Shown here one piece after another: positions 1 to 64,000 of a DNA stretch of 64,000 nt; the first letter of the stretch is position 1; every line of letters starts with the position of its first letter. Under the pieces are notes generated by a model. It saw only the letters and a program-made list of their open reading frames with translations, had not been told where the DNA came from and ran no database searches. Location: contig NZ_KB898472.1 of NCBI RefSeq assembly GCF_000377645.1, positions 124,001 through 188,000 of the forward strand, given 5' to 3'. The stretch comes from Thiomonas sp. FB-6 (GTDB lineage: Bacteria; Pseudomonadota; Gammaproteobacteria; Burkholderiales; Burkholderiaceae_C). The translations under genes and the position numbers were made by a program.

Positions 1-315
1 GCCGAGCCGGATCTGGCGCAGCAGCGGCCCGATCGCCGCCACCGGTACGGCCAGCAGCACCAGGTCGGCACCGGTCGCGGCCTGCAGCGCCGAGTCGGCC
101 CCGCGGTCGATGACGCCGGCCTTGATCGCCGCCTGGATGGTCGACGGCGACTTGCTGTAGCCCACCACCTCCTGCGCCAGCGCGGCTCGCTTGGCCGCCA
201 GCGCGAAGGAGCCGCCGAGCAGGCCCACGCCGAGCACCGCCAGGCGGCGGAACTGCGGCCGCAGCGCGCCCGGCGCGGGCGGCGCCGGGCGCTGGGCGGG
301 GGTTCGCGAAACCAC
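1..315 (-). CDS. tyrA: Prephenate dehydrogenase, N-terminal part (cut by window edge)
   Basis: The reverse strand reads an open frame from a GTG at 315 off the left edge (105 codons visible). After a Pro/Ala-rich leader of about 20 residues comes a Rossmann dinucleotide-binding start, LAVLGVGLLGGSFALAAK, then VVGYSKSPSTIQAAIKAGVID and ADLVLLAVPV, as in TyrA enzymes that oxidatively decarboxylate prephenate to 4-hydroxyphenylpyruvate with NAD. The GTG lies 8 nt past the hisC stop, so it is probably co-transcribed with gyrA-serC-pheA-hisC. The start is the only in-frame candidate close to the hisC stop; no strong ribosome binding site is seen. Assignment rests on the Rossmann motif plus neighbourhood; the catalytic half is outside the window. 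Confidence 0.85.
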   Translation of the reverse strand, partial: MVSRTPAQRPAPPAPGALRPQFRRLAVLGVGLLGGSFALAAKRAALAQEVVGYSKSPSTIQAAIKAGVIDRGADSALQAATGADLVLLAVPVAAIGPLLRQIRLG

Positions 316-323
316 GGCCGGGC

Positions 324-1448
324 TCAGGCCAGCGCCTTGCGCAGCGCGGCGAGGCAGCGCTGGTTCTCCGCCTCGGTGCCCACGGAGATGCGCAGCCAGG
401 GGCCGAGCCCGTAGTTGTCCACCGGGCGTGCGATCACGCCCTGCGCCAGCATGGCGCGTGCCACGCGGGCGCCGGCCTTGTCGTCGTCGCCGACCCGCAC
501 GAGCAGGAAATTGCCATGCGACGGCACGCGCTGCAGGCCCAGTTCGTCGATGCCCGCTTCGAGCTGGCGCATGCCGGCCTGGTTGAGTTCGGAGGAACGG
601 CGCACGAATTCCTGGTCGCGCAGCGCGGCCAGCGCCGCGGCCTGCGCCAGGTTGCTGGTGTTGAAGGCCGAGCGCACGCGGTTGAGCACGTCGCCCAGCG
701 CCGGCTGCACGGCGCAGTAGCCGATGCGCAGCCCGGCCAGGCCGTAGGCCTTGGAGAAGGTGCGCGAGACCACCAGGTTGGGGTGGCGGCGCAGCAACTC
801 CAGGCTGGCGCCGTGCAGCGAGGGATCCAGGTACTCGACATAGGCCTCGTCCAGCACGATCACCACGCGCTCGGGCACGCTGCGCACGAAGGCCTCGATC
901 TGCTCCGGGCTGGCCAGGGTGCCGGTGGGGTTGTTCGGATTGGCCACGTAGACCAGCCGGGTCGTGGGCTCGATGGCCGCCGCCATGGCCGGCAGGTCGT
1001 GCCCGAAATCCCGCGCCGGCACGACGATGTGCCGCGCGCCGCGCTGCTGCACCGCCGAGGCGTAGACCACGAAGCCGTACTGGGAGTACACGCAGGAGTC
1101 GCCCTCGGCCAGCAGCGCGCGCGCGGCCATTTCCAGGATGTCGCTGGAGCCGTGGCCGAGCACGATCCACGAGGCATCCACGCCCAGGTGCCGGGCCAGC
1201 GCGGCGCGCAGCTCGAAGGCGTCGTTGTCGGGGTAGCGCGGGGCCTCCAGCGCGGCGTCCAGCATGGCCTGGCGCGCGGCCGCGGACATGCCCAGCGGGT
1301 TTTCGTTGGAGGCCAGCTTGACGATGGAACCGGGGTCGAGCCCGAACTCGCGGGCGACCTCGGAAATCGGGCGGCCGCCGACGTAAGGGTTGATGCTGCG
1401 CACCGATTCGGTGCCCCAGTCGGTGGTGGAACGGGCGACGTTGGACAT
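324..1448 (-). CDS. hisC: Histidinol-phosphate aminotransferase HisC
   Basis: 374 residues, the usual length for HisC. It is a fold-type I PLP enzyme converting imidazole acetol phosphate to histidinol phosphate with glutamate; paralogues placed between pheA and tyrA may also serve aromatic amino acid transamination. Visible motifs: substrate loop KLASNENPLG near residue 45, YVANPNNPTG in the middle, and the Schiff-base lysine in SRTFSKAYGLAGLRIGY. ATG start at 1448 follows the pheA stop by 37 nt. The placement between pheA and tyrA, not in a his operon, is typical of Burkholderiales and suggests a dual role, which is inference. Confidence 0.93.
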   Translation of the reverse strand: MSNVARSTTDWGTESVRSINPYVGGRPISEVAREFGLDPGSIVKLASNENPLGMSAAARQAMLDAALEAPRYPDNDAFELRAALARHLGVDASWIVLGHGSSDILEMAARALLAEGDSCVYSQYGFVVYASAVQQRGARHIVVPARDFGHDLPAMAAAIEPTTRLVYVANPNNPTGTLASPEQIEAFVRSVPERVVIVLDEAYVEYLDPSLHGASLELLRRHPNLVVSRTFSKAYGLAGLRIGYCAVQPALGDVLNRVRSAFNTSNLAQAAALAALRDQEFVRRSSELNQAGMRQLEAGIDELGLQRVPSHGNFLLVRVGDDDKAGARVARAMLAQGVIARPVDNYGLGPWLRISVGTEAENQRCLAALRKALA

Positions 1449-1485
1449 GGCGGAAGTTCGAAAACGGCTGTGCAGGATCGGGGGT

Positions 1486-2565
1486 TCAGTCCTGGCGGAT
1501 CGGGTAGGAACCCAGGTTCTTGAAAAAGGCGCAGTGCGCGCGCAGCGCCTGCAGGGCGGCGGCCACCGCAGCGTCCTGCGCGTGGCCCTCCAGGTCGACG
1601 TAGAACATGTACTCCCAGTCCCCCGAGCGCGCCGGACGCGACTCGAAGCGGGTCATGCTCACGCCGTGCTCGGCCAGCGGGCGCAGCATGGCCACGACCG
1701 CGCCGGCCACGTTGGGCACGGCCAGGATCAGGCTGGTGCGGTCGTGGCCGCTGGGCGCGGGAGTCTCGGCGCCCAGCACCACGAAGCGCGTGCGGTTGCC
1801 GACCTCGTCCTGGATATGGGAGGCGGCCACGCGCAGCCCGTACAGGCCGGCCGCGTGCTCGCCGGCGATGGCCGCCAGGCTCTCGTCCTGCGCGGCCAGG
1901 CGCGCGGCCTCGGCGTTGCTGGCCACGGCGCGGCGCTCCACGCCGGCGAGATTGGCGTCCAGCCACTGGCGGCATTGCGACAGCGCCTGCGGATGCGCCA
2001 GCACCGCGCGCAGGCCTTGCGGGTCCTCGCGCAGGCGCAGCAGGTTGTGGTGGATGGGCAGGCTGATCTCGCCGCACAGGTGCGCCGGCTGCGACAGCAG
2101 CAGGTCCAGCGTGCGCGCCACGGCTCCTTCGGTGGAATTCTCCACCGGCACCACCGCGTGGCTGGCGGCGCCGCCGAGCTGGCTGCGGAACACCTCGTCG
2201 AGGTCGGCGCAGGGCAGCAGTTCGCAGCTGGAGCCGAAGAAGCGCCGCGCCGCCAGCTCGGTATAGGTGCCTTCCGGGCCGAGGTAGGCGATGCGCTGCG
2301 CGCCTTCCAGGGCGCGGCAGGCGGACATGATCTCGGTCCACACCGCCGCCAGGCTGGCGTCCAGCAGGGGGCCGGGGTTGGCTTGCTGCACCTTGCGCAC
2401 CACCGCCAGCTCGCGCTCGGGGCGGAAAACGGGCAGGCCCAGCTTGTGCTTGTGCGTGCCGATTTCCTGCGCCAGGCGCGCGCGGCGGCTGAGCAATTCG
2501 AGGATTTCGCGATCAATCGCGTCGATCTGGTCGCGCAGCGGGTGGAGAACGGTGTCGGAGCTCAT
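1486..2565 (-). CDS. pheA: Bifunctional chorismate mutase/prephenate dehydratase (P-protein)
   Basis: 359 residues. Residues about 8-90 form an AroQ-type chorismate mutase helix bundle (LRDQIDAIDREILELLSRRA), followed by the prephenate dehydratase domain starting at IAYLGPEGTYTELAARRFFG, with the catalytic-region motif VGNRTRFVVL, and a C-terminal ACT regulatory domain beginning near SLILAVPNVAGAVVAMLRPL and containing the phenylalanine-binding ESRP motif. It turns chorismate to prephenate to phenylpyruvate and is normally inhibited by phenylalanine through the ACT domain. ATG at 2565 is chosen because it gives the standard N-terminus; the open frame extends further upstream only as a shadow over serC. 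Confidence 0.95.
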   Translation of the reverse strand: MSSDTVLHPLRDQIDAIDREILELLSRRARLAQEIGTHKHKLGLPVFRPERELAVVRKVQQANPGPLLDASLAAVWTEIMSACRALEGAQRIAYLGPEGTYTELAARRFFGSSCELLPCADLDEVFRSQLGGAASHAVVPVENSTEGAVARTLDLLLSQPAHLCGEISLPIHHNLLRLREDPQGLRAVLAHPQALSQCRQWLDANLAGVERRAVASNAEAARLAAQDESLAAIAGEHAAGLYGLRVAASHIQDEVGNRTRFVVLGAETPAPSGHDRTSLILAVPNVAGAVVAMLRPLAEHGVSMTRFESRPARSGDWEYMFYVDLEGHAQDAAVAAALQALRAHCAFFKNLGSYPIRQD

Positions 2566-2600
2566 GCTGGGGCGTGTCGGCGCGGGCCCGCGCCGCGGGT

Positions 2601-3695
2601 TCAGTGGCTGCGCTCGAAGTCGCGCAGGTAATCGACCAGCGCGCGCACGCCGGCCTCGGGCATCGCGTTGTAGATGCTCGCGCGCATGCCGCCCACCGAC
2701 TTGTGGCCCTTGAGCTGCAGCAGTCCGCGCTGGCGCGCGCCTTCCAGGAACGCCGCGTCCAGCTTCGGATCGCGCAGCTGGAAGGGCACGTTCATGCGCG
2801 AGCGTACCGCCGGCGCCACGCGGTTGACGTACAGCGAGGAGGCGTCGATGCACTCGTACAGCATGGCCGCCTTGCGGCGGTTGCGCTCGGTCACCGCCGC
2901 CAGGCCGCGCAAATCGCCCTCGCGCTGGCGCGCGATCCACTGCAGCACCAGCCCGGCCATGTAGATCGCGTAGGTCGGCGGGGTGTTGTACATGGAGCCG
3001 TTGGCATCGGCCACGGCGTAGTCGAAGGCGCTCGGGCAGGAGGGCAGCGCACGGCCTAGCAGTTCGCGGCGCACCATCACCAGCGTGACCCCGGCGGGGC
3101 CGATGTTCTTCTGCGCCCCGGCATACACGCAGCCGTGGGCCGCCACGTCCAGCGGGCGCGACAGGATGCTGGAGGACATGTCGGCCACCAGAGGCGGCGC
3201 GAAGCCCGCGGGCACCTCGGGAAACTCCACGCCGTCGATGGTCTCGTTGCCGCAGTAGTGCAGGTAGGCCGCATCCTCGCGCACCTGCCACGAGGCCAGC
3301 GGAGGAATGTCCAGGAAGCCACCCTCCGGCCGGGCGGCCACCTGCACGTCGCAGAACTTGCGCGCCTCGCGCTCGCTCTTGGCCGACCAGGAGCCCGTGA
3401 CCACGTAGTCGGCACGCGCGCCGCGCGACAGGTTCAGCGGGATCAGCGCGTTCTGTGCCAGCGCGCCGCCCTGCATGAACAGCACCGCGTAGTCGGAGGG
3501 CACGCCCAGCAGCTCGCGCAGGTCCGATTCGGCCTGGTGGATGATGCGGCCGAAGGCTTCGCCGCGATGGCTCATCTCCATCACGCTCATGCCGGTACCC
3601 TGCCAGTCCAGCATTTCCCCGGCGGCCTGGCGCAGCACTTCCTCCGGCATGGCGGCGGGGCCGGCGGAGAAGTTGTAGGGGCGGCGGTCAGGCAT
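2601..3695 (-). CDS. serC: Phosphoserine aminotransferase SerC
   Basis: 364 residues, standard SerC length. It makes 3-phosphoserine (serine synthesis) and also acts in pyridoxal phosphate synthesis. Signature stretches: [17 protein letters not shown] at the N-terminus, [19 protein letters not shown], the PLP lysine in [18 protein letters not shown], and [13 protein letters not shown] at 3695 overlaps the last 8 bases of gyrA (stop at 3688-3690), indicating translational coupling. It forms the head of the amino acid run serC-pheA-hisC-tyrA. Confidence 0.95.
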
Positions 3696-6342
3696 CGGCG
3701 CCTCCGTCCGCCTCCGGCGTGGAGTCGGCGTCGCCGGAGGGGCTCGTTTGCGCGGACTCGTCCGCGCCGTCCGCCTGGGCATCCACCTGCGCGTCCACCT
3801 GCGCGTCCGATTCGGCCACGCGCTGCACCCCGATCAGCAGGGCGCCCTGGTCCAGCGCGATCAGCGTGACGCCCTGCGTGGCGCGCCCCAGTTCGCGGAT
3901 CTCCGCCACGCGGGTGCGCACCAGCACCCCCGTGTCGGTGATCAGCATGATCTCGTCGTCGCCGCGCACCAGGCAGGCCGCCACCACCTTGCCGTTGCGT
4001 TCGCTGGTCTGGATCGCGATCATGCCCTTGGTGCCGCGCCCGTGGCGCGTGTACTCGGTGATCGGCGTGCGCTTGCCGAAGCCGTTCTCGGTGGCGGTGA
4101 GCACGCTTTGCGTCTCGTCCTCGGCCACCAGCATGGCGATCACGCTCTGCCCGCCTTCCAGGTTCATGCCGCGCACGCCGCGCGCCTCGCGGCCCATCGG
4201 GCGCACGTCCTCCTCGTCGAAGCGCACCGCCTTGCCGGAGTCGGAGAACAGCATCACGTCGTGCTTGCCGTCGGTGATCGCCACGCCGACCAGGTAGTCG
4301 TCGTCGTCCAGCGCGCAGGCGATGATGCCGGCGCTGCGCCGGTTGGCGAAGGCCGACAGCGGCGTCTTCTTCACCGTGCCCTGCGCGGTGGCCATGAACA
4401 CGAAGTGTTCCTCGTCGAAGGTCTTCACCGGCAGCACCGCGGTGATCTTCTCCCCCTCGGCCAGCGGGAACAGGTTCACCAGCGGGCGCCCGCGCGAGCC
4501 GCGCCCGCCCTGCGGCGCCTCGTAGACCTTCATCCAGTACACGCGGCCGCGGTTGGAGAAGCACAGCAGCATGTCGTGGGTGTTGGCCACGAACAGCTGG
4601 TCGATCCAGTCGTCCTCCTTGGTGCCGCTGGCCAGCTTGCCGCGGCCGCCGCGTCGCTGCGCGCGGTATTCCAGCACCGGCTGGCTCTTCACGTAGCCCA
4701 CGTGGGAGATCGTGACCACCATCTCCTGCGGGGCGATCAGGTCCTCGACGTCGAGTTCGGTGGCGTTGGGCTCGATGCTGGATCGCCGCCCGTCGGAGAA
4801 CTCGGTCTTCAGCGCGGTCAGCTCGTCGGCGATGATGCGGGTGATGCGCTCGGGCTTGGCCAGGATGTCGAGCAGGTCGGCGATCTGGCCCATGACCTCC
4901 TTGTACTCCTGCACGATCTTGTCCTGCTCCAGCCCGGTCAGGCGCTGCAGGCGCATCTGCAGGATCTCCTGCGCCTGGTTCTCGGAGAGGTGGTAGCCGT
5001 CCTCCTTCAGGCCGAAGCGCGGATCCAGGTCGGCGGGCTGGAAATCCTTCGCCGAGCCCTCGACCCGCGCCAGCATGGCGCGCGCCTCGCCCGGCGCCCA
5101 CACCTCGGCCAGCAGCTGCTCGCGCGCCACCGGAGGCGTGGGGGCGGCCTTGATCAATTCGATCATGCGGTCCAGGTTGGCCAGCGCCACGGCCAGGCCC
5201 TCGAGCACGTGGCCGCGCTCGCGCGCCTTGCGCAGCTCGAACACGCTGCGCCGGGTGATCACCTCGCGGCGGTGCTGCAGGAAGGCCTGCAGCATCTGTC
5301 GCAGGTTCAGCAGGCGCGGCTGGCCGTCGACCAGGCACACCATGTTGACCCCGAAGGTGTCCTGCAGCTGGGTCTGCTTGTACAGCTTGTTGAGCACCAC
5401 CTCGGCCATCTCGCCGCGCTTGAGCTCGATGACCACGCGCATGCCGGACTTGTCCGACTCGTCCTGGATGTGGCTGATGCCCTCGATCTTCTTTTCCCGC
5501 ACCAGCTCGGCGATGCGCTCGAGCAGCGTGCGTTTGTTGACCTGGTAGGGCAGCTCGTCGACGATGATGGACTGGCGCTGGCCGCGGTCGATGTCCTCGA
5601 AATGGCAGCGCGCGCGCATCACCACGCGCCCGCGCCCGGTGCGGTAGGCCTCGCGCACGCCGCCCAGGCCGTAGATGATGCCGGCGGTGGGGAAATCGGG
5701 CGCCGGGACGAACTGCATCAAAGTCTCGACGTCGGCGTCGGGGTGGCGCAGCAGGTGCTGGCAACCGTCGATCAACTCGCCCAGGTTGTGCGGGGGAATG
5801 TTGGTGGCCATGCCCACCGCGATGCCGGCCGAGCCGTTGAGCAGCAGGTTGGGGATGCGCGCCGGCAGTACCAGCGGTTCCTGCTCGGAGCCGTCGTAGT
5901 TGGGGCCGAAGTCGACGGTTTCCTTGTCGATGTCGGCCAGCATCTCGTGGGCGATCTTGGCCAGGCGGATTTCCGTGTAGCGCATCGCCGCGGCGTTATC
6001 GCCGTCGACCGAGCCGAAATTGCCCTGGCCGTCGACCAGCATGTAGCGCAGCGAGAAATCCTGCGCCATGCGCACGATGGTGTCGTACACCGACTGGTCG
6101 CCGTGCGGGTGATATTTACCGATCACGTCGCCGACGATACGCGCCGATTTCTTGTAAGGCCGGTTCCAGGAGTTGGACAGCTCGTGCATCGCGAACAGCA
6201 CGCGCCGGTGCACCGGCTTGAGGCCGTCGCGCACATCCGGGAGGGCACGGCCGACGATCACGCTCATCGCGTAATCGAGGTAGGAACGACGCATCTCTTC
6301 TTCCAGGCTCACTGGAAGGGTTTCTTTGGCGTAGACGGACAT
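3688..6342 (-). CDS. gyrA: DNA gyrase subunit A
   Basis: 884 residues. Breakage-reunion domain at residues 1-520 with catalytic Tyr122 in [14 protein letters not shown], then a beta-pinwheel C-terminal domain with the GyrA box QRRGGRGK near residue 570, ending in an acidic Ala/Asp/Glu-rich tail containing [10 protein letters not shown]. It supercoils DNA with GyrB (not in window). Numbering in the quinolone-determining region matches E. coli exactly and reads HGDQSVYD, so position 83 is Gln, not Ser, while Asp87 is kept. ATG at 6342 is chosen because [28 protein letters not shown] is the canonical N-terminus. Transcribed away from ompA across a 281-bp gap. Confidence 0.97.
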
Positions 6343-6623
6343 GCTGTACCTGGATGGAGCGCCGGGCCGGCGCCCGCAGGAGGCGTGCCCCGGGCGGGCG
6401 CTTCGAAAATCAAGCATTCCATGGTAACAGCGCGCTCGAGCCGCTCCCCGGGGCGCGCAACCCCCGGCGATTTGGCCGCAGGGGCTGCATTTGCCGGGGA
6501 CGCTGTGGCAGAATAGCGACGCAGATGTGGCCGTGGACCCGGAGCGGGGTGGGGTAATCCCTCGCACATGGAGGTGTCGCCGGGTACGATAGGCAGGTGG
6601 TCCCAACTTTGGAGAGAAAGAAC

Positions 6624-7319
6624 ATGATCAAGACCCAAAAACTCGGAAAACTCCTGGTCGTCGCTGCCCTGGCCGCTTCCAGCAGCGCCGCTTTCGCCCA
6701 AGGCACGCCCGACGTGAACAACTGGGTCAGCCCTTTCGGCCAGACCTGGCGTGACGGTACCGGCGGCCTGTGCTGGCGCGACAATTTCTGGACCCCCGCC
6801 ACCGCCGCCACCGGCTGCGACGGCGCCATCGTGGCCAAGGCCGCCGCCCCGGCTCCTGTCGCGGAACCGGCTCCCGCCCCGGCCCCGGCGCCGGCGCCCG
6901 TGCCCGTGCCGACCAGCGAGAAGGTCACCTACTCGGCCGACGCCTTCTTCAACTTCGACAAGGCCGTGCTGCTGCCCGCCGGCAAGCAGGCTCTGGACGA
7001 ACTGGCCCAGAAGATCAAGGAAGTGAACCTGGAAACCGTGATCTCCACCGGCTACACGGACAGCTTCGGCAGCGTCAAGTACAACCTGAAGCTGTCGCAG
7101 CGCCGCGCGATGGCCGTCAAGGAGTACCTGGTGAGCCAGGGCATCCCGGCCGACAAGGTCTACATCGAAGGCAAGGGCAAGACCGACTTCCGCGTGGATC
7201 CGAAGAGCTGCCACGGCACCTTCAAGTCGCGCGTGGCCTGCCAGGCTCCGAACCGCCGCACGGTGGTCGAGATCGTCGGCACCCACACCGTGATGACGCA
7301 ACCGGGCGCGCAACAGTAA
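6624..7319 (+). CDS. ompA: OmpA-family outer membrane protein
   Basis: 231 residues. A cleavable signal peptide is seen ([21 protein letters not shown]), then a short segment with [20 protein letters not shown], a Pro/Ala linker (about residues 75-100), and a C-terminal OmpA/MotB peptidoglycan-binding domain with [20 protein letters not shown] and the binding-helix stretch [20 protein letters not shown]. There is no eight-stranded barrel domain, so it resembles the short Burkholderiales OmpA proteins that tether the outer membrane to peptidoglycan. ATG at 6624 is preceded by GGAGAG at 6611-6616. A strong terminator follows. It lies directly upstream of ubiG, the usual gyrA-ompA-ubiG-gph order. 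Confidence 0.92.
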
Positions 7320-7364
7320 GATCCCGGGCACGACCACACGGCCGCGCCGAGCGCGGCCAGTACG

Positions 7365-7389
7365 ACCCCGCCTTGGCGGGGTTTTTTTT
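7365..7389 (+). terminator. Rho-independent terminator of ompA
   Basis: ACCCCGCC pairs with GGCGGGGT around a TT turn (7365-7382), followed by an uninterrupted T run to 7389, 45 bp after the ompA stop codon. Confidence 0.93.
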
Positions 7390-7491
7390 CGGCCCGGCGC
7401 GCGAGGGCCGCCGCGCCGGGCGCGGCCTCGGGCACGGCCGATCGATGCCACAATGCGCACAGCGAAAACAGGCCAGCGGGAGCAGCACGCC

Positions 7492-8229
7492 ATGACGGCG
7501 ACGACCATGCACACGAATTCGGATGCGGCGGAACTGAACAAGTTCTCCGACGCCGCCCACCGCTGGTGGGACCTGGAAGGGGAGTTCAAGCCCCTGCACG
7601 ACATCAACCCGTTGCGGGCCGACTGGATCGCCTCGCACGCGCAGCTGCAGGGGGCGCGCGCGCTGGACATCGGCTGCGGCGGCGGCATCCTGTCGGAGGC
7701 GCTGGCCGAGCGCGGTGCGCAGGTCACCGGCATCGACCTGGCGGAGCGCGCGCTGAAAGTCGCGCGCATGCACGCGCTGGAGCGCTCGCTGGAACTGAAC
7801 TACGAGCTCATCAGCGCCGAACAGCTGGCCGCCGAGCGCCCCGGCAGCTTCGATCTGGTGTGCTGCATGGAAATGCTCGAACACGTGCCGCGCCCCGACT
7901 CGGTGGTGCGCGCCGCGGCGCAGCTGGTGCGCCCCGGAGGCTGGGTGTTCTTCTCCACCATCAACCGAAACCTCAAGTCCTTCGCGCTGGCCATCGTCGG
8001 CGCCGAGTACCTGCTGCGCCTGCTGCCGCGCGGAACCCATGAATACGCGCGCTTCCTGCGCCCCAGCGAACTGGCCGGCTGGGCGCTGGAGGCGGGGCTG
8101 GACGCCGTGGAATTCCGCGGCCTGGAGCCGGACCTGCTGCGCGGGGGCTGGCGCATGGGCTCGCGCGTGGACGTGAACTATTTCCTGGCCTGCCGGCGCC
8201 CGCAGGCGGCGCGGGGCCCGGGCGCATGA
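7492..8229 (+). CDS. ubiG: Ubiquinone biosynthesis O-methyltransferase UbiG
   Basis: 245 residues. Class I SAM-dependent methyltransferase with motif I LDIGCGGGILSEALAERGA, acidic ribose-binding GIDLAERAL, and FDLVCCMEMLEHVP. UbiG performs both O-methylations of ubiquinone synthesis. N-terminal ELNKFSDAAHRWWDLEGEFKPLH and DINPLR are diagnostic. Three in-frame starts exist (7453, 7492, 7507); 7492 is favoured because GGGAG lies about 10 nt upstream. The stop overlaps the gph start by 4 nt (ATGA), so the two are coupled. Confidence 0.93.
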   Translation: MTATTMHTNSDAAELNKFSDAAHRWWDLEGEFKPLHDINPLRADWIASHAQLQGARALDIGCGGGILSEALAERGAQVTGIDLAERALKVARMHALERSLELNYELISAEQLAAERPGSFDLVCCMEMLEHVPRPDSVVRAAAQLVRPGGWVFFSTINRNLKSFALAIVGAEYLLRLLPRGTHEYARFLRPSELAGWALEAGLDAVEFRGLEPDLLRGGWRMGSRVDVNYFLACRRPQAARGPGA

Positions 8230-8912
8230 ACACGCTGGCGCGCAATCTGGCGGGCGCGTCGCGCGCTCCCTACCGCAGCGTGCTGTTCGACCTGGACGGC
8301 ACCCTGGCCGACAGCGCACCCGACCTGGCCGAGGCGCTCAACCGCATGCGCCGCCGGCGCGGACTGGTCGATCTGCCGCTGGAGCAGCTGCGTCCGATGG
8401 CCTCGCACGGGGCGCGCGGCCTGCTGCAGACAGGGCTGGGCGCGCAGCCGCAAGACCCCGGCTGGGGCGCGCTGCGCGAGGAGTTCCTGGCCAACTACGA
8501 GGCCTCCATCTGCGTGCTCACGCGGCCCTTCGAGGGCATCGAGCCCCTGCTGCGGGAGTTGCAGCGCCGCGCCATCCCCTGGGGCATCGTGACCAACAAG
8601 CTGGCGCGCTACACCGACGCGCTGCTGCGGCGCCTGGATCTCGGCGCGGCTCCCGGCTGCGTGGTCAGCGGCGACACCGCGGCGCGGGCCAAGCCGGCGC
8701 CGGATCCGCTGCTGCACGCGGCGGCCGCGCTGCGCATCGACCCCGCCGGATGCCTGTACGTGGGCGACGACCTGCGCGACGTGCAGGCGGCGCTGGCCGC
8801 CGGCATGGACGCGGCGGCCGCCGCCTACGGCTACGGCGGCCCCCAGGCCTCGCGCAATTGGGGTGCGCAGCACGTGCTGGATCACCCCGCCGAACTGCTG
8901 GCGCTGCTTTGA
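8226..8912 (+). CDS. gph: Phosphoglycolate phosphatase, HAD family
   Basis: 228 residues. HAD motif I is LFDLDGTLADSAPDL, motif II falls in WGIVTNK, motif III lysine in ARAKPAPDP and motif IV in CLYVGDDLRDVQAA. It hydrolyses 2-phosphoglycolate, from DNA repair or photorespiration-like reactions. Start ATG overlaps the ubiG stop. The ubiG-gph pairing is conserved in Burkholderiales and supports Gph over a generic HAD phosphatase. Confidence 0.9.
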   Translation: MNTLARNLAGASRAPYRSVLFDLDGTLADSAPDLAEALNRMRRRRGLVDLPLEQLRPMASHGARGLLQTGLGAQPQDPGWGALREEFLANYEASICVLTRPFEGIEPLLRELQRRAIPWGIVTNKLARYTDALLRRLDLGAAPGCVVSGDTAARAKPAPDPLLHAAAALRIDPAGCLYVGDDLRDVQAALAAGMDAAAAAYGYGGPQASRNWGAQHVLDHPAELLALL

Positions 8913-8928
8913 GCGGCGGCAACTCGCC

Positions 8929-9558
8929 TCAGGCCCGCGGCGGGCGCTGCGCGGACTTCGGCCGGAAGGCCTTGCAGACCCCGGGATCGGTTTCCAGGTA
9001 GGGGCCGCCGATCAGGTCCACGCAATAGGGCACCGCGGCGAACACGCCCTGCACCTGCAAGCCGCCCTCGGCGTCGCGCAGGCCCTCCAGGGTCTCGCGG
9101 ATGGACTTGGGCTGCCCCGGCAGGTTGAGGATCAGCGCCTTGCCGCGGATCACGCCGAGCTGGCGCGACAGGATCGCGGTGGGTACGAAGTGCAGGCTGA
9201 TGCGACGCATTTCCTCGCCGAAGCCCGGCAGCACCCGGTCGGCCACGTCGGCCGTGGCCTCGGGCGTCACGTCGCGCGGCGCCGGACCGGTGCCGCCGGT
9301 GGTCAGCACGATGTCGCAGCCGGCCACGTCCACCAGTTCGCGCAGCGCGGCGGCGATGCCCTCGCGCTCGTCGGGAATCAGGCGTTCGCTGAAACGCAGC
9401 GGATTGCGCAGCGCGCGCTGCAGCCATTCGCGCAACGAGGGCAGGCCCTGGTCGGCATACACGCCGCTGGAGGCACGGTCGCTGATGGACACCAGCCCGA
9501 TGTGCACCGGCTCGGGGGGGGGCTGCGGGGCTTCAGTCGGGGAGGAGGGTGTCGTCAT
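8929..9558 (-). CDS. mog: Molybdopterin adenylyltransferase (Mog/MoaB family)
   Basis: 209 residues. The MoCF-biosynthesis fold is shown by IGLVSISDRASSGVYADQGLPSL, the substrate loop DIVLTTGGTGPAPRDVTPEA, and LILNLPGQPKSIRETL. It adenylylates molybdopterin before molybdenum insertion. ATG at 9558 lies 26 nt inside the 3' end of darP, so the pair is overlapping and co-directional. An 8-G homopolymer at 9514-9521 falls in the proline-rich N-terminal extension. Mog and MoaB are hard to separate by eye; length and the C-terminal YLETDPGVCKAFRPK favour Mog. Confidence 0.88.
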   Translation of the reverse strand: MTTPSSPTEAPQPPPEPVHIGLVSISDRASSGVYADQGLPSLREWLQRALRNPLRFSERLIPDEREGIAAALRELVDVAGCDIVLTTGGTGPAPRDVTPEATADVADRVLPGFGEEMRRISLHFVPTAILSRQLGVIRGKALILNLPGQPKSIRETLEGLRDAEGGLQVQGVFAAVPYCVDLIGGPYLETDPGVCKAFRPKSAQRPPRA

Positions 9559-10129
9559 CGGGCTCGGCGGGGTCGTGGGCGGGGGCGTCGGGAAGCAGCA
9601 AGGCCTTGAGATGCTGGTACAGCAGGCGGTACTGGCGCGGCGGCCTGGCGCCGGCGCGCTCGGCGCGTGCCGCGCGTATGCACTGGCGCAGCTCCTGCAC
9701 GGCGGCGCCGGGGTGCTCGCGCACCAGTTCAGCCAGCGAGGAGTCGTCGGCCAGGAGGCGCTCGCGCCAATCCTCCAGCTGGTGCAGCCGGGCCACCGAG
9801 GCGCGGCTCTCGCCGGTGGCCTCGAGCAGCGCCTGGCGCAGCGGCTCCGGGTCGACCTTGCGCATGAGCTTGCCGATGTACTGGGCATGCCGGCGCCGGC
9901 CCTCGAAACTGCGCAGCCGCGACCATTCGCGCAGCGCGTCGCGCAAGGTCTCGGGAACGTCCAGTACGTCGATGCGCGCGCGCGCAAGCTGCGCCAGACT
10001 CTCGCCCAGTTGCTGCAGTTCCAGCATGTCGCGCTTGCGCTGGCTCTTGCTCGGGGCCTCGTCCGCGTCGTGGTCGGCAGGCTCGCCGGCGGCAGGCGCG
10101 ACGCCGCGGAGGTATGTGTGCGATTTCAT
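9533..10129 (-). CDS. darP: Ribosome-associated protein DarP/YjgA (DUF615)
   Basis: 198 residues. The DUF615 core is seen: KSQRKRDMLELQQLGESLAQL, then RRRHAQYIGKLMRKVD and the C-terminal RQYRLLYQHLKALL. Members bind 50S ribosomal precursors late in assembly (E. coli DarP). It is divergent from pmbA with a 100-bp gap, the standard yjgA/pmbA arrangement in betaproteobacteria. Assignment is by motif recognition; function is from the family. Confidence 0.9.
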   Translation of the reverse strand: MKSHTYLRGVAPAAGEPADHDADEAPSKSQRKRDMLELQQLGESLAQLARARIDVLDVPETLRDALREWSRLRSFEGRRRHAQYIGKLMRKVDPEPLRQALLEATGESRASVARLHQLEDWRERLLADDSSLAELVREHPGAAVQELRQCIRAARAERAGARPPRQYRLLYQHLKALLLPDAPAHDPAEPDDDTLLPD

Positions 10130-10229
10130 GGGCTCGTATTATCGGGCGGGTCGCAGGACGCGGCGAGCCGAGATGGCTCGGGCGCGTTTTCCGCCGCTTT
10201 TTCCCACCCCTTCAAACGTCAGGTCTTCC

Positions 10230-11576
10230 GTGGGTCATTTCGCATACTCCAAATCCGATTTCCAGGAACTCGCGGCGCTGGCCCTGCGCGAAGCGCGCGA
10301 GGCAGGCGCCAGCGACGCAGCGGTCGAGGTCTCCGAAGGCCAGGGGCTGAGCGTCAACGTGCGCATCGGGCGTGTCGAGCAGGTCGAGCACAACACCGAC
10401 AAGGGCCTGGACATCACCGTCTACGCCGGCCAGCGCCGCGGCCACGCGAGCACCTCGGACTTTTCCCCCCAGGCCATCCGCAGCACCGTGCGCGCCGCCT
10501 TCGACATCGCGCGTTACACGGCCGAGGACGACTGCGCCGGGCTGCCCGAGGATGCGCTGCTGGCCGGGCGCACGCGCGACCCGGGTCTGTACCACCCCTG
10601 GGACCCCAGCGTCGAGCAGGCCGTGGAACTGGCGCGCCGCGCCGAAGATGCCGCCTTCGCCACCGACCGGCGCATCCGCAACAGCGAGGGCGCTTCGGTC
10701 TCGGCGCAGCACATGCATTTCCTGCTGGCCACCAGCCGCGGCTTCAGCAACGGCTACGCCAGCAGCCGGCACAGCCTGTCCTGCGTGCCCATTGCCGGGC
10801 GCGGCGACGACATGCAGCGCGACTACTGGTGGAGCAGCCATCGCGACGCCGCGCGGCTGTCCGACCCCGAGGCGCTCGGGCGCTACTCCGCCGAGCGGGC
10901 GCTGTCGCGCCTGCGCGCTCGCAAGATTCCCACCGGCCAGTACCCGGTGCTGTTCGAGGCGCCGCTGGCCGCCGGCCTGATCGGCTCGTTGGTGCACGCG
11001 ACCAGCGGCGGCACGCTGTACCGCAAGGCCTCGTTCCTGGTCGAGCAGCTCGGCAAGCCGGTGCTGGCCCCGCACCTGGATCTGCTGGAGGACCCGGGCG
11101 TGGCCGACGGCATGGGCAGCGCGCCCTTCGACGACGAGGGCGTGCGCACGCGCAAGCGCCGCGTCGTGCGCGGCGGCGTGCTCGAGGGCTATTTCCTGTC
11201 CACCTACTCCGGACGCAAGCTGGGCCTGCCCACCACCGGCAACGCCGGCGGCTCGCACAACCTCAGCCTGAGCAGCCGGCTCACGCGGCCCGGTGACGAC
11301 CTCGAGGCGATGCTGCGCAAGCTCGACCGCGGGCTGTTCGTCATCGAGCTCATCGGCCACGGCATCAACTACGTCACGGGCGACTACTCGCGCGGGGCGA
11401 TGGGCTTCTGGGTGGAAGGCGGGCGCATCCAGCACCCGGTGCACGAGATCACGGTGGCGGGCAACCTGCGCGACATGCTGCTGGGCATCCGCGCGGTGGG
11501 CGCCGACGTGCAGGTCAGCGGCAGCCGCAGCACCGGCTCCATCCTGCTGGAGTCGATGACGGTTGCCGGCAGCTGA
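10230..11576 (+). CDS. pmbA: Metalloprotease subunit PmbA/TldE
   Basis: 448 residues from a GTG at 10230, matching the roughly 450-residue E. coli protein. Conserved stretches: GITVYAGQRRGHAST-like region (DITVYAGQRRG), AFDIARYTAEDDCAGLP, TGNAGGSHN and ELIGHGINYVTGDYSRGAMGFWVE. TldD/TldE heterodimers process modified peptides and help CcdA turnover; TldE is the inactive partner lacking the HExxxH motif, and none is seen here. An ATG at 10173 would add 19 residues without family similarity, so GTG is preferred. No tldD in the window. Confidence 0.92.
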   Translation: MGHFAYSKSDFQELAALALREAREAGASDAAVEVSEGQGLSVNVRIGRVEQVEHNTDKGLDITVYAGQRRGHASTSDFSPQAIRSTVRAAFDIARYTAEDDCAGLPEDALLAGRTRDPGLYHPWDPSVEQAVELARRAEDAAFATDRRIRNSEGASVSAQHMHFLLATSRGFSNGYASSRHSLSCVPIAGRGDDMQRDYWWSSHRDAARLSDPEALGRYSAERALSRLRARKIPTGQYPVLFEAPLAAGLIGSLVHATSGGTLYRKASFLVEQLGKPVLAPHLDLLEDPGVADGMGSAPFDDEGVRTRKRRVVRGGVLEGYFLSTYSGRKLGLPTTGNAGGSHNLSLSSRLTRPGDDLEAMLRKLDRGLFVIELIGHGINYVTGDYSRGAMGFWVEGGRIQHPVHEITVAGNLRDMLLGIRAVGADVQVSGSRSTGSILLESMTVAGS

Positions 11577-11603
11577 GCCGGCCGGGGGGCCGCGCCCGGC
11601 GCC

Positions 11604-12116
11604 TCAGGCGCCGGCGCGGCGCTCGTAGAGCACGAAATCGAAGGCGGGAATGCCGTCCTGCGCGGCGTGATGCTCGCGGCTGATCTGCTCGAACTGCTCG
11701 CGCGGCCACGGCGGGAACCAGGCGTTTGCCTGCGCCTCGGCGTCGATCTCCGTCAGCCACAGGCGCCGCGCCAGAGGCAGCGCCTGCTCGTAGATCTGCG
11801 CGCCGCCGATCACGAACACCTCGGGAGCCTCCACGCACAGGCGCAGCGCCTCCTGCAGCGAGGCCACGGCTTCCGCCCCCTGCGCGCTCCAGGCCTCCTG
11901 GCGCGTGACCACCAGGTTGCGGCGCCCGGGAAGCGGGCGGCCGATGGAGTCCCAGGTCTTGCGCCCCATGACGATGGGATGGCCGTGGGTGACCTTCTTG
12001 AAATGCGCCAGGTCGGCCGGGATGCGCCAGATCAGCGCGTTGTCGCGCCCGATGGCCCGGTTGCGCGCGAGGGCCGCGATCAGGCTGACGCGTGTGGCTG
12101 GAGTGGAAGTGGACAT
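11604..12116 (-). CDS. folA: Dihydrofolate reductase
   Basis: 170 residues. DHFR signature RAIGRDNALIWRIPADLAHF includes the catalytic Asp in IPADLAHFKK; NADPH-binding GHPIVMGRKTWDSIGRPLPG and VFVIGGAQIYEQALP are present. It reduces dihydrofolate produced by the adjacent thymidylate synthase. It lies 17 nt downstream of thyA on the same strand, the common thyA-folA operon. Confidence 0.95.
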   Translation of the reverse strand: MSTSTPATRVSLIAALARNRAIGRDNALIWRIPADLAHFKKVTHGHPIVMGRKTWDSIGRPLPGRRNLVVTRQEAWSAQGAEAVASLQEALRLCVEAPEVFVIGGAQIYEQALPLARRLWLTEIDAEAQANAWFPPWPREQFEQISREHHAAQDGIPAFDFVLYERRAGA

Positions 12117-12133
12117 GGCGGCCTCGCGGGGAT

Positions 12134-12952
12134 TCAGACGGCCACCGGCGCCTTGATGGCCGGATGGTGCTGGTAGTCGACGAGTTCGAAATCGTCGAGC
12201 CGGTAGTCGAACAGGCTTTCCGGGCGGCGGCGCAGGCGCAGGCGCGGCGGCGCGAAGGGTGGGCGCGACAACTGCAGGCGCACCTGTTCGAAATGGTTGT
12301 GGTAGATGTGGCAGTCGCCGCCGGTCCAGATGAACTCGCCCACGTCGAAGCCGCACTGCTCGGCCACCATGTGGGTGAGCAGCGCGTAGCTGGCGATGTT
12401 GAAGGGCACGCCCAGGAACAGGTCGGCGCTGCGCTGGTAGAGCTGGCAGCTCAGCCGAGGGGCCTCGCCCTGCCTGGCCGGGGCGACGTAGAACTGGAAC
12501 ATCACGTGGCAGGGCGGCAGCGCCATGCGCGCGATCTCGCCCACGTTCCAGGCGCTGACCAGGTGGCGGCGCGAATCCGGCTGGCTGCGCAGCCCCTGGA
12601 TCAGCTGCGTGATCTGGTCCACGTGGCGGCCGTCGGCGGCCGGCCAGGAACGCCACTGCACGCCGTACACCGGCCCCAGTTCGCCCTGCGCGTCGGCCCA
12701 TTCGTCCCAGATGCTCACGCCGTGCTCGTGCAGGAAGGCGATGTTGCTGTCGCCGCGCAGGAACCAGAGCAGTTCCACGGCGATGCTCTTGAAATGCACC
12801 CGCTTGGTGGTCACCAGCGGAAAGCCTTCGCGCAGGTCGAAGCGCAACTGGGCCCCGAAATGGCTGCGGGTGCCCGTGCCGGTGCGGTCGGACTTGTCGG
12901 CGCCATCGCGCAGCACCGTGCGCAACAGGTCCTCGTAGGGAGTGCGAAGCAT
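12134..12952 (-). CDS. thyA: Thymidylate synthase
   Basis: 272 residues. Catalytic cysteine is in [14 protein letters not shown], phosphate-binding arginines in [14 protein letters not shown], and the C-terminal dUMP region in [29 protein letters not shown]. It methylates dUMP to dTMP with methylene-tetrahydrofolate. ATG at 12952 gives the standard [15 protein letters not shown]-terminus. Divergent from the alpha/beta hydrolase gene; promoter space is about 106 bp. Confidence 0.96.
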
Positions 12953-13058
12953 GAACGCGGATCTCGTGGGGGCTCGCGCAGGCTCGTGCATGCCCCCGCG
13001 CGGGCCTAAACTGCAACGCTCGCATCGTACCTGCAGCCGCCACGCCGGCGCCCAAGCC

Positions 13059-13958
13059 ATGGCCGATCCACGCCAACCCCGCCTCGAATCCGTTTCCTGC
13101 CTGCACCCCGGCGGCCTGCACCGCATGGCCTACTGGGAATGGGGCGAGCCGGACCATCCCGACGTGGTGGTGTGCGTGCACGGGCTTTCGCGCCAGGGGC
13201 GCGACTTCGACAGCCTGGCCGCCGCGCTGAGCCCTCGGCTGCGCGTGGTGTGCCCCGACGTGGCGGGGCGCGGGCGCTCGCAGTGGCTTTCGCCCGAGTT
13301 GTATCAGGTGCCGCAGTACGCGGCCGACATGGTCACGCTGCTGGCGCGCCTGCGGGCGCGCCGCCTGGGCTGGGTGGGCACGTCCATGGGCGGGCTCATC
13401 GGCATCGCGGTCGGCGGGCTGCAGGACAGTCCGCTGCAGGCCCTGGTGCTCAACGACATCGGGCCGGCCATCGCCGAACCGGGGCTGCGGCGCATCGCCG
13501 GCGGCCTGGCCCAGCGCATGCGCTTCGCCAGCCTGGACGAGGCGGCCGACTACCTCTGGTCCGTCTCGGAGGGATTCGGGCCGCACAGCCGCGCGGACTG
13601 GCTGGATCTGTGCCGCCCCATGCTGGTGCAGCAGCCCGACGGCAGCCTGCAGTTGCACTACGACCCGGGCATCCTGCGCTCCTTCGCCCAGCTCGCGGGG
13701 CCGGACGCCGCGGCGGCGCTGGCCGCCGGGGAACAGGCCATGTGGGCGCTGTACGACGCGGTGCGCGCACCCACGCTGGTGCTGCGCGGCGAGCGCTCGG
13801 ACATCCTCAGCGCCGGCACGCTGCAGGCCATGCAGGCGCGCGGGCCGCGCGCCCAGGCGCTGGAGATCGCCGGCGTCGGCCATGCCCCCACGCTGATCAG
13901 CCCGGAGCAGATCCAGCCCGTGCAGGAATTCCTGCTCGCCCGGCTGGCCGGCGCCTGA
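13059..13958 (+). CDS. Alpha/beta hydrolase, substrate unknown
   Basis: 299 residues. Oxyanion-hole HG motif in [16 protein letters not shown], nucleophile elbow [12 protein letters not shown] (Ser), acid in [15 protein letters not shown] and catalytic His in [15 protein letters not shown] complete a triad. N-terminal [16 protein letters not shown] is typical of a betaproteobacterial family often found upstream of relA. Esterase-like activity is likely; the natural substrate cannot be read from sequence. Start ATG at 13059 gives the family N-terminus. Confidence 0.85.
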
Positions 13959-13998
13959 ATCCCCTGCGCGGCCGCCACCGGAGCCCTTGCTGCCCGCG

Positions 13999-16248
13999 AT
14001 GAACCAGCCCCATCCATCCCCCTCGGCGCGGGGCGTGCCGCCCCCGCCGGATGCCCAGGCCGACGCCGGATCCGACGCCCGAGCCGCAACCGGTGCGTTG
14101 CCGCAACGCGCACGCGGCTTCAGCGCGCCCCTGCTGGCCGAGGTGCTTCTCGACAGCGGCGAGCCGGCCCTGCTGCACGCCGACGCGGTGCAGGCCATCC
14201 TGGCCGCCATCGGTGCCGACGAGGCCACGCGCGCCGCCGCATGGCTGAGCCTGGCCGCCGGCCAGTTGTCCAAGCCCGAGGAGCAACTGGCCAAGGTGTT
14301 CGGGCGCGACAGCGCGCGCCTGGCCATGGAAAGCCGCAAGCTCATGGGCGTGTTCACGCTGGCGCGCCAGGCCGGCGCCGGCGGCACGGCCGACAGCTCC
14401 ACGCGCCACCGCGAAATGCTGCGCAGGCTGCTGCTGGCCATGTCCGAGGACCTGCGCGTAATTCCGCTGCGCCTGGCCTCCAGGCTGCAGTCCCTGCGGT
14501 TTTTCACCGCCGCGGGCAAGGGCGCGCCCGAGGACTTCGTGCAGACCTCGCTGCAGATCTGGGCGCCGCTGGCCAACCGGCTCGGCCTGTGGCAGGTGAA
14601 GTGGGAGATCGAGGACCTGGCCTTCCGGCTGGAGCGCCCCGAGGAGTACGCGCGCATCGCCGAGTGGATGCGCCGACGCGGCGCGGAGCACGAGGCGCTG
14701 ATCGCGCAGGCCAGCTCGCGCGTGCGCGAGGCGCTGGCCGCCCAGGGCATCGAGGCCTCGATCAGCGGGCGGCGCAAGCATGCCTACAGCATCTGGCGCA
14801 AGATGCAGGGCAAGTCGCTGGAGCTCGATCAGGTGATGGACCTGCTGGCGCTGCGCATCGTCGTGGGCAGCGTCGACCAGTGCTACGCCGCGCTGGGCCT
14901 GGTGCACGAGCTGTGGAGCCCGCTGGAGGCCGAGTACGACGATTACATCGCCCGCCCCAAGGCCAACGGCTACCAGTCGCTGCACACCGTGGTGCGGGGC
15001 CCGCGCGAGCTTCCGCTGGAAATCCAGATCCGCACCCAGGCCATGCACGAGCACGCGGAGCAGGGCGTGGCCGCGCACTGGGCCTACAAGGAAGCGGGCG
15101 TGCAGGGCTACAAGGGCGTGGCCGCCGCGTCCAGCTTCGACGCCAAGGTGGCGCTGGCGCGCCAGCTGCTGGCCTGGCGCGGCGAACTGGCCGGCGAGGT
15201 GGGGGGGGAGGCGAGGGGTGAGGCGCAGGGCAGGGGCGTCGCCGCGGCGGCTCCCGCGGCCGGCAACCCCTTCGACGACCGTGTCTACGTGCTCACGCCG
15301 CAGGCGCGCATTCTCGAGCTGGAAAGCGGCAGCACCGCGGTGGACTTCGCCTACGCCGTGCACACCGACCTGGGACACCGCTGCCGTGGCGCGCGCGTGG
15401 ACGGCGCGCTGCTGCCGCTGAACACGCCGCTGCGCAGCGGGCAGACCGTGGAAATCGTCGCCGCCAAGCAGGGCGGACCTTCGCGCGACTGGTTGAACCC
15501 CGAGCTGGGCTTCCTGCGCTCGGCACGCGCGCGCGCCAAAGTGCGCGCCTGGTTCAACGCCCAGGCCCTGGAACAGACCATCGCCAACGGCCGCGCGCTG
15601 GTGGAAAAGCTGCTGCAGCGCGAGGGGCGCACCGGCATGAGCCTGCAGGAGCTGGCCGGCGGCCTGGGCCTGCGCGGGCCGGAGCAGCTGTTCGAGCGCG
15701 TGGGCAGCGAGAACCTGCCGCTGCGCCAGGTGGAGACCTTCCTGCGCGGCGCGGACGCTGCGCAAGCCGGCGGCGAGGAGATGGAACTGCGCAGCGCGAA
15801 GGCCCAGCCCGGCGGCGTGCTGGTGGTGGGGGTGGACGCGCTGCTGACCCAGCTGGCGGGTTGCTGCAAGCCGGCGCCGCCGGATGCCATCTGCGGCTTC
15901 GTCACGCGCGGACGCGGCGTGTCCGTGCACCGGGCCGACTGCAGCAACGCGCGGCACCTGAGCCAGCGCCATCCGGAGCGCGTGATCCCGGTGACCTGGG
16001 GCGCGCGCGACGCCGGGGTCTACGCGGTGGACCTGATGGTCGAGGCCGCCGACCGCCACGGCCTGCTGCGCGACATCTCGGAGGTGTTCTCCAAGCAGAA
16101 GCTCAACGTCATCGGGGTGCGCACGCAAAGCCGCGGCGACACCGCCCACATGATGTTCACGGTCGAGCTGCCGGGCCTGGAGGCGCTGTCCCCGGCGCTG
16201 GGGCAGTTGCGCGAGGTGCAGGGCGTGCGCCTGGCGCGCAGGCGCTGA
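13999..16248 (+). CDS. relA: GTP pyrophosphokinase RelA (ppGpp synthetase, RSH family)
   Basis: 749 residues. The N-terminal HD-hydrolase region has lost the His-Asp signature. The synthetase domain carries GRRKHAYSIWRKMQGKSL and EYDDYIARPKANGYQSLHTV; the acidic ExDD motif is the RelA type, unlike the RxKD of SpoT. Then come TGS (DRVYVLTPQARILELESGST), a conserved CCKPAPPD zinc-finger region and a C-terminal ACT domain (AADRHGLLRDISEVFSKQ). It makes ppGpp in response to uncharged tRNA on ribosomes. A G8 tract at 15201-15208 lies in the linker before TGS. ATG at 13999 chosen over TTG at 13987. Confidence 0.93.
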   Translation: MNQPHPSPSARGVPPPPDAQADAGSDARAATGALPQRARGFSAPLLAEVLLDSGEPALLHADAVQAILAAIGADEATRAAAWLSLAAGQLSKPEEQLAKVFGRDSARLAMESRKLMGVFTLARQAGAGGTADSSTRHREMLRRLLLAMSEDLRVIPLRLASRLQSLRFFTAAGKGAPEDFVQTSLQIWAPLANRLGLWQVKWEIEDLAFRLERPEEYARIAEWMRRRGAEHEALIAQASSRVREALAAQGIEASISGRRKHAYSIWRKMQGKSLELDQVMDLLALRIVVGSVDQCYAALGLVHELWSPLEAEYDDYIARPKANGYQSLHTVVRGPRELPLEIQIRTQAMHEHAEQGVAAHWAYKEAGVQGYKGVAAASSFDAKVALARQLLAWRGELAGEVGGEARGEAQGRGVAAAAPAAGNPFDDRVYVLTPQARILELESGSTAVDFAYAVHTDLGHRCRGARVDGALLPLNTPLRSGQTVEIVAAKQGGPSRDWLNPELGFLRSARARAKVRAWFNAQALEQTIANGRALVEKLLQREGRTGMSLQELAGGLGLRGPEQLFERVGSENLPLRQVETFLRGADAAQAGGEEMELRSAKAQPGGVLVVGVDALLTQLAGCCKPAPPDAICGFVTRGRGVSVHRADCSNARHLSQRHPERVIPVTWGARDAGVYAVDLMVEAADRHGLLRDISEVFSKQKLNVIGVRTQSRGDTAHMMFTVELPGLEALSPALGQLREVQGVRLARRR

Positions 16249-16343
16249 GCGCCGAGGCTTTTGCGTGGGTCTTTCGCGCAGGCCTTGCACGACCCCGACA
16301 CTTGCCTTGGCAGCCCCATGTCGTGCTACCATTGACGGTTTCC

Positions 16344-16420
<77 letters not shown>

Positions 16421-16582
16421 GGATTTCCCGCCGGCATGAATGCCGGCGACAACGCCGGCCACGCGTCCATGAAAGCCCTGCCACGTTTGCCGCTGCCCGC
16501 GCGAACTCGTCGCGAGCCCTGAACTCCCGACCAGGCTGTGCGGATCGTCGCGCGCGGACACCCCGACGCGTAGCAAGGACAG

Positions 16583-16607
16583 AAGTGCGGCTTGTCCGCA
16601 CTTTTTT
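16583..16607 (+). terminator. Rho-independent terminator or attenuator upstream of thrS
   Basis: AAGTGCGG, loop CTTGT, CCGCACTT, then T run (16583-16607), ending 35 nt before the thrS start. It could end the tRNA-Val transcript or act as an attenuator for the thrS operon. No leader peptide rich in Thr codons was seen. Confidence 0.85.
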
Positions 16608-16641
16608 GTTGCCCGGCCCCCGGGCCCTGTTCCAGCGCACC

Positions 16642-18564
16642 ATGCCCAACATCACGCTTCCCGACGGATCGCGACGCAGTTACGAACAGCCGCTGAGCCT
16701 GGCCGAGGTGGCCGCCAGCATCGGCCCCGGCCTGGCCAAGGCGGCGCTGGCCGCCAAGGTGGACGGCCGCCTGGTCGACCTCAGCCACCGGCTGGAGGAC
16801 GGGCAGGACGTGCGCGTGAGCATCGTCACCGCCAAGGATCCCGAGGGGCTGGAGGTGCTGCGCCACTCCACCGCGCACCTGCTGGCCTACGCGGTCAAGG
16901 AACTGTTCCCCGAGGCCCAGGTCACCATCGGGCCGGTGATCGAGGACGGCTTCTACTACGACTTCGCCTACAAGCGCCCGTTCACGCCCGAGGACCTGGC
17001 GGCCATCGAACAGCGCATGGCGCAGATCGCCGCGCGCGACGAGCCCGTGCAGCGGCGCGTGCTGCCGCGCGACGAGGCCGTAGCCTTCTTCGAGGCGCAG
17101 GGCGAGCGCTACAAGGCCGAGATCATCCGCGACATTCCCGCCGGCGAGGACGTGTCGCTGTACACGGAAGGCTCCTTCACCGACCTGTGCCGCGGCCCCC
17201 ACGTGCCGTCCACGGGGCGCCTGCAGGTGTTCAAGCTGATGAAGGTGGCCGGCGCCTACTGGCGTGGCGACCACCGCAACGAGCAGCTGCAGCGCATCTA
17301 CGGCACCGCCTGGACGCGCAAGGAGGACCAGGCCGCCTACCTGCACCGCCTGGAAGAGGCCGAGAAGCGCGACCACCGGCGCCTGGGGCGCGAGCTCGAC
17401 CTGTTCCACTTCCAGGACGAGGCTCCGGGCCTGGCCTTCTGGCACCCCAAGGGCTGGCAGATCTGGCAGGCCGTGGAACAGTACATGCGCCGCGTATACC
17501 GTGACAGCGGCTACCAGGAGGTGCGCGGGCCCCAGGTGCTCGACGTGAGCCTGTGGAAGCGCTCGGGCCACTGGGACAACTACGCGGAGAACATGTTCTT
17601 CACCGAGTCGGAAAAGCGCCAGTACGCGCTCAAGCCGATGAACTGCCCGGGGCACGTGCAGATTTTCAACGCCGGGCTGCGCAGCTACCGCGACCTGCCG
17701 CTGCGCTACGGTGAATTCGGCGGCTGCCACCGCAACGAGCCCTCCGGCGCGCTGCACGGGCTGCTTCGGGTGCGCGGCTTCACGCAGGACGACGGGCACA
17801 TCTTCTGCACCGAGCAGCAGATCGAGCCCGAGGTGGCGGCCTTCCACGGCCAGGCCATGAAGACCTACGCGGACTTCGGCTTTTCCGACATCGCGCTGAA
17901 GATCGCGCTGCGCCCCGAGAAGCGCATCGGCAGCGACGAGGTCTGGGACAAGGCCGAGCAGGCCCTGCGCGACGCGCTGCGCGGCAGCGGCGTGGACAGC
18001 TGGACCGAGCTGCCGGGCGAGGGCGCCTTCTACGGCCCGAAGATCGAGTACCACATGAAGGACTCCATCGGCCGCGCCTGGCAGGTGGGCACCATGCAGG
18101 TGGACTTCATGATGCCCGAGCGCCTGGACGCCAGCTACGTGGACGAGCAGTCGACCCGGCGCCGCCCCGTCATGCTGCATCGTGCCATCGTCGGCTCGAT
18201 GGAACGCTTCATCGGCGTGCTCATCGAACACCATGCCGGCGCCATGCCGCTTTGGCTCGCGCCGGTGCAGGCGGTGGTGATGAGCATCACCGACGATTCA
18301 GCCGCTTACGCGGCGCAAGTGGCGCAAAGACTGCAAAAACAAGGCCTTAGAGTCGAGTCTGATTTGCGCAGCGATAAGATCGGTTATAAAATCCGGGAAC
18401 ATTCGTTGCAAAAGATTCCTTACCTACTCGTGGTCGGGGACAAGGAACGTTCCAGTGAGTCGGTTGCGGTGCGCGCGCGCGGCAACCAGGATCTGGGGGT
18501 TCTGAGCCTGTCCGCGTTCGAGCAGCGCCTTCGTGCGGAGCTCGCCGCGGTGCAGGGAGGCTGA
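16642..18564 (+). CDS. thrS: Threonyl-tRNA synthetase
   Basis: 640 residues. Order: TGS domain (residues 1-61, [19 protein letters not shown]), editing domain with [16 protein letters not shown] and the [13 protein letters not shown] motif, class II catalytic core with zinc-ligand cysteine in [13 protein letters not shown], motif 2 [20 protein letters not shown], motif 3 [20 protein letters not shown], and anticodon-binding domain to [18 protein letters not shown] at 16642. It is the first gene of the thrS-infC-rpmI-rplT run; infC follows after 63 nt. Confidence 0.97.
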
Positions 18565-18627
18565 GGCGGCCGGATCCGGCCGCGGGCCTGCCGTCCCATG
18601 TCCATGAATTCATTGAAAGGCTGAACC

Positions 18628-19173
18628 ATCGCTACGCTACAGAGCCGCAACGCCCCGGAGAAAAGGGCCCATCGCCTGAACCGTGAGATCAACGTGCCCG
18701 AGGTCCGCCTGAGCGGCGAGGAAAACGAGGCGCTGGGGATCGTGTCCATCGGCGAGGCCTTGCGCCTGGCCGAGGAACGCGGGGTCGACCTGGTTGAAAT
18801 TTCCGCCACTGCCATACCGCCGGTATGCCGGCTGATGGACTACGGCAAGTTCAAGTACCAGGAACAGAAGCGCTCCCACGAGGCGAAGCTCAAGCAGAAG
18901 CAGATCCAGATCAAGGAGGTCAAGTTCCGGCCTGCCACCGACGAGGGCGACTACCAGATCAAGTTGCGCAATCTCAAGCGCTTCCTGGACGACGGTGACA
19001 AGGCCAAGATCTCGCTGCGCTTCCGAGGCCGCGAGATCACCCACCAGGAAATCGGCATGCGCCTGCTCGAGCGGGTGCGCGACGACCTCGAGGCGCATGC
19101 CCTGGTCGAGCAGATGCCGCGCCTGGAGGGACGGCAGATGATCATGGTGCTGGCACCGCGCAAGAAGAAGTAG
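18628..19173 (+). CDS. infC: Translation initiation factor IF-3 with a non-canonical ATC start codon
   Basis: 181 residues from an ATC at 18628 preceded by GAAAGG (18615-18620). No ATG, GTG or TTG gives the conserved N-terminus [20 protein letters not shown]; the first GTG (18694) would delete about 22 conserved residues. Rare AUU/AUC initiation is the known basis of IF3 autoregulation, because IF3 discriminates against non-canonical starts. N-domain contains [13 protein letters not shown], then the basic linker and C-domain with KVKFRP-like [16 protein letters not shown]. It precedes rpmI and rplT as usual. Confidence 0.93.
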
Positions 19174-19367
19174 CACGGTGCGGCACCGCCGCGGCGGGTA
19201 TGCCCCGCCGGCCGCGGCGAACCCATCCGCAGCCATGGCGCAAGCCGTGGCGCGGGCCCCGGCGGCGGCCCGGTTCATCCGGGCCGTTGTCGATTCCAAG
19301 TGCGCACAGGCTCAAGTTCCGCACCGCGCGGGCGCCTGTGATCATGTTCAAACCAACGGAGCGATTC

Positions 19368-19565
19368 ATGCCCAAGATGAAAACCAAGAAAAGCGCCGCC
19401 AAGCGCTTTCGCGTTCGGCCGGGTGGCACGGTCAAGCGCGGCCAGGCCTTCAAGCGTCACATCCTGACCAAGAAGACGACCAAGAACAAGCGTCATCTGC
19501 GAGGCAGTGCCGAAGTGCACGCCACGAACATGGGCCATATCGCCCAGATGATGCCCTTCGCCTGA
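19368..19565 (+). CDS. rpmI: 50S ribosomal protein bL35
   Basis: 65 residues. [16 protein letters not shown] and [18 protein letters not shown] are the bL35 signature. ATG at 19368; CGGAGC lies just upstream. The 194-bp gap after infC is open and carries no recognisable gene; in E. coli the corresponding region contributes to L20-mediated control of rpmI/rplT. Confidence 0.96.
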
Positions 19566-19612
19566 GCCTGCGCTCTCGCGACGTTGTCCCTATTCGGTAA
19601 AGGAGTGTTCAG

Positions 19613-19969
19613 ATGCCTCGCGTCAAACGTGGTGTAACGGCCCCCGCCCGCCACAAGAAGGTGCTCGACCAGGCCAAGGGTTTCCGCGGCCGCCGCAAGA
19701 ACGTATTCCGCATCGCCAAGCAGGCGGTGATGAAGGCCGGCCAGTACGCCTACCGCGACCGCCGTGCCAAGAAGCGCGAGTTCCGCGCGCTGTGGATCAC
19801 GCGTATCAATGCCGCCGTGCGCGAGCTCGGCATGAACTACAGCGTGTTCATGAACGGCATGAAGAAGGCCTCGATCGACATCGACCGCAAGGTTCTGGCC
19901 GACATGGCGGTGCATGACAGCGCCGCCTTCGGCAAGATCGTCGAGGCCGTGCGGGCGAAGCTGGCCTGA
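19613..19969 (+). CDS. rplT: 50S ribosomal protein bL20
   Basis: 118 residues. [18 protein letters not shown] and [20 protein letters not shown] are diagnostic, and the C-terminal region matches the bL20 fold that binds 23S rRNA and, in some bacteria, represses its own operon. AAAGGAGTG lies immediately upstream of the ATG at 19613. Confidence 0.97.
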
Positions 19970-20018
19970 TCCGGGCCCCAGGGGGCACGCCGGCGGCGTG
20001 CTCCCCGCCATGAGCCGC

Positions 20019-20046
20019 AGGCCTGGGATGTTCCCGGGCCTTTTTT
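20019..20046 (+). terminator. Rho-independent terminator between rplT and pheS
   Basis: AGGCCTGGGA pairs with TCCCGGGCCT around a TGT loop (20019-20041, one G-T pair), then Ts to 20046. It separates the ribosomal-protein mRNA from pheST; read-through control of pheST is possible, but no Phe-rich leader peptide was found. Confidence 0.88.
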
Positions 20047-20088
20047 CACGCCGGCGCCGCGTCGCGACGCCGGCCTGAAGGTTTCGCG

Positions 20089-21147
20089 ATGACCATGAAC
20101 ACGCAACTGCAGGATCTGGTGAACCAGGCGCGCGAACAGTTCGCCGCCAGCCCGAGCGCGGCCGAGCTGGAGAACGCCAAGGCCCGGTTCCTGGGCAAGT
20201 CCGGCGCGATCACCGCGCTGATGAAGGACCTCGCGAAACTCTCCGCCGAGGACAAGCGCGCGCAAGGCGCCGAGATCAACCTGGCCAAGCAGGCCATCGA
20301 GCAGGCGCTGCAGGCGCGGCGCGACGCGCTGGCCGAGGCCGAACTGCAGGCGCGCCTGGCCGAGCAGGCCATCGACGTCACGCTGGACGGGCGCGGGCAG
20401 CGCCGCGGCGGGGTGCACCCGGTGATGCGCTCGTGGATGCGCATCGAATCCATTTTCCGCTCCATCGGCTTCGAGGTCGCCGAGGGGCCCGAGATCGAGG
20501 ACGACTGGAGCAACTTCACCGCGTTGAACTCGCCGCAGGACCACCCGGCGCGCTCGATGCAGGACACCTTCTACGTCGACCTCGACGACGCGCGCGGCCA
20601 GCCGCTGCTGCTGCGCACCCACACCTCGCCCATGCAGGTACGCCACGCGCGCGCCCACGTGCAGCGCCACCAGGGCTCGGCGGCCATGCCCGACATCCGG
20701 GTCATCGCCCCCGGGCGCACCTACCGCGTGGACAGCGACGCCACGCACTCGCCGATGTTCCACCAGTTCGAAGGGCTGTGGATCGGCGAGAACGTTTCCA
20801 TGGCCGACCTGAAGGGCGTGTACACGGCCTTCCTGCACGCCTTCTTCGAGCGCGACGACATCGAGCTGCGCTTCCGCCCCTCGTATTTCCCCTTCACCGA
20901 ACCCTCGGCCGAGATCGACATGATGTTCGACAGCGGCCCGCTGCGCGGGCGCTGGCTGGAGATCTCCGGCGCCGGCCAGGTGCATCCGGTGGTGGTGCGC
21001 AACTTCGGGCTGGACCCGGAGCGCCACATCGGATTCGCCTTCGGCTCCGGCATCGAGCGCCTGACCATGCTGCGCTACGGAATCGGCGACCTGCGCCAGT
21101 TCTACGGCTCGGACCTGCGCTTTCTCGAACAGTTCGACGCCGCCTGA
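20089..21147 (+). CDS. pheS: Phenylalanyl-tRNA synthetase alpha subunit
   Basis: 352 residues. N-terminal coiled coil (residues 1-90), then the class II core with [31 protein letters not shown], the [19 protein letters not shown] stretch and motif 3 [18 protein letters not shown]. It forms the alpha2-beta2 enzyme with PheT encoded 51 nt downstream. A second ATG two codons in (20095) is also possible. Confidence 0.97.
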
Positions 21148-21198
21148 GCCGCCGCGCCCGCCGATCCCCCGAATCCAGATTTCGTCTTCCGCCGATCC

Positions 21199-23619
21199 AT
21201 GCAAGTACCCGAATCCTGGCTGCGCAGTTTCTGCAACCCGAAACCCGGTATCGAGGAGCTCGCCGAAAGCCTCACCATGGCCGGCCTCGAAGTCGAGGAG
21301 CTGCGCGCCGCCGCGCCGGATTTCCGCGGCGTGGTGGTGGCCCGGGTGCTGGAGGTGACGCCGCACCCGGATGCCGACCGCCTGCGCGTGTGCCGGGTCG
21401 ACGCCGGAGGCCCGGCGCCGCTGCAGATCGTCTGCGGTGCCCCCAACGTGGCCGCCGGCATGACCGTGCCCTGCGCCACCATCGGCGCCGAGCTGCCCCC
21501 GGCGGAGCCCGGCGGCAAGGCCTTTCGCATCGGCGCCGCGCGCATGCGCGGTGTGGACTCGCAGGGCATGCTGTGCTCGGCGCGCGAACTCGGCCTGTCC
21601 GTCGACCACTCCGGGCTGCTGGCGCTGGACGGGCAACTGCCGGTGGGCCAGGACCTGCGCGAGGCGCTGCGCCTGGACGAACGCATCCTGGAGATCAAGC
21701 TCACGCCCAACCTCGGCCACTGCATGAGCGTGTACGGCGTGGCGCGCGAACTCGCGGCCATCACCGGCGCCGAACTGCAGCGCCCGCGCTTCGAGCCGGT
21801 GGCGCCGCAGTTGCAGGAGACCCTGCCGGTGCGCGTGCTGGCCGAGGACCTGTGCGGGCGATTCTCCGGGCGCGTGATCCGCGGCGTCGACGCGCGCGCG
21901 CCCACCCCGGCCTGGCTGCGCCAGCGCCTGGAGCGCGCCGGCCAGCGCAGCATCTCCGCGCTGGTGGACATTTCCAACTACGTGATGCTCGAACTCGGGC
22001 GTCCCACCCACGTGTTCGACCTCGACCGCATCGAGGGCGGCCTGGAGGTGCGCTGGGGGCGGGCCGGCGAATCGCTGGAGCTGCTCAACGGCCAGACCAT
22101 CGAGGTGGACGAGCGCGTGGGCGTGATCGCCGCCGGCAAGGGCATCGAGTCCCTGGCCGGCATCATGGGCGGCGAGGCCACCGCGGTGAGCCTGGACACG
22201 CGCAACGTGTACGTCGAGGCCGCGTTCTGGTGGCCCCAGGCCATCCGCGGGCGCGCGCGGCGCTACAACTTCAGCACCGATGCCGGCGCGCGCTTCGAGC
22301 GCGGCGTCGACCCCGCCACCACGGTCGAGCACCTGGAATACATCACCCGCCTGATCCTCGACGTCTGCGGCGGCCAGGCCGGCCCGGTGGACGACCAGCG
22401 CCTGCGCCTTCCCGAGCGCAAGCCGGTGGCCATGCGCGTGGCGCGCTGCGAACGCATCATCGGCACCCCGGTGGGTGCCGAGAGCATGGCGCGCATCTTC
22501 GAGCGCCTGGGCCTGCCGGCCGTGCGCGAAGGGCAGGGCGCCGACGAGCGTTTCGTCGTCACTCCGCCCAGCCACCGCTTCGACCTCGAGATCGAGGAAG
22601 ACCTGGTGGAGGAAATCGCCCGCATCCACGGCTACGCCAACATCCCGGTGCGCCCGCCGCTGGCGCGCCTGTCCATGCTGGCCGAGCCCGAGGGACGGCG
22701 CAGCCAGCACGCGCTGCGCCTGGCCCTGGTCGAGCGTGGCTACCAGGAGACCATCCAGTTCAGTTTCGCCGAGCCGGAATGGGAAGCCGACCTGGCCGGC
22801 AACACGCAGCCCATCGCGCTGCGCAACCCCATCAGCGCGCAAGCCGGCGTGATGCGTTCGAGCCTGCTCGGCGGCCTGCTGCAGACCCTGCGCGCCAACC
22901 TCAACCAGCGTGCGCGGCGCGCGCGCATGTTCGAGGTGGGCCGGGTGTTCCTGCGCGCCCCCGGGCGCGAGGACCTGCAACCCGCCGGCGTGGAGCAGCC
23001 CGTGCGCGTGGGCGGGCTGGCCTACGGGCCGGTCATGCCCACCGGCTGGGCCGCGCCCGAGCGCCCGGTGGACTTCTACGACGTCAAGGCCGACGTGCAG
23101 CAACTGTGCGCAGGCTGCGGCGAGCTGCGCTTCGAGCCGGTGCAGCATCCGGCGCTGCACCCGGGCCGTGCCGCCGCCGTGCTGATCGGCGGCCGGCATG
23201 CCGGCGTGGTGGGCGAGCTGCACCCGCGCTGGGCCCAGAAATACGCGCTGCCCCTGGCCCCGATCGTGTTCGAGCTCGACGCCGCCCTGTTGCAGCAGCA
23301 GCTGCTGCCCCAGCCCCATGCGCTGCCGCGCACCCCCGCGGTGCTGCGCGACCTGGCCTTCGTGCTCGAGGCCGCCGTGCCCGCGGCCGGCGTGCTGGAT
23401 CGGGTCCGCGAACTGCGCGGCGGCGATGCGCGCTGCGCCATCCTGGCCGATGCCGTGATCTTCGACGTGTTCCCGCTGCCGGGCACCAGCACCCGCAGCC
23501 TCGCGCTGCGCCTGAGCCTGCAGGCCGAGGAAACCCTCACCGACGCCCAGGCCGACGCCGCCTGCGCGGCGGTGGTGGAAGCCCTGCACGGCGCCTTCGG
23601 CGCGCGGCTGCGCGCCTGA
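21199..23619 (+). CDS. pheT: Phenylalanyl-tRNA synthetase beta subunit
   Basis: 806 residues, full length. N-terminal OB/EMAP-like tRNA-binding domain (VVVARVLEVTPHPDADRLRVC), B3/B4 editing domain (LVDISNYVMLELGRPTHVFDLD; LAGIMGGEATAV), B5 domain, catalytic-like core lacking motif residues, and the C-terminal FDX-ACB anticodon-binding domain (PAVLRDLAFVLEAAVPA to the end). MQVPESWLRSFCNP is the standard N-terminus. Co-transcribed with pheS and probably ihfA. Confidence 0.97.
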   Translation: MQVPESWLRSFCNPKPGIEELAESLTMAGLEVEELRAAAPDFRGVVVARVLEVTPHPDADRLRVCRVDAGGPAPLQIVCGAPNVAAGMTVPCATIGAELPPAEPGGKAFRIGAARMRGVDSQGMLCSARELGLSVDHSGLLALDGQLPVGQDLREALRLDERILEIKLTPNLGHCMSVYGVARELAAITGAELQRPRFEPVAPQLQETLPVRVLAEDLCGRFSGRVIRGVDARAPTPAWLRQRLERAGQRSISALVDISNYVMLELGRPTHVFDLDRIEGGLEVRWGRAGESLELLNGQTIEVDERVGVIAAGKGIESLAGIMGGEATAVSLDTRNVYVEAAFWWPQAIRGRARRYNFSTDAGARFERGVDPATTVEHLEYITRLILDVCGGQAGPVDDQRLRLPERKPVAMRVARCERIIGTPVGAESMARIFERLGLPAVREGQGADERFVVTPPSHRFDLEIEEDLVEEIARIHGYANIPVRPPLARLSMLAEPEGRRSQHALRLALVERGYQETIQFSFAEPEWEADLAGNTQPIALRNPISAQAGVMRSSLLGGLLQTLRANLNQRARRARMFEVGRVFLRAPGREDLQPAGVEQPVRVGGLAYGPVMPTGWAAPERPVDFYDVKADVQQLCAGCGELRFEPVQHPALHPGRAAAVLIGGRHAGVVGELHPRWAQKYALPLAPIVFELDAALLQQQLLPQPHALPRTPAVLRDLAFVLEAAVPAAGVLDRVRELRGGDARCAILADAVIFDVFPLPGTSTRSLALRLSLQAEETLTDAQADAACAAVVEALHGAFGARLRA

Positions 23620-23664
23620 ATCCGCCCATCCGACGACCGTCTTTCGCGAAGGACCCATCCCATC

Positions 23665-24027
23665 ATGGAAAAACTGGTCACCAGCCTGCAGACCCCGAGC
23701 CTGACCAAGGCCGAGTTGTCGGAACTGCTCTACGAGCGCATCGGGCTGAACAAGCGCGAGTCCAAGGACATGGTGGACGCCTTCTTCGACCTGATCCGCG
23801 ACGCGCTGGCCAGCGGGCAGGACGTGAAGCTGTCCAATTTCGGGAACTTCCAGTTGCGCGACAAGGCGCAGCGTCCGGGGCGCAACCCGCGCACCGGCGA
23901 GATCATCCCCATCCGCGCGCGGCGCGTGGTCACCTTCCACCCCAGCCAGAAGTTCAAGGAGCAGCTGCAAGGCCCCCAGGAAGCGGCCCTGCCGCTGACC
24001 ATCACCGGTACCGCACCCCGCGCCTGA
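23665..24027 (+). CDS. ihfA: Integration host factor alpha subunit
   Basis: 120 residues, slightly longer than E. coli IhfA because of a C-terminal extension. [41 protein letters not shown] and the DNA-intercalating arm [22 protein letters not shown] are diagnostic. It bends DNA as a heterodimer with IhfB. Following pheT is the conserved position across proteobacteria. Confidence 0.96.
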
Positions 24028-24072
24028 GCGCCGGGCCCGCTCCCCTCGCACGCCCGCTGAGCCGCGCCCGCC

Positions 24073-24498
24073 ATGACCGCCTCCTCGGATCTGCCGCCGA
24101 TTCCCGCCAAGCGCTACTTCACCATCGGTGAGGTCAGCGAGCTGTGCGGCGTGAAGGCCCATGTGCTGCGCTACTGGGAGCAGGAATTCAGCCAGCTGCG
24201 CCCGATGAAGCGCCGCGGCAACCGGCGCTACTACCAGCACCACGAGGTGCTGCTGATCCGGCGCATCCGCGAGCTGCTGTACGACCAGGGCTTCACCATC
24301 CACGGCGCCCGCGCCAAGCTCAGCCAGGCCCAGGGCGCCGAAGCGCTGCGCGGCGCCGAGACCGCCGCGCCGGTGGTGCTGCCCGGAGTGCCAGCGGTGC
24401 CGCTTCCCGCCGGCGACCCCGCTTCCTGGACACCGGCCGGGCGCGAGGAGCTGCTGCGCGAACTTTTCCTGCTGCGGGAGCTTCTGCGCGGCGACTGA
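24073..24498 (+). CDS. MerR-type HTH regulator downstream of ihfA
   Basis: 141 residues. The MerR HTH is at the N-terminus: [27 protein letters not shown], then [27 protein letters not shown]. The C-terminal part is short, Ala/Pro-rich and ends in a Leu-rich helix, without the cysteines of metal sensors. It belongs to the conserved but poorly characterised MerR gene that follows ihfA in beta- and gammaproteobacteria (YcgE/MlrA-like only in its HTH). Its target is unknown. Confidence 0.85.
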
Positions 24499-24527
24499 AG
24501 CTGCTACACTTTTCGTTTTCGGTCAGT

Positions 24528-24604
24528 CGGGGCGTAGCGCAGCCTGGTAGCGCACCTGCATGGGGTGCAGGGGGTCGGAAGTTCGAATCTTCTCGCCCCG
24601 ACCA
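24528..24604 (+). tRNA. tRNA-Pro (GGG anticodon)
   Basis: 77 nt: acceptor CGGGGCG pairs with CGCCCCG, D-arm TAGCGCAGCCTGGTAGCGC, anticodon stem CCTGC/GCAGG with loop ATGGGGT giving GGG, T-arm with GTTCGAATC, and encoded CCA. A TACACT box at 24505-24510 is a candidate -10. tRNA-Pro at this place is a common integration site; the 3' end is followed by an accessory patch but no direct repeat of the tRNA 3' end was seen. Confidence 0.96.
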
Positions 24605-25129
24605 TCAAGACCGAAAGAGAATCAAGGACTTGCCCCAGGTCCTGAGAAGCCCGCCCTGACATGTCATGCGCGGGCTTTTTCGTGGGCGTTGCTTGCGCGG
24701 CAGATCGCCGCTCAGTGCGCGGGCCGTGCGGGCTGCAAAGTCCGTCGGCACCCCTTGGGGTCGTTCCGGCATCCCCGGAACGGCCGCGTGCCGTTCCACG
24801 GGACGTTATGCCACAGGTCGACGGGCTTCGGGGCAGCGATGACCGTCCGCCGTTTCGCCGCCCATTCCTGCAGCAGTCCCACGAGACAGAGCAGGGCGAA
24901 CAGGGCGAACAGGGCAAGCGCGAAACCGCTGAGGTCGCGGATGCGTGCCGACGAAAAGCACCAGGCCGGGGAGAGCGCGACCCCACCATGGCAGTGCCAT
25001 CGCCGGTCGAGCAGTCAACCTGGGTCGCTGCGCGGTGAGCTCCCTCAACACCCGGCGGGCCGATCCTGCCGGCCTCCACGTCCGCCATCCTATCCCCCTT
25101 GCCGGTAATTCGTGCAAATCGAGGCTATG
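24605..25129. other. Gene-free stretch between tRNA-Pro and the toxin-antitoxin pair
   Basis: No convincing coding region. It holds the tRNA terminator and a short GAACAGGGC-type tandem repeat around 24894-24918. Composition is slightly less GC-rich and less codon-structured than the flanking core genes, consistent with remnant accessory DNA next to a tRNA gene. Confidence 0.5.
24647..24680 (+). terminator. Terminator downstream of tRNA-Pro
   Basis: AAGCCCGC (24647-24654) pairs with GCGGGCTT (24670-24677) followed by Ts; the loop contains the smaller palindrome TGACATGTCA. It sits 42 nt past the tRNA end. Confidence 0.8.
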
Positions 25130-25834
25130 ATGAGCATCAATTTGGACGCCACGACCATGACAGACCTGAGCGAAAAGACCGCCCCCGCAAAGCCATCGGC
25201 CAAGCGCCGTGCAGCGCAGCCAGCAACTGCCTCTGCAGTCGCAAGGAAGTCGGGGCGGGCCGCGGAGGCCGGCGTCATGGTTCATGAGCCGGGCGGCGCG
25301 GTCTCGAAGACTTTGGAAGGGTCGGTCGTAAAGCGAGCCAAGGTGAACATGGCGCCCGGCAAGCACCGGTTGATCACTTATATCCACAGCAAGGGCGTCG
25401 AGGCATTTGTGACCAGCGTCGCCAAAGCGACCCCGATGGAGATCGTCGAGGTCGAGCGGCACGGGATCGACAGCATCTTCCTGAAGGACTTGTCCAAGTT
25501 TATGGACATCCCGGCCGTGCGCATCTTCGACATCGTTGGCATCCCCAAGGCGACGGCAGAGAAGAAGGTTGCGGCCAAGGAACGGATTTCGGGTGCCGGC
25601 GGCCAGGCGGCCCTCGGCCTCGCACGGCTACTGGCTATCGCCAAGAGCATCATCGAGAACTCGACGGCCGCTGAGGCGAAGGACTTTGATGTTGCCAAGT
25701 GGCTGGGCCAATGGATCGAGCGCCCGCAGCCTGTGTTGGGCGGCCGCAAGCCAGCTGATCTCATCGGCACGCCGACCGGACTCGACATGGTCGCCAGGGT
25801 CCTGGGTGCCATCGAGAGCGGGGCTTACCAGTGA
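25130..25834 (+). CDS. Xre/ParS-type antitoxin with toxin-binding domain
   Basis: 234 residues from ATG 25130 (GAGG at 25121-25124); ATG 25157 is an equally plausible start and would leave room for a TATGAT -10 box at 25125. N-terminal 60 residues are Ala/Lys-rich. The middle (RLITYIHSKGVEAFVTSVAKA to MDIPAVRIFDIVGIPKATAEKK) is the Xre-like helical domain, and the C-terminus ends in the MbcA/ParS toxin-binding domain (DFDVAKWLGQWIERPQPVLGG, then LIGTPTGLDMVARVLGAIESGAY). It should neutralise the RES toxin encoded next to it. The stop overlaps the toxin start by 3-4 nt. Confidence 0.88.
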   Translation: MSINLDATTMTDLSEKTAPAKPSAKRRAAQPATASAVARKSGRAAEAGVMVHEPGGAVSKTLEGSVVKRAKVNMAPGKHRLITYIHSKGVEAFVTSVAKATPMEIVEVERHGIDSIFLKDLSKFMDIPAVRIFDIVGIPKATAEKKVAAKERISGAGGQAALGLARLLAIAKSIIENSTAAEAKDFDVAKWLGQWIERPQPVLGGRKPADLIGTPTGLDMVARVLGAIESGAYQ

Positions 25835-26307
25835 TCCTCTGGCGAATCGCTGCCGACACGAGGAGTCATGGCGCCGACGACCTCAGTGGCGCTGGCGCGG
25901 CAAAGAGTCCGGGTCGCTGGAACGATGTTGGACAACCCGTCCTGTACACGGCACCCACGATCGCGATCGCGGTGCTGGAGACCGCTGCGCACATCGACGA
26001 CGGCGGACTGCCGCTGAATCGCTATCTGGTCGAGATCACGGTACCCGACAAGACATGGTCGGCCAGAGAGACCTTGGACATAGGCAGGCTCGACATTACG
26101 TGGTCGGCCATTCCTGCAGGACGCGGTAGCGTGAAGCGGGGTTCCGACTGGATAAGGGGAGGTACGGCAGCACTTCTCGTTGTTCCATCGGTCATCGTGC
26201 CGGAGGAGCCGGCTGTGATCGTCAACACGGGTCATCCTGACGCCGCTGGCCTCAAGGCACGCATCGTCCGCCTATTCGAGTACAACCGCCTGTTCCGCGC
26301 AGCTTAG
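25831..26307 (+). CDS. RES-domain toxin (NAD+-degrading ParT/MbcT-like)
   Basis: 158 residues from a GTG at 25831 overlapping the antitoxin stop. RES-family hallmarks: N-terminal WRIAADTRSH, GAAKSPGRWNDVGQPVLYTA (the R-E/S core with GRWN), AIAVLETAAHID and SVIVPEEPAVIVNTGHPDA. Family members degrade NAD+ or ADP-ribosylate targets when freed from the Xre partner. The pair forms a complete type II module beside tRNA-Pro, with lower GC than its neighbours. Confidence 0.9.
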   Translation: MILWRIAADTRSHGADDLSGAGAAKSPGRWNDVGQPVLYTAPTIAIAVLETAAHIDDGGLPLNRYLVEITVPDKTWSARETLDIGRLDITWSAIPAGRGSVKRGSDWIRGGTAALLVVPSVIVPEEPAVIVNTGHPDAAGLKARIVRLFEYNRLFRAA

Positions 26308-26385
26308 AAGCAGCAGGGGAGACGTTTTCCGGCAAGATACGACGCCGTAAGTTCCACCGCGGCGAACGCCTGTGAGCGTCGCGAC

Positions 26386-26751
26386 GTGGCCCGCGCTGGC
26401 TCCACGCCATGCACCTTGCGCTTCCTCAGCGGCGGTTGCCGCAAAGTGCGCTGGTCTCGGGCGGGCATGGGCAAGCGCCGCGGAGCGCGCGCGATCTATT
26501 TCGTCTCGCGCCCCTGTGGCGAAATCTGGCTGTTGCTGCTTTACGCCAGGTCCGTTGTCGAGCCGAACGAGGTGCTACAGGCTCGGCAAGGCACGGGCCT
26601 GTCCCAGGCTCAGTTCGCCCAGCCCCTAAGCATTTCCAAGCGGACTCTGCAAGAGTGGGAACAGGGGCGACGCTCGCCCTCGGGGGCGGCCCAGGCGCTG
26701 ATCCGCATCGCGCGCAAGCACCCCGAGGTGGTCGGCGAAGCGCTCGCCTGA
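26386..26751 (+). pseudogene. Fused remnant of a HigB-type toxin and HigA/NadS-type antitoxin
   Basis: One 121-codon open frame joins two incomplete parts. The first (residues about 15-54) reads SGGCRKVRWSRAGMGKRRGA then AIYFVSRPCGEIWLLLLYA, matching the middle and end of HigB/RelE-type toxins but missing their first 60 or so residues. The second, from about VVEPNEVLQARQGTGLSQ to the end, is an Xre HTH (SQAQFAQPLSISKRTLQEWE) as in NadS/HigA antitoxins, without its own start region. Deletion fusion of an ancestral toxin-antitoxin operon is the simplest reading; whether the chimera is translated is unknown. Confidence 0.65.
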
Positions 26752-26814
26752 GCGCCGGGGCGGAGGACCCCGGGAATTGACGCATGGCCCAACGAATGCC
26801 AAGGAGGCGCCGAC

Positions 26815-27288
26815 ATGGCGGAACAGCACGAATTCATCAGCCGGGTCGAGTGGACCGGCAACCGGGGCGAGGGCACGCGCAGCTATCGCGGCTATGACCG
26901 CAGCTGGGACATCGCGATTCCGGGCAAGCCGGTGGTGCACTGCTCGAACGATCCGCGCCTGGGCGGCGATCCGGGGCTTGCGAACCCCGAGGACCTGCTG
27001 ATTTCCTCGCTGTCGGCCTGCCACATGCTCTGGTACCTGCACCTGGCCAGTGTCGCGGGCATCGTGGTGCTGGGCTACCGCGACCACGCGGTCGGCGTGG
27101 GCGAGAGCACCCCCGACGGCGCCGGGCGCTTCGTGAAGGCGGTGCTCAGACCCCACATCGTGGTCCGCCGCGGTGCCGACCTGGCCCGCGCCGAAGCCAT
27201 CCACGGCGAAATCGGCAAGGTCTGCTTCATCGCCCGTTCCGTGAACTTCCCGGTGCACCACGAGCCGAGCTTCGAAGTGGTGGACTGA
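26815..27288 (+). CDS. OsmC family protein
   Basis: 157 residues with a perfect AAGGAGG 10 nt upstream of ATG 26815. The OsmC/Ohr fold is shown by NPEDLLISSLSACHMLWYLHLA, which has the redox-active first cysteine, and the second cysteine in EIGKVCFIARSVNFPV. Such proteins are often peroxidase-like detoxifiers of organic hydroperoxides. It is closer to the YhfA/OsmC-like group than classic Ohr; the substrate is not predictable. No partner regulator is adjacent. Confidence 0.85.
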   Translation: MAEQHEFISRVEWTGNRGEGTRSYRGYDRSWDIAIPGKPVVHCSNDPRLGGDPGLANPEDLLISSLSACHMLWYLHLASVAGIVVLGYRDHAVGVGESTPDGAGRFVKAVLRPHIVVRRGADLARAEAIHGEIGKVCFIARSVNFPVHHEPSFEVVD

Positions 27289-27485
27289 GCTCCCGAGCGA
27301 GTTCCGGGCAGGTAGGCTGTCAAGTGGTGCAAACACGCGTAACAAGATGCGACGGAGGACCCGTTTGTCCCGGAAAGTGGATAAATTGACCTCGTCGTTG
27401 TTCCCATCAACTGCGGACGAAACGTCGTTCGCGCGCGCAGGGAGCGACGATCCACCACAGCCAGAACAAGAACTCGAGGGAACGC

Positions 27486-27992
27486 ATGCGACAAGCCGCG
27501 GTGCCGAAACCCGCCGAGCTGCCGGCGGACGAGCGGGCGGCGACGGACGACGCGGGCCTGTCCTGCCTGGTCCTGATCGCGCGCCTGCACGACCTGCCGG
27601 CCGACGGGCCTTCGCTGCGCGACCACCTCGTGCGTCCCAGCGGGGCGCTCAGTCCCATCGACCTGCTGCTGGGCGCGAAGGCCCTGGGCCTGAGCGCGCG
27701 CGCCGTGAAACTGCATCCGTCGGCGCTGGAGCCGGCGCAGCTTCCCTGCATGGCCCTGGTGCCCGACGGCCGGCATTTCGTGCTGGCCCGGCTGGAGTCG
27801 GGCAAGGCCCTGGTGCTGGACCCGGCCAACGGCCGCGACGACCTGCTGGACGGCGCCCAGCTCACGCTGCGCTGGGATGGCGAGTCCATCGTGTTCGGCA
27901 CCTTCGACGAAACTCCGGAGCCGCGGCTGCGCGGCCCTCGCGCCTGGCTGAGCGACTTCGGGCGGGTGTTGGGCTTCCTGTTCGGCGCCTGA
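27486..27992 (+). CDS. Free-standing C39-like peptidase domain protein
   Basis: 168 residues, GAGGG 5 nt upstream of the ATG. Residues 20-130 look like the N-terminal C39 (or C39-like) domain of type I secretion ABC transporters: GLSCLVLIARLHDLPADG, then LSPIDLLLGAKALGLSARAVKL, LPCMALVPDGRHFVLARL and VLDPANGRDDL. No transmembrane or ATPase domain follows: the frame stops and the next gene is an unrelated reductase. A cysteine is present at the expected helix (SCLVLIARLH) and a His at DGRHFVLARL, but activity is uncertain. Either a truncated transporter or a stand-alone adaptor. Confidence 0.6.
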   Translation: MRQAAVPKPAELPADERAATDDAGLSCLVLIARLHDLPADGPSLRDHLVRPSGALSPIDLLLGAKALGLSARAVKLHPSALEPAQLPCMALVPDGRHFVLARLESGKALVLDPANGRDDLLDGAQLTLRWDGESIVFGTFDETPEPRLRGPRAWLSDFGRVLGFLFGA

Positions 27993-28098
27993 GCCTTGCC
28001 GCGTCCGGCCGGCGCCGCGGCGCCGCCTGCAGGATCCCGGCGCGCTTCGTATAGTTTGCGGCGGTACTTTCCACGCCACGCGCCGCGCGCCGCATCCC

Positions 28099-29214
28099 AT
28101 GTCCAGCCTCCTGTTCTCCCCGATCGAACTCGGTCGCCTGCGGCTGTCCAACCGCATCATCGTCAGCCCCATGTGCCAGTACAGCGCCGAGGACGGCAAC
28201 GCGGGGGACTGGCACCGCGTGCACCTGGGGCAGATGGCGCAAAGCGCCGCCGGCATGCTGCTGCTGGAAGCCACCGCGGTGGAGGACATCGGGCGCATCA
28301 CCCACGGCTGCCTGGGCCTGTATTCGGATGCCAACGAGGCAGCGCTGGGCGCGGTGCTGGAGTCCGTTCGCAAGATGGGCTCGCTGCCCATCGGCGTGCA
28401 ACTGGCGCATGCCGGGCGCAAGGGCTCCAGCGCCCGGCCCTGGGACGGCGGCGGGCTGATCGGCACGAGCGACGGCGGCTGGACCCCGGTGGCGCCTTCG
28501 GCGCTGCCCCACGCGGACGGCGAAGCGGCGCCGGCCGAACTCGACTCCGCGGGCCTGGCGCGCATCCGCCAGGCCTTCGTGCGCAGCGCACAGCGCGCGG
28601 TGCGCATCGGCCTGCAGTCCATCGAGTTGCACGTGGCCCACGGCTACCTGCTGCACCAGTTCCTGTCGCCGCTGGCCAACCAGCGCGGCGACGCCTACGG
28701 CGGCAGCGCGCAGGCGCGCATGCGCTTTCCGCTGGAGGTGTTCGACGCCGTGCGCCAGGCCGTGCCCGACAGCGTTCCGGTCGGGGTGCGCGTGTCGGCC
28801 ACCGACTGGGTGGAAGGCGGACTCGACGTGGAACAGACCAGCGCCTTCGCGCTGGAACTCAAGGCCCACGGCTGCGCGTGGATCGACGTGTCCTCGGGCG
28901 GGGTGTCGCCGCGCCAGCGCATTCCGGTGGGGCCCGGCTATCAGGTGCATCTGGCCCAGGCCGTGCGCGAGGCCTGCGGCCTGCCGACCATGACGGTGGG
29001 CCTGATCACCGAGCCGAGGCAGGCCGAGGACATCGTGCGCGAGGGCCGCGCCGACATGGTCGCGCTGGCCCGCGCCATGCTGTGGGACCCGCGCTGGCCC
29101 TGGCATGCCGCGGCCGCGCTGGGCGCCAGCGTCGAGGTGCCGCCGCAGTACTGGCGCAGCGAGCCGCGCGATGCGCGCGGCGTGTTCGCGCACGCCAGCA
29201 TCGGCCAGCGCTGA
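28099..29214 (+). CDS. Old yellow enzyme-family NADH:flavin oxidoreductase (NamA/YqjM-like)
   Basis: 371 residues. FMN-barrel motifs: LRLSNRIIVSPMCQYSAEDG (the SPMCQY pattern is YqjM/NamA-type), QLAHAGRKGS, the paired His in ELHVAHGYLLHQFLSPLANQ, VGVRVSATDWVEGG, and the phosphate-binding GRADMVALARAMLWDPRWPW. It reduces activated C=C bonds with NAD(P)H. Monocistronic by context. Confidence 0.9.
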   Translation: MSSLLFSPIELGRLRLSNRIIVSPMCQYSAEDGNAGDWHRVHLGQMAQSAAGMLLLEATAVEDIGRITHGCLGLYSDANEAALGAVLESVRKMGSLPIGVQLAHAGRKGSSARPWDGGGLIGTSDGGWTPVAPSALPHADGEAAPAELDSAGLARIRQAFVRSAQRAVRIGLQSIELHVAHGYLLHQFLSPLANQRGDAYGGSAQARMRFPLEVFDAVRQAVPDSVPVGVRVSATDWVEGGLDVEQTSAFALELKAHGCAWIDVSSGGVSPRQRIPVGPGYQVHLAQAVREACGLPTMTVGLITEPRQAEDIVREGRADMVALARAMLWDPRWPWHAAAALGASVEVPPQYWRSEPRDARGVFAHASIGQR

Positions 29215-29315
29215 GAGCGCGGTGCGCGCGCAATCCCGGGTCGGCGAGCGGGGTGGCGCGTGCGTGGGATAGTGGGGCTTATCGGATGACTCCGGACCAC
29301 CTCGGGAGACCCCTC

Positions 29316-30050
29316 ATGCACAAACTCGCCTTCGCCGCGCTGCTCGCCGGCGCGCAGCTTCCTGCCGGTGCCGCCGCGCTCCAGGTGCGGATGATGAACA
29401 ACACCCCCTACGGCATCGATTTCAGCCTGCAGATGGCCCATCTGAATGGCGCCCGCGTGAGCGAGCCCACCTTCCTGGGCAAGGCGCTGAGCACGCACAT
29501 CGGCTACGTGCCCATCCTGGACGGGCAGGGCACGAGCACGTCCGACGTGCCCTACGTCACCACCGATCCCGGGAACGGCGACGACGCCATCAGCCTGAAC
29601 ATGCGCATGCGCGTCACCTGGAACGAGGGCTACAACTGGGATTACGTGGAACTGGGCATGCTGCGCAAGATCTTCGGCGGGCCCCATGTGTGCGACGTGC
29701 ACGCCGGCGGTCCGGTGCACGACGGCGAAATCGTGCTGCTGGACCTGCAGCCCTCGACCCTGCGCCCCTACGTGCTCAGCGAGGTCCTGCCCAACGGCGA
29801 TTCGTGCAGCTTCTACATCAGCCGCGGCTTCGGGCCGGTGGTCTGGGGGCCCGAGCATGGGGCGGAGCAGGCCGCGGAGCCCGAAGCCGGGGCGCAGGAC
29901 CTTCCCGGTGTCACGCGGGCGATGCACGGAGCCGAGCTCGCCCGCATCGAGCCGGCGCTGCACGCGCGCCTGGACGAGGACTACCTGCGCGCGACCGGCG
30001 TCGACCTGCGTGCGGTGCGCGCGCGCAACGCCCGCCTCGCGCCTCAGTGA
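29316..30050 (+). CDS. Exported protein of unknown function
   Basis: 244 residues from ATG 29316, preceded by CGGGAG. A signal peptide is evident (HKLAFAALLAGAQLPAGAAA). The mature part has two cysteines (VCDVHAG and DSCSFYISRG) that could form a disulfide, many aromatic/polar beta-type segments and no known catalytic motif. It is not recognised. It ends 7 nt inside the 3' end of the convergent MFS remnant. Confidence 0.6.
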   Translation: MHKLAFAALLAGAQLPAGAAALQVRMMNNTPYGIDFSLQMAHLNGARVSEPTFLGKALSTHIGYVPILDGQGTSTSDVPYVTTDPGNGDDAISLNMRMRVTWNEGYNWDYVELGMLRKIFGGPHVCDVHAGGPVHDGEIVLLDLQPSTLRPYVLSEVLPNGDSCSFYISRGFGPVVWGPEHGAEQAAEPEAGAQDLPGVTRAMHGAELARIEPALHARLDEDYLRATGVDLRAVRARNARLAPQ

Positions 30051-30453
30051 GCGGGCGCGGGCCCCGGGTTCCACAGCGCGTGCAGCAGCAGCGCGGCGGC
30101 GGCGAAGGCCGCTCCGGCGCCCGCCACCGCGGGCCAGCCGCCCAGCGCCCAGGCCTGCCCGGCCACTAGCAGGCCGCTCATCACCAGGCCCACCGCGCGC
30201 CCGCGGCGCTGCGGCGCGGCCAGGTGCGCGACCAGCGGAATGATCTGCTGCGCGAGCGAGGCGCTCAGGCCCATTCCCAGGCAGGCCGCCGCCATCAACG
30301 GCACGTTCGGGGCCAGCGCCGCGCAGACCAGCATCAGGACCAGTGCGGTGCCCATGCACAGGCCATGGCCATCAGCAGCAGGAAGGCGCGGGGCAGCTGC
30401 GGGGCATGGCCGGATGAGCCGGACCGGGTGTTCGGGCGAGCGAGGAAAGACAT
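30044..30453 (-). pseudogene. Decayed major facilitator superfamily transporter
   Basis: An N-terminal piece from ATG 30453 (MSFLARPNTRSGSSG then QLPRAFLLLMAMACA) shifts frame near 30360 into GTALVLMLVCAALAPNVPLM, LGMGLSASLAQQIIPLVAHL, GRAVGLVMSGLLVAGQ and a last helix ending GPAPAH. Spacing and order match an arabinose-efflux/YnfM-like MFS protein with most of its 12 helices deleted and at least one frameshift. No intact frame covers it. Confidence 0.7.
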
Positions 30454-30539
30454 GCGGGGGAAGGAGGGCGGGGCCGCGCGAATCCCGCGGCGGCCCGGCC
30501 CGGGCATCGGCGACAATGCGGGCTTTGCCCAGCGCCGCC

Positions 30540-31748
30540 ATGCCCGAGTCCTCGCGATCCAGCCCCGCAGATGCCTGCGACCTCGTGGTGGTCGGAGCCG
30601 GCGCGGCGGGCATGATGTGCGCGGCGGTGGCGGCGCAGCGCGGGCGCCGCGTGGTGCTGATCGAGCATGCCCGGCGCATCGGCGAGAAGATCCGCATCTC
30701 CGGCGGCGGGCGCTGCAATTTCACGAACGTGTCGACGGGGCCGCGCCACTACGTCGGGCGCGACCCCGAGTTCGCCGCGCAGGCGCTGGGCGCCTACACG
30801 CCGCGCGACTTCGTCGCACTGGTGCGGCGCCACCGCATCGCCTTTCACGAGAAGCACCGCGGGCAGTTGTTCTGCGACCATGCGAGCAGCGCCATCGTGG
30901 ACATGCTGCGCGCCGAATGCGAGCGCGGCGGCGTGCGCTGGCTGCACCCTTGCCGGGTGCATGCGCTGCGCCCGGGCCCGCGCGGTTTCGAACTCGACAC
31001 CGACGCTGGAGCGCTGCGCAGCGCTCGCGTCGTGGTGGCCACCGGCGGCCTGCCGGTGGCGGCCATCGGCGCCACCGATTGGGCGCTGCGCCTGGCGCGT
31101 TCCCTGGGCCTGGACGTGGAGCCTCCGCGCCCAGCGCTCGTGCCGCTGCGTTTCGTGGCGGAGGATTTCGCGCCCTTCGCCCAACTGGCCGGCGTGGCGT
31201 TGCAGGTGCGCGCGAGCTGCGAAGGCGCCAGTTTCGACGAGGACCTGCTGTTCACCCACCGCGGCCTGTCGGGTCCCGCCGTTCTGCAGGTGTCCAGCTA
31301 CTGGGAGCCGGGGCGCGCCCTGGGGCTCGACCTGGGTTGCGGCACGGACCTGGCCGGCCTGCTGCGCCAGGCCCAGCAGGGCTCGCGCCAGTCGCTGCTC
31401 GGCGTCCTGGCGCAGGTGCTGCCGCGCCGCCTGGCCCAGGCCTGGCTGGATCAGCAGGGGCTGGACGGCGCCCGACGCGTGGCGGAGACCGGGCGCGCCG
31501 CGCTGGAGCGCCTGGCCGGGGCGCTGTCGGCGTGGTCGCCGCGCGTGGCCGGCACCGAGGGCTGGAACAAGGCCGAGGTCATGCGCGGCGGCGTGGCCAC
31601 GCACGAGCTCGACCCGCGCAGCCTGGAGGCCCGCCGCGTGCCGGGGCTGCATTTCATCGGGGAGGCGGTGGACATCACCGGCTGGCTGGGAGGCTACAAC
31701 TTCCAGTGGGCCTGGGCCAGCGCCCACGCGGCCGCGCGCTCGGTCTGA
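30540..31748 (+). CDS. HI0933/BaiN-like FAD-dependent oxidoreductase
   Basis: 402 residues. FAD-binding GxGxxG in LVVVGAGAAGMMCAAVAAQR, then the diagnostic KIRISGGGRCNFTNV, GQLFCDHASSAIVDML, VVVATGGLPVAAIGATDW, LLFTHRGLSGPAVLQVSS, and the C-terminal GLHFIGEAVDITGWLGGYNF. Members are often annotated as aminoacetone oxidase or BaiN; the physiological substrate of bacterial homologues is mostly unknown. ATG 30540 gives the standard start. Confidence 0.85.
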   Translation: MPESSRSSPADACDLVVVGAGAAGMMCAAVAAQRGRRVVLIEHARRIGEKIRISGGGRCNFTNVSTGPRHYVGRDPEFAAQALGAYTPRDFVALVRRHRIAFHEKHRGQLFCDHASSAIVDMLRAECERGGVRWLHPCRVHALRPGPRGFELDTDAGALRSARVVVATGGLPVAAIGATDWALRLARSLGLDVEPPRPALVPLRFVAEDFAPFAQLAGVALQVRASCEGASFDEDLLFTHRGLSGPAVLQVSSYWEPGRALGLDLGCGTDLAGLLRQAQQGSRQSLLGVLAQVLPRRLAQAWLDQQGLDGARRVAETGRAALERLAGALSAWSPRVAGTEGWNKAEVMRGGVATHELDPRSLEARRVPGLHFIGEAVDITGWLGGYNFQWAWASAHAAARSV

Positions 31749-31755
31749 CGGGCTC

Positions 31756-32595
31756 TCAAGCTTCCTGCCAGTTCCAGCGGTACTCGCGGCGCAGCCCGCC
31801 CTGGGGCTGGCGCTGCAGCTCGAGCACGTGCATGCTGCCGTCGGCGTCGGCGCGCAGCAGGGTGGAGCAGCGTGTGCCGTAGTCGGGCAACTGGATGAAG
31901 GGCGCCGACAGCCCGCGGCTCCACGGCTCGGAAAGTTGCATGCCCTCGGGCGGCGCCGGGATGTCCGCGTCGGGCGCGGGGCGGGCGTCGGCCAGTCGCT
32001 CCAGCAGGAATTCGAACTCGGAGCCCGGCGCGGGCGACGCGCAGCCGGCTTCCACGCATTGCGCCACGCCCTGCTTGAGCCGCAGCACCTTCGGCCACGG
32101 CGTGTCCAGCGCGGCATTCGACAGGCCGTGCACACCGGGCTGCACCTCGGCGAAGCCGCCGCGGTTGGACACCCAGGCCATGCGGCCGCGGCGCAGGTCG
32201 GCCAGCAGCAGGTTGAAGCCGGCGTAATCGGCCATGCCCTGCTGCAGTTCGCGTGCCCAGGCCTGCGGGTCGGGGGCCTCGCGGCGGCCGGGGTCCAGCG
32301 GATGCCGGCCGCGCAGGAAGCGCAGCGGCAAGTCTCCGCGCGAGGGCCTGGCCGGATCGCGCGGCCCGGGTTCGCGCACGTTGGTCAGTGCCGCCAGCAG
32401 GCCGTCGCGCCGCACGCCCAGCCAGGTGCCGCCTCCCTGCAGGTCGCGCCCGGCCAGCAGCGCCGGCAGCTCGTCGTCCTGCGCTTCCCACCAGTGCATG
32501 GGGCTGGCCGCGCGCTGCAGCCATTCGTCGCGGTTGGCGGCCAGCAGCAGGGTGCGCGGCCCGCGCGGCTGCCAGGACCAGGCGATCAGGCACAT
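31756..32595 (-). CDS. NRDE/TANGO2-family protein
   Basis: 279 residues. Begins MCLIAWSWQP with LLAANRDEWLQRAASPMHWW, the NRDE signature, then GGGTWLGVRRDGLLAALTN. The N-terminal Cys after Met removal is typical of Ntn-hydrolase-like folds. TANGO2 homologues are linked to heme and lipid handling, but the bacterial role is not established. It sits 6 nt from ygfZ on the same strand. Confidence 0.85.
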   Translation of the reverse strand: MCLIAWSWQPRGPRTLLLAANRDEWLQRAASPMHWWEAQDDELPALLAGRDLQGGGTWLGVRRDGLLAALTNVREPGPRDPARPSRGDLPLRFLRGRHPLDPGRREAPDPQAWARELQQGMADYAGFNLLLADLRRGRMAWVSNRGGFAEVQPGVHGLSNAALDTPWPKVLRLKQGVAQCVEAGCASPAPGSEFEFLLERLADARPAPDADIPAPPEGMQLSEPWSRGLSAPFIQLPDYGTRCSTLLRADADGSMHVLELQRQPQGGLRREYRWNWQEA

Positions 32596-32601
32596 GGAGC
32601 T

Positions 32602-33528
32602 TCAGCCCGCGGCGGGCAGCTCGTAGGGCAGCGTGGCCAGGCGCAGCTGCGGGCCAGCGGCCGCGCCCAGGTGCAGCTCGGCCTGAGCGGCGGCGTCGAG
32701 CTTGAGTTCGGCCAGCGCCTCCCAGCCGCCGTCCGGCGACGGCGCCGCGGAGACCACCATGCCGCAGGGCTGGCCGGGGTCGGCCGCGCTGAACACCTCG
32801 TCGCCGGCGCGCATGGCCTGCGCGCCCTGCACGCGGAAGGTGCGGCGCTTGATGCTGCCGCGGTACTGGGTGCGGGCGACGATTTCCTGGCCGGGGTAGC
32901 AGCCTTTGTGGAAATCCACCGCGCCGAGGACCTCGTAGTTGAGCATCTGGGGCACGAATTGCTGGGCCGTGGCGGCGCCCACATGGCCGATGCCGGCGCG
33001 CAGCTCGGCCAGGCGCCAGGCCTCCTCGGAGCCCCGCGGCAGCGCGGACAGGGCTTCGCGGGATTCCAGCGCCTGCCCCGTCACCAGCAGCGTGCGCCGC
33101 TGGCCCGGCGCATCGGGCAGGCGGATGGCGGTGAGCTCGCCCTCCTGGCGCGTACCCCACACCGGCAGCGCCTCGCCGGGCAGCACCGGGTCGTCCGCGG
33201 CGTCCTCCAGCAGGCCGTACACGTGGCGCTGCGCGCGTGCGTCGTCCAGCGTGCACTTCAGACGCAGGATGTACATGCGCAGGCGCTTGAGCGTGGGCTC
33301 CAGCAGTTCGGCGTCGAGCAGCAGGGCGATGGAGCCGTCGGCTTCGCGCCAGAGCAGGAAATCGGCCAGCATGCGGCCCTGCGGCGTGCACAGCGCGGCC
33401 ATGCGAGCGGTGGATTCGGGCCAGTCGCGCAACTCTTGCGTGAGCTGGGCGTGCAGCAGGTCCACGGCCTGCGGACCGCGCGCGAGCATCAGGCCCGCGC
33501 CGGGCAATTCAATGAGGGAACTAGGCAT
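32602..33528 (-). CDS. ygfZ: tRNA-modifying/Fe-S assembly protein YgfZ
   Basis: 308 residues. The folate-binding GcvT-like fold carries the YgfZ signature KGCYPGQEIVARTQYRG near residue 220, plus QGRMLADFLLWR. YgfZ helps maturation of some iron-sulfur enzymes such as MiaB. It is divergent from mltG, the conserved arrangement in proteobacteria. Confidence 0.93.
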   Translation of the reverse strand: MPSSLIELPGAGLMLARGPQAVDLLHAQLTQELRDWPESTARMAALCTPQGRMLADFLLWREADGSIALLLDAELLEPTLKRLRMYILRLKCTLDDARAQRHVYGLLEDAADDPVLPGEALPVWGTRQEGELTAIRLPDAPGQRRTLLVTGQALESREALSALPRGSEEAWRLAELRAGIGHVGAATAQQFVPQMLNYEVLGAVDFHKGCYPGQEIVARTQYRGSIKRRTFRVQGAQAMRAGDEVFSAADPGQPCGMVVSAAPSPDGGWEALAELKLDAAAQAELHLGAAAGPQLRLATLPYELPAAG

Positions 33529-33673
33529 CGGCTGGACGGCGCGGGGGCCGGGTCGCTGGCATCGGGATCGGGTCGGCTAGTATAGGAATCTGATCCGAAC
33601 CCTGCGCGCCGCCCTTCGGCGCGCGCATCGCGGCCCGTGCCGCATCGCGCCGCGGCGCGCCTCCTGGAATCGA

Positions 33674-34831
33674 GTGAAAGGCTTGAAAACGCGTTGGCCG
33701 GCGCGCCTGTTCGCGCTGGTGTTCCTGTGCGCCGTGGGCGCTGCGGCCGGCTTCGTCGGCTGGGCGCTGGCGCCCATCCGCCTGTCCACCTCCCCGCTGG
33801 ACTTCACGGTGCGCCTGGGCAGCCCGGCGCGCAGCGCGGCCGCGCAGATCCGCGCCCAGGGGGCCGACCTGTCGCCGCGCCTGTTCTACTGGCTGGCGCG
33901 CATCACCGGCGAGGGCACGCAGCTCAAGGCCGGCAGCTACGAGGTGGAGCAGGGCATCACTCCCTGGGACCTGTTGCGCAAGATGGCGCGCGGCGACCAG
34001 TCGCTGCTGGTCTTGACGGTGCCCGAGGGCTGGACCTTCTCCCAGTTCCTGGCCACGGCCGACCAGGCGCCCGGCCTGGTGCACGACGCGGCAGGGCTGA
34101 GCCCGAGCCAGATCCTGCAGCGCATCGGCGCGCCCGAAGGCCTGGACCCCGAGGGCGAATTCTTCCCCGACACCTACCTGTACGGGCGCGGCAGCTCGGA
34201 GCTGGCCCTGCTGCAGCGAGCCTACCGGCTGATGCAGCGCGAGCTGGCGCGGGCCTGGGCCGGGCGCGAGCAGGGCCTGCCGCTGCGCGACCCGCACCAG
34301 GCGCTGACCCTGGCCTCGATGGTGGAAAAGGAGACCGGCAACCCGGGCGACCGCGCGCGCATCGCCAGCGTGTTCGTCAACCGCCTGCGCGCCGGCATGC
34401 CGCTGCAGAGCGACCCGACGGTGATCTACGGGCTGGGCAGCGCCTACCGCGGCCGCCTGAGCCACAAGGACATGCAGCTGGCCTCGCCCTACAACACCTA
34501 CCTGCACGCGGGGCTGCCGCCCGGGCCGATCGCGCTTCCCGGTGCGGCCGCGCTGCAGGCGGCGCTGCACCCGGCCGACGGCCGAGCGCTGTATTTCGTG
34601 GCGCGCGGCGACGGCAGCAGCGTGTTCTCCGACACCCTGGCGCAGCACGACGCGGCGGTGACCCGCTACCTGTTGCAGGCGCACCGCGCATCCGGAGCCT
34701 CGGGTGCATCCGGTGCCGCGGCGGACGCGGCCGCGTCGCAAGCGCGGCGGCTGCCCGGCGCGGCGCCGGCGTCCGCCGGCTCCGCCGCGCCCAAGACCTC
34801 CGATGCGCGCCAGCGCCAACTCTCCCGTTGA
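33674..34831 (+). CDS. mltG: Endolytic murein transglycosylase MltG
   Basis: 385 residues from GTG 33674. One N-terminal membrane helix (LFALVFLCAVGAAAGFVGWAL), a LysM-like region (QLKAGSYEVEQGITPWDLLR), and the YceG domain with catalytic Glu in LASMVEKETGNPGDRARIAS, LQSDPTVIYG and YNTYLHAGLPPGPIALPG. It cleaves nascent glycan strands and sets chain length. C-terminal 45 residues are an Ala/Ser-rich tail. Its 3' end overlaps tmk by 29 nt. Confidence 0.94.
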   Translation: MKGLKTRWPARLFALVFLCAVGAAAGFVGWALAPIRLSTSPLDFTVRLGSPARSAAAQIRAQGADLSPRLFYWLARITGEGTQLKAGSYEVEQGITPWDLLRKMARGDQSLLVLTVPEGWTFSQFLATADQAPGLVHDAAGLSPSQILQRIGAPEGLDPEGEFFPDTYLYGRGSSELALLQRAYRLMQRELARAWAGREQGLPLRDPHQALTLASMVEKETGNPGDRARIASVFVNRLRAGMPLQSDPTVIYGLGSAYRGRLSHKDMQLASPYNTYLHAGLPPGPIALPGAAALQAALHPADGRALYFVARGDGSSVFSDTLAQHDAAVTRYLLQAHRASGASGASGAAADAAASQARRLPGAAPASAGSAAPKTSDARQRQLSR

Positions 34832-35474
34832 GGCCCCTGTCTTGAAAACTCCCCAGTCCCGCGGTTGGTTCATCACCCTGGAAGGCATCGATGGAGCCGG
34901 CAAGAGCAGCCAGTTCAGCGCCGTGGTCGAGACCCTGCGGGGCCTGGGACGCGCGGTGGTGGCCACGCGCGAGCCGGGCGGCACGCCCCTGGGCGAGCGC
35001 CTGCGCGAACTGCTGCTCAGCGAGCCGATGAGCACCTCCGCGGAAGCCCTGCTGGTGTTCGCCGCGCGCCAGGAGCATGTGCTGCACGTGATCGAGCCGG
35101 CGCTGCTGCGCGGGCAGGACGTGGTCTGCGACCGCTTCACCGACGCCACGCTGGCCTACCAGGGCGCCGGCAAGGGCATTCCGCGCGACCGCCTGGAGGC
35201 GCTGGCGCAATGGGTGCACCCGGGGCTGGAGCCGGACCTGACCCTGCTGCTCGACCTGCCCGCAGAAGTCGCCGCGCAACGCATGCAAGCCCAGGGACGC
35301 ACGGCCGACCGCTTCGAGCGCGAGCCGCAGGAGTTTTTCGCACGGGTACGCCGGGAGTACCTGGAACTGGCGCGCGAGCAACCGCGGCGCTGGCGGGTGA
35401 TCGACGCCAACCGCGACCTGGAGGACGTCCGCGAGGACGTGTTGCAAAGTCTCAAGAGTTTTCTGGAAGCCTAG
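34803..35474 (+). CDS. tmk: Thymidylate kinase
   Basis: 223 residues from ATG 34803; a TTG at 34842 would give the shorter family-typical N-terminus. P-loop FITLEGIDGAGKSSQFSAV, the DR(F/Y) motif VVCDRFTDATLAYQGAGKG and LID region with QGRTADRFE are seen. It phosphorylates dTMP. It overlaps mltG and is followed 8 nt later by holB: the conserved mltG-tmk-holB order. Confidence 0.94.
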   Translation: MRASANSPVEAPVLKTPQSRGWFITLEGIDGAGKSSQFSAVVETLRGLGRAVVATREPGGTPLGERLRELLLSEPMSTSAEALLVFAARQEHVLHVIEPALLRGQDVVCDRFTDATLAYQGAGKGIPRDRLEALAQWVHPGLEPDLTLLLDLPAEVAAQRMQAQGRTADRFEREPQEFFARVRREYLELAREQPRRWRVIDANRDLEDVREDVLQSLKSFLEA

Positions 35475-35481
35475 GAAAAAC

Positions 35482-36447
35482 ATGGATTTTCCGGCGACGC
35501 TACTGCATGGGGCCCGGGGCACCGGGCTGTGGGAATCCCTGCTCGAGGCCGCGTCGGGCCTGCTGTGCGAGGCGCCGGGCCGGGTGCTGGCGCCCTGGCA
35601 GTCGCGCGCCTGCGGCACGTGCGCCGGCTGCCACCTTGTGCGGGCCGGAACCCATCCGGACCTGCGCGTGGTGCTTCCGGCCGCGCTGGCGGCCGAACTC
35701 GGCTGGGGCGCCGAGGAGGGCGCGGAAGCCGGGCAAGGCGAGGCCAAGGGAGCCGCGGCGGGGCGCGAGATCGGCATCGAGCAAGTGCGCGGGCTGATCG
35801 ACTGGGCGCAGGGCACCAGCCATCGCGGCGGCCCGAAGGTGGCGCTGGTGCATCCGCTGGATGCGATGGCCGCGCCGGCCGCCAATGCACTTCTGAAAGT
35901 GCTTGAAGAACCTCCGGCTTCTTTATGTTTTCTCACGGGAACTCATCAACTGGACCGGGTGCTTCCGACCCTGCGCAGCCGCTGCAGCCTGCGCGCCTGG
36001 AAACGGCCCGGGGCGGAGGCGGCGCTGGCGGAACTGCAGCGCCGCGGCCAGGCCGACGCCGAGGCGGTGCTGCACTGGAGCCGGCGCGCCGTGTTCGAGG
36101 CGGACCCGGCGCGCGGCCTGGATTGGACCCGCCGCCTGGTGCGCCAGCTGGCCGAGGGCAGGGTGACCCAGCTGGACGGCGTGACGCCGGCGCAGGCCCT
36201 CGAATCCCTGCAGAAACTCACCCTGGACCTGGTGCGCGTGCGCTCGGGCCTGGCTCCCAGCTACCTCGCGGAACTGGACGCCCCGCTGCGCCGTCTCGCC
36301 GGGCGCGGCGACACCGGAGCCTGGCTGCAGTGGTGGCAGCGCCTGGCGCAGGCCGCGCGCACGCCGGACTTCCCCGTGCACGCGGGGCTCGCGGTGCAGG
36401 CCTGGGTCGTAGAATTGCAGCAACTTTGCACCTCGGGGACCAACTGA
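35482..36447 (+). CDS. holB: DNA polymerase III subunit delta'
   Basis: 321 residues. The AAA+ clamp-loader subunit is recognised by the zinc module CGTCAGCHLVRAGTHPDLR, sensor-like VALVHPLDAMAAPAANALLK, and VLEEPPASLCFLTGTHQLDR with VLPTLRSRC. The Walker A position reads LLHGARGTGLWES without Lys, as expected for the non-hydrolysing delta' subunit. ATG is 7 nt after tmk. Confidence 0.9.
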   Translation: MDFPATLLHGARGTGLWESLLEAASGLLCEAPGRVLAPWQSRACGTCAGCHLVRAGTHPDLRVVLPAALAAELGWGAEEGAEAGQGEAKGAAAGREIGIEQVRGLIDWAQGTSHRGGPKVALVHPLDAMAAPAANALLKVLEEPPASLCFLTGTHQLDRVLPTLRSRCSLRAWKRPGAEAALAELQRRGQADAEAVLHWSRRAVFEADPARGLDWTRRLVRQLAEGRVTQLDGVTPAQALESLQKLTLDLVRVRSGLAPSYLAELDAPLRRLAGRGDTGAWLQWWQRLAQAARTPDFPVHAGLAVQAWVVELQQLCTSGTN

Positions 36448-36448
36448 C

Positions 36449-36835
36449 ATGGCGACTTCCCACGCAGCCGGCGGCAGCGCCGCGACCTCGACGTCGCGGC
36501 CCAGCGTCATCCAGCTCGCGATCAAGGAGAAGCCGGCCCTGTACGCGGCCTACATTCCCTATTTCCCGGACGGGGGAATCTTCATTCCCACGCCTCGCGA
36601 ACACAAGCTGGGCGACGACGTCTACCTGCTGCTGACGGTGATGGACAACCCGCAGCGTTTTCCGATCGCCGGCAAGGTGGCGTGGATCACTCCGGCGAAC
36701 GCCGCGGGCAACCGCACGCAGGGCATCGGGGTGCAGTTTCCCGCGGACGAGAAGGCCAAGCAGCTGCGGCGCCTGATCGAGGAAATCCTCGGCCCCGCGG
36801 CCGAGGCGAACAACCGCCCCACCCATACGCTGTGA
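36449..36835 (+). CDS. pilZ: PilZ-domain protein
   Basis: 128 residues, start 1 nt past the holB stop (ATG follows TGAC). The PilZ fold is seen in YAAYIPYFPDGGIFIPTPRE, LGDDVYLLLTVMD and GIGVQFPADEK. It is the type IV pilus PilZ type placed after holB, which lacks the N-terminal RxxxR of c-di-GMP receptors; here it likewise lacks a clear RxxxR. It acts with PilB/FimX in pilus assembly in characterised species. Confidence 0.88.
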   Translation: MATSHAAGGSAATSTSRPSVIQLAIKEKPALYAAYIPYFPDGGIFIPTPREHKLGDDVYLLLTVMDNPQRFPIAGKVAWITPANAAGNRTQGIGVQFPADEKAKQLRRLIEEILGPAAEANNRPTHTL

Positions 36836-36915
36836 GCCGCGCGCGCCCAGGGCGCGCGCTCTGCCCGGCGGCGCGGCTCGCGCGGCCGCGCCATGCAGCC
36901 AATCTGCTTCGCGAC

Positions 36916-37701
36916 ATGCCCCTGACCGATTCGCATTGCCACCTGAACTTCCCCGGCCTGCGCGAGCGCGAGGAGGAGATCCTCGCCGCCATGCGCGAGC
37001 ACGGCGTGCTGCGCGCGCTGAACATCAGCACCCAGGTCGCCGAGTTCGACCAGGTGCTGGGCTTCGCCGAGCGCCACGCCCACATCTGGGCCACCGTGGG
37101 CGTGCACCCGGACACGGAGCACGAGCCCGAGGTGGACCAGGCCACGCTGGTGGCGCGCGCGCGCCATCCGAAGGTGCTGGCGCTGGGCGAGACCGGGCTG
37201 GACTACTACCGCCTGGAAGGGCGCAGCCATGCCGACATGCAGTGGCAGCGAGACCGCTTCGCGGTGCACATCCAGGCCGCGCGCGAGGTCGGCAAGCCGC
37301 TGGTCATCCACACCCGCGCGGCGGCCGAGGACACGCTGGCCATGCTGCGGGAGCAGGGCGCCGCCGACTGCGGCGGGGTGTTCCACTGTTTCACCGAATC
37401 GTGGGAGGTGGCCCGCGCCGCGCTGGACCTCGGTTTCTACATCTCCCTGTCGGGCATCCTGACCTTCAAGAACGCGAAGGACCTGCAGGAAGTCGCGAAA
37501 AAGCTGCCCGAGGACCGCATCCTGGTGGAGACCGACAGCCCCTACCTGGCGCCGGTGCCGCACCGGGGACAGACCAACCAGCCTGGCTACACGCGTTTCG
37601 TGGCGCGTTTCCTGGCCCAGTTGCGAGGCTGCGAGGAGGCCCGGGTGGAAGCATTCACTGAGGCCAATTTCGATAGGCTTTTCAAACCGGTAGCACATTA
37701 A
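36916..37701 (+). CDS. tatD: TatD-family metal-dependent hydrolase
   Basis: 261 residues. Metal ligands: DSHCHLNF at the start, GETGLDYYR, VIHTRAAAEDTL, FHCFTESWEVA and VETDSPYLAPVPHRG. These enzymes are 3'-5' exonucleases or deoxyribonucleases acting on damaged ends. It closes the mltG-tmk-holB-pilZ-tatD cluster; ATG 36916. Confidence 0.92.
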   Translation: MPLTDSHCHLNFPGLREREEEILAAMREHGVLRALNISTQVAEFDQVLGFAERHAHIWATVGVHPDTEHEPEVDQATLVARARHPKVLALGETGLDYYRLEGRSHADMQWQRDRFAVHIQAAREVGKPLVIHTRAAAEDTLAMLREQGAADCGGVFHCFTESWEVARAALDLGFYISLSGILTFKNAKDLQEVAKKLPEDRILVETDSPYLAPVPHRGQTNQPGYTRFVARFLAQLRGCEEARVEAFTEANFDRLFKPVAH

Positions 37702-37720
37702 ATTCAAGTAAGGTGTTAGC

Positions 37721-38419
37721 GTGGAACATACCCTCTCCAGGCGCCGCTGGCTGCTCGGCGCGGGGCTCGGTGCCTGCCTGATGGGCCTCGGTGCGGGCTT
37801 GCCGGCGGCGGCCGGCTCCTTCACCGATTTCTTCCGCGCGCTGCAGACCGACGACGTCGGCGAGGTACGCGAGCTGCTGCGCCAGGGCTTCGACCCCAAT
37901 GCCGTGGACCCGCACGGCAACAGCGCGCTGTACCTGGCGCTGCAGAACCACGCGCTGAAGGTGGCGCGGCTGCTGATCGAGCAGCCGGGCCTGCGCCTGG
38001 ACCAGCGCAATCCGCAGGGCGAGACGGCGTTGATGATCGCCTGCCTGCGCGGAGACGCGGAGTTGGCCGAGGAACTGGTGAAGCGCGGCGCGCAGGTCAA
38101 TCCGCCGGGCCAGGCACCGGCCTGGTCAGCCTTGTCCTACGCCGCCACGAACGGCCACGACGATCTGGTGAAGTTCCTGCTGGCCCACGGCGCCCGGGTG
38201 AACCAGCAGGCGTCCAACGGCACCACGCCGCTGATGATGGCCGCGTACTTCGGCCACGCGTCGACGGTGCGCCTGTTGCTGGCGGCGGGCGCCGACCCGA
38301 AGCAGCGCAACGCCATGGGCTTCACGGCCATGGATCTGGCGATGAAGCAATCGCACAAGGACACCGCGGAACTGCTGGGCCGCGCGCTGGACGGCTCGCG
38401 CAAGCCGGGCCAGTGGTGA
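37721..38419 (+). CDS. Exported ankyrin-repeat protein
   Basis: 232 residues from GTG 37721, 19 nt after tatD. A twin-arginine-like signal (SRRRWLLGAGLGACLMGLGA) is followed by at least four ankyrin repeats: DPHGNSALYLALQNHALKVA, NPQGETALMIACLRGDAELA, WSALSYAATNGHDDLVKFLL, NGTTPLMMAAYFGHASTVRL. Likely a periplasmic protein-interaction module. Its partner is unknown, but a position after tatD is common in Burkholderiales. Confidence 0.85.
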   Translation: MEHTLSRRRWLLGAGLGACLMGLGAGLPAAAGSFTDFFRALQTDDVGEVRELLRQGFDPNAVDPHGNSALYLALQNHALKVARLLIEQPGLRLDQRNPQGETALMIACLRGDAELAEELVKRGAQVNPPGQAPAWSALSYAATNGHDDLVKFLLAHGARVNQQASNGTTPLMMAAYFGHASTVRLLLAAGADPKQRNAMGFTAMDLAMKQSHKDTAELLGRALDGSRKPGQW

Positions 38420-38481
38420 GGCCCAGGACCTGAGGGTCCGGGCGGAGCCCGGCCCCTGGGGAGCCTGAAACGGCGCATATT

Positions 38482-38539
38482 TGCATTATGTTAAATGCAG
38501 CTGGCTTGCGTACATTCGCTGCTTCGTTAGAATGTTCGC
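38482..38539 (+). promoter_or_regulatory. Promoter/operator region of ArsR-rhodanese gene copy 1
   Basis: TGCATT-N6-AATGCA (38482-38499) is an AT-rich inverted repeat. Downstream, TTGCGT (38506-38511), a 16-nt spacer and TAGAAT (38528-38533) form a candidate promoter; ACATTC-N12-GAATGT (38512-38535) is a second inverted repeat overlapping it. The -10 box ends 6 nt before the ATG, leaving no space for a Shine-Dalgarno. A 27-nt block (38513-38539) recurs with two changes before copy 2 (60281-60307). Confidence 0.6.
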
Positions 38540-39208
38540 ATGACATCCCGAGCCCTCAAGAATCAGCTCTACGCCCAGGTCGCGCGCGTCGGCGCCGCCC
38601 TGTCCAGCCCCAAGCGCCTGGAGTTGCTGGAACTGCTGGCGCAGGGAGAAAAATCGGTCGAGGCGCTGGCGCAGGCCGCCGACATCGACGTCAAGCTGGC
38701 CAGCGCCCACCTGCGTGTGCTGCGCGAGGCGCAGTTGGTCCATGCGCGGCGTGAGGGCAAGCACCGCATCCACCGGCTCAGCGCCTCCGACGTATCGGAC
38801 TTGTGGGTGAGCCTGCGGGAACTGGCCCAGGCCCATCTGGCCGAACTGCAACTCGCCATGGCCGGCCTGGCGGCCGAGCCCGGAAGCCTGAGGCCCGAGA
38901 GCGCCCGCTCGCTGCTCGACAAGGTGCGCGCCGGAGACGTCGTGTTGCTCGACGTTCGCCCCGAGGCCGAGTTCCGCACGGCCCACCTCCCCGGGGCGCG
39001 CTCGGTCCCGCTGGACGAACTGGAAGCGCGCATTCGCGAACTGCCGAGCGACAAGGAGATCGTCGCGTACTGCCGCGGACCGTTCTGCCTGATGTCGGAC
39101 GCGGCGGTGACGCTGATGCGGCATCACGGGCTGCGGGCGCGCAAGTGCGCCGACGGCGTGCCCGAATGGCGTGCCGCAGGGCTGCCCCTGGAACTCGAGA
39201 CCCCCTGA
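38540..39208 (+). CDS. ArsR-type regulator fused to a rhodanese domain, copy 1
   Basis: 222 residues. Winged HTH at residues 15-95 (SSPKRLELLELLAQGEKSVE, LASAHLRVLREAQLVHARR) joined to a rhodanese domain (DVVLLDVRPEAEFRTAHLPG) with active loop YCRGPFCLMSD. The HTH half has no cysteine, so metal or persulfide sensing through HTH thiols, as in SqrR/BigR, is not possible; the rhodanese Cys pair is the likely sensor (inference). About 80 percent identical to the protein at 60308-60976. It is followed after 13 nt by a broken persulfide dioxygenase gene. Confidence 0.88.
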   Translation: MTSRALKNQLYAQVARVGAALSSPKRLELLELLAQGEKSVEALAQAADIDVKLASAHLRVLREAQLVHARREGKHRIHRLSASDVSDLWVSLRELAQAHLAELQLAMAGLAAEPGSLRPESARSLLDKVRAGDVVLLDVRPEAEFRTAHLPGARSVPLDELEARIRELPSDKEIVAYCRGPFCLMSDAAVTLMRHHGLRARKCADGVPEWRAAGLPLELETP

Positions 39209-39251
39209 TCGAGGCGACACCATGTTCTTCAAGCAACTCCCCACACGCGAT

Positions 39252-39340
39252 GCCAGCCTGTCCTACCTGTTCGGCTGCGCCGGCCTCGGCAAGGCCGTCG
39301 CCGTCGACGTGGTCGCCGGCGACGAGGACTGGTTCGTCGA
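39252..39340 (+). repeat. 89-nt segment identical to 61400-61488
   Basis: Bases 39252-39340 are identical to 61400-61488, both inside the persulfide dioxygenase genes. The 30 nt before and the 57 nt after differ at multiple sites (six synonymous changes in the first 30 nt; GAACATGCGGAC versus GAGCAGGCGCGG after). Such a mosaic suggests recombination or conversion between the two copies. Confidence 0.9.
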
Positions 39341-39398
39341 ACATGCGGACCAGGCCGGGGCGCGGATCACCCATGTGATCGACACCCACGTCCACGCA

Positions 39399-39411
39399 GT
39401 TGTCCGACAAC
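39399..39411. repeat. Palindrome at the transposon left tip
   Basis: GTTGTC-C-GACAAC (39399-39411) is a perfect 6-bp palindrome around one base, immediately at the junction with the interrupted gene. The tip TGTC (39401-39404) resembles the TGT terminus of Tn7-like elements. Confidence 0.7.
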
Positions 39412-39452
39412 AATCCCCTCCGTGAGACGTGAATTCGGCGACAACATTTCCC
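39405..39452. repeat. Two direct repeats, candidate transposase binding sites
   Basis: CGACAACAATCCCC (39405-39418) and CGACAACATTTCCC (39439-39452) are direct copies 34 bp apart in the first 55 bp of the element. Arrays of about 20-bp TnsB sites at the ends are a hallmark of Tn7-like elements; these are the likely left-end sites. Confidence 0.6.
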
Positions 39453-39526
39453 TACTTCCGGCCTCGGCGAAGTGTGAAGGTCTTTTGTGTCGCACATTGA
39501 GCACGATGAGATTTCGAGTTCCACGA

Positions 39527-42154
39527 TCAACGCCCAGCAGCGCCATTTGTAGCTTCTCTCACGGGCTCGACCGGTGCCCACAGTGATTCGCATCTGGCCC
39601 AGCGATGGGCCAGATTGCGGGCCCGGTTGGAGACATCTGTCAAGCTTAAAACGGCTGCACCCTTGCGGCCGCCGAGCAGGATTTGCTCATGCAACGAGAA
39701 TGCCTTCTTGAGCGCTCGCGCCGATCGATGTGCAAGGCGCGCGGCGATTGCGTGATGCCCTGCTGCTTCTGCATGCGCGGCTGCGTCAGTCATAAGCGCG
39801 CGAATGTATCGAGTGGGCGGAGCAAGGTCGATTGGCAGGAGCGGCTGCGATAACAGCAAGTGCAAATCCATGCCGCGATGGGAAAGCAGCCATGTGCGCA
39901 ACGTGCGCGCGAGAGGCGGCGGTGCAGCGACTGGGTACACGCCGTCATCGGTCTTCCCGCGGAGAATCCAAACACGCCAATCGTCATCGTTTGTGGCGGG
40001 CCCGACACTGGAAAACGTCAGTTTTGAGATCTGTTCCCAACTCAGGCTGGCGTAATACATCAACTCCACGAGGAGTCGAATGGGGAGGCCGGTACCGTTG
40101 CGCTCGAAATCATCCAAGGCGCGACGAATCCACTGCCACTCATCGATCTCAAGGGGTTCTGACTGGGAGATCTGTCGATGGTGGTATGTCGTGGGAACAT
40201 CCGAGATACCGTCCCTCTCGAAATTTTGCCTGCTGGCTTGCACCCGAAGCTCGGCGTAGCGCTGCTCGGCAAGCCAGTGCAGCAGAGCCTTGACGCAGGC
40301 CATCATGAAGACGCACGTCGACGGGCTCGGCGGCTGCGTGAACGGGCGCCACCGTTGTGTGTCCCGAGAGGCACGGGGCCCGATCCAACGATCGACTGGC
40401 GTGGGATGGGCCAGAAACCTTGCGAATTCAGCGAAATCTTCTCGATCCAGGGATGACAGAGCTTTGCCCTTTTCAATGCAACACCAATTGAGCAAGCGTT
40501 CGCCTGCCAACCGATACAAGGTTGCAGTCGATGCCGCAACTCCGCTGGCGAGAATCCACGCCTGGACGGCGTCGCGATCATTGGTGGCGGTGATGCGACA
40601 GGGTTCGTCGCGGACGCGGTATCGGCCTTCGCTGCCATCAAGATTTGCGGGAAGCACGAGGCGCTCCAAGGGCATCACATGACACGGTAAGCGACGAGAC
40701 GGGGAATGCGCGTCGTCCTCAGCGTGCAGCAGTTCCCCGCCGTGATCAACATGCACGACGAGGCCGGCGTCGCCGCGCACCGGGGCGACGAAGAGAAATG
40801 TTCCTTCCGCCCTCGTTCCATTCAGCATGAGATGGGTCAACGACATCGGCCAGGGAAAGAGCTCTGCGCTCATACGGTGTTTCCACAAGTTGAGTCGCGC
40901 AAACTCCCCCGTGGATCGCGCGATCTTGGGAACATCCGTCCGTTCGACCGTGGACGCCGCCAACCACTGCTGCGCAGTCCATAGGTCCTCGTGCAGGCAC
41001 TCCAGCGCGAAGCGCGCCCAAAGACCGTGCGAGACCTCACGGACAACCGGCCAATGCGCCATAGGCGGACGAAGCCTCAGTGGGTTCGCCCATGGCGCAC
41101 CGACTGACTCCTGTCCACCGCGAAAGCCTTCCTCGAAGCGCTGCCGCCAAAGCAGGAAGCCGTGCAGCGAGCTATTGCGTAACGTGGGCGGCGGAATCAG
41201 TGCCTGAGCCGAGCCTTCATGCGCGAAATCACGCATGTTGATTGCGCGCTGCGCGGTGTCGATCGCTAGGGATCTTCGGAAATGGCGACGCATACTTTTG
41301 TAGACAGCGCGCCGCGCTCTGGATACGGGGTCATCCAACGTAAGTAGCTTCGGCTGAGGACTCGGGCACAGAGCATCTCGATACACCTGGAGCGAGAGTG
41401 CCGCCTGGGTTTGAATGCTTGACTCCAGGGGCACGATCTGACGCAGGACCGAGAAGACGCTGCAGCGCCGCTCGCGGCCCACGTTGCCGTGCGGATCGAG
41501 TTCCCAGGCGCCGACGTCGGGCCACTGCAACGGAGCGCATTGGATCGCGCGCAACCACGCGATCAAGGGCTGAAGGGCCTGAACACCACGTGGCGCCTGC
41601 CATGTGCGTTCCCAGCGTGCCGTATCAGCGTTGCATGCAAGTGGGCCCCCGCACGCGTGGCAATGAAACGGTCGATCGAACCCTTCGACGGTCACTGCGT
41701 AGGCCGCTGTCGGCGCGGCGCAATGCGGGCAGACCTCCAGCAGCGGCTGCCCATCATGGATCGGGCAGACCCGAAGTGCGTCAATCTGATAGACCGCACT
41801 TTGAAATCCGCCCCTGAGACACACAGGGCAATACCGCAGGTGCGCATCCGATGCGATGCTGGAGGCCCAAACTCCGCAGAGATGCTCAAGCGTTCGCCTG
41901 GCGATCTCAGTGGTCACTGGGCTGCGCAGCGGGGTCGCTCGCAACCAGGTGTCCGACAGAAGGCTGCGCCCGTGCCAGGGACGCCCATGGTGGTGCAGCA
42001 GCGATCGGCCGAATAGCATCTGACAGAGATCTCGGGCGGGAAGTGCGTTCAGCGTCGCAACCTTGGCCAAGTGCGTGAATGGTCCTTCGTACGCGGAACT
42101 CCACGGCTTGGCCGAGATCAGGCCGTCTTGCAAGCAGGAGAGCTTCTCGTGCAT
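39527..42154 (-). CDS. TniQ-family protein fused to a tyrosine-recombinase-like domain
   Basis: 875 residues from ATG 42154, 4 nt after the ATPase stop. Residues 1-180 are TniQ with zinc-finger pairs CPVC (109-112), CPIH (130-133), CPHC (142-145) and CHAC (165-168). From about 525 there is a phage-integrase core-binding fold (DAVQAWILASGVAASTATLY, LDREDFAEFARFLAHP), then a catalytic-like domain to about 855. The integrase residues look lost: SWEQISKL (705-712) replaces the R-containing motif, SARALKKAFSLH replaces HxLRH, and no nucleophilic Tyr is seen. TniQ proteins choose targets in Tn7-like transposition; the extra domain probably binds DNA. The fusion is unlike TnsD or Tn5053 TniQ. Confidence 0.8.
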   Translation of the reverse strand: MHEKLSCLQDGLISAKPWSSAYEGPFTHLAKVATLNALPARDLCQMLFGRSLLHHHGRPWHGRSLLSDTWLRATPLRSPVTTEIARRTLEHLCGVWASSIASDAHLRYCPVCLRGGFQSAVYQIDALRVCPIHDGQPLLEVCPHCAAPTAAYAVTVEGFDRPFHCHACGGPLACNADTARWERTWQAPRGVQALQPLIAWLRAIQCAPLQWPDVGAWELDPHGNVGRERRCSVFSVLRQIVPLESSIQTQAALSLQVYRDALCPSPQPKLLTLDDPVSRARRAVYKSMRRHFRRSLAIDTAQRAINMRDFAHEGSAQALIPPPTLRNSSLHGFLLWRQRFEEGFRGGQESVGAPWANPLRLRPPMAHWPVVREVSHGLWARFALECLHEDLWTAQQWLAASTVERTDVPKIARSTGEFARLNLWKHRMSAELFPWPMSLTHLMLNGTRAEGTFLFVAPVRGDAGLVVHVDHGGELLHAEDDAHSPSRRLPCHVMPLERLVLPANLDGSEGRYRVRDEPCRITATNDRDAVQAWILASGVAASTATLYRLAGERLLNWCCIEKGKALSSLDREDFAEFARFLAHPTPVDRWIGPRASRDTQRWRPFTQPPSPSTCVFMMACVKALLHWLAEQRYAELRVQASRQNFERDGISDVPTTYHHRQISQSEPLEIDEWQWIRRALDDFERNGTGLPIRLLVELMYYASLSWEQISKLTFSSVGPATNDDDWRVWILRGKTDDGVYPVAAPPPLARTLRTWLLSHRGMDLHLLLSQPLLPIDLAPPTRYIRALMTDAAAHAEAAGHHAIAARLAHRSARALKKAFSLHEQILLGGRKGAAVLSLTDVSNRARNLAHRWARCESLWAPVEPVREATNGAAGR

Positions 42155-42158
42155 CGCG

Positions 42159-43247
42159 CTAGACCAAGCTCGCTTCGTAGCCGCTGTGCTCCACGGCGAG
42201 ATCCCAGGCGTCTTGCGTCCCGACAAAGCCCAGTCCGTCCATCGGTGTTTGCGAGAAGAAGAAATTGCGGATCGCGCCCGTGATCCAGCTCATTCCGATA
42301 TTGTTAGGCGTGCGCCCACAGCGTGCGGCGACCCGCGAGATGGCATTCCAGAATCTGGGGCCTTCTTCTGCCAGACGCCAACCACGGCCCCAAGCCTGGG
42401 GAAGAAAGAATGCGCTGTAGCAGATTCCGCTGCCTTGCGGGAATTCATGCTGCTTCGCTTCGTCATATGCCTGAAGACAGTGCGTCAGGTCATCGCGGTT
42501 GCGCATTCCGCGGAATTCGCACGGGGTCAACAGGAAGCGACCTATCAGATCCGTACGGCCACGTGCGAGCAGGCGGCTGCGGATGTGGTGCATTTCCGGG
42601 TGCCCGAACATCACGGTGACCATATCGACTCCCTGACGCTGCAGATCGTTGCTCAGATCGCGCAGCACCTGGAGCTCGCTTTCTCCCCAGTTCTGTCCCT
42701 CATCGACGAGGAGCAAGTACCGATTGCTGGAGCGTTGGGCGGCATGCGCGCGCAGGAGGTTCAAGACGCGCGTACGCCGATCGCTGGTCGTGCCCGTGCG
42801 TGCGCCACCGTGGTTGTAGTCGGTGAGGATGTCGGTGTAGAACACTTTCTCGGAGGGCTTGTCGTGGCCCTTCGCATTCACGCGGCCGACGGGCAGTCCC
42901 GGGAAAGTCTGTTCCAGCGTTTCCGCGATCTTGACAAGCGTGGTGGTTTTGCCCAAGCGAAACTCCCCGATCAGGCAGGTCCCCGGATCATGATGAACAA
43001 TGGCGCGCGTGACAACGTCGTAGGCCTCCCGCACGGGCCTTGTCGCGATCATCGCGGTGTTGCGGACCACCGGATGATCCTCATACAGCCTCGCGCGGTC
43101 CAGTTCGGGAACGGGATCGGGTCGGCTTGGGGGGGGGCCAAGGGAGCGCGGCAGGGTGGCGTCACTTGGGCTTGCTCCCTGCTCGATCGCGCTGACAGGA
43201 TTTGCGGCGGCGGGCTGTGTGCGCGTTGGATCAGCTTTGGAGCGCAT
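42159..43247 (-). CDS. AAA ATPase, TnsC/TniB-like transposition regulator
   Basis: 362 residues. Walker A GEFRLGKTTT (residues 94-103), Walker B YLLLVDEGQNWGESEL (178-193), then MVTVMFGHPEM sensor and an arginine-rich RFLLTPCEFRGMRNRDD. It should link the TniQ target selector to the DDE transposase. A G9 homopolymer (43129-43137) encodes Gly-Pro-Pro-Pro near residue 37, so slippage would frameshift the ATPase early. Gene spacing of 4-23 nt to both neighbours indicates one operon. Confidence 0.85.
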   Translation of the reverse strand: MRSKADPTRTQPAAANPVSAIEQGASPSDATLPRSLGPPPSRPDPVPELDRARLYEDHPVVRNTAMIATRPVREAYDVVTRAIVHHDPGTCLIGEFRLGKTTTLVKIAETLEQTFPGLPVGRVNAKGHDKPSEKVFYTDILTDYNHGGARTGTTSDRRTRVLNLLRAHAAQRSSNRYLLLVDEGQNWGESELQVLRDLSNDLQRQGVDMVTVMFGHPEMHHIRSRLLARGRTDLIGRFLLTPCEFRGMRNRDDLTHCLQAYDEAKQHEFPQGSGICYSAFFLPQAWGRGWRLAEEGPRFWNAISRVAARCGRTPNNIGMSWITGAIRNFFFSQTPMDGLGFVGTQDAWDLAVEHSGYEASLV

Positions 43248-43270
43248 GGTGGTCTACCTAGGCCAACGGA

Positions 43271-45223
43271 TTACGCCCAAGGTGGCGGTGGGATGTGCCC
43301 GGGCAATAATGGCCGCAGTGGCGCGACCGTTCCCGCGCCATTCGCTGCAAGCGACACATGAGGGATCGGAGCTCCCGAGACTCGAGCCGCATTGGCAAGT
43401 TGTGTCGCGGTCGGGCTCACGGCCGGGTGTGGTCCACGCACTTCCAGAAGAGTTTTTTTGGCAAGGTAGTCCAGATAGGACAAGACGAAATCGTCGGCCT
43501 GCGCGTCAATCGCCCCGTTGCGCACCAAGGCGTTGATCTGCTTGCGCATCGCCCGCGAGTGCGCGGTCGATGCCCACGCCTTGTCCAGGGGAACGAGTTC
43601 GCCCAGCGCGTCACCCGTGGGAGAGAACGCGAGTACCCTGCGACAGTCTGCATCGTAGATGTGTGTGACGAGCGTCGAACCCACCCAGTCGAAGCGCGTG
43701 CAAAGGACGGAATTGGTGTAGCGAACCCGGTCGATCTGGATGTACGGGCGGACAACGCGGCCGCGATCGCAGCGGCCGGCGATGTACCTACGCTCCACGC
43801 TCCAGCCCAGGCGGGGCGTGTTGACCGTGATCGGTACGGACAGACGCGGCAGGAATCCACTTTGTGACTGGAGGTGGTTTTGAAGCACCATCAGCGGCGT
43901 CTGTCCGCCGAGCGCACTATGCGGCGTAGCGTTGTAGTTGGCCAGCAGTACGTCGACGAGGTCCACCAACTCCTCCCAGCGGATGCTTCGTCGCATCGCC
44001 TGCGCAACGAACTCTCCGCGCAAGCGGTCCGCTGGGTGCGATCCTGTCGATGATGGCAGGCACTGGAACCCATGCTGCTCCAAGGTGCGAAAAAGTCGTT
44101 CGACGATCGGGTTGTGCCACCAGGCACCGACGGGGCCGAAGGAGAGCGCGCAGCCGAACGACCTGCGGACACCCTGCGTGATGCGCTCGGCCCAGTGCTG
44201 GCTGGCGTTGTCCAGCACAATGACCGCTGGGCGGCACGGAGGAAACCCGGGTATGGCCCCTACCGGAAATCCAGCGCCCGGCGCATAACCCGGCCCCGGG
44301 ATGGTGAGTTCACGAGGCCTCCATTCCCGAGTGCAAAAGACCAGGGCCTCCTCGACGTCAGCGGCAGAAATCTCCTTGGCGATGGAGACCGAATAGCCGA
44401 GAATCGCCCGAGCGCGCTTGTCAATTACTGCATCGATCCAAAGCCGCTCGATCGGGACGTCTTGCGGCCCGGCGGGGCCGGTAATCACGACCGTGCCCAC
44501 GCAGTGCAGTTTGTGGGCATCCATCGCGGTCACATCCAGAGGGGCGGCCGCGAACTCGAAAGTGCTCTTGCCCGATCCGAGCAAAAGCTCCGTGCCCGCC
44601 TGAGCGCCGTACCACGTGGACATCGATGGCGCATCGCGCATGATGAACGCGCGAGCGTAACGCTCAATGGAGCGTCGCCCCTCACTCTTCGAATTCAACG
44701 GATAGTCACGGTCGCTCAATCCGAAGGTTCGACAGGCTTTGACAAAGCGCGCGGCTACGCCGTGGAGACTGGGCCGGGCCGAAGCGACCGCGCCTTGCCC
44801 TCCACCCTTTCGCACGATGGAGTGGAGCAAATCGCGCAGCATCTCGTGGTCTGCGAGGAATTGCTCGAAGGCGCCCGCTCCGCCCTGGCTCGCTTGACCC
44901 TTGCCACTCGGAAGTTGTTGGCGACGGCTATAGCGGGTGACACGTTGATAGGCCACCAACGCCGGCCACCCAACCGGACTCCCGTCGGCGCGCAGCTGCA
45001 CGCAGCGATTGAGCTGGTCGATCAAGCACGGCGGCGAGCAGCCCGCCTCCCGACTGGCAGCGCCGAGCGCGCCCGTCTTCAGGTACAGCCGCATCCCTCG
45101 GGCGAATCGCTCAAATCGAGCCAGCGTCGGCTCGTCTTGTTGACTCAAGTCGGCAGCCGGCCATTGCTCCGGATCACGATAGTGCTCGGGCAATGTTCGG
45201 AAGGTATAGCGCGCAATGCTCAT
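43271..45223 (-). CDS. DDE transposase, TnsB/TniA-like
   Basis: 650 residues from ATG 45223. The RNase H-like catalytic core shows the acidic triad: Asp235 in VTAMDAHKLH, Asp338 in AVIVLDNASQHWAERI, Glu375 in NPIVERLFRTLE, followed by NYNATPHSALGGQTPLMVLQ. A Mu-type C-terminal beta-barrel region follows (RYIAGRCDRGRVVRPYIQID). N-terminal 200 residues should bind the end repeats. It joins 3' ends to target DNA. Start overlaps the TnsA-like stop by 4 nt. Confidence 0.9.
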   Translation of the reverse strand: MSIARYTFRTLPEHYRDPEQWPAADLSQQDEPTLARFERFARGMRLYLKTGALGAASREAGCSPPCLIDQLNRCVQLRADGSPVGWPALVAYQRVTRYSRRQQLPSGKGQASQGGAGAFEQFLADHEMLRDLLHSIVRKGGGQGAVASARPSLHGVAARFVKACRTFGLSDRDYPLNSKSEGRRSIERYARAFIMRDAPSMSTWYGAQAGTELLLGSGKSTFEFAAAPLDVTAMDAHKLHCVGTVVITGPAGPQDVPIERLWIDAVIDKRARAILGYSVSIAKEISAADVEEALVFCTREWRPRELTIPGPGYAPGAGFPVGAIPGFPPCRPAVIVLDNASQHWAERITQGVRRSFGCALSFGPVGAWWHNPIVERLFRTLEQHGFQCLPSSTGSHPADRLRGEFVAQAMRRSIRWEELVDLVDVLLANYNATPHSALGGQTPLMVLQNHLQSQSGFLPRLSVPITVNTPRLGWSVERRYIAGRCDRGRVVRPYIQIDRVRYTNSVLCTRFDWVGSTLVTHIYDADCRRVLAFSPTGDALGELVPLDKAWASTAHSRAMRKQINALVRNGAIDAQADDFVLSYLDYLAKKTLLEVRGPHPAVSPTATQLANAARVSGAPIPHVSLAANGAGTVAPLRPLLPGHIPPPPWA

Positions 45224-45987
45224 GGCCCGTGCCCCGGCAGGCAAAAGCGCGAAGCCACGTCCAAAGGCCGCACCTCTAGGTCGCTGGCGTAACGGCCGTG
45301 CTGGACGCCTTGGAATAAGGCGGCTGCGTACAACGCGTCCTCGCCGTGTTCACCTAGGGCCAGAACGTCTCCAAGCGTGATGCATGTGCGCCGTTTGAGC
45401 AGGGCTGCGACTTGCTTTGCATGGCTATGCAACGGCCATTCACGGGCCTGGGCCAACCACGGCAGGATCCGCAGCCAATTCAGAATGCGCTGGGGACAAG
45501 CGTATATCTCCTTCTCCGTCCACACTTCGTGCGTTGCCACCTCATGCGCGTCGCTACCGGTGATCTGGGCTAGAACCGGCAGCGTGGCACGAGCCGCAGC
45601 GTGGCTTGCGACCGCGTCGGAACTGGTGATCTCGCGCCAGACGATCCGTCCGCCTACGAGACGGATCTCGGCATCGACGATGGCTGCCACGGCTTGCCCC
45701 GCGATGGCCTCGATTCGCGTCCTCGGTGCGTAGTCGGCCGATTCAACGGTCGGATCGGATTCTGCGAGCAGGAAGTGTCCAAACTGCAGGTCACCGCGCA
45801 GCACGAAATCCGCCCGAGCCTTGGGGCTGTAGACGACCCACAGGCTGCTGCGTGCATGGCCGCGCGCGCCCAAGGCGTTCGCGAATTCGGATCTCCGACG
45901 CGTACCGAGGCGCACCGCGGATGGCCGTGCCGACACGCCCAGAGCGTTGCGGGCCGGCGCATCGCTCGCCTTGTTGTTCGCCGCCAT
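45220..45987 (-). CDS. TnsA-like protein with altered nuclease residues
   Basis: 255 residues from ATG 45987 (GAGGG upstream). The TnsA endonuclease core is recognisable: LQFGHFLLAESDPTVESADY (68-86), IVDAEIRL (103-110), GGRIVWREIT (112-121), then a C-terminal helical region with ITLGDVLALGEHG. Compared with the family Glu...Asp...Glu-x-Lys pattern, I read Gln68 for the first Glu and Thr121 for the Lys, with Asp105 kept. If right, 5'-strand cleavage is lost. It is upstream of and overlapping TnsB, the Tn7 order. Family assignment is from core shape and context, not a search. Confidence 0.65.
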   Translation of the reverse strand: MAANNKASDAPARNALGVSARPSAVRLGTRRRSEFANALGARGHARSSLWVVYSPKARADFVLRGDLQFGHFLLAESDPTVESADYAPRTRIEAIAGQAVAAIVDAEIRLVGGRIVWREITSSDAVASHAAARATLPVLAQITGSDAHEVATHEVWTEKEIYACPQRILNWLRILPWLAQAREWPLHSHAKQVAALLKRRTCITLGDVLALGEHGEDALYAAALFQGVQHGRYASDLEVRPLDVASRFCLPGHGP

Positions 45988-46606
45988 GCTGTAGCCCTCG
46001 CTGCGAAGGAGCGCCCCTCGATCTGTCACGGGGCGCTGGCTCGGCAATGGCTACCCACGCGCGAGCGGCTTCTCCTCGAGACAGATCAGACTTGTGGTGG
46101 TCATATTCCGTTGCGCGCGTGACGTCAAGCATTTCCATACCGGTGTCATGGCTATCGTTCCTTCCGCGAGAGGCGGTCGATCGCCCAGCTGCGTCTGTTG
46201 TGCTCGGTTGGGCACGTTCAGCACAGCCCGACTTTTCAGTCCGCGCATTCAGCGAGTTCTCGCACTCGAACCCGGCGGAGCTCACGCGACCGCTAGCCCT
46301 ACCGTAGATTGGCGACCCGGTGCACCCGATGGCTCCAGGATGCTGACATAGTCCACGTCGTCATCACACAGTTCGACCTGCATGGCCACCCGCGTCAGCC
46401 CGCCGTGCAGACTCTCGGGTCTCGGCAACACGGCATGGTCGCCAAGGACTTGGAAGACTTTCAGGTGGCTCGAGGCACCGCTTGCGGGCCCACCCGGGGG
46501 CGCGCGTCCTCGCGATCGGCATGATCGACTCTTGCATCGGCAGGACCGCGTCTATTTCCGAATAGCGTGAGCAGGGCACCACAATCGTGAGCCGTGGCGG
46601 AATTCT
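45988..46606. other. 619-bp stretch without a recognisable gene
   Basis: Lies between the 5' end of the TnsA-like gene and the 3' end of the TnpT-like gene, both leftward. Short open frames on both strands lack ribosome sites and family motifs. The promoter of the transposition operon should be in 45988-46150. I looked here for the inverted copy of the left-end repeats and did not find one. Confidence 0.5.
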
Positions 46607-47605
46607 TCAACGCGTGGGCCCGGGCGGTGATGCGATTGCCGAGCGTTTGCGTGTAACCGGAGTGGCTTTTCGAGTTCCCGACTTGGCAAGATTCGCAAGG
46701 CGATCCAGCGACGCTTGAAGCGTGGCGATCTGCGCTCGTGCAGCCACCGCGTCCGCTGCGCTGGCCTCACCGGCGGCGCGCAGGTCCGCGATGCGCTCGC
46801 GCTCCAGCGCCAATTCGGCAGCAGCTGCCGCATGAAGGGTGGCCTGCGCCTGTTCCCGGTCACGCGCGGCATTCAGCAACGCCTGCGCTCGATCGCCCGC
46901 GGCCAACGCTGCTTGCCGCTCGGTACTCAGGGTCCGTTGAAGCGCATCCACCTGGCGTTCAGACTTGGCCCTGGCGGTACGCTCGCGCTCGAGTTCAAGC
47001 GCCACTCGTCGATCGGCTGCGTCCGCGCGCTGCAGCGCCGCTTCAAGCTGCCGCCTGAGCTCGGCCATCTCGGCGCTCGTCTGGGTCTCGTGCTCGCGCA
47101 GGGTGCTGGTCGCAGTGGCTAGAGCCGCGCGGACGCCCTCGAGGCGGGCGCGCTCTGCGGCAAGGTCCTGTTGGCCCCTATCGAGTTGGCGTCCTTGCTC
47201 CGCCAACAGTTGTTCAAGCCGCGTCGCGTTCGCATGGGCCTCGCGCGTGGCCGTTTGTGCTTGCTCGGCCCGCTCTTTCTCCGATTCGAAGTTGGCGGCC
47301 GCCGTCGCGAGACCCTCGCGCAGTCGCGCATCGAAGTCGGCGCGGGTATGCGCCAGCGCCGTCTCCCAGAAGTGCTGCGCGGCCTGAAGGATGGGCTCTG
47401 GCACGTCGGGCGGCGCGGCAAAGGCACCGGGATCCTGCAGTCGTCGGCCCAGCCCTTTGAACCAGGCGTCCAGCATGGGACTGACTGTGTTGGGCGAGCC
47501 GCGTCCGATCTTTTGGCGTACCCGCTCAATGGTCGGGCGCTCGCCCGCGAGCAGCAGCGCGTCACAGGCAGCGAAGACGTCGTGATCGGTGATGCCGCGT
47601 GCCAT
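46607..47605 (-). CDS. tnpT: TnpT-like/KfrA N-terminal DNA-binding coiled-coil protein
   Basis: 332 residues from ATG 47605 with AAGGAGG upstream. Residues 1-75 carry the KfrA-type N-terminal helix-turn-helix (ITDHDVFAACDALLLAGERP, VRQKIGRGSPNTVSPMLDAW). Residues about 110-315 form a long coiled coil rich in Glu, Arg, Ala and Gln. A basic tail ends the protein. Divergent pairing with a tyrosine recombinase across about 120 bp is the tnpT-tnpS arrangement of Tn4651-type transposons, where TnpT aids cointegrate resolution; function is inferred from this. Confidence 0.75.
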   Translation of the reverse strand: MARGITDHDVFAACDALLLAGERPTIERVRQKIGRGSPNTVSPMLDAWFKGLGRRLQDPGAFAAPPDVPEPILQAAQHFWETALAHTRADFDARLREGLATAAANFESEKERAEQAQTATREAHANATRLEQLLAEQGRQLDRGQQDLAAERARLEGVRAALATATSTLREHETQTSAEMAELRRQLEAALQRADAADRRVALELERERTARAKSERQVDALQRTLSTERQAALAAGDRAQALLNAARDREQAQATLHAAAAAELALERERIADLRAAGEASAADAVAARAQIATLQASLDRLANLAKSGTRKATPVTRKRSAIASPPGPTR

Positions 47606-47653
47606 GGTTCGACCTCCTTGATTTGCGCCCTGCTTCCTGCGATATTCAGTCAC

Positions 47654-47716
47654 GATAATGGATAGTTATCGGGCCCTATGCTCAAGTTGCGTTAGACATC
47701 TTACGTTGCTTGTAAG
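47654..47716. promoter_or_regulatory. Candidate resolution site between tnpT and tnpS
   Basis: Two inverted repeats of the same geometry: GATAA-N7-TTATC (47654-47670) and CTTAC-N7-GTAAG (47700-47716), centred 46 bp apart, in the 122-bp divergent gap. The 5-7-5 layout fits a tyrosine recombinase core site with a second accessory or core site. Divergent promoters must also be here. Position matches the rst site of Tn4651. Confidence 0.55.
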
Positions 47717-47727
47717 TTTTCAAACTC

Positions 47728-48855
47728 ATGGCCAACCGTCGCATGATCACTCCCGTGGCGTTGCCGCCGACCGGGATCGGAGCGCTCGATCCCGGCGTGC
47801 TCGCGCCGTTCACCTCCGCAGCTGTCGAGGCGTTGCTCGCCGAGGGCGAATCCGCCCACACCGTGCGCAGCTACCAGGCGGCGCTGCGCTACTGGGCGGC
47901 CTGGTACTGGCTGCGCTATCGCCAGCCCATCGCCCTGCCCGTTCCCGTCGCGGCCGTGCAGCAGTTCCTGGTGGATCACCTGGAGCGCAAGACGCCGGCA
48001 GGTCTTGCCTGTGAAATGCCGCCCGTGCTCGACCAGGCGCTCGTCGAAGGCGGCTTCAAGGCCAAGCCAGGCGCGCCCGCGCTGGCCACCGTCCTGCACC
48101 GCCTGAGCGTGCTGTCCAAGGCCCATCAGCTCCAGGGAGGATCCAATCCGATTCAGCACGCCCATGTTCGCGAACTCGTCGCCAAGGCCCGCCGGGCCTA
48201 CGCCAAACGAGGCGTGAAGCCGGACAAGAAGGCGGCGATCACCCTGGAGCCCCTGCAGGCGATGCTGGCCACCTGCGATGATTCGCTGCGCGGCGTGCGC
48301 GACCGCGCCCTGCTCCTCTTCGCCTGGGCCAGCGGCGGGCGCCGCCGCTCGGAGGTCACGGACGCAACGTTCGACAACACGCGCAAGGTGGGGCCGCGCG
48401 CATATTCCTACACGTTGTTGCGCTCCAAGACGAACCAGGCCGGGGATCTACGACCCGACAGCGAAAAGCCCATTCTCGACGACGCCGCCGACGCGCTGGA
48501 AGCGTGGATTGGGCGCAGTGGGCTGACCCAGGGGGCGATTTTTCGGCGCATCCGCCGTGGCGACACAATCGGAGAGCCCCTTGCGCCCGCTGCCGTGCGC
48601 GACATTGTCAAGGCGCGCGCCGCGCTCGCTGGCTTGCCCGACACCTTCGCGGCGCACTCTCTGCGCTCGGGCTTCGTGACCGAGGCTGCGCGGCAAAACG
48701 TGCCCCTGGCTGAAACCATGGCGCTGACTGGGCATACCTCGGCTGCCACGCTTATCGGATACTTTCGGGCTGCGGAGTCGGCGCGCAGCGCGGGGGCACG
48801 GATGTTCACATCCGCCGGTGAAATTGGGCTGACACCAGATTCGCACGACACCTGA
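47728..48855 (+). CDS. tnpS: Tyrosine recombinase, TnpS-like cointegrate resolvase
   Basis: 375 residues. SAM-like core-binding domain (SAHTVRSYQAALRYWAAWYW), then a catalytic domain with a full set of active residues: Arg in GGRRRSE (about 206), Lys234 in LRSKTNQ, His310-x-x-Arg313 in AHSLRSGF, His336 in LTGHTS and nucleophile Tyr345 in TLIGYFRA. Unlike the integrase-like part of the TniQ fusion, this one should be active. ATG 47728; an in-frame ATG at 47743 is an alternative. Context with TnpT argues for resolution, not integration. Confidence 0.82.
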   Translation: MANRRMITPVALPPTGIGALDPGVLAPFTSAAVEALLAEGESAHTVRSYQAALRYWAAWYWLRYRQPIALPVPVAAVQQFLVDHLERKTPAGLACEMPPVLDQALVEGGFKAKPGAPALATVLHRLSVLSKAHQLQGGSNPIQHAHVRELVAKARRAYAKRGVKPDKKAAITLEPLQAMLATCDDSLRGVRDRALLLFAWASGGRRRSEVTDATFDNTRKVGPRAYSYTLLRSKTNQAGDLRPDSEKPILDDAADALEAWIGRSGLTQGAIFRRIRRGDTIGEPLAPAAVRDIVKARAALAGLPDTFAAHSLRSGFVTEAARQNVPLAETMALTGHTSAATLIGYFRAAESARSAGARMFTSAGEIGLTPDSHDT

Positions 48856-48918
48856 TTTGTCCCCCAACGCAAGCAGCAGTGCGCCCAAAAAGTCAGCACC
48901 ACGGACGTCTGCCCGGCG

Positions 48919-49107
48919 TTAACTATCGTGAGCGGCCTTATCGGGGAACATCTGCTCCCACGCGGAGCATGGCGCGTTGGCTGTGGTCGCGATGCTGCGG
49001 TCGTTGATCTCGAGCAGTTCGTATCGATCGGACGTGGACACTTCGGACGGCAGGCGTAGGTCCCGGCGCACTGCGTGCAGCCGCCGCAGGAGCGCGCTGG
49101 TGAACAT
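48919..49107 (-). CDS. Small protein of unknown function
   Basis: 62 residues from ATG 49107 with GGGAG 4 nt upstream. Sequence starts MFTSALLRRLHAVRRDLRLP and ends CSAWEQMFPDKAAHDS. No motif recognised. It is 41 nt downstream of cusF on the same strand and could be the last gene of the cus operon, or the 3' remnant of an older gene. Confidence 0.35.
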   Translation of the reverse strand: MFTSALLRRLHAVRRDLRLPSEVSTSDRYELLEINDRSIATTANAPCSAWEQMFPDKAAHDS

Positions 49108-49148
49108 GAATCTCCCAGCCTGAGCTCGACCGCGGCCCCGGCAATTCG

Positions 49149-49502
49149 CTACCGCCCACTGCGCAGCCTCGTAATCACGTACTGCCCGGACGAGCTTCTG
49201 GCCAAGTCGAAGTCCACCTTCTCCCCAGCCTTCACGGACGCCAGATCCTCCCTGTCTCGCACCTGAAAGGTCATGGTCATTCCCGGCCAGCCCAACGCCT
49301 TGATCGCGTGATGGGTGATGTTCACGCTGCTCGCGGCCACGTCGACGCTGTTGACGACTCCATAGGCCAAGAAGCCGCGAGCCGCCGCGGTAGATCCAGC
49401 GTGCATCGCGCCCATCCCGGGCATCGAGGCCGGGGCCGCGATGGCTGCCGACATGGTTGTGAGGGCGCAGATCAGAACAAGTGCAGAGCGGGAATGGTTC
49501 AT
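49149..49502 (-). CDS. cusF: Periplasmic copper/silver-binding protein CusF
   Basis: 117 residues. Signal peptide SALVLICALTTMSAAIAAPA, a Met/His patch MPGMGAMHAG, then the OB-fold with the CusF site: His64, Trp72, Met75, Met77 in HHAIKALGWPGMTMTF, same spacing as E. coli His36/Trp44/Met47/Met49. It hands Cu(I)/Ag(I) to the CusB adaptor. Last recognised gene of the leftward cus cluster. Confidence 0.9.
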   Translation of the reverse strand: MNHSRSALVLICALTTMSAAIAAPASMPGMGAMHAGSTAAARGFLAYGVVNSVDVAASSVNITHHAIKALGWPGMTMTFQVRDREDLASVKAGEKVDFDLARSSSGQYVITRLRSGR

Positions 49503-49659
49503 GGAATGAAGAATGAATCGAGGACAAGTTCGGCAGCTTGGTCAACGCCGCCAGCGCATGGGATTGGCTGCCACGGCAACCCCGCTGGAAATCTCCCTTC
49601 CCCAAGTCGCCTTGACGGGTTTCTTGGTGCGCCTGCCGGCCGAGCCGGCGACGCGCGCG

Positions 49660-50220
49660 TCACATCATCCCGCGCATCATGGCGGGCATTCCCTCCTTGA
49701 CGAATCGGTCGAGCTCGCGCGCATGCGCCTGGATAATCGCCACCATCCGCGGATCGCTCGACGTCTCGGTGACCGCGACTCCGTCGGGCAAAATCTCCAG
49801 CTTTCGCTGGTATCCGCCGGGGTTGGCGAACATCTCCGGAACGCTGTTGCTCATGGGATAAGGGAAAGGGCGGTTCTCGTCCAGGCGCCGGTACATGTCG
49901 GCAACATGCTGCTGGATCAGGGCCGCCGTGGCCGGGTCGGACGAGGTCGTGACATCGTGGACGCCATCGGGCAGCTCCGTGACCTGACGCCGGATGAGCT
50001 GGTGGCGTTCGAACAGTTGCATGCCGGTGCGCATTGGTCCGCGCATGTTCTCTGGCGCCATCATGTCGCCCATCATCCCGCCTCCCATCATGCCCCCCAT
50101 CATCTCTGCGCCAGCGGCGGCACGACGGGGCTGGGCGCTGGCCGGGCGACGGCCGAGCAGATAGGTGGACACGGTTCCCAGGAACCCCGCCACCACGGTC
50201 ACAAACGAACGACGTTGCAT
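49660..50220 (-). CDS. Met-rich exported protein with a twofold repeat, in the cus operon
   Basis: 186 residues from ATG 50220, 2 nt past the cusA stop. N-terminus QRRSFVTVVAGFLGTVSTYL looks like a twin-arginine signal. A Met-rich segment (residues 40-67: MMGGMMGGGMMGDMMAPENM) resembles copper-binding Met clusters. Residues 76-118 and 137-180 are two copies of one unit, sharing LPDGV, TSSDP and IQxH. It ends MPAMMRGMM. Not recognised as a named protein; coupling with cusA and Met content suggest periplasmic copper handling (inference). Confidence 0.7.
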   Translation of the reverse strand: MQRRSFVTVVAGFLGTVSTYLLGRRPASAQPRRAAAGAEMMGGMMGGGMMGDMMAPENMRGPMRTGMQLFERHQLIRRQVTELPDGVHDVTTSSDPATAALIQQHVADMYRRLDENRPFPYPMSNSVPEMFANPGGYQRKLEILPDGVAVTETSSDPRMVAIIQAHARELDRFVKEGMPAMMRGMM

Positions 50221-50222
50221 GA

Positions 50223-53200
50223 TCAGCTCCAGTTTGGCTTCGACGAAATATCGGGCGAGGCTTGCCCGCCTCCCAGGGCCAGGCGCCGCTTCTGCCACAG
50301 GGCGTAGACCGCCGGGATCAGGAGCAAGGCCAGCAAGGCGGCCGTCAGCATGCCACCCACCATCGGTGCGGCGATACGTTTCATCACGTCGGCGCCGGCG
50401 CCCTGGCTGAACATGATGGGCAGCAGGCCTCCGACCACCATGGTCAAGGTCATCGCCATCGGGCGCAAGCGCAGCAGCGTTCCCTCGACCACGGCCTGCT
50501 TCAGGTCATCCCAGGTGTTGAGCGTGTCATGGATCCTGCGCCGCGCCAGCGCGGCGTCCAGGTACAGCAGCATGACCACGCCGAACTCGGAGGCCACTCC
50601 GGCGGTCGCGATGAAGCCCACGCCCACCGCGACCGACAGCTTGTATCCCAACCAGTCGACGTACCAGACCCCCCCCACCAAGGACAGCGGCAAGGTCAAC
50701 AGGATGATGGCGACTTCGGTGAGATTCTTGAAATTGAAATACAGCAGCAGCGCGATCAGGCCGATCACGCTCGGCACCAGGATCTTCAGGCGTTGCACGG
50801 CCTGCTGCAAGGCCTGGTACTGTCCGACCCAGTCCATCGTGAATCCAGGCGGCATGCGCACCCCTTGCGCCAAGGCCGATTTGGCCTTGGCCACATAACC
50901 GCTGATGCTGGTACCGGGCGTCAGGTCGATGTAGACCCATGCATTCAACTGACTGTTGTCGCTGGTCAGCATAGGCGGCCCACCCTCGATGCGCAGCGTG
51001 GCGACCTGCGCCAGGGGAATCTGCGCCCCCTGAGGCGTCGCCACACGGCTGGCCATCAGCGCGGACAGAGACTGCCGCAGATCACGCGGATAGCGCAGGC
51101 TGATCGGAAAACGCTCCAGGCCGTTTACTGCGGTGCTCAACATCCGGCCGCCGATGGCGGTCTCGACCAGCCGATTCACGTCGGCCACCGAAAGCCCATA
51201 GCGCGCAGCCGCGCGCCGGTCGGTATCGACCACGATGTAGCGTCCGCCCGTGGCTCGGGCGGCGTACGCGTTCTGGGTTCCGGGAACCTTCTGAAGCACC
51301 GCCTGGATTTCCTGGCCGAGTCGGTTGAGCGTGGCGAGATCCCCCCCCGTGACCTTGATGCCCAGCGGTGTCTGCAACCCCGTGGTCAGCATGTCCACCT
51401 GGCCTTTGATCGGCTGGGTCCAGGTGTTGGACACGCCGGGTATGCGCAGGGCCCGGTTCATCTCCTCGATCAGCATCGAGGTCGTCATCCCCGCAGGCCA
51501 CTTGCTGCGGTCCTCGAGGTTGACCACCGACATGAACATCGAGATCGGCGTCGGATCGGTGGCCGTCTGGGCCCGCCCCGCCTTGCCGAACACGCTGCGC
51601 ACTTCCGGGAAGCTCTTGATGATGCGATCCGTCTGCTGCAGGATGGCGGCCGATTGTCCGATGGAAATCGACGGATCCTGCGCCACCGGCATGTACAGCA
51701 GGGTGCCTTCATTCAACGGAGGCATGAACTCCGAGCCGAGATGTTTCCAGGGGAAATACAGGCTTGCCACGGCGACCAGGCTCAGGCCGATGACGAGCCA
51801 CGGCGCCCGCAGCACGCCATGGATCAGCGGGCGATACAGCCAGGTGAGCAGTCGGTTCAGGGGGTTCGCGCCCTCCGGACGGATGTTTCCGCGGATGAAC
51901 CAAGCCATCAGCAGCGGCACCAGGGTGATCGAGAGGATGGCCGCAGCGGCCATGGCGTAGGTCTTGGTGAACGCCAGCGGACTGAACAGCTTGCCCTGCT
52001 CGCCGCCGAGGGCGAATACCGGAAGGAACGACACCGCGATGATGAGCAAGGAGAAGAACAACGCGGGGCCTACCTCCGAGGCCGCTACCCGCGCCTTCAT
52101 CCAGGGATCGGCACCGGGTTCGTGCTCCATGTGCTTGTGCATGTTCTCGATCATCACGATCGCGGCATCCGTCATGGCACCGATGGCGATGGCGATGCCT
52201 CCCAGCGACATGATGTTGGCCGGGATGCCTTGTGCCCACATCACGACAAAGGCTGCCAGGATGCCCAACGGAAGCGAAACGATCGCGACCAGAGCGGAGC
52301 GCGCTCGCATGAGGAAGAGCAGGGACACCAGCGCGACGATCAGCGACTCTTCCAGCAGTTTCTCGGTCAGCGTGTGGATGGCACGCTGGATCAGCGGGGC
52401 CTGGCTGTAGGTGGTGACGATCTTCACCCCCGGCGGCAACGAAGCCTGCAAGGTCCGGATCTTGTCCTCCACCCTGCGGATGATGGCATCGGCGTTGGAG
52501 CCCTGGTTCATCATCACGATGCCGCCGACGACTGCGCCTTGGCCGTCGAGGTCGGCGGCGCTGTTGGGTAACTCGGGGGCGAACTCGACGCGCGCGACGT
52601 CCTTGAGCGTCACGGGCACGCCATCGCGCGCGGCCAGCGGCGCGTTCTCCAGATCGTCCAGCGAGTGTACGTAACCGGTCGTGCGCACCATGTAGCTGGC
52701 TTCCCCCAGATCGACGACCGATCCGCTGGTCTCGCCGTTGGCAGCGCGTATCGCATCCTCGACCTGCGGCAAGGTCAGGCCGTAGGCCAGCAGGGCCTGC
52801 GGGTCGACCACTACCCGGAATTCCTTGACCATACCTCCGACCGTTGCGACCTCGGCGACCCCCGGAATCCCCTGCAACTGGTACTTGAGGAACCAGTTCT
52901 GCAAGGTCGTGAGTTGGCTCAGGTCGCGTGTACCGCCCGTATCGGTCAAGGCGTACATGTAGATCCAGTCCACCCCGGAACTGTCGGGCCCGAGCGCCGG
53001 AGTGACGCCTGGTGGAAGCCTCGATTGCACCTGGCTGAGGTACTGCAGCACCAGGTTGCGTGCCTGGTAGATGTTGGTGCCATCCTGGAAGATGACGTAG
53101 ACGAAGGAGTCGCCGAACATCGAATAGCCGCGCACCGCACGCGCGCCGGGAACCGACTGCAGGGTCGTCTCCAGGGGATAGGTCACCTGGTCCTGCACCA

Positions 53201-53378
53201 CTTGCGGCGCCTGTCCGGGGTACGAGGTCTTGATGATGACTTGCGTGGGGGAGATGTCGGGAATGGCCTCCAAGGGCGTGTTGCGGACCGCCAGCATGCC
53301 TGCGGCCAGCAGCATCAGTGCGCCCATCACCGTAAGGGCGCGGTTCTCGAAGCACCACTCCATGAGGCGCCTAATCAT
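50223..53378 (-). CDS. cusA: Cu(I)/Ag(I) efflux RND permease CusA
   Basis: 1051 residues (E. coli CusA 1047). The N-terminus IRRLMEWCFENRALTVMGAL is typical of heavy-metal RND pumps, and TM4 reads IAIAIGAMTDAAIVMIEN, the monovalent-cation (Cus) version, not the DFGIIVDG of CzcA. Periplasmic Met-containing stretches and LLLYFNFKNLTEVAIILLTL complete the 12-helix layout. It drives proton-coupled export of Cu(I)/Ag(I) with CusB and CusC. Start overlaps cusB by 8 nt. Confidence 0.94.
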   Translation of the reverse strand: MIRRLMEWCFENRALTVMGALMLLAAGMLAVRNTPLEAIPDISPTQVIIKTSYPGQAPQVVQDQVTYPLETTLQSVPGARAVRGYSMFGDSFVYVIFQDGTNIYQARNLVLQYLSQVQSRLPPGVTPALGPDSSGVDWIYMYALTDTGGTRDLSQLTTLQNWFLKYQLQGIPGVAEVATVGGMVKEFRVVVDPQALLAYGLTLPQVEDAIRAANGETSGSVVDLGEASYMVRTTGYVHSLDDLENAPLAARDGVPVTLKDVARVEFAPELPNSAADLDGQGAVVGGIVMMNQGSNADAIIRRVEDKIRTLQASLPPGVKIVTTYSQAPLIQRAIHTLTEKLLEESLIVALVSLLFLMRARSALVAIVSLPLGILAAFVVMWAQGIPANIMSLGGIAIAIGAMTDAAIVMIENMHKHMEHEPGADPWMKARVAASEVGPALFFSLLIIAVSFLPVFALGGEQGKLFSPLAFTKTYAMAAAAILSITLVPLLMAWFIRGNIRPEGANPLNRLLTWLYRPLIHGVLRAPWLVIGLSLVAVASLYFPWKHLGSEFMPPLNEGTLLYMPVAQDPSISIGQSAAILQQTDRIIKSFPEVRSVFGKAGRAQTATDPTPISMFMSVVNLEDRSKWPAGMTTSMLIEEMNRALRIPGVSNTWTQPIKGQVDMLTTGLQTPLGIKVTGGDLATLNRLGQEIQAVLQKVPGTQNAYAARATGGRYIVVDTDRRAAARYGLSVADVNRLVETAIGGRMLSTAVNGLERFPISLRYPRDLRQSLSALMASRVATPQGAQIPLAQVATLRIEGGPPMLTSDNSQLNAWVYIDLTPGTSISGYVAKAKSALAQGVRMPPGFTMDWVGQYQALQQAVQRLKILVPSVIGLIALLLYFNFKNLTEVAIILLTLPLSLVGGVWYVDWLGYKLSVAVGVGFIATAGVASEFGVVMLLYLDAALARRRIHDTLNTWDDLKQAVVEGTLLRLRPMAMTLTMVVGGLLPIMFSQGAGADVMKRIAAPMVGGMLTAALLALLLIPAVYALWQKRRLALGGGQASPDISSKPNWS

Positions 53379-54912
53379 GAGAGGCCCCGGTCGCAGTCAT
53401 GTGCATGCCAGCCATCGAGCCCGCACCTGCCGGGGCCAGAGAGGGCTGTGCCACGGCAGGGTCTTGTGCTCGCCCAGGTATCGGCGTGCCGGGCTTAGTG
53501 CCTCCCGGGGGCGCAGCGTCGAGGCTCGTGTTGCCGCCCAGCATGCGCGCTTTCACCGATTGAAATTGCGATTCGGAGTACAGCAAAAACTGAGCGCTTT
53601 CCACCACCCTGTCGCCCGCCCGCAAGCCCCTGGCGATGGCCACCCAGCCGTCCGCCTGCGGCCCCAGCGCGACCTGGACCGGAAGGAAATGGCCCTGCCC
53701 TTGCGCCAGCATCACGTAGTCGCCCTCTTGGGTGCGCAGTACAGCACTGCTCGGCACGGCTAGCGCCGACTGCGCATGCCCCAGCACGGTAGCGTCGGCA
53801 TACATGCCTGGACGCAGCTCGCCGTCGCTGTTGGCAAAGCTCAGGCGCGCGGTGACGGTACGCGTGCGCGGATCCAGGGTCGGGTAGAGAAAGCTCAGGC
53901 GGCCGCTCCAGGTCCTGCCGGGATAGGCCTGAAGCTCCAGGCGGACCGCGTCGCCGACCCGCACCCAGGGCAGCTGGTAGTCGTACAAGGCCACGTTGAC
54001 CCAGATGCGCTGCAGGTTGGCGATCTCGAACAGTTCGGCCTGCGGCGAGACATAGCCGCCCTGCCGAATGCGGAGCGCCGTTACCACGCCGCTCCGCGGA
54101 GCCAGCACGGGAATCTCGCGCAGGGGCTTGCCCGTGCGCTCCAGGGTCGTCAATGCCGCCCCGGGCATGCCCAGCAGGCGAAGTCTTTCCCGCGCCGCCG
54201 CCAGGATCTGCTCGCCGCCTTGCGTGCCTTGCCCCCTCAGCGCGATCAGGTCGTCTTGCTGGGCGCTGTACAGCTCGGGAGAGTAGATCTCGGCGAGCAC
54301 CTGACCGCGCCTGACGAGGTCCCCCTCCGCCCGAACCCGCAGGCGCACGACCCAACCCGCGAAGCGCGCGGTCACCGCATCGACCCGGTTCTGGTCCTGT
54401 GCCACGGTTCCCACCGTGTGCATGGCCTGCCCCATCGTTCGCATCTGCGCGGCGACCAGTCGCACTCCCAGGTTCTGCGCCTGGCGCGCATCGATACGCA
54501 GCCCGTCATCGTGCGCCCCGGAGGGCGCCTGGGCGTACACCGGGACGTAGTCCATGCCCATGTTGTCCTTCATGGGATGATCCGAATGAATCGCTGGATT
54601 CATGGGGCTCGCCCAATACAGCACCCTGCGCTGCGCGGGCGCGGGCGTGGCGGCACCGGCATAGACCGGAACGTAGTCCATCCCCATGTTGTCCTTCATC
54701 GGGTGATCCGAGTGAATGGACGAGTTCATGGGGCTGGCCCAATACAGGACGCGGCGCTCGGCGGGTGCCGACGCTGGGGACTTGTCCGCCGTGGCTACGA
54801 CAGCCGCTCGAGGCGCCTTGGGTGCCGGAGTAAGCCAGCGGGTGAGGCCTGCGCCGGCGCCCGCACCGGCAAGCAGCAGCCCCAACGCGAATCCAAGCGT
54901 TCGCCGCATCAT
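53371..54912 (-). CDS. cusB: Cus membrane-fusion protein CusB with two heavy-metal-binding domains
   Basis: 513 residues from ATG 54912. One N-terminal helix ([20 protein letters not shown]), then two tandem copies (residues 53-85 and 95-127) of a metal-binding unit with LYWASPMN, IHSDHPMKDNMGMDYVPVY. The adaptor follows: RFAGWVVRLRVRAEGDLVRRG lipoyl/barrel half, a helical hairpin and beta-barrel ending in SSAVLRTQEGDYVMLA. The C-terminal tail is His/Met-containing (SMAGMHMTATGASHD). E. coli CusB has no such duplicated unit. Confidence 0.92.
   Translation of the reverse strand: MMRRTLGFALGLLLAGAGAGAGLTRWLTPAPKAPRAAVVATADKSPASAPAERRVLYWASPMNSSIHSDHPMKDNMGMDYVPVYAGAATPAPAQRRVLYWASPMNPAIHSDHPMKDNMGMDYVPVYAQAPSGAHDDGLRIDARQAQNLGVRLVAAQMRTMGQAMHTVGTVAQDQNRVDAVTARFAGWVVRLRVRAEGDLVRRGQVLAEIYSPELYSAQQDDLIALRGQGTQGGEQILAAARERLRLLGMPGAALTTLERTGKPLREIPVLAPRSGVVTALRIRQGGYVSPQAELFEIANLQRIWVNVALYDYQLPWVRVGDAVRLELQAYPGRTWSGRLSFLYPTLDPRTRTVTARLSFANSDGELRPGMYADATVLGHAQSALAVPSSAVLRTQEGDYVMLAQGQGHFLPVQVALGPQADGWVAIARGLRAGDRVVESAQFLLYSESQFQSVKARMLGGNTSLDAAPPGGTKPGTPIPGRAQDPAVAQPSLAPAGAGSMAGMHMTATGASHD
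54532..54756 (-). repeat. Tandem duplication of the metal-binding unit in cusB
   Basis: Two 99-bp copies (54658-54756 and 54532-54630), repeating every 126 bp, encode near-identical RRVLYWASPMN...VYA units; only SS/PA differ in the core. Nucleotide sequences have drifted at many third positions, so the duplication is not recent. Confidence 0.85.
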
Positions 54913-56219
54913 GGTTGTCCCTCCTGGGGGGCTTGTGTCAGGTAATCGAGTTCGGCCTGCGTCGCCAGAAGGTCGCGACGGTCCTGCAGCACCTGGATTT
55001 GCGTGGTGAAGACGGCCTGCTGAGCCTTGAGCACGTCGCCGAGGCTGCCCTGCCCGCTCGCGTAGGCCGACAGGGTCGCACGCTGCGCTTGGCGCGCCAG
55101 CGGCAGCATCCGAGTGGTCTCGCGCGACCACTTGTCGCGCAGGCTGCGCCAGCGCGCTTGGGCATCTCGCATTTGCCGCACCAGGGCCAGGCGCTGATCC
55201 TGCTCGGCGAAACGTGCTTCCAATTCCCGCGCGCCCGCCACATCCACCTCGTCGTCAATCCGGCGTCCAGCAAACAGCGGAACGTTGAAGGACACGCCCA
55301 CCGAAACAAAATTGGGCGATCCGGGCATGAAGCTCTTGCCATAGGAAGCGCCCACGGTGAAGGAAGGCTCATAGGCCTTCCTGGCCAGGCGCACGGCAAT
55401 CGCGTTGGCATGCACCTTGGCTCGGGCCTGCTGCAGCAGCGGCTGCGAGGCCAGCCCCGCCTGCGGATCAGCGGGAGGCGCGGACAAGTCGGGCCAATGG
55501 CCGTCGATGTCCGGCGCACGTTCCACGCCGAGGAGCTGCGCGATGCGCGCGAGCTGGGCACTCTCGTCTGCGCGCAGAACATCGAGGTCGTTACGCAGTT
55601 CCTCGAGCGCGAGCTTGGCGCGCAACACGTCGCTCTGAGGGATCCTGGCCGAACGATACGAAGCCAGGGAGGCTTGCTCGCTCTGCGCGGCCAGACCCTG
55701 CTGCTCGCGCACGATCGTCGCGGCTTTGCGCGTGTACACCGCGGCAAGCCACGCGCGGCGAAGCGCAAGCGCAAGCACGGCACGCTGGGCCGCACGCCCA
55801 TAGCGTTGCTCGGAGGCTTGGGCTTGCAGGCTTCGGCCTTGCAGCGCCAGCTTGCCGAAGGCCGGAAACTCCTGGCTGACCCCCACGCTCAACATCGTCG
55901 TGGCTTGCTGGGTCAGGGAGAAATTATTGGTCGGAAGGTTGCTGGCATCCAGAGACACCTTGGGATCCGGCAGTCGGGTCGCCGCGTCGGCCTGTCGCTG
56001 CAGGGCGCGGATGCGCTGTTCGGCCCCAGCAAGAGCGGGGTTGCCCGCCATCAAACGCGTCTCGGCGGCGGTGAGCGTGAGCGGTGCTGCTCGAGCTGGG
56101 GCGCTCGTGATGGCGAGCAGGAGCAGGCAGCCCACGAGCGGGCGGAAAGTGGCTTGCGCGGTGCGCGCGAGCAGCGAATGTCGTGCTCGCGCACGACAGC
56201 GAAGTGAAATCAGGGACAT
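54909..56219 (-). CDS. cusC: Outer membrane efflux channel CusC (TolC family)
   Basis: 436 residues from ATG 56219; stop overlaps the cusB start by 4 nt. Signal-like stretch PLVGCLLLLAITSAPARA, then the two TolC-type repeats with AETRLMAGNPALAGAEQRIR, VGVSQEFPAFGKLALQ and SVGVSFNVPLFAGRRIDDEV. No lipobox Cys at the predicted cleavage. It completes the tripartite pump with CusB and CusA. Confidence 0.9.
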   Translation of the reverse strand: MSLISLRCRARARHSLLARTAQATFRPLVGCLLLLAITSAPARAAPLTLTAAETRLMAGNPALAGAEQRIRALQRQADAATRLPDPKVSLDASNLPTNNFSLTQQATTMLSVGVSQEFPAFGKLALQGRSLQAQASEQRYGRAAQRAVLALALRRAWLAAVYTRKAATIVREQQGLAAQSEQASLASYRSARIPQSDVLRAKLALEELRNDLDVLRADESAQLARIAQLLGVERAPDIDGHWPDLSAPPADPQAGLASQPLLQQARAKVHANAIAVRLARKAYEPSFTVGASYGKSFMPGSPNFVSVGVSFNVPLFAGRRIDDEVDVAGARELEARFAEQDQRLALVRQMRDAQARWRSLRDKWSRETTRMLPLARQAQRATLSAYASGQGSLGDVLKAQQAVFTTQIQVLQDRRDLLATQAELDYLTQAPQEGQP

Positions 56220-56323
56220 GGGGATCCTCTTCGGCCAATGAGGCGTTGCGCTGCAAGCCATGCAGGCGCAACAGCATCCAGCATGGCGCCCGCGGGTACC
56301 GCGAGCGCCTACTGCCGAAAGGA

Positions 56324-56725
56324 TCAGACTTGCAAACGAGCCGCTAGAAAGGCAGGTTGGATGGACCGCCTGGTCGTGTCACGTACGCGACTCCAGGTCC
56401 GGGGCGTCGCAACCGCAGTAAGCGGCAGCACCACGCGCGGCACGCTGCTTAGGAAACGCGGAATGCGCGCCTGAATTTGTCGACTCGGAATCGACGCGCT
56501 CAGCGCTGCGCACATCGGCAGACACGCCGACATGGTGGCCGAGCGTGTGGCCCCATGCTTCGTCATGTGCAGCGCGGTCGTCGCCATGGACGCCATGCCG
56601 GGCATGGCTTCGCAGCACGAAGCCTGGTGGGCCGACGGCCCCGCCATCGCCAGTTGCATCCACGGCAAAAAAAACAATGCGCAGGCAAACGCCCAGTAGC
56701 GGGAGTAGGCTCGCAGTGCGCGCAT
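56324..56725 (-). CDS. Small exported Cys/Met-rich protein at the head of the cus cluster
   Basis: 133 residues from ATG 56725. A hydrophobic N-terminal segment (YSRYWAFACALFFLPWMQLA) precedes a short stretch with ASCCEAMPGMASM, MTKHG and SACLPMCAAL: Cys, Met and His suited to soft-metal binding. The rest is basic and disordered. It is not a named family to my eye; similar small proteins lie ahead of copper efflux operons. It is 104 nt upstream of cusC and downstream of a strong promoter. Confidence 0.6.
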   Translation of the reverse strand: MRALRAYSRYWAFACALFFLPWMQLAMAGPSAHQASCCEAMPGMASMATTALHMTKHGATRSATMSACLPMCAALSASIPSRQIQARIPRFLSSVPRVVLPLTAVATPRTWSRVRDTTRRSIQPAFLAARLQV

Positions 56726-56762
56726 GGAGGTCCGGGAAACTAGGGCGAATAGACTTTCCGGC

Positions 56763-56790
56763 ATCCTAAACGCTTGCGATGCGTTGTCAA
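56763..56790 (-). promoter_or_regulatory. Promoter with operator-like repeat for the cus cluster
   Basis: On the minus strand: TTGACA (56790-56785), 16-nt spacer, TAGGAT (56768-56763). The spacer is almost entirely an inverted repeat, AACGC-N7-GCGTT (56769-56785). Transcription would begin near 56755 and run into the Cys/Met-rich gene and cusC. A repressor or activator binding the repeat is likely; no CusR/CusS or CueR gene is in the window. Confidence 0.7.
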
Positions 56791-56974
56791 GACGGACGGT
56801 CGCCCGATGAGCGTGCGCGGTTTGCTCGCCCGCAACGAACACGATGTGTGGCGTGCAGATGGCCCCGCGTCAGCCGGCCCCGCGTCAGCCGTGGCGATGA
56901 TGGACGCCGCGGAACACGATCGGGCGCTCGCGTTCCCGTGAGGCCGACTCGCCATGGCGCGACATGCGGAAGGC

Positions 56975-57391
56975 TCAGGCCTCCACCTGTTGCTGCAGGC
57001 TGCCGATCAGCGGACAGGAGACCTTGCCCCGGCGTGTGTCGCACGCCTGGATCAGCGCTGCCAGCGCCGATTCCATGCGTTGCAAATCCCGCAGACGAGC
57101 ACGCACATCGGCGAGCCGATCCGAGGCCAGCGTGGCGGCTTCGCGGCAGTGCGTTCCATCGTCGAGCCGCAACAACTGCTCGACATCGTCCAGGCTGAAG
57201 CCCAAGCGCTGCGCCGCCTTGATGAAGCGAACGCGCGCCACGGCCGCGGGACCGTAGCGCCGGATTCCGCTGGCGGGTCGGCCCGGCGTGGGCAGCAAGC
57301 CCTTGAGCTGATAAAAGCGGATCGTTTCCACGTGAACCCCGGCAGCCTTGGCGAGTGCACCGATGCTGAGCCTTTCTAGCGGTTGTTCCAT
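56975..57391 (-). CDS. merR: Mercury-responsive regulator MerR
   Basis: 138 residues. MerR HTH ([40 protein letters not shown]), dimer helix and the three Hg(II) ligands at Cys82 (GTHCREA), Cys117 and Cys126 ([14 protein letters not shown]), at the same positions as Tn501 MerR. It represses and, with Hg(II), activates the divergent mer promoter. It reads toward the cus cluster, 249 bp away. Confidence 0.95.
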
Positions 57392-57396
57392 GGCGC

Positions 57397-57427
57397 TTGA
57401 CTCCGTAGTTGACTACGGGAATAAGGT
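57397..57427 (+). promoter_or_regulatory. mer promoter/operator
   Basis: TTGACT (57397-57402), a 19-bp spacer, TAAGGT (57422-57427). The dyad CTCCGTAG...CTACGGGA (57401-57420) fills the spacer. The over-long spacer and dyad are the classic MerR-controlled promoter, untwisted by MerR-Hg(II). Confidence 0.95.
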
Positions 57428-57479
57428 AGCACCTGTTGCACCTATGGCGCAGTGTCGTCCCGGCAAGGAGTCTTCACCC

Positions 57480-58051
57480 ATGGTCTCTTCTCCCATCTTG
57501 CGCAAGATCGCCCAATCCTGCCTCACCGCATCGATCCTTCTGGCGGGCAGCACGCTTGCGGCCATGGCCGGCGCCCCGCCCACGGCACGATCCACGCCGC
57601 CCGTGGCCACGCTCGACGGGCTCGCACCGAACGCGCCCTTCACAACCATGGGCGGCAAGGTGCAGCACCTGGACGCCTACAAGGGACATCCCTTCATCGT
57701 GTGGCAGGTCACGACGTGGTGCCCGAGTTGCGCCGCGGGGCTGCGCACCTTTGCCGAGCACCAGGCGCAGATCGACCGCTCGGACCTGACGGTGCTGGTG
57801 CTGCGCGACTACAAGAACGGTGGCTATCCGGGTCCGGGCATGCGCGACTTCGCTCGGTCGACGGCCCCTGCCTTGTTGAAGGACCCGCACTTCGTATTCG
57901 GGCAGGACAGCCAGGCACTGTTCGAGCGCTACAACCCCCACAAGTTCGTCGACATCTATCAGGTCATCGCAGCCGATGGCCAGATACGCCTGGTGTCCTC
58001 GGCGCCGTCGGCGACCTTCGACAAGATCGAAGCCTTCATCCAGCCCAGGCC

Positions 58052-58055
<4 letters not shown>
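57480..58055 (+). CDS. Exported thioredoxin-like protein, first gene of the mer operon
   Basis: 191 residues from ATG 57480 with AAGGAG upstream. A signal-like N-terminus (SCLTASILLAGSTLAAMAGA) precedes a TlpA-type fold with the active site VTTWCPSCAAGLRTF (Cys81, Cys84) and LTVLVLRDYKNGGYPG. It occupies the place of merT/merP after the mer promoter. It could reduce or bind periplasmic Hg(II), or keep the downstream membrane thiols reduced; neither is proven. The stop overlaps the next start by 4 nt. Confidence 0.75.
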
Positions 58056-60087
<2,032 letters not shown>

Positions 60088-60280
60088 ATTGCTACTACGG
60101 AGACGGACCGTCCTGCCTAGCCGAAGCCCCGGTTCGAGCAGCAGCAGCTCGAGCACCTTGCGTGCTTCGTGGTCAGAACTTTCCTGGTCCCTGACGGCGA
60201 TCGATCGCAACGACCGGGACCTCGGTGGAGCAGGCCAGCGCCAGCCTCCATAATACTCGGGAAAGTACCAGTCCGGAGTT

Positions 60281-60307
60281 CATTCGCGGCTTCGTTAGAA
60301 TGTTCTC
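60281..60307 (+). promoter_or_regulatory. Promoter block of ArsR-rhodanese gene copy 2
   Basis: This 27-nt block is 25/27 identical to 38513-38539. It contains TAGAAT (60296-60301), again ending 6 nt before the ATG, and CATTC-N12-GAATG. No Shine-Dalgarno fits between. Sequences further upstream do not match copy 1, so the block itself is what is conserved. Confidence 0.6.
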
Positions 60308-60976
60308 ATGAAAGCCCGAGAAATCAAGAACCATCTGTACGCTCAGGTTGCGCGTATCGGAGCAGCGTTATCCAGTCCCAAGCGCCTGGAACTGCTGGAG
60401 CTTCTGGCGCAGGGCGAGAAGTCGGTCGAAGCCCTGGCGCAAGGGGCTGACATCGACGTCAAGCTGGCCAGCGCACACCTGCGCGTGCTGCGCGATGCGC
60501 AATTGGTGGAAGCCAGGCGCGATGGCAAGAACCGGATCCACCGACTCAGCGGCCCCGATGTGTCGGACTTGTGGGTGAGCCTGCGCGAGCTGGCCGAGTC
60601 GCACCTGGCCGAGCTGCAGCTTGCGATGGCCCGCCTGGTCGCCGAGCCCGAGCGGCTCACTCCGGAGAGCGCGCAGTCGTTGTTGGACAAGGTGCGCTCC
60701 GGCGACGTGGTGCTGCTCGACGTTCGCCCCGCGGCCGAGTTTCGTGCCGCGCACATCCCCGGCGCGCGCTCGGTTCCGCTGGAGGAATTGCAGACGCGAA
60801 TTCGAGAACTGCCCCGCGACAAGGACATCGTTGCCTATTGCCGCGGCCCGTTCTGCCTGATGTCGGAGTTTGCCGTCGCCCTGCTGAAGCGCCAGGGCTT
60901 TCGAGCTCGCAAATCCATGGATGGAGTGCCCGAGTGGCGTGCTGCCGGAATGTCCGTGGAGTGCGCGGCGGCCTGA
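60308..60976 (+). CDS. ArsR-type regulator fused to a rhodanese domain, copy 2
   Basis: 222 residues, about 80 percent identical to copy 1 along its length. HTH (SSPKRLELLELLAQGEKSVE) and rhodanese (DVVLLDVRPAAEFRAAHIPG) with active loop YCRGPFCLMSE. The only cysteines before the last residues are those two; copy 1 has a third (RKCADG) that is Ser here. It heads an apparent operon with dsrE-like, dioxygenase, MFS and YeeE genes and probably controls them in response to reactive sulfur. Confidence 0.9.
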   Translation: MKAREIKNHLYAQVARIGAALSSPKRLELLELLAQGEKSVEALAQGADIDVKLASAHLRVLRDAQLVEARRDGKNRIHRLSGPDVSDLWVSLRELAESHLAELQLAMARLVAEPERLTPESAQSLLDKVRSGDVVLLDVRPAAEFRAAHIPGARSVPLEELQTRIRELPRDKDIVAYCRGPFCLMSEFAVALLKRQGFRARKSMDGVPEWRAAGMSVECAAA

Positions 60977-60991
60977 ACCCGGGAGACCAGC

Positions 60992-61342
60992 ATGGCAGAC
61001 GTCTTGTTCATTCTCAACGAAGCCCCATACGGCAGCGAGCGAACCTACAACGCGCTGCGCCTTGCCGTCACGTTGTCGGCGCAGCCGGAGCATCGCGTGC
61101 GCCTTTTCCTCATGGGCGACGCCGTGCTGTCAGCCAAGGCCGGACAGAAGGTTCCCACTGGCTACTACAACGTCCAGACCATGCTCCACAAAGTCACGCA
61201 GCGAGGCGATGTCGCCTTGTGCGGCACCTGCCTGGATGCCCGCGGGCTCCGGGACGAAGAGCTCCTGGCGGATTGCAGGCGCTCGACCATGGTTGAACTC
61301 GGACGCTGGACAGGCGAAGCCGAGAAGGTCCTGGTGTTCTGA
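60992..61342 (+). CDS. DsrE/F-like sulfur-carrier protein
   Basis: 116 residues. The DsrE fold is suggested by ADVLFILNEAPYGSERTYNA, RVRLFLMGDAV and the cysteine loop DVALCGTCLDARG, plus a later Cys in ELLADCRRSTM. Family members bind persulfide on such cysteines and pass sulfur on. It lies 15 nt after the ArsR-rhodanese gene. Copy 1 of the locus lacks this gene. Confidence 0.85.
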   Translation: MADVLFILNEAPYGSERTYNALRLAVTLSAQPEHRVRLFLMGDAVLSAKAGQKVPTGYYNVQTMLHKVTQRGDVALCGTCLDARGLRDEELLADCRRSTMVELGRWTGEAEKVLVF

Positions 61343-61369
61343 ACCATCCCACAGGGTCGAGTCCCCATC

Positions 61370-62101
61370 ATGTTCTTCAAACAACTTCCTACCCGTGACG
61401 CCAGCCTGTCCTACCTGTTCGGCTGCGCCGGCCTCGGCAAGGCCGTCGCCGTCGACGTGGTCGCCGGCGACGAGGACTGGTTCGTCGAGCAGGCGCGGCA
61501 GGCCGGGGCCCGGATCACCCATGTGATCGACAGCCACGTGCACGCCGACCACCTCAGCGGCGGCAGGAGCCTGGCTCGCAGGGTGGACGCGCCCTACTGC
61601 CTACACGAGGCGGCGCGCGAGTTCGTGCACTTCGACTTCGAGGCCCTGCACGACCAGCAGATCCTCGACGTCGGCAACGTCAGCGTACGGGTGCTGCACA
61701 CGCCCGGCCACACGCCCGACAGCATGTGCCTGCTGGTCACCGACAAGCGGCGCGGCGACGCGCCATGGTTCGTGCTCACCGGCGACACGCTGTTCGTCGG
61801 CGCCGTCGGCCGCCCGGACCTGGCAGGGCGCGAGCGCGAGATGGCGGGCAGCCTGTACGACTCGCTGCACGAGCGGCTGCTGAAGCTGCCCGCCGAGCTG
61901 GAGATCTACCCCGGCCATCAGGCTGGCAGCGCCTGCGGCGCCGGGCTGTCGGGCAAGCCGGCGTCGACCCTGGCCTTCGAGAAACGCTTCAACCCGCTAC
62001 TCGGGCTGGCGCGCGAGGCCTTCGTCGAGCAGCTGTGCGCCGAGATCCCGCCGCGCCCGGCCGACATGGAGCGCATCGTCCTGGCGAACGTCTCACCATG
62101 A
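61370..62101 (+). CDS. Persulfide dioxygenase-like metallo-beta-lactamase protein (intact copy)
   Basis: 243 residues. Metal ligands: HVHADH in VIDSHVHADHLSGG, His in VLHTPGHTPDSM, Asp in VLTGDTLFVGAVGRPDLAG and His in EIYPGHQAGSACG, as in ETHE1/Blh enzymes oxidising glutathione persulfide to sulfite. Bases 61400-61488 equal the broken copy at 39252-39340, and codon use from there on is more like the host than the upstream genes, so it may be a recombinant. The stop overlaps the MFS start. Confidence 0.88.
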   Translation: MFFKQLPTRDASLSYLFGCAGLGKAVAVDVVAGDEDWFVEQARQAGARITHVIDSHVHADHLSGGRSLARRVDAPYCLHEAAREFVHFDFEALHDQQILDVGNVSVRVLHTPGHTPDSMCLLVTDKRRGDAPWFVLTGDTLFVGAVGRPDLAGREREMAGSLYDSLHERLLKLPAELEIYPGHQAGSACGAGLSGKPASTLAFEKRFNPLLGLAREAFVEQLCAEIPPRPADMERIVLANVSP

Positions 62102-63426
62102 ACGTGCAGGTCCCGCCGACCCCGTCGCACCACGACGCCCACCTGCAGGGCATTCGCGTCAACCTGCCGCAGTTCGTCTGGCAGGCGGTGCAGGTGTTTT
62201 TGGTCGGGCTGCTCATCGGCATGGAACGCACCGCGCTGCCGGTGCTCGCGTCGCGCGATTTCGGCGTGCCCAAGAGCTCCTTCCTGTACCTGCTGTCCTT
62301 CGTCATCTCCTTCGGACTGGTCAAGGGGGCGCTGAACTTCGTCGCCGGGCGGCTGTCCGAGCGCATCGGGCGCAAGACCGTGCTCGTACTGGGATGGGTG
62401 GCCGCGATTCCCATCCCGCTGCTGATCTTTTTCGCGCAGTCGTGGTGGTGGATCGTCGCCGCCAACCTGTTCCTGGGCGTCAACCAGGGCTTCGCGTGGA
62501 GCATGACCGTCACCAGCAAGGTGGACATCACGCGCGCCGAGCAGCGGGGACTGGCCACCGGCATCAACGAGTTCGCCGGCTACGCAGCGGTCGGCCTGGC
62601 GGGCCTGGCCACCGCGTGGCTGGCCCAGCGGGTTGGAACGCGCGAGGCCTTGCTCGGCTTCGCCAGCATGGTGATCGCCATCGCGTTGCTGACCGCGCTG
62701 CTGTTCGTGCGCGAGACCCTGCCGTGGGCGCGCGCCGAGCGCCATCGCCACGCCAGCGGCACCCACGCGGGCCCGCGGCCGCGCTTCGCCGACGGCCTGC
62801 CCGAGCACCCCACTTCGCGCCAGGTGTTCGCCTACGTGTCCTTCGGACACCCCACCTTCTCGGCACTGTGCCAGGCCGGCGTCGCCAACAAGGTCGCCGA
62901 CACCCTGCTGTGGGTGCTGTTCCCGCTGTACCTGCACGGCCACGGGCTGGGCCTGGTGCAGGTCGGCTGGGTCACCGGGGTGTACGGGCTGAGCTGGGGC
63001 GCCTCGCAGTTGTGGACCGGTCCGCTGTCGGACCGCGTCGGGCGCAAGCGCCCGGTGGTGGCCGGGCTGTGGCTGCTCGCCGCCGGCGTGGCCGGCGCCG
63101 TGCTGGTGCGCGGCTTCGCGGCCTGGCTGGCCAGTGCCGTGGTCATGGGGGTGGGCATGGCCCTGCTCTACCCCAACCTGATCGCCGCGGTGGCCGACAT
63201 CGCCCACCCGAGCTGGCGCAGCTCGGCGCTGGGCACCTACCGCTACTGGCGTGACACCGGCTACGCCATCGGCGCGCTGGTGCTCGGGCTGGTCGCGCAG
63301 GCGCGCGGCGCCGTCGAGCCGGCCTTCTGGGTCAGCGCGGCGTGGCTGCTGGCCTCCGGTGCCTGGGTGCTGCTGCGCGCGCAGGAAACCCACCCTGGCC
63401 ACCCGCCGAAGGAACCACGCCCTTGA
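62098..63426 (+). CDS. Major facilitator superfamily transporter in the sulfur operon
   Basis: 442 residues, 12 predicted helices. MFS loop signatures AGRLSERIGRKTVLVLGW after helix 2 and GPLSDRVGRKRPVVAGLW after helix 8 are clear. Translational overlap (ATGA) with the dioxygenase gene on one side and the YeeE gene on the other implies a role in sulfur compound export or import; substrate unknown. Confidence 0.85.
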   Translation: MNVQVPPTPSHHDAHLQGIRVNLPQFVWQAVQVFLVGLLIGMERTALPVLASRDFGVPKSSFLYLLSFVISFGLVKGALNFVAGRLSERIGRKTVLVLGWVAAIPIPLLIFFAQSWWWIVAANLFLGVNQGFAWSMTVTSKVDITRAEQRGLATGINEFAGYAAVGLAGLATAWLAQRVGTREALLGFASMVIAIALLTALLFVRETLPWARAERHRHASGTHAGPRPRFADGLPEHPTSRQVFAYVSFGHPTFSALCQAGVANKVADTLLWVLFPLYLHGHGLGLVQVGWVTGVYGLSWGASQLWTGPLSDRVGRKRPVVAGLWLLAAGVAGAVLVRGFAAWLASAVVMGVGMALLYPNLIAAVADIAHPSWRSSALGTYRYWRDTGYAIGALVLGLVAQARGAVEPAFWVSAAWLLASGAWVLLRAQETHPGHPPKEPRP

Positions 63427-64000
63427 ACTCGATCGCGCAACTGCTCGCGGGCGGCTTCCTCGTCTCGCTGGTGCTCGGCGGCGCTGCGCAGGCATCGCAG
63501 TTCTGTCCACAGGGAGGACTGCGGGAGGCCGTGCTGGAGGGACGACCGCAGCGTCTGGCCGCCTACTTCGCCGCGACCGGCTTCGCGCTGCTCGCCGTGG
63601 CGGGCCTGCAATGGCTGCTGCAGCAGGGTCTGCAGCCCTCGCACCCACCGTATCGGTCGCAGCAGTTCCCCTGGGGGCGCTACGCGCTCGGTGGCTTGCT
63701 CTTCGGCTCGGGCATTGTGCTGGCGCGGGGCTGCCCTCTGCGCACGCTCGTGCTCAGCGCGCAAGGCAGCGTACAGGCCCTGCTGTCCCTGGGGGCGATG
63801 AGCGTCGCCGCCTTCGCGATGACCAGCAGCTTCGTGTTCAACGACTGGATCGCCCCGTGGATCGTTCGGCTCAACCTCGACCTGGGCCGCTGGGGGTGGC
63901 GGAGCCAGGGGCTCGATGCGCTGCTGGGCCTGCACGGCTGGCAGGCCCGCGCGCTGCTCGGCCTTGCCCTGGGCGCGCTGGTGCTGGTGCTGGCCGCGCG
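63423..64000 (+). CDS. YeeE/YedE-family sulfur transporter (cut by window end)
   Basis: About 192 codons visible from TTG 63423, which overlaps the MFS stop by 4 nt. The family cysteine motifs are seen: QFCPQGGLREAVLEG and IVLARGCPLRTLVLSAQGS, between hydrophobic helices (LLAGGFLVSLVLGGAAQ, RYALGGLLFGSGIVLA). YeeE (TsuA) transports thiosulfate through a relay of cysteines. No stop before the window ends. Confidence 0.85.
   Translation, partial: MNSIAQLLAGGFLVSLVLGGAAQASQFCPQGGLREAVLEGRPQRLAAYFAATGFALLAVAGLQWLLQQGLQPSHPPYRSQQFPWGRYALGGLLFGSGIVLARGCPLRTLVLSAQGSVQALLSLGAMSVAAFAMTSSFVFNDWIAPWIVRLNLDLGRWGWRSQGLDALLGLHGWQARALLGLALGALVLVLAA

Follow-up and report, generated by a model that had tools for sequence, protein, structure and literature searches.

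The Thiomonas sp. FB-6 DNA analysed here, a stretch of 64,000 nucleotides referred to as the window, carries a Tn7-like transposon whose tniQ gene is joined to a tyrosine recombinase (TR) sequence (tniQ-TR; Table 1). As the original prediction had it, with correct coordinates, a TniQ protein with zinc fingers and an integrase-like C-terminus are encoded in a single frame; the gene is on the minus strand. The genes for the AAA+ ATPase, the transposase and the TnsA-like protein lie upstream of tniQ-TR and all run in the same direction. The locus thus holds tnsB (assigned by homology, the Pfam match being weak), tnsC and tniQ together in one operon, as Tn7-like transposons require. The window TnsB has copies with 82% and 81% identity in the genomes G020 and G016, respectively, and is 26-30% identical to other Tn7-like TnsB proteins. 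In the TnsA-like protein, the usual lysine of the PD-(D/E)xK motif was not evident (VWREI), so that both cut-and-paste and replicative movement are conceivable.

Table 1. Features of the fused element and its surroundings in the window
Feature	Position	Strand	Basis and remarks
Chromosomal dif site	38469..38496	+	AACGGCGCATATTTGCATTATGTTAAAT; XerC arm, centre, XerD arm (right)
Metallo-beta-lactamase-fold gene, 5' fragment	39222..39397	+	named by eye; cut by the transposon end within the HxHxDH codons
tniQ-side transposon end	39398..39452	+	AGTTGT-CCGACAACAATCCCC; first base putative; compared with the G005, G020 and G019 ends
tniQ-TR gene	39527..42154	-	ATG 42154, stop 39529-39527; coding 42154 to 39530, 875 aa
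TR catalytic-like (CAT) domain, residues ~651-863	39566..40204	-	alignments, dN/dS
TR core-binding (CB) domain, residues ~490-650	40205..40687	-	alignments, profile, dN/dS
TniQ part, residues 1-485	40700..42154	-	Cys/His motifs ~105-174; PF06527 below cut-off; hhalign to the second element's TniQ
tnsC/tniB-like AAA+ ATPase	42159..43247	-	AAA_22 1.3e-12; TniB 8e-4, below cut-off
tnsB/tniA-like DDE transposase, 650 aa	43271..45223	-	weak rve_3 below cut-off; homologues
tnsA-like gene	45220..45987	-	position and motif by eye; without Pfam or PHROGs match
kfrA and TR region	46234..48806		sequence comparison; homologous to the interior of the second element (G022, next to the left end)
KfrA-like gene	46607-47608		divergent from the neighbouring TR gene
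Tyrosine recombinase with catalytic motifs	47728-48855		divergent from the KfrA-like gene

A second CGACAACA repeat lies 34 bp inside the tniQ-side end of the window, and the corresponding end in relatives reads AGTAAG-CCGACAACATTTCCC. The tnsA-side end of the fused element was found neither by an end-motif search of the window and contig nor in any copy. A 22-base end pattern run over 28 genomes did not find the tnsA-side end either; this pattern detects three genomes and misses the window's more divergent end. The metallo-beta-lactamase-fold gene cut by the tniQ-side end has an intact paralogue 22 kb off (61370-62101), and a search from the window to the right end of the contig did not recover the missing 3' half of the interrupted gene. 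The arsR-rhodanese and metallo-beta-lactamase-fold genes are duplicated (38510-39397 and 60278-61545; 80% and 90% identical), and the transposon end interrupts the first copy. The interval that separates the Tn7-like genes from the second arsR copy holds efflux and mercury-type genes, identified by eye from ORF translations: RND efflux genes of the copper/silver type, a regulator of the MerR type and a gene resembling mercuric reductase (50223-56261 and 56975-60087).

Within the TniQ part, Pfam TniQ (PF06527) aligned to residues 29-134 with an E-value of 1e-4 and 23.4 bits, under the 27-bit cut-off. The Cys/His-rich region is common to the TniQ of a second Tn7-like element, described below (E 9e-7), and hhalign of the two TniQ sequences gave 96% over columns 103-368.

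The TR domain occupies residues ~490-863 of the 875-aa protein, and several comparisons bore out the integrase-type assignment made in the original prediction. The PHROGs family 'integrase' matched residues 529-758 at 1e-8. A profile built from 12 unfused TR relatives scored the window domain at 185 bits (E 3.6e-58, in a set of only four sequences), and hhalign with the same profile gave 100% over 321 columns. Eleven members of the profile came from the 82 places listed for other genomes and one from the search of 60 relatives; L030 was omitted, its catalytic part being missing. Identity to many TRs was roughly 25-44%, over parts. Pfam (E<=1) and NCBIfam (E<=0.1) gave no match for the C-terminal half; among four TR relatives scanned, Phage_integrase was present in all and DUF3701 also in two. 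A PDB search with a profile of the three fused copies alone returned no chain at E<=1, and a mixed profile from alignment A1 matched XerD at 1.1e-21, a score that leans on its active members.

We examined the catalytic residues in alignment A1, in which nine relatives keep Arg-I, Lys-beta, HxxR, His-III and Tyr (9/9, read by eye). In the window domain, Arg-I is replaced by Ser, HxxR by RxxK and Tyr by Trp, and His-III is retained (A1, by eye), the His-III and Tyr columns being assigned from two agreeing MAFFT alignments only, as the G020 profile match stops at about domain residue 292, and that of hhalign at column 342, both before these motifs. Lys-beta is ambiguous: the window Lys precedes the aligned column by one residue, and that column has Thr in the window and Glu in G020. 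The G020 and G005 copies have the losses of the window plus His-III to Arg, and the G016 copy, cut by a contig end before the last motifs, has the first two. The absence of Arg, HxxR and Tyr had been predicted, and alignment indeed yielded no full R-K-H-R-H-Y set. The set R, K, HxxR, H/W and Y expected of an active TR is likewise incomplete in the fused domain, with His-III kept in the window only. By its sequence, the fused C-terminal half is a predicted inactivated tyrosine recombinase.

The fused protein is under purifying selection, strongest on the CB domain. Between the window and G020, whose proteins are 67% identical at a synonymous divergence of ~0.9 per site, dN/dS was 0.18 for residues 1-180, 0.34 for residues 180-490, 0.15 for CB and 0.33 for CAT, as estimated from this one sequence pair by a simple counting method. 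The TR half is open across ~390 codons in both the window and G020; the G016 and G005 copies are cut by contig ends.

A survey of 60 relatives (own genome counted) found homologues with the same architecture, a check suggested with the original prediction, in three others, G020, G016 and G005, all within the genus; the copies are nearly whole in G020 and G016 and cut by a contig end in G005. Elsewhere among 399 genomes of the order, only the TR part was found at E<=1e-10 among the best two candidates per genome, and none of 72,556 plasmid records covered 80% of the fused-protein query; these large searches scored the best two or three candidates per genome. The sole match in a genome_contigs search, L015, was rejected as a homologue, as its ORFs were without TniQ or TR (by eye). 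Over the parts common to G016, G005 and G020, the element is 98.6-100% identical, but the chromosomal flanks of G005 and G020 are only 68-76% identical, indicating separate insertions of one mobile element.

The chromosomal dif site lies on the tniQ side of the element. Its sequence has a single match in the own genome; of 28 genus genomes, 24 contain it once, and it is absent from the reversed control. The centre and XerD arm are identical to those of the published Dechloromonas dif (PMC2731167), used here for comparison, whereas the XerC arm differs. In the 227-kb contig that contains the window, cumulative GC skew reaches its maximum 6 kb from dif, and dif itself lies downstream of an ankyrin gene and a tatD-like gene, the latter named by eye. 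ARAGORN called a 98-base tRNA-Pro at 36790-36887, near the start of the tatD-like gene, which is probably spurious. A tRNA target was rejected, the nearest ARAGORN call ending 2.5 kb from the transposon end.

Comparison of the homologues' insertion sites, also suggested beforehand, placed most of them beside dif. The tniQ-side end of the fused element follows the XerD arm at +34 bp in G020, +46 bp in G019, +50 bp in G005 and +65 bp in G027 (the last read from 8 nt at a contig end), on the same side and in the same orientation. In the window copy it lies 901 bp from dif, inside the metallo-beta-lactamase-fold gene. Four of five mapped ends are therefore within 65 bp of dif (one on 8 nt), and all five are on the XerD side. 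The spread of spacings ruled out a fixed distance from dif. The stretches between dif and the transposon end are unrelated between species, or homologous yet interrupted at different bases, as in G019 and G027, where the interruption points in the homologous flank are 19 bp apart. These differences point to separate insertions. For the G005 junction, G016 carries the homologous uninterrupted sequence.

The second Tn7-like element, with a TnsB 28% identical to that of the fused element and a TniQ without a recombinase domain, sits +38, +41, +52 and +52 bp from dif in G023, G010, G022 and G025, respectively. It is flanked by 5-bp duplications, read by eye as TTGGC in G022, CTCCT in G010 and GCCGA in G023. 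Its right flanks differ (by eye: PaaI-like in G022, an RND 3' end in G010 and G015, a dehydrogenase in G023, a regulator in G005; for G015 the right flank only was seen, without dif or the left flank). This speaks against a far-side gene as target and leaves dif as the common neighbour. A 15-base pattern for the ends of this element gave mostly chance matches, with counts near the control. One and the same 5-bp sequence adjoins both the left end of the fused element and the right end of the second element in G005 (G005:C59 and G005:C63), an arrangement that could represent a tandem array at one position or a composite transposon. The second element of G022 (L080:5150-16866 and L022:8707-14390) is complete at ~56 kb, and its cargo includes mercury-type and sulfur-type genes (by eye). 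The kfrA/TR pair of the window also lies just inside the dif-side end of this G022 element, and kfrA occurs in G025, G010 and G016 as well.

A third Tn7-like element occurs in G613, a genome from another family. The last of its end-type repeats is 64 bp away from a dif-like site, on the XerD-arm side, and neither TR nor tniQ was seen on the dif side. Among four class-level tnsB relatives, G613 alone adjoins dif: in G587 a dif-like site is 16 kb away on the XerC side, and no dif-like site was present in the G797 and G705 stretches examined. Taken together, these positions suggest a group of Tn7-like transposons that hunt the chromosomal dif site and insert beside it in one orientation.

We also looked at the gene neighbourhoods of eight order-level tnsB loci, fetched from nine tnsB places listed outside the own genome (G193:C33 was left out). 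Three of the eight carry a TR of the window's subfamily beside tniQ: in G154 on the same strand, ~0.2 kb downstream (between open frames); in G304 convergent, with the open frames 6 bp apart; and in G193 convergent, 1.5 kb away. These unfused TRs keep their catalytic motifs. G133 and G343 carry a TR of the 47728-48855 kind 1.8 and 2.4 kb from tniQ, and the stretches of the remaining three contained neither kind. A dif-like site was absent from seven of the eight stretches (13-19 kb each), the exception being G133, where it lies 9 kb from tniQ on the XerD side. In L186 (G349:C4, 598-10115), a dif-like site has two TR genes of the same subfamily on its XerD side, at distances of 1 and 8 kb, and no tns gene was matched in the 15 kb examined there. 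Of two plasmid relatives of the TR that we inspected, one neighbours a Tn3-family transposase and the other a DUF4158 gene. In a tree, the fused domain joined the G154/G193-type TRs on a long stem (2.99 changes per column); the support of 94/85 falls slightly short of the threshold set by the tool. The simplest history would be that tniQ fused with a neighbouring TR gene and that catalysis was lost afterwards, the order being inferred.

Targeting by an inactive recombinase has a precedent. TnsF of Tn6022 is a catalytically dead TR that chooses the target with TniQ, as supported by experiment, and the same paper mentions one TniQ-TnsF fusion, SCZ64694 (Faure et al. 2023, PMC10293859). These reports contradict the original claim of a target-selection mode not described before. 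The proposed recruitment of an inactivated recombinase thus holds as far as an apparently dead TR joined to a TniQ selector under purifying selection is concerned, but not as a first case of dead-TR targeting. Both systems pair such a TR with TniQ in a Tn7-like transposon. TnsF is encoded by a gene of its own and combines zinc fingers with two CB domains and a partial CAT of 70 aa; its target is comM (PMC10293859). The TR described here belongs to another subfamily, is fused, aligns over one CB and most of CAT, and is associated with dif.

Tyrosine resolvases are described as common in Tn7-like groups without tnsA (PMC8649781; PMC11406308). These tnsR resolvases (Benler et al. 2021, PMC8649781) are a likely source of the fused domain, as TRs adjoin tniQ in G154, G304 and G193. 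As described, however, tnsR proteins carry catalytic motifs and are separate genes, unlike the fused TR of the window. Recombination sites are also known as targets. The Tn5053 family are res-site hunters, drawn to the res sites of serine resolvases (Minakhina 1999 as cited in PMC11406308). Like them, the fused element is a TniQ-type transposon that seems to be attracted to the site at which a resolution system recombines. It differs in that the putative target is chromosomal dif/XerCD and a recombinase domain lies within TniQ. The 'dif site hunters' IS1202 and ISAjo2 (Harmer 2023, PMC10132070) share with the dif-side Tn7-like elements a TnsB-like transposase, a 5-bp duplication and a single orientation beside dif. 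By that account, they have no further Tn7-type proteins and insert 5 bp from the XerC side (PMC10132070), whereas the spacing here is 34-65 bp on the XerD side. Our literature search, with most subscription journals outside its reach, returned no Tn7-like element at dif, and the only dif hunters were TnsB-like insertion sequences of the IS1202 family. The idea of dead-TR targeting is therefore known; the different recombinase, the covalent fusion, the retention of an inactive CAT and the different landing site set this case apart as a variant.

At a little under an even chance, we tentatively favour a Tn7-like transposon that hunts dif and whose selector touches dif or the XerCD-dif complex through its TR module, the link between TR and dif being inferred. 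A TR gene downstream of tniQ would have fused to it and then lost its catalytic residues, in that presumed order, leaving a docking module for DNA or protein. Together with TniQ, this module may recognise dif or the XerCD-dif complex, a role that we assign provisionally to the TR rather than to the TniQ part or a host factor alone. TniQ would then recruit TnsC and the transposase, which would place the tniQ-side end some tens of bp past the XerD arm. Of this scenario, the data show the fusion, the loss of the motifs, purifying selection, the unfused TRs beside tniQ in relatives and the dif-adjacent ends. By analogy, this suggests a protein that may combine TnsF-like reading by a dead TR with recombination-site hunting of the Tn5053/IS1202 type. 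We are more doubtful of the sharper version, a TniQ-borne dead Xer-like recombinase that finds dif by mimicking or docking on XerCD and represents a second independent recombinase-based targeting system after TnsF, with a new kind of target.

Several observations speak against a TR-based choice of dif. The second element reaches the same place with a TR-free TniQ; insertion beside dif therefore does not generally require the TR, which may refine rather than create target choice. The spacing from dif varies, the window copy is 901 bp off, and the tnsA-side end was seen in no copy. The 5-bp duplication of G005 is common to both elements and also explicable by a composite element, and most class- and order-level tnsB relatives show no adjacent dif. 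Instead, the TniQ part might determine the closeness to dif, or TnsC might do so by sensing XerCD, FtsK or terminus DNA, with the dead TR only stabilising the complex, bending DNA or adding a second target pathway. This is somewhat less probable still but a serious contender, as both the second element and G613 lie near dif, the latter likewise with no TR or tniQ seen on its dif side; on the other hand, constraint on the CB domain equals that on the TniQ core, and a TR gene recurs beside tniQ in relatives.

That recurrence could also reflect a former cointegrate resolvase, its dead domain now tethering TniQ to the resolution site that it once used or to those of related elements, with the closeness to dif secondary. 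The frequency of tyrosine resolvases in tnsA-less Tn7-like groups (PMC8649781; PMC11406308) and the plasmid relatives beside a Tn3-family transposase and a DUF4158 gene fit this explanation, which we nevertheless consider unlikely with four of five mapped ends so close to dif. The lost catalytic residues and long tree stem would suit a vestigial read-through fusion without function, which is very improbable given ~390 open codons in the window and G020 at a dN/dS of 0.15-0.33. Hardly credible is membership of the TnsF family in the form of a TniQ-TnsF fusion aimed at comM: the general idea is the same and one such fusion is mentioned (PMC10293859), but membership was ruled out by the sequence, the window domain having no detectable similarity to one TnsF (Tn6021, pAB3; BLAST E 3.4, hhalign 0.2-0.4%). 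In addition, the mapped ends of the fused element lie beside dif or in the metallo-beta-lactamase-fold gene.

If a TR-guided search for dif is correct, Tn7-like transposons have recruited TRs for targeting at least twice, from different subfamilies, along a plausible path from a recombinase gene beside tniQ through fusion to loss of catalysis. The insertion sites also point to dif as a landing site for whole Tn7-like transposons, with two distantly related elements in the genus and a third in another family. Because dif and XerCD occur in most bacteria, a selector that reads dif/XerCD could serve as a broad-range homing module.
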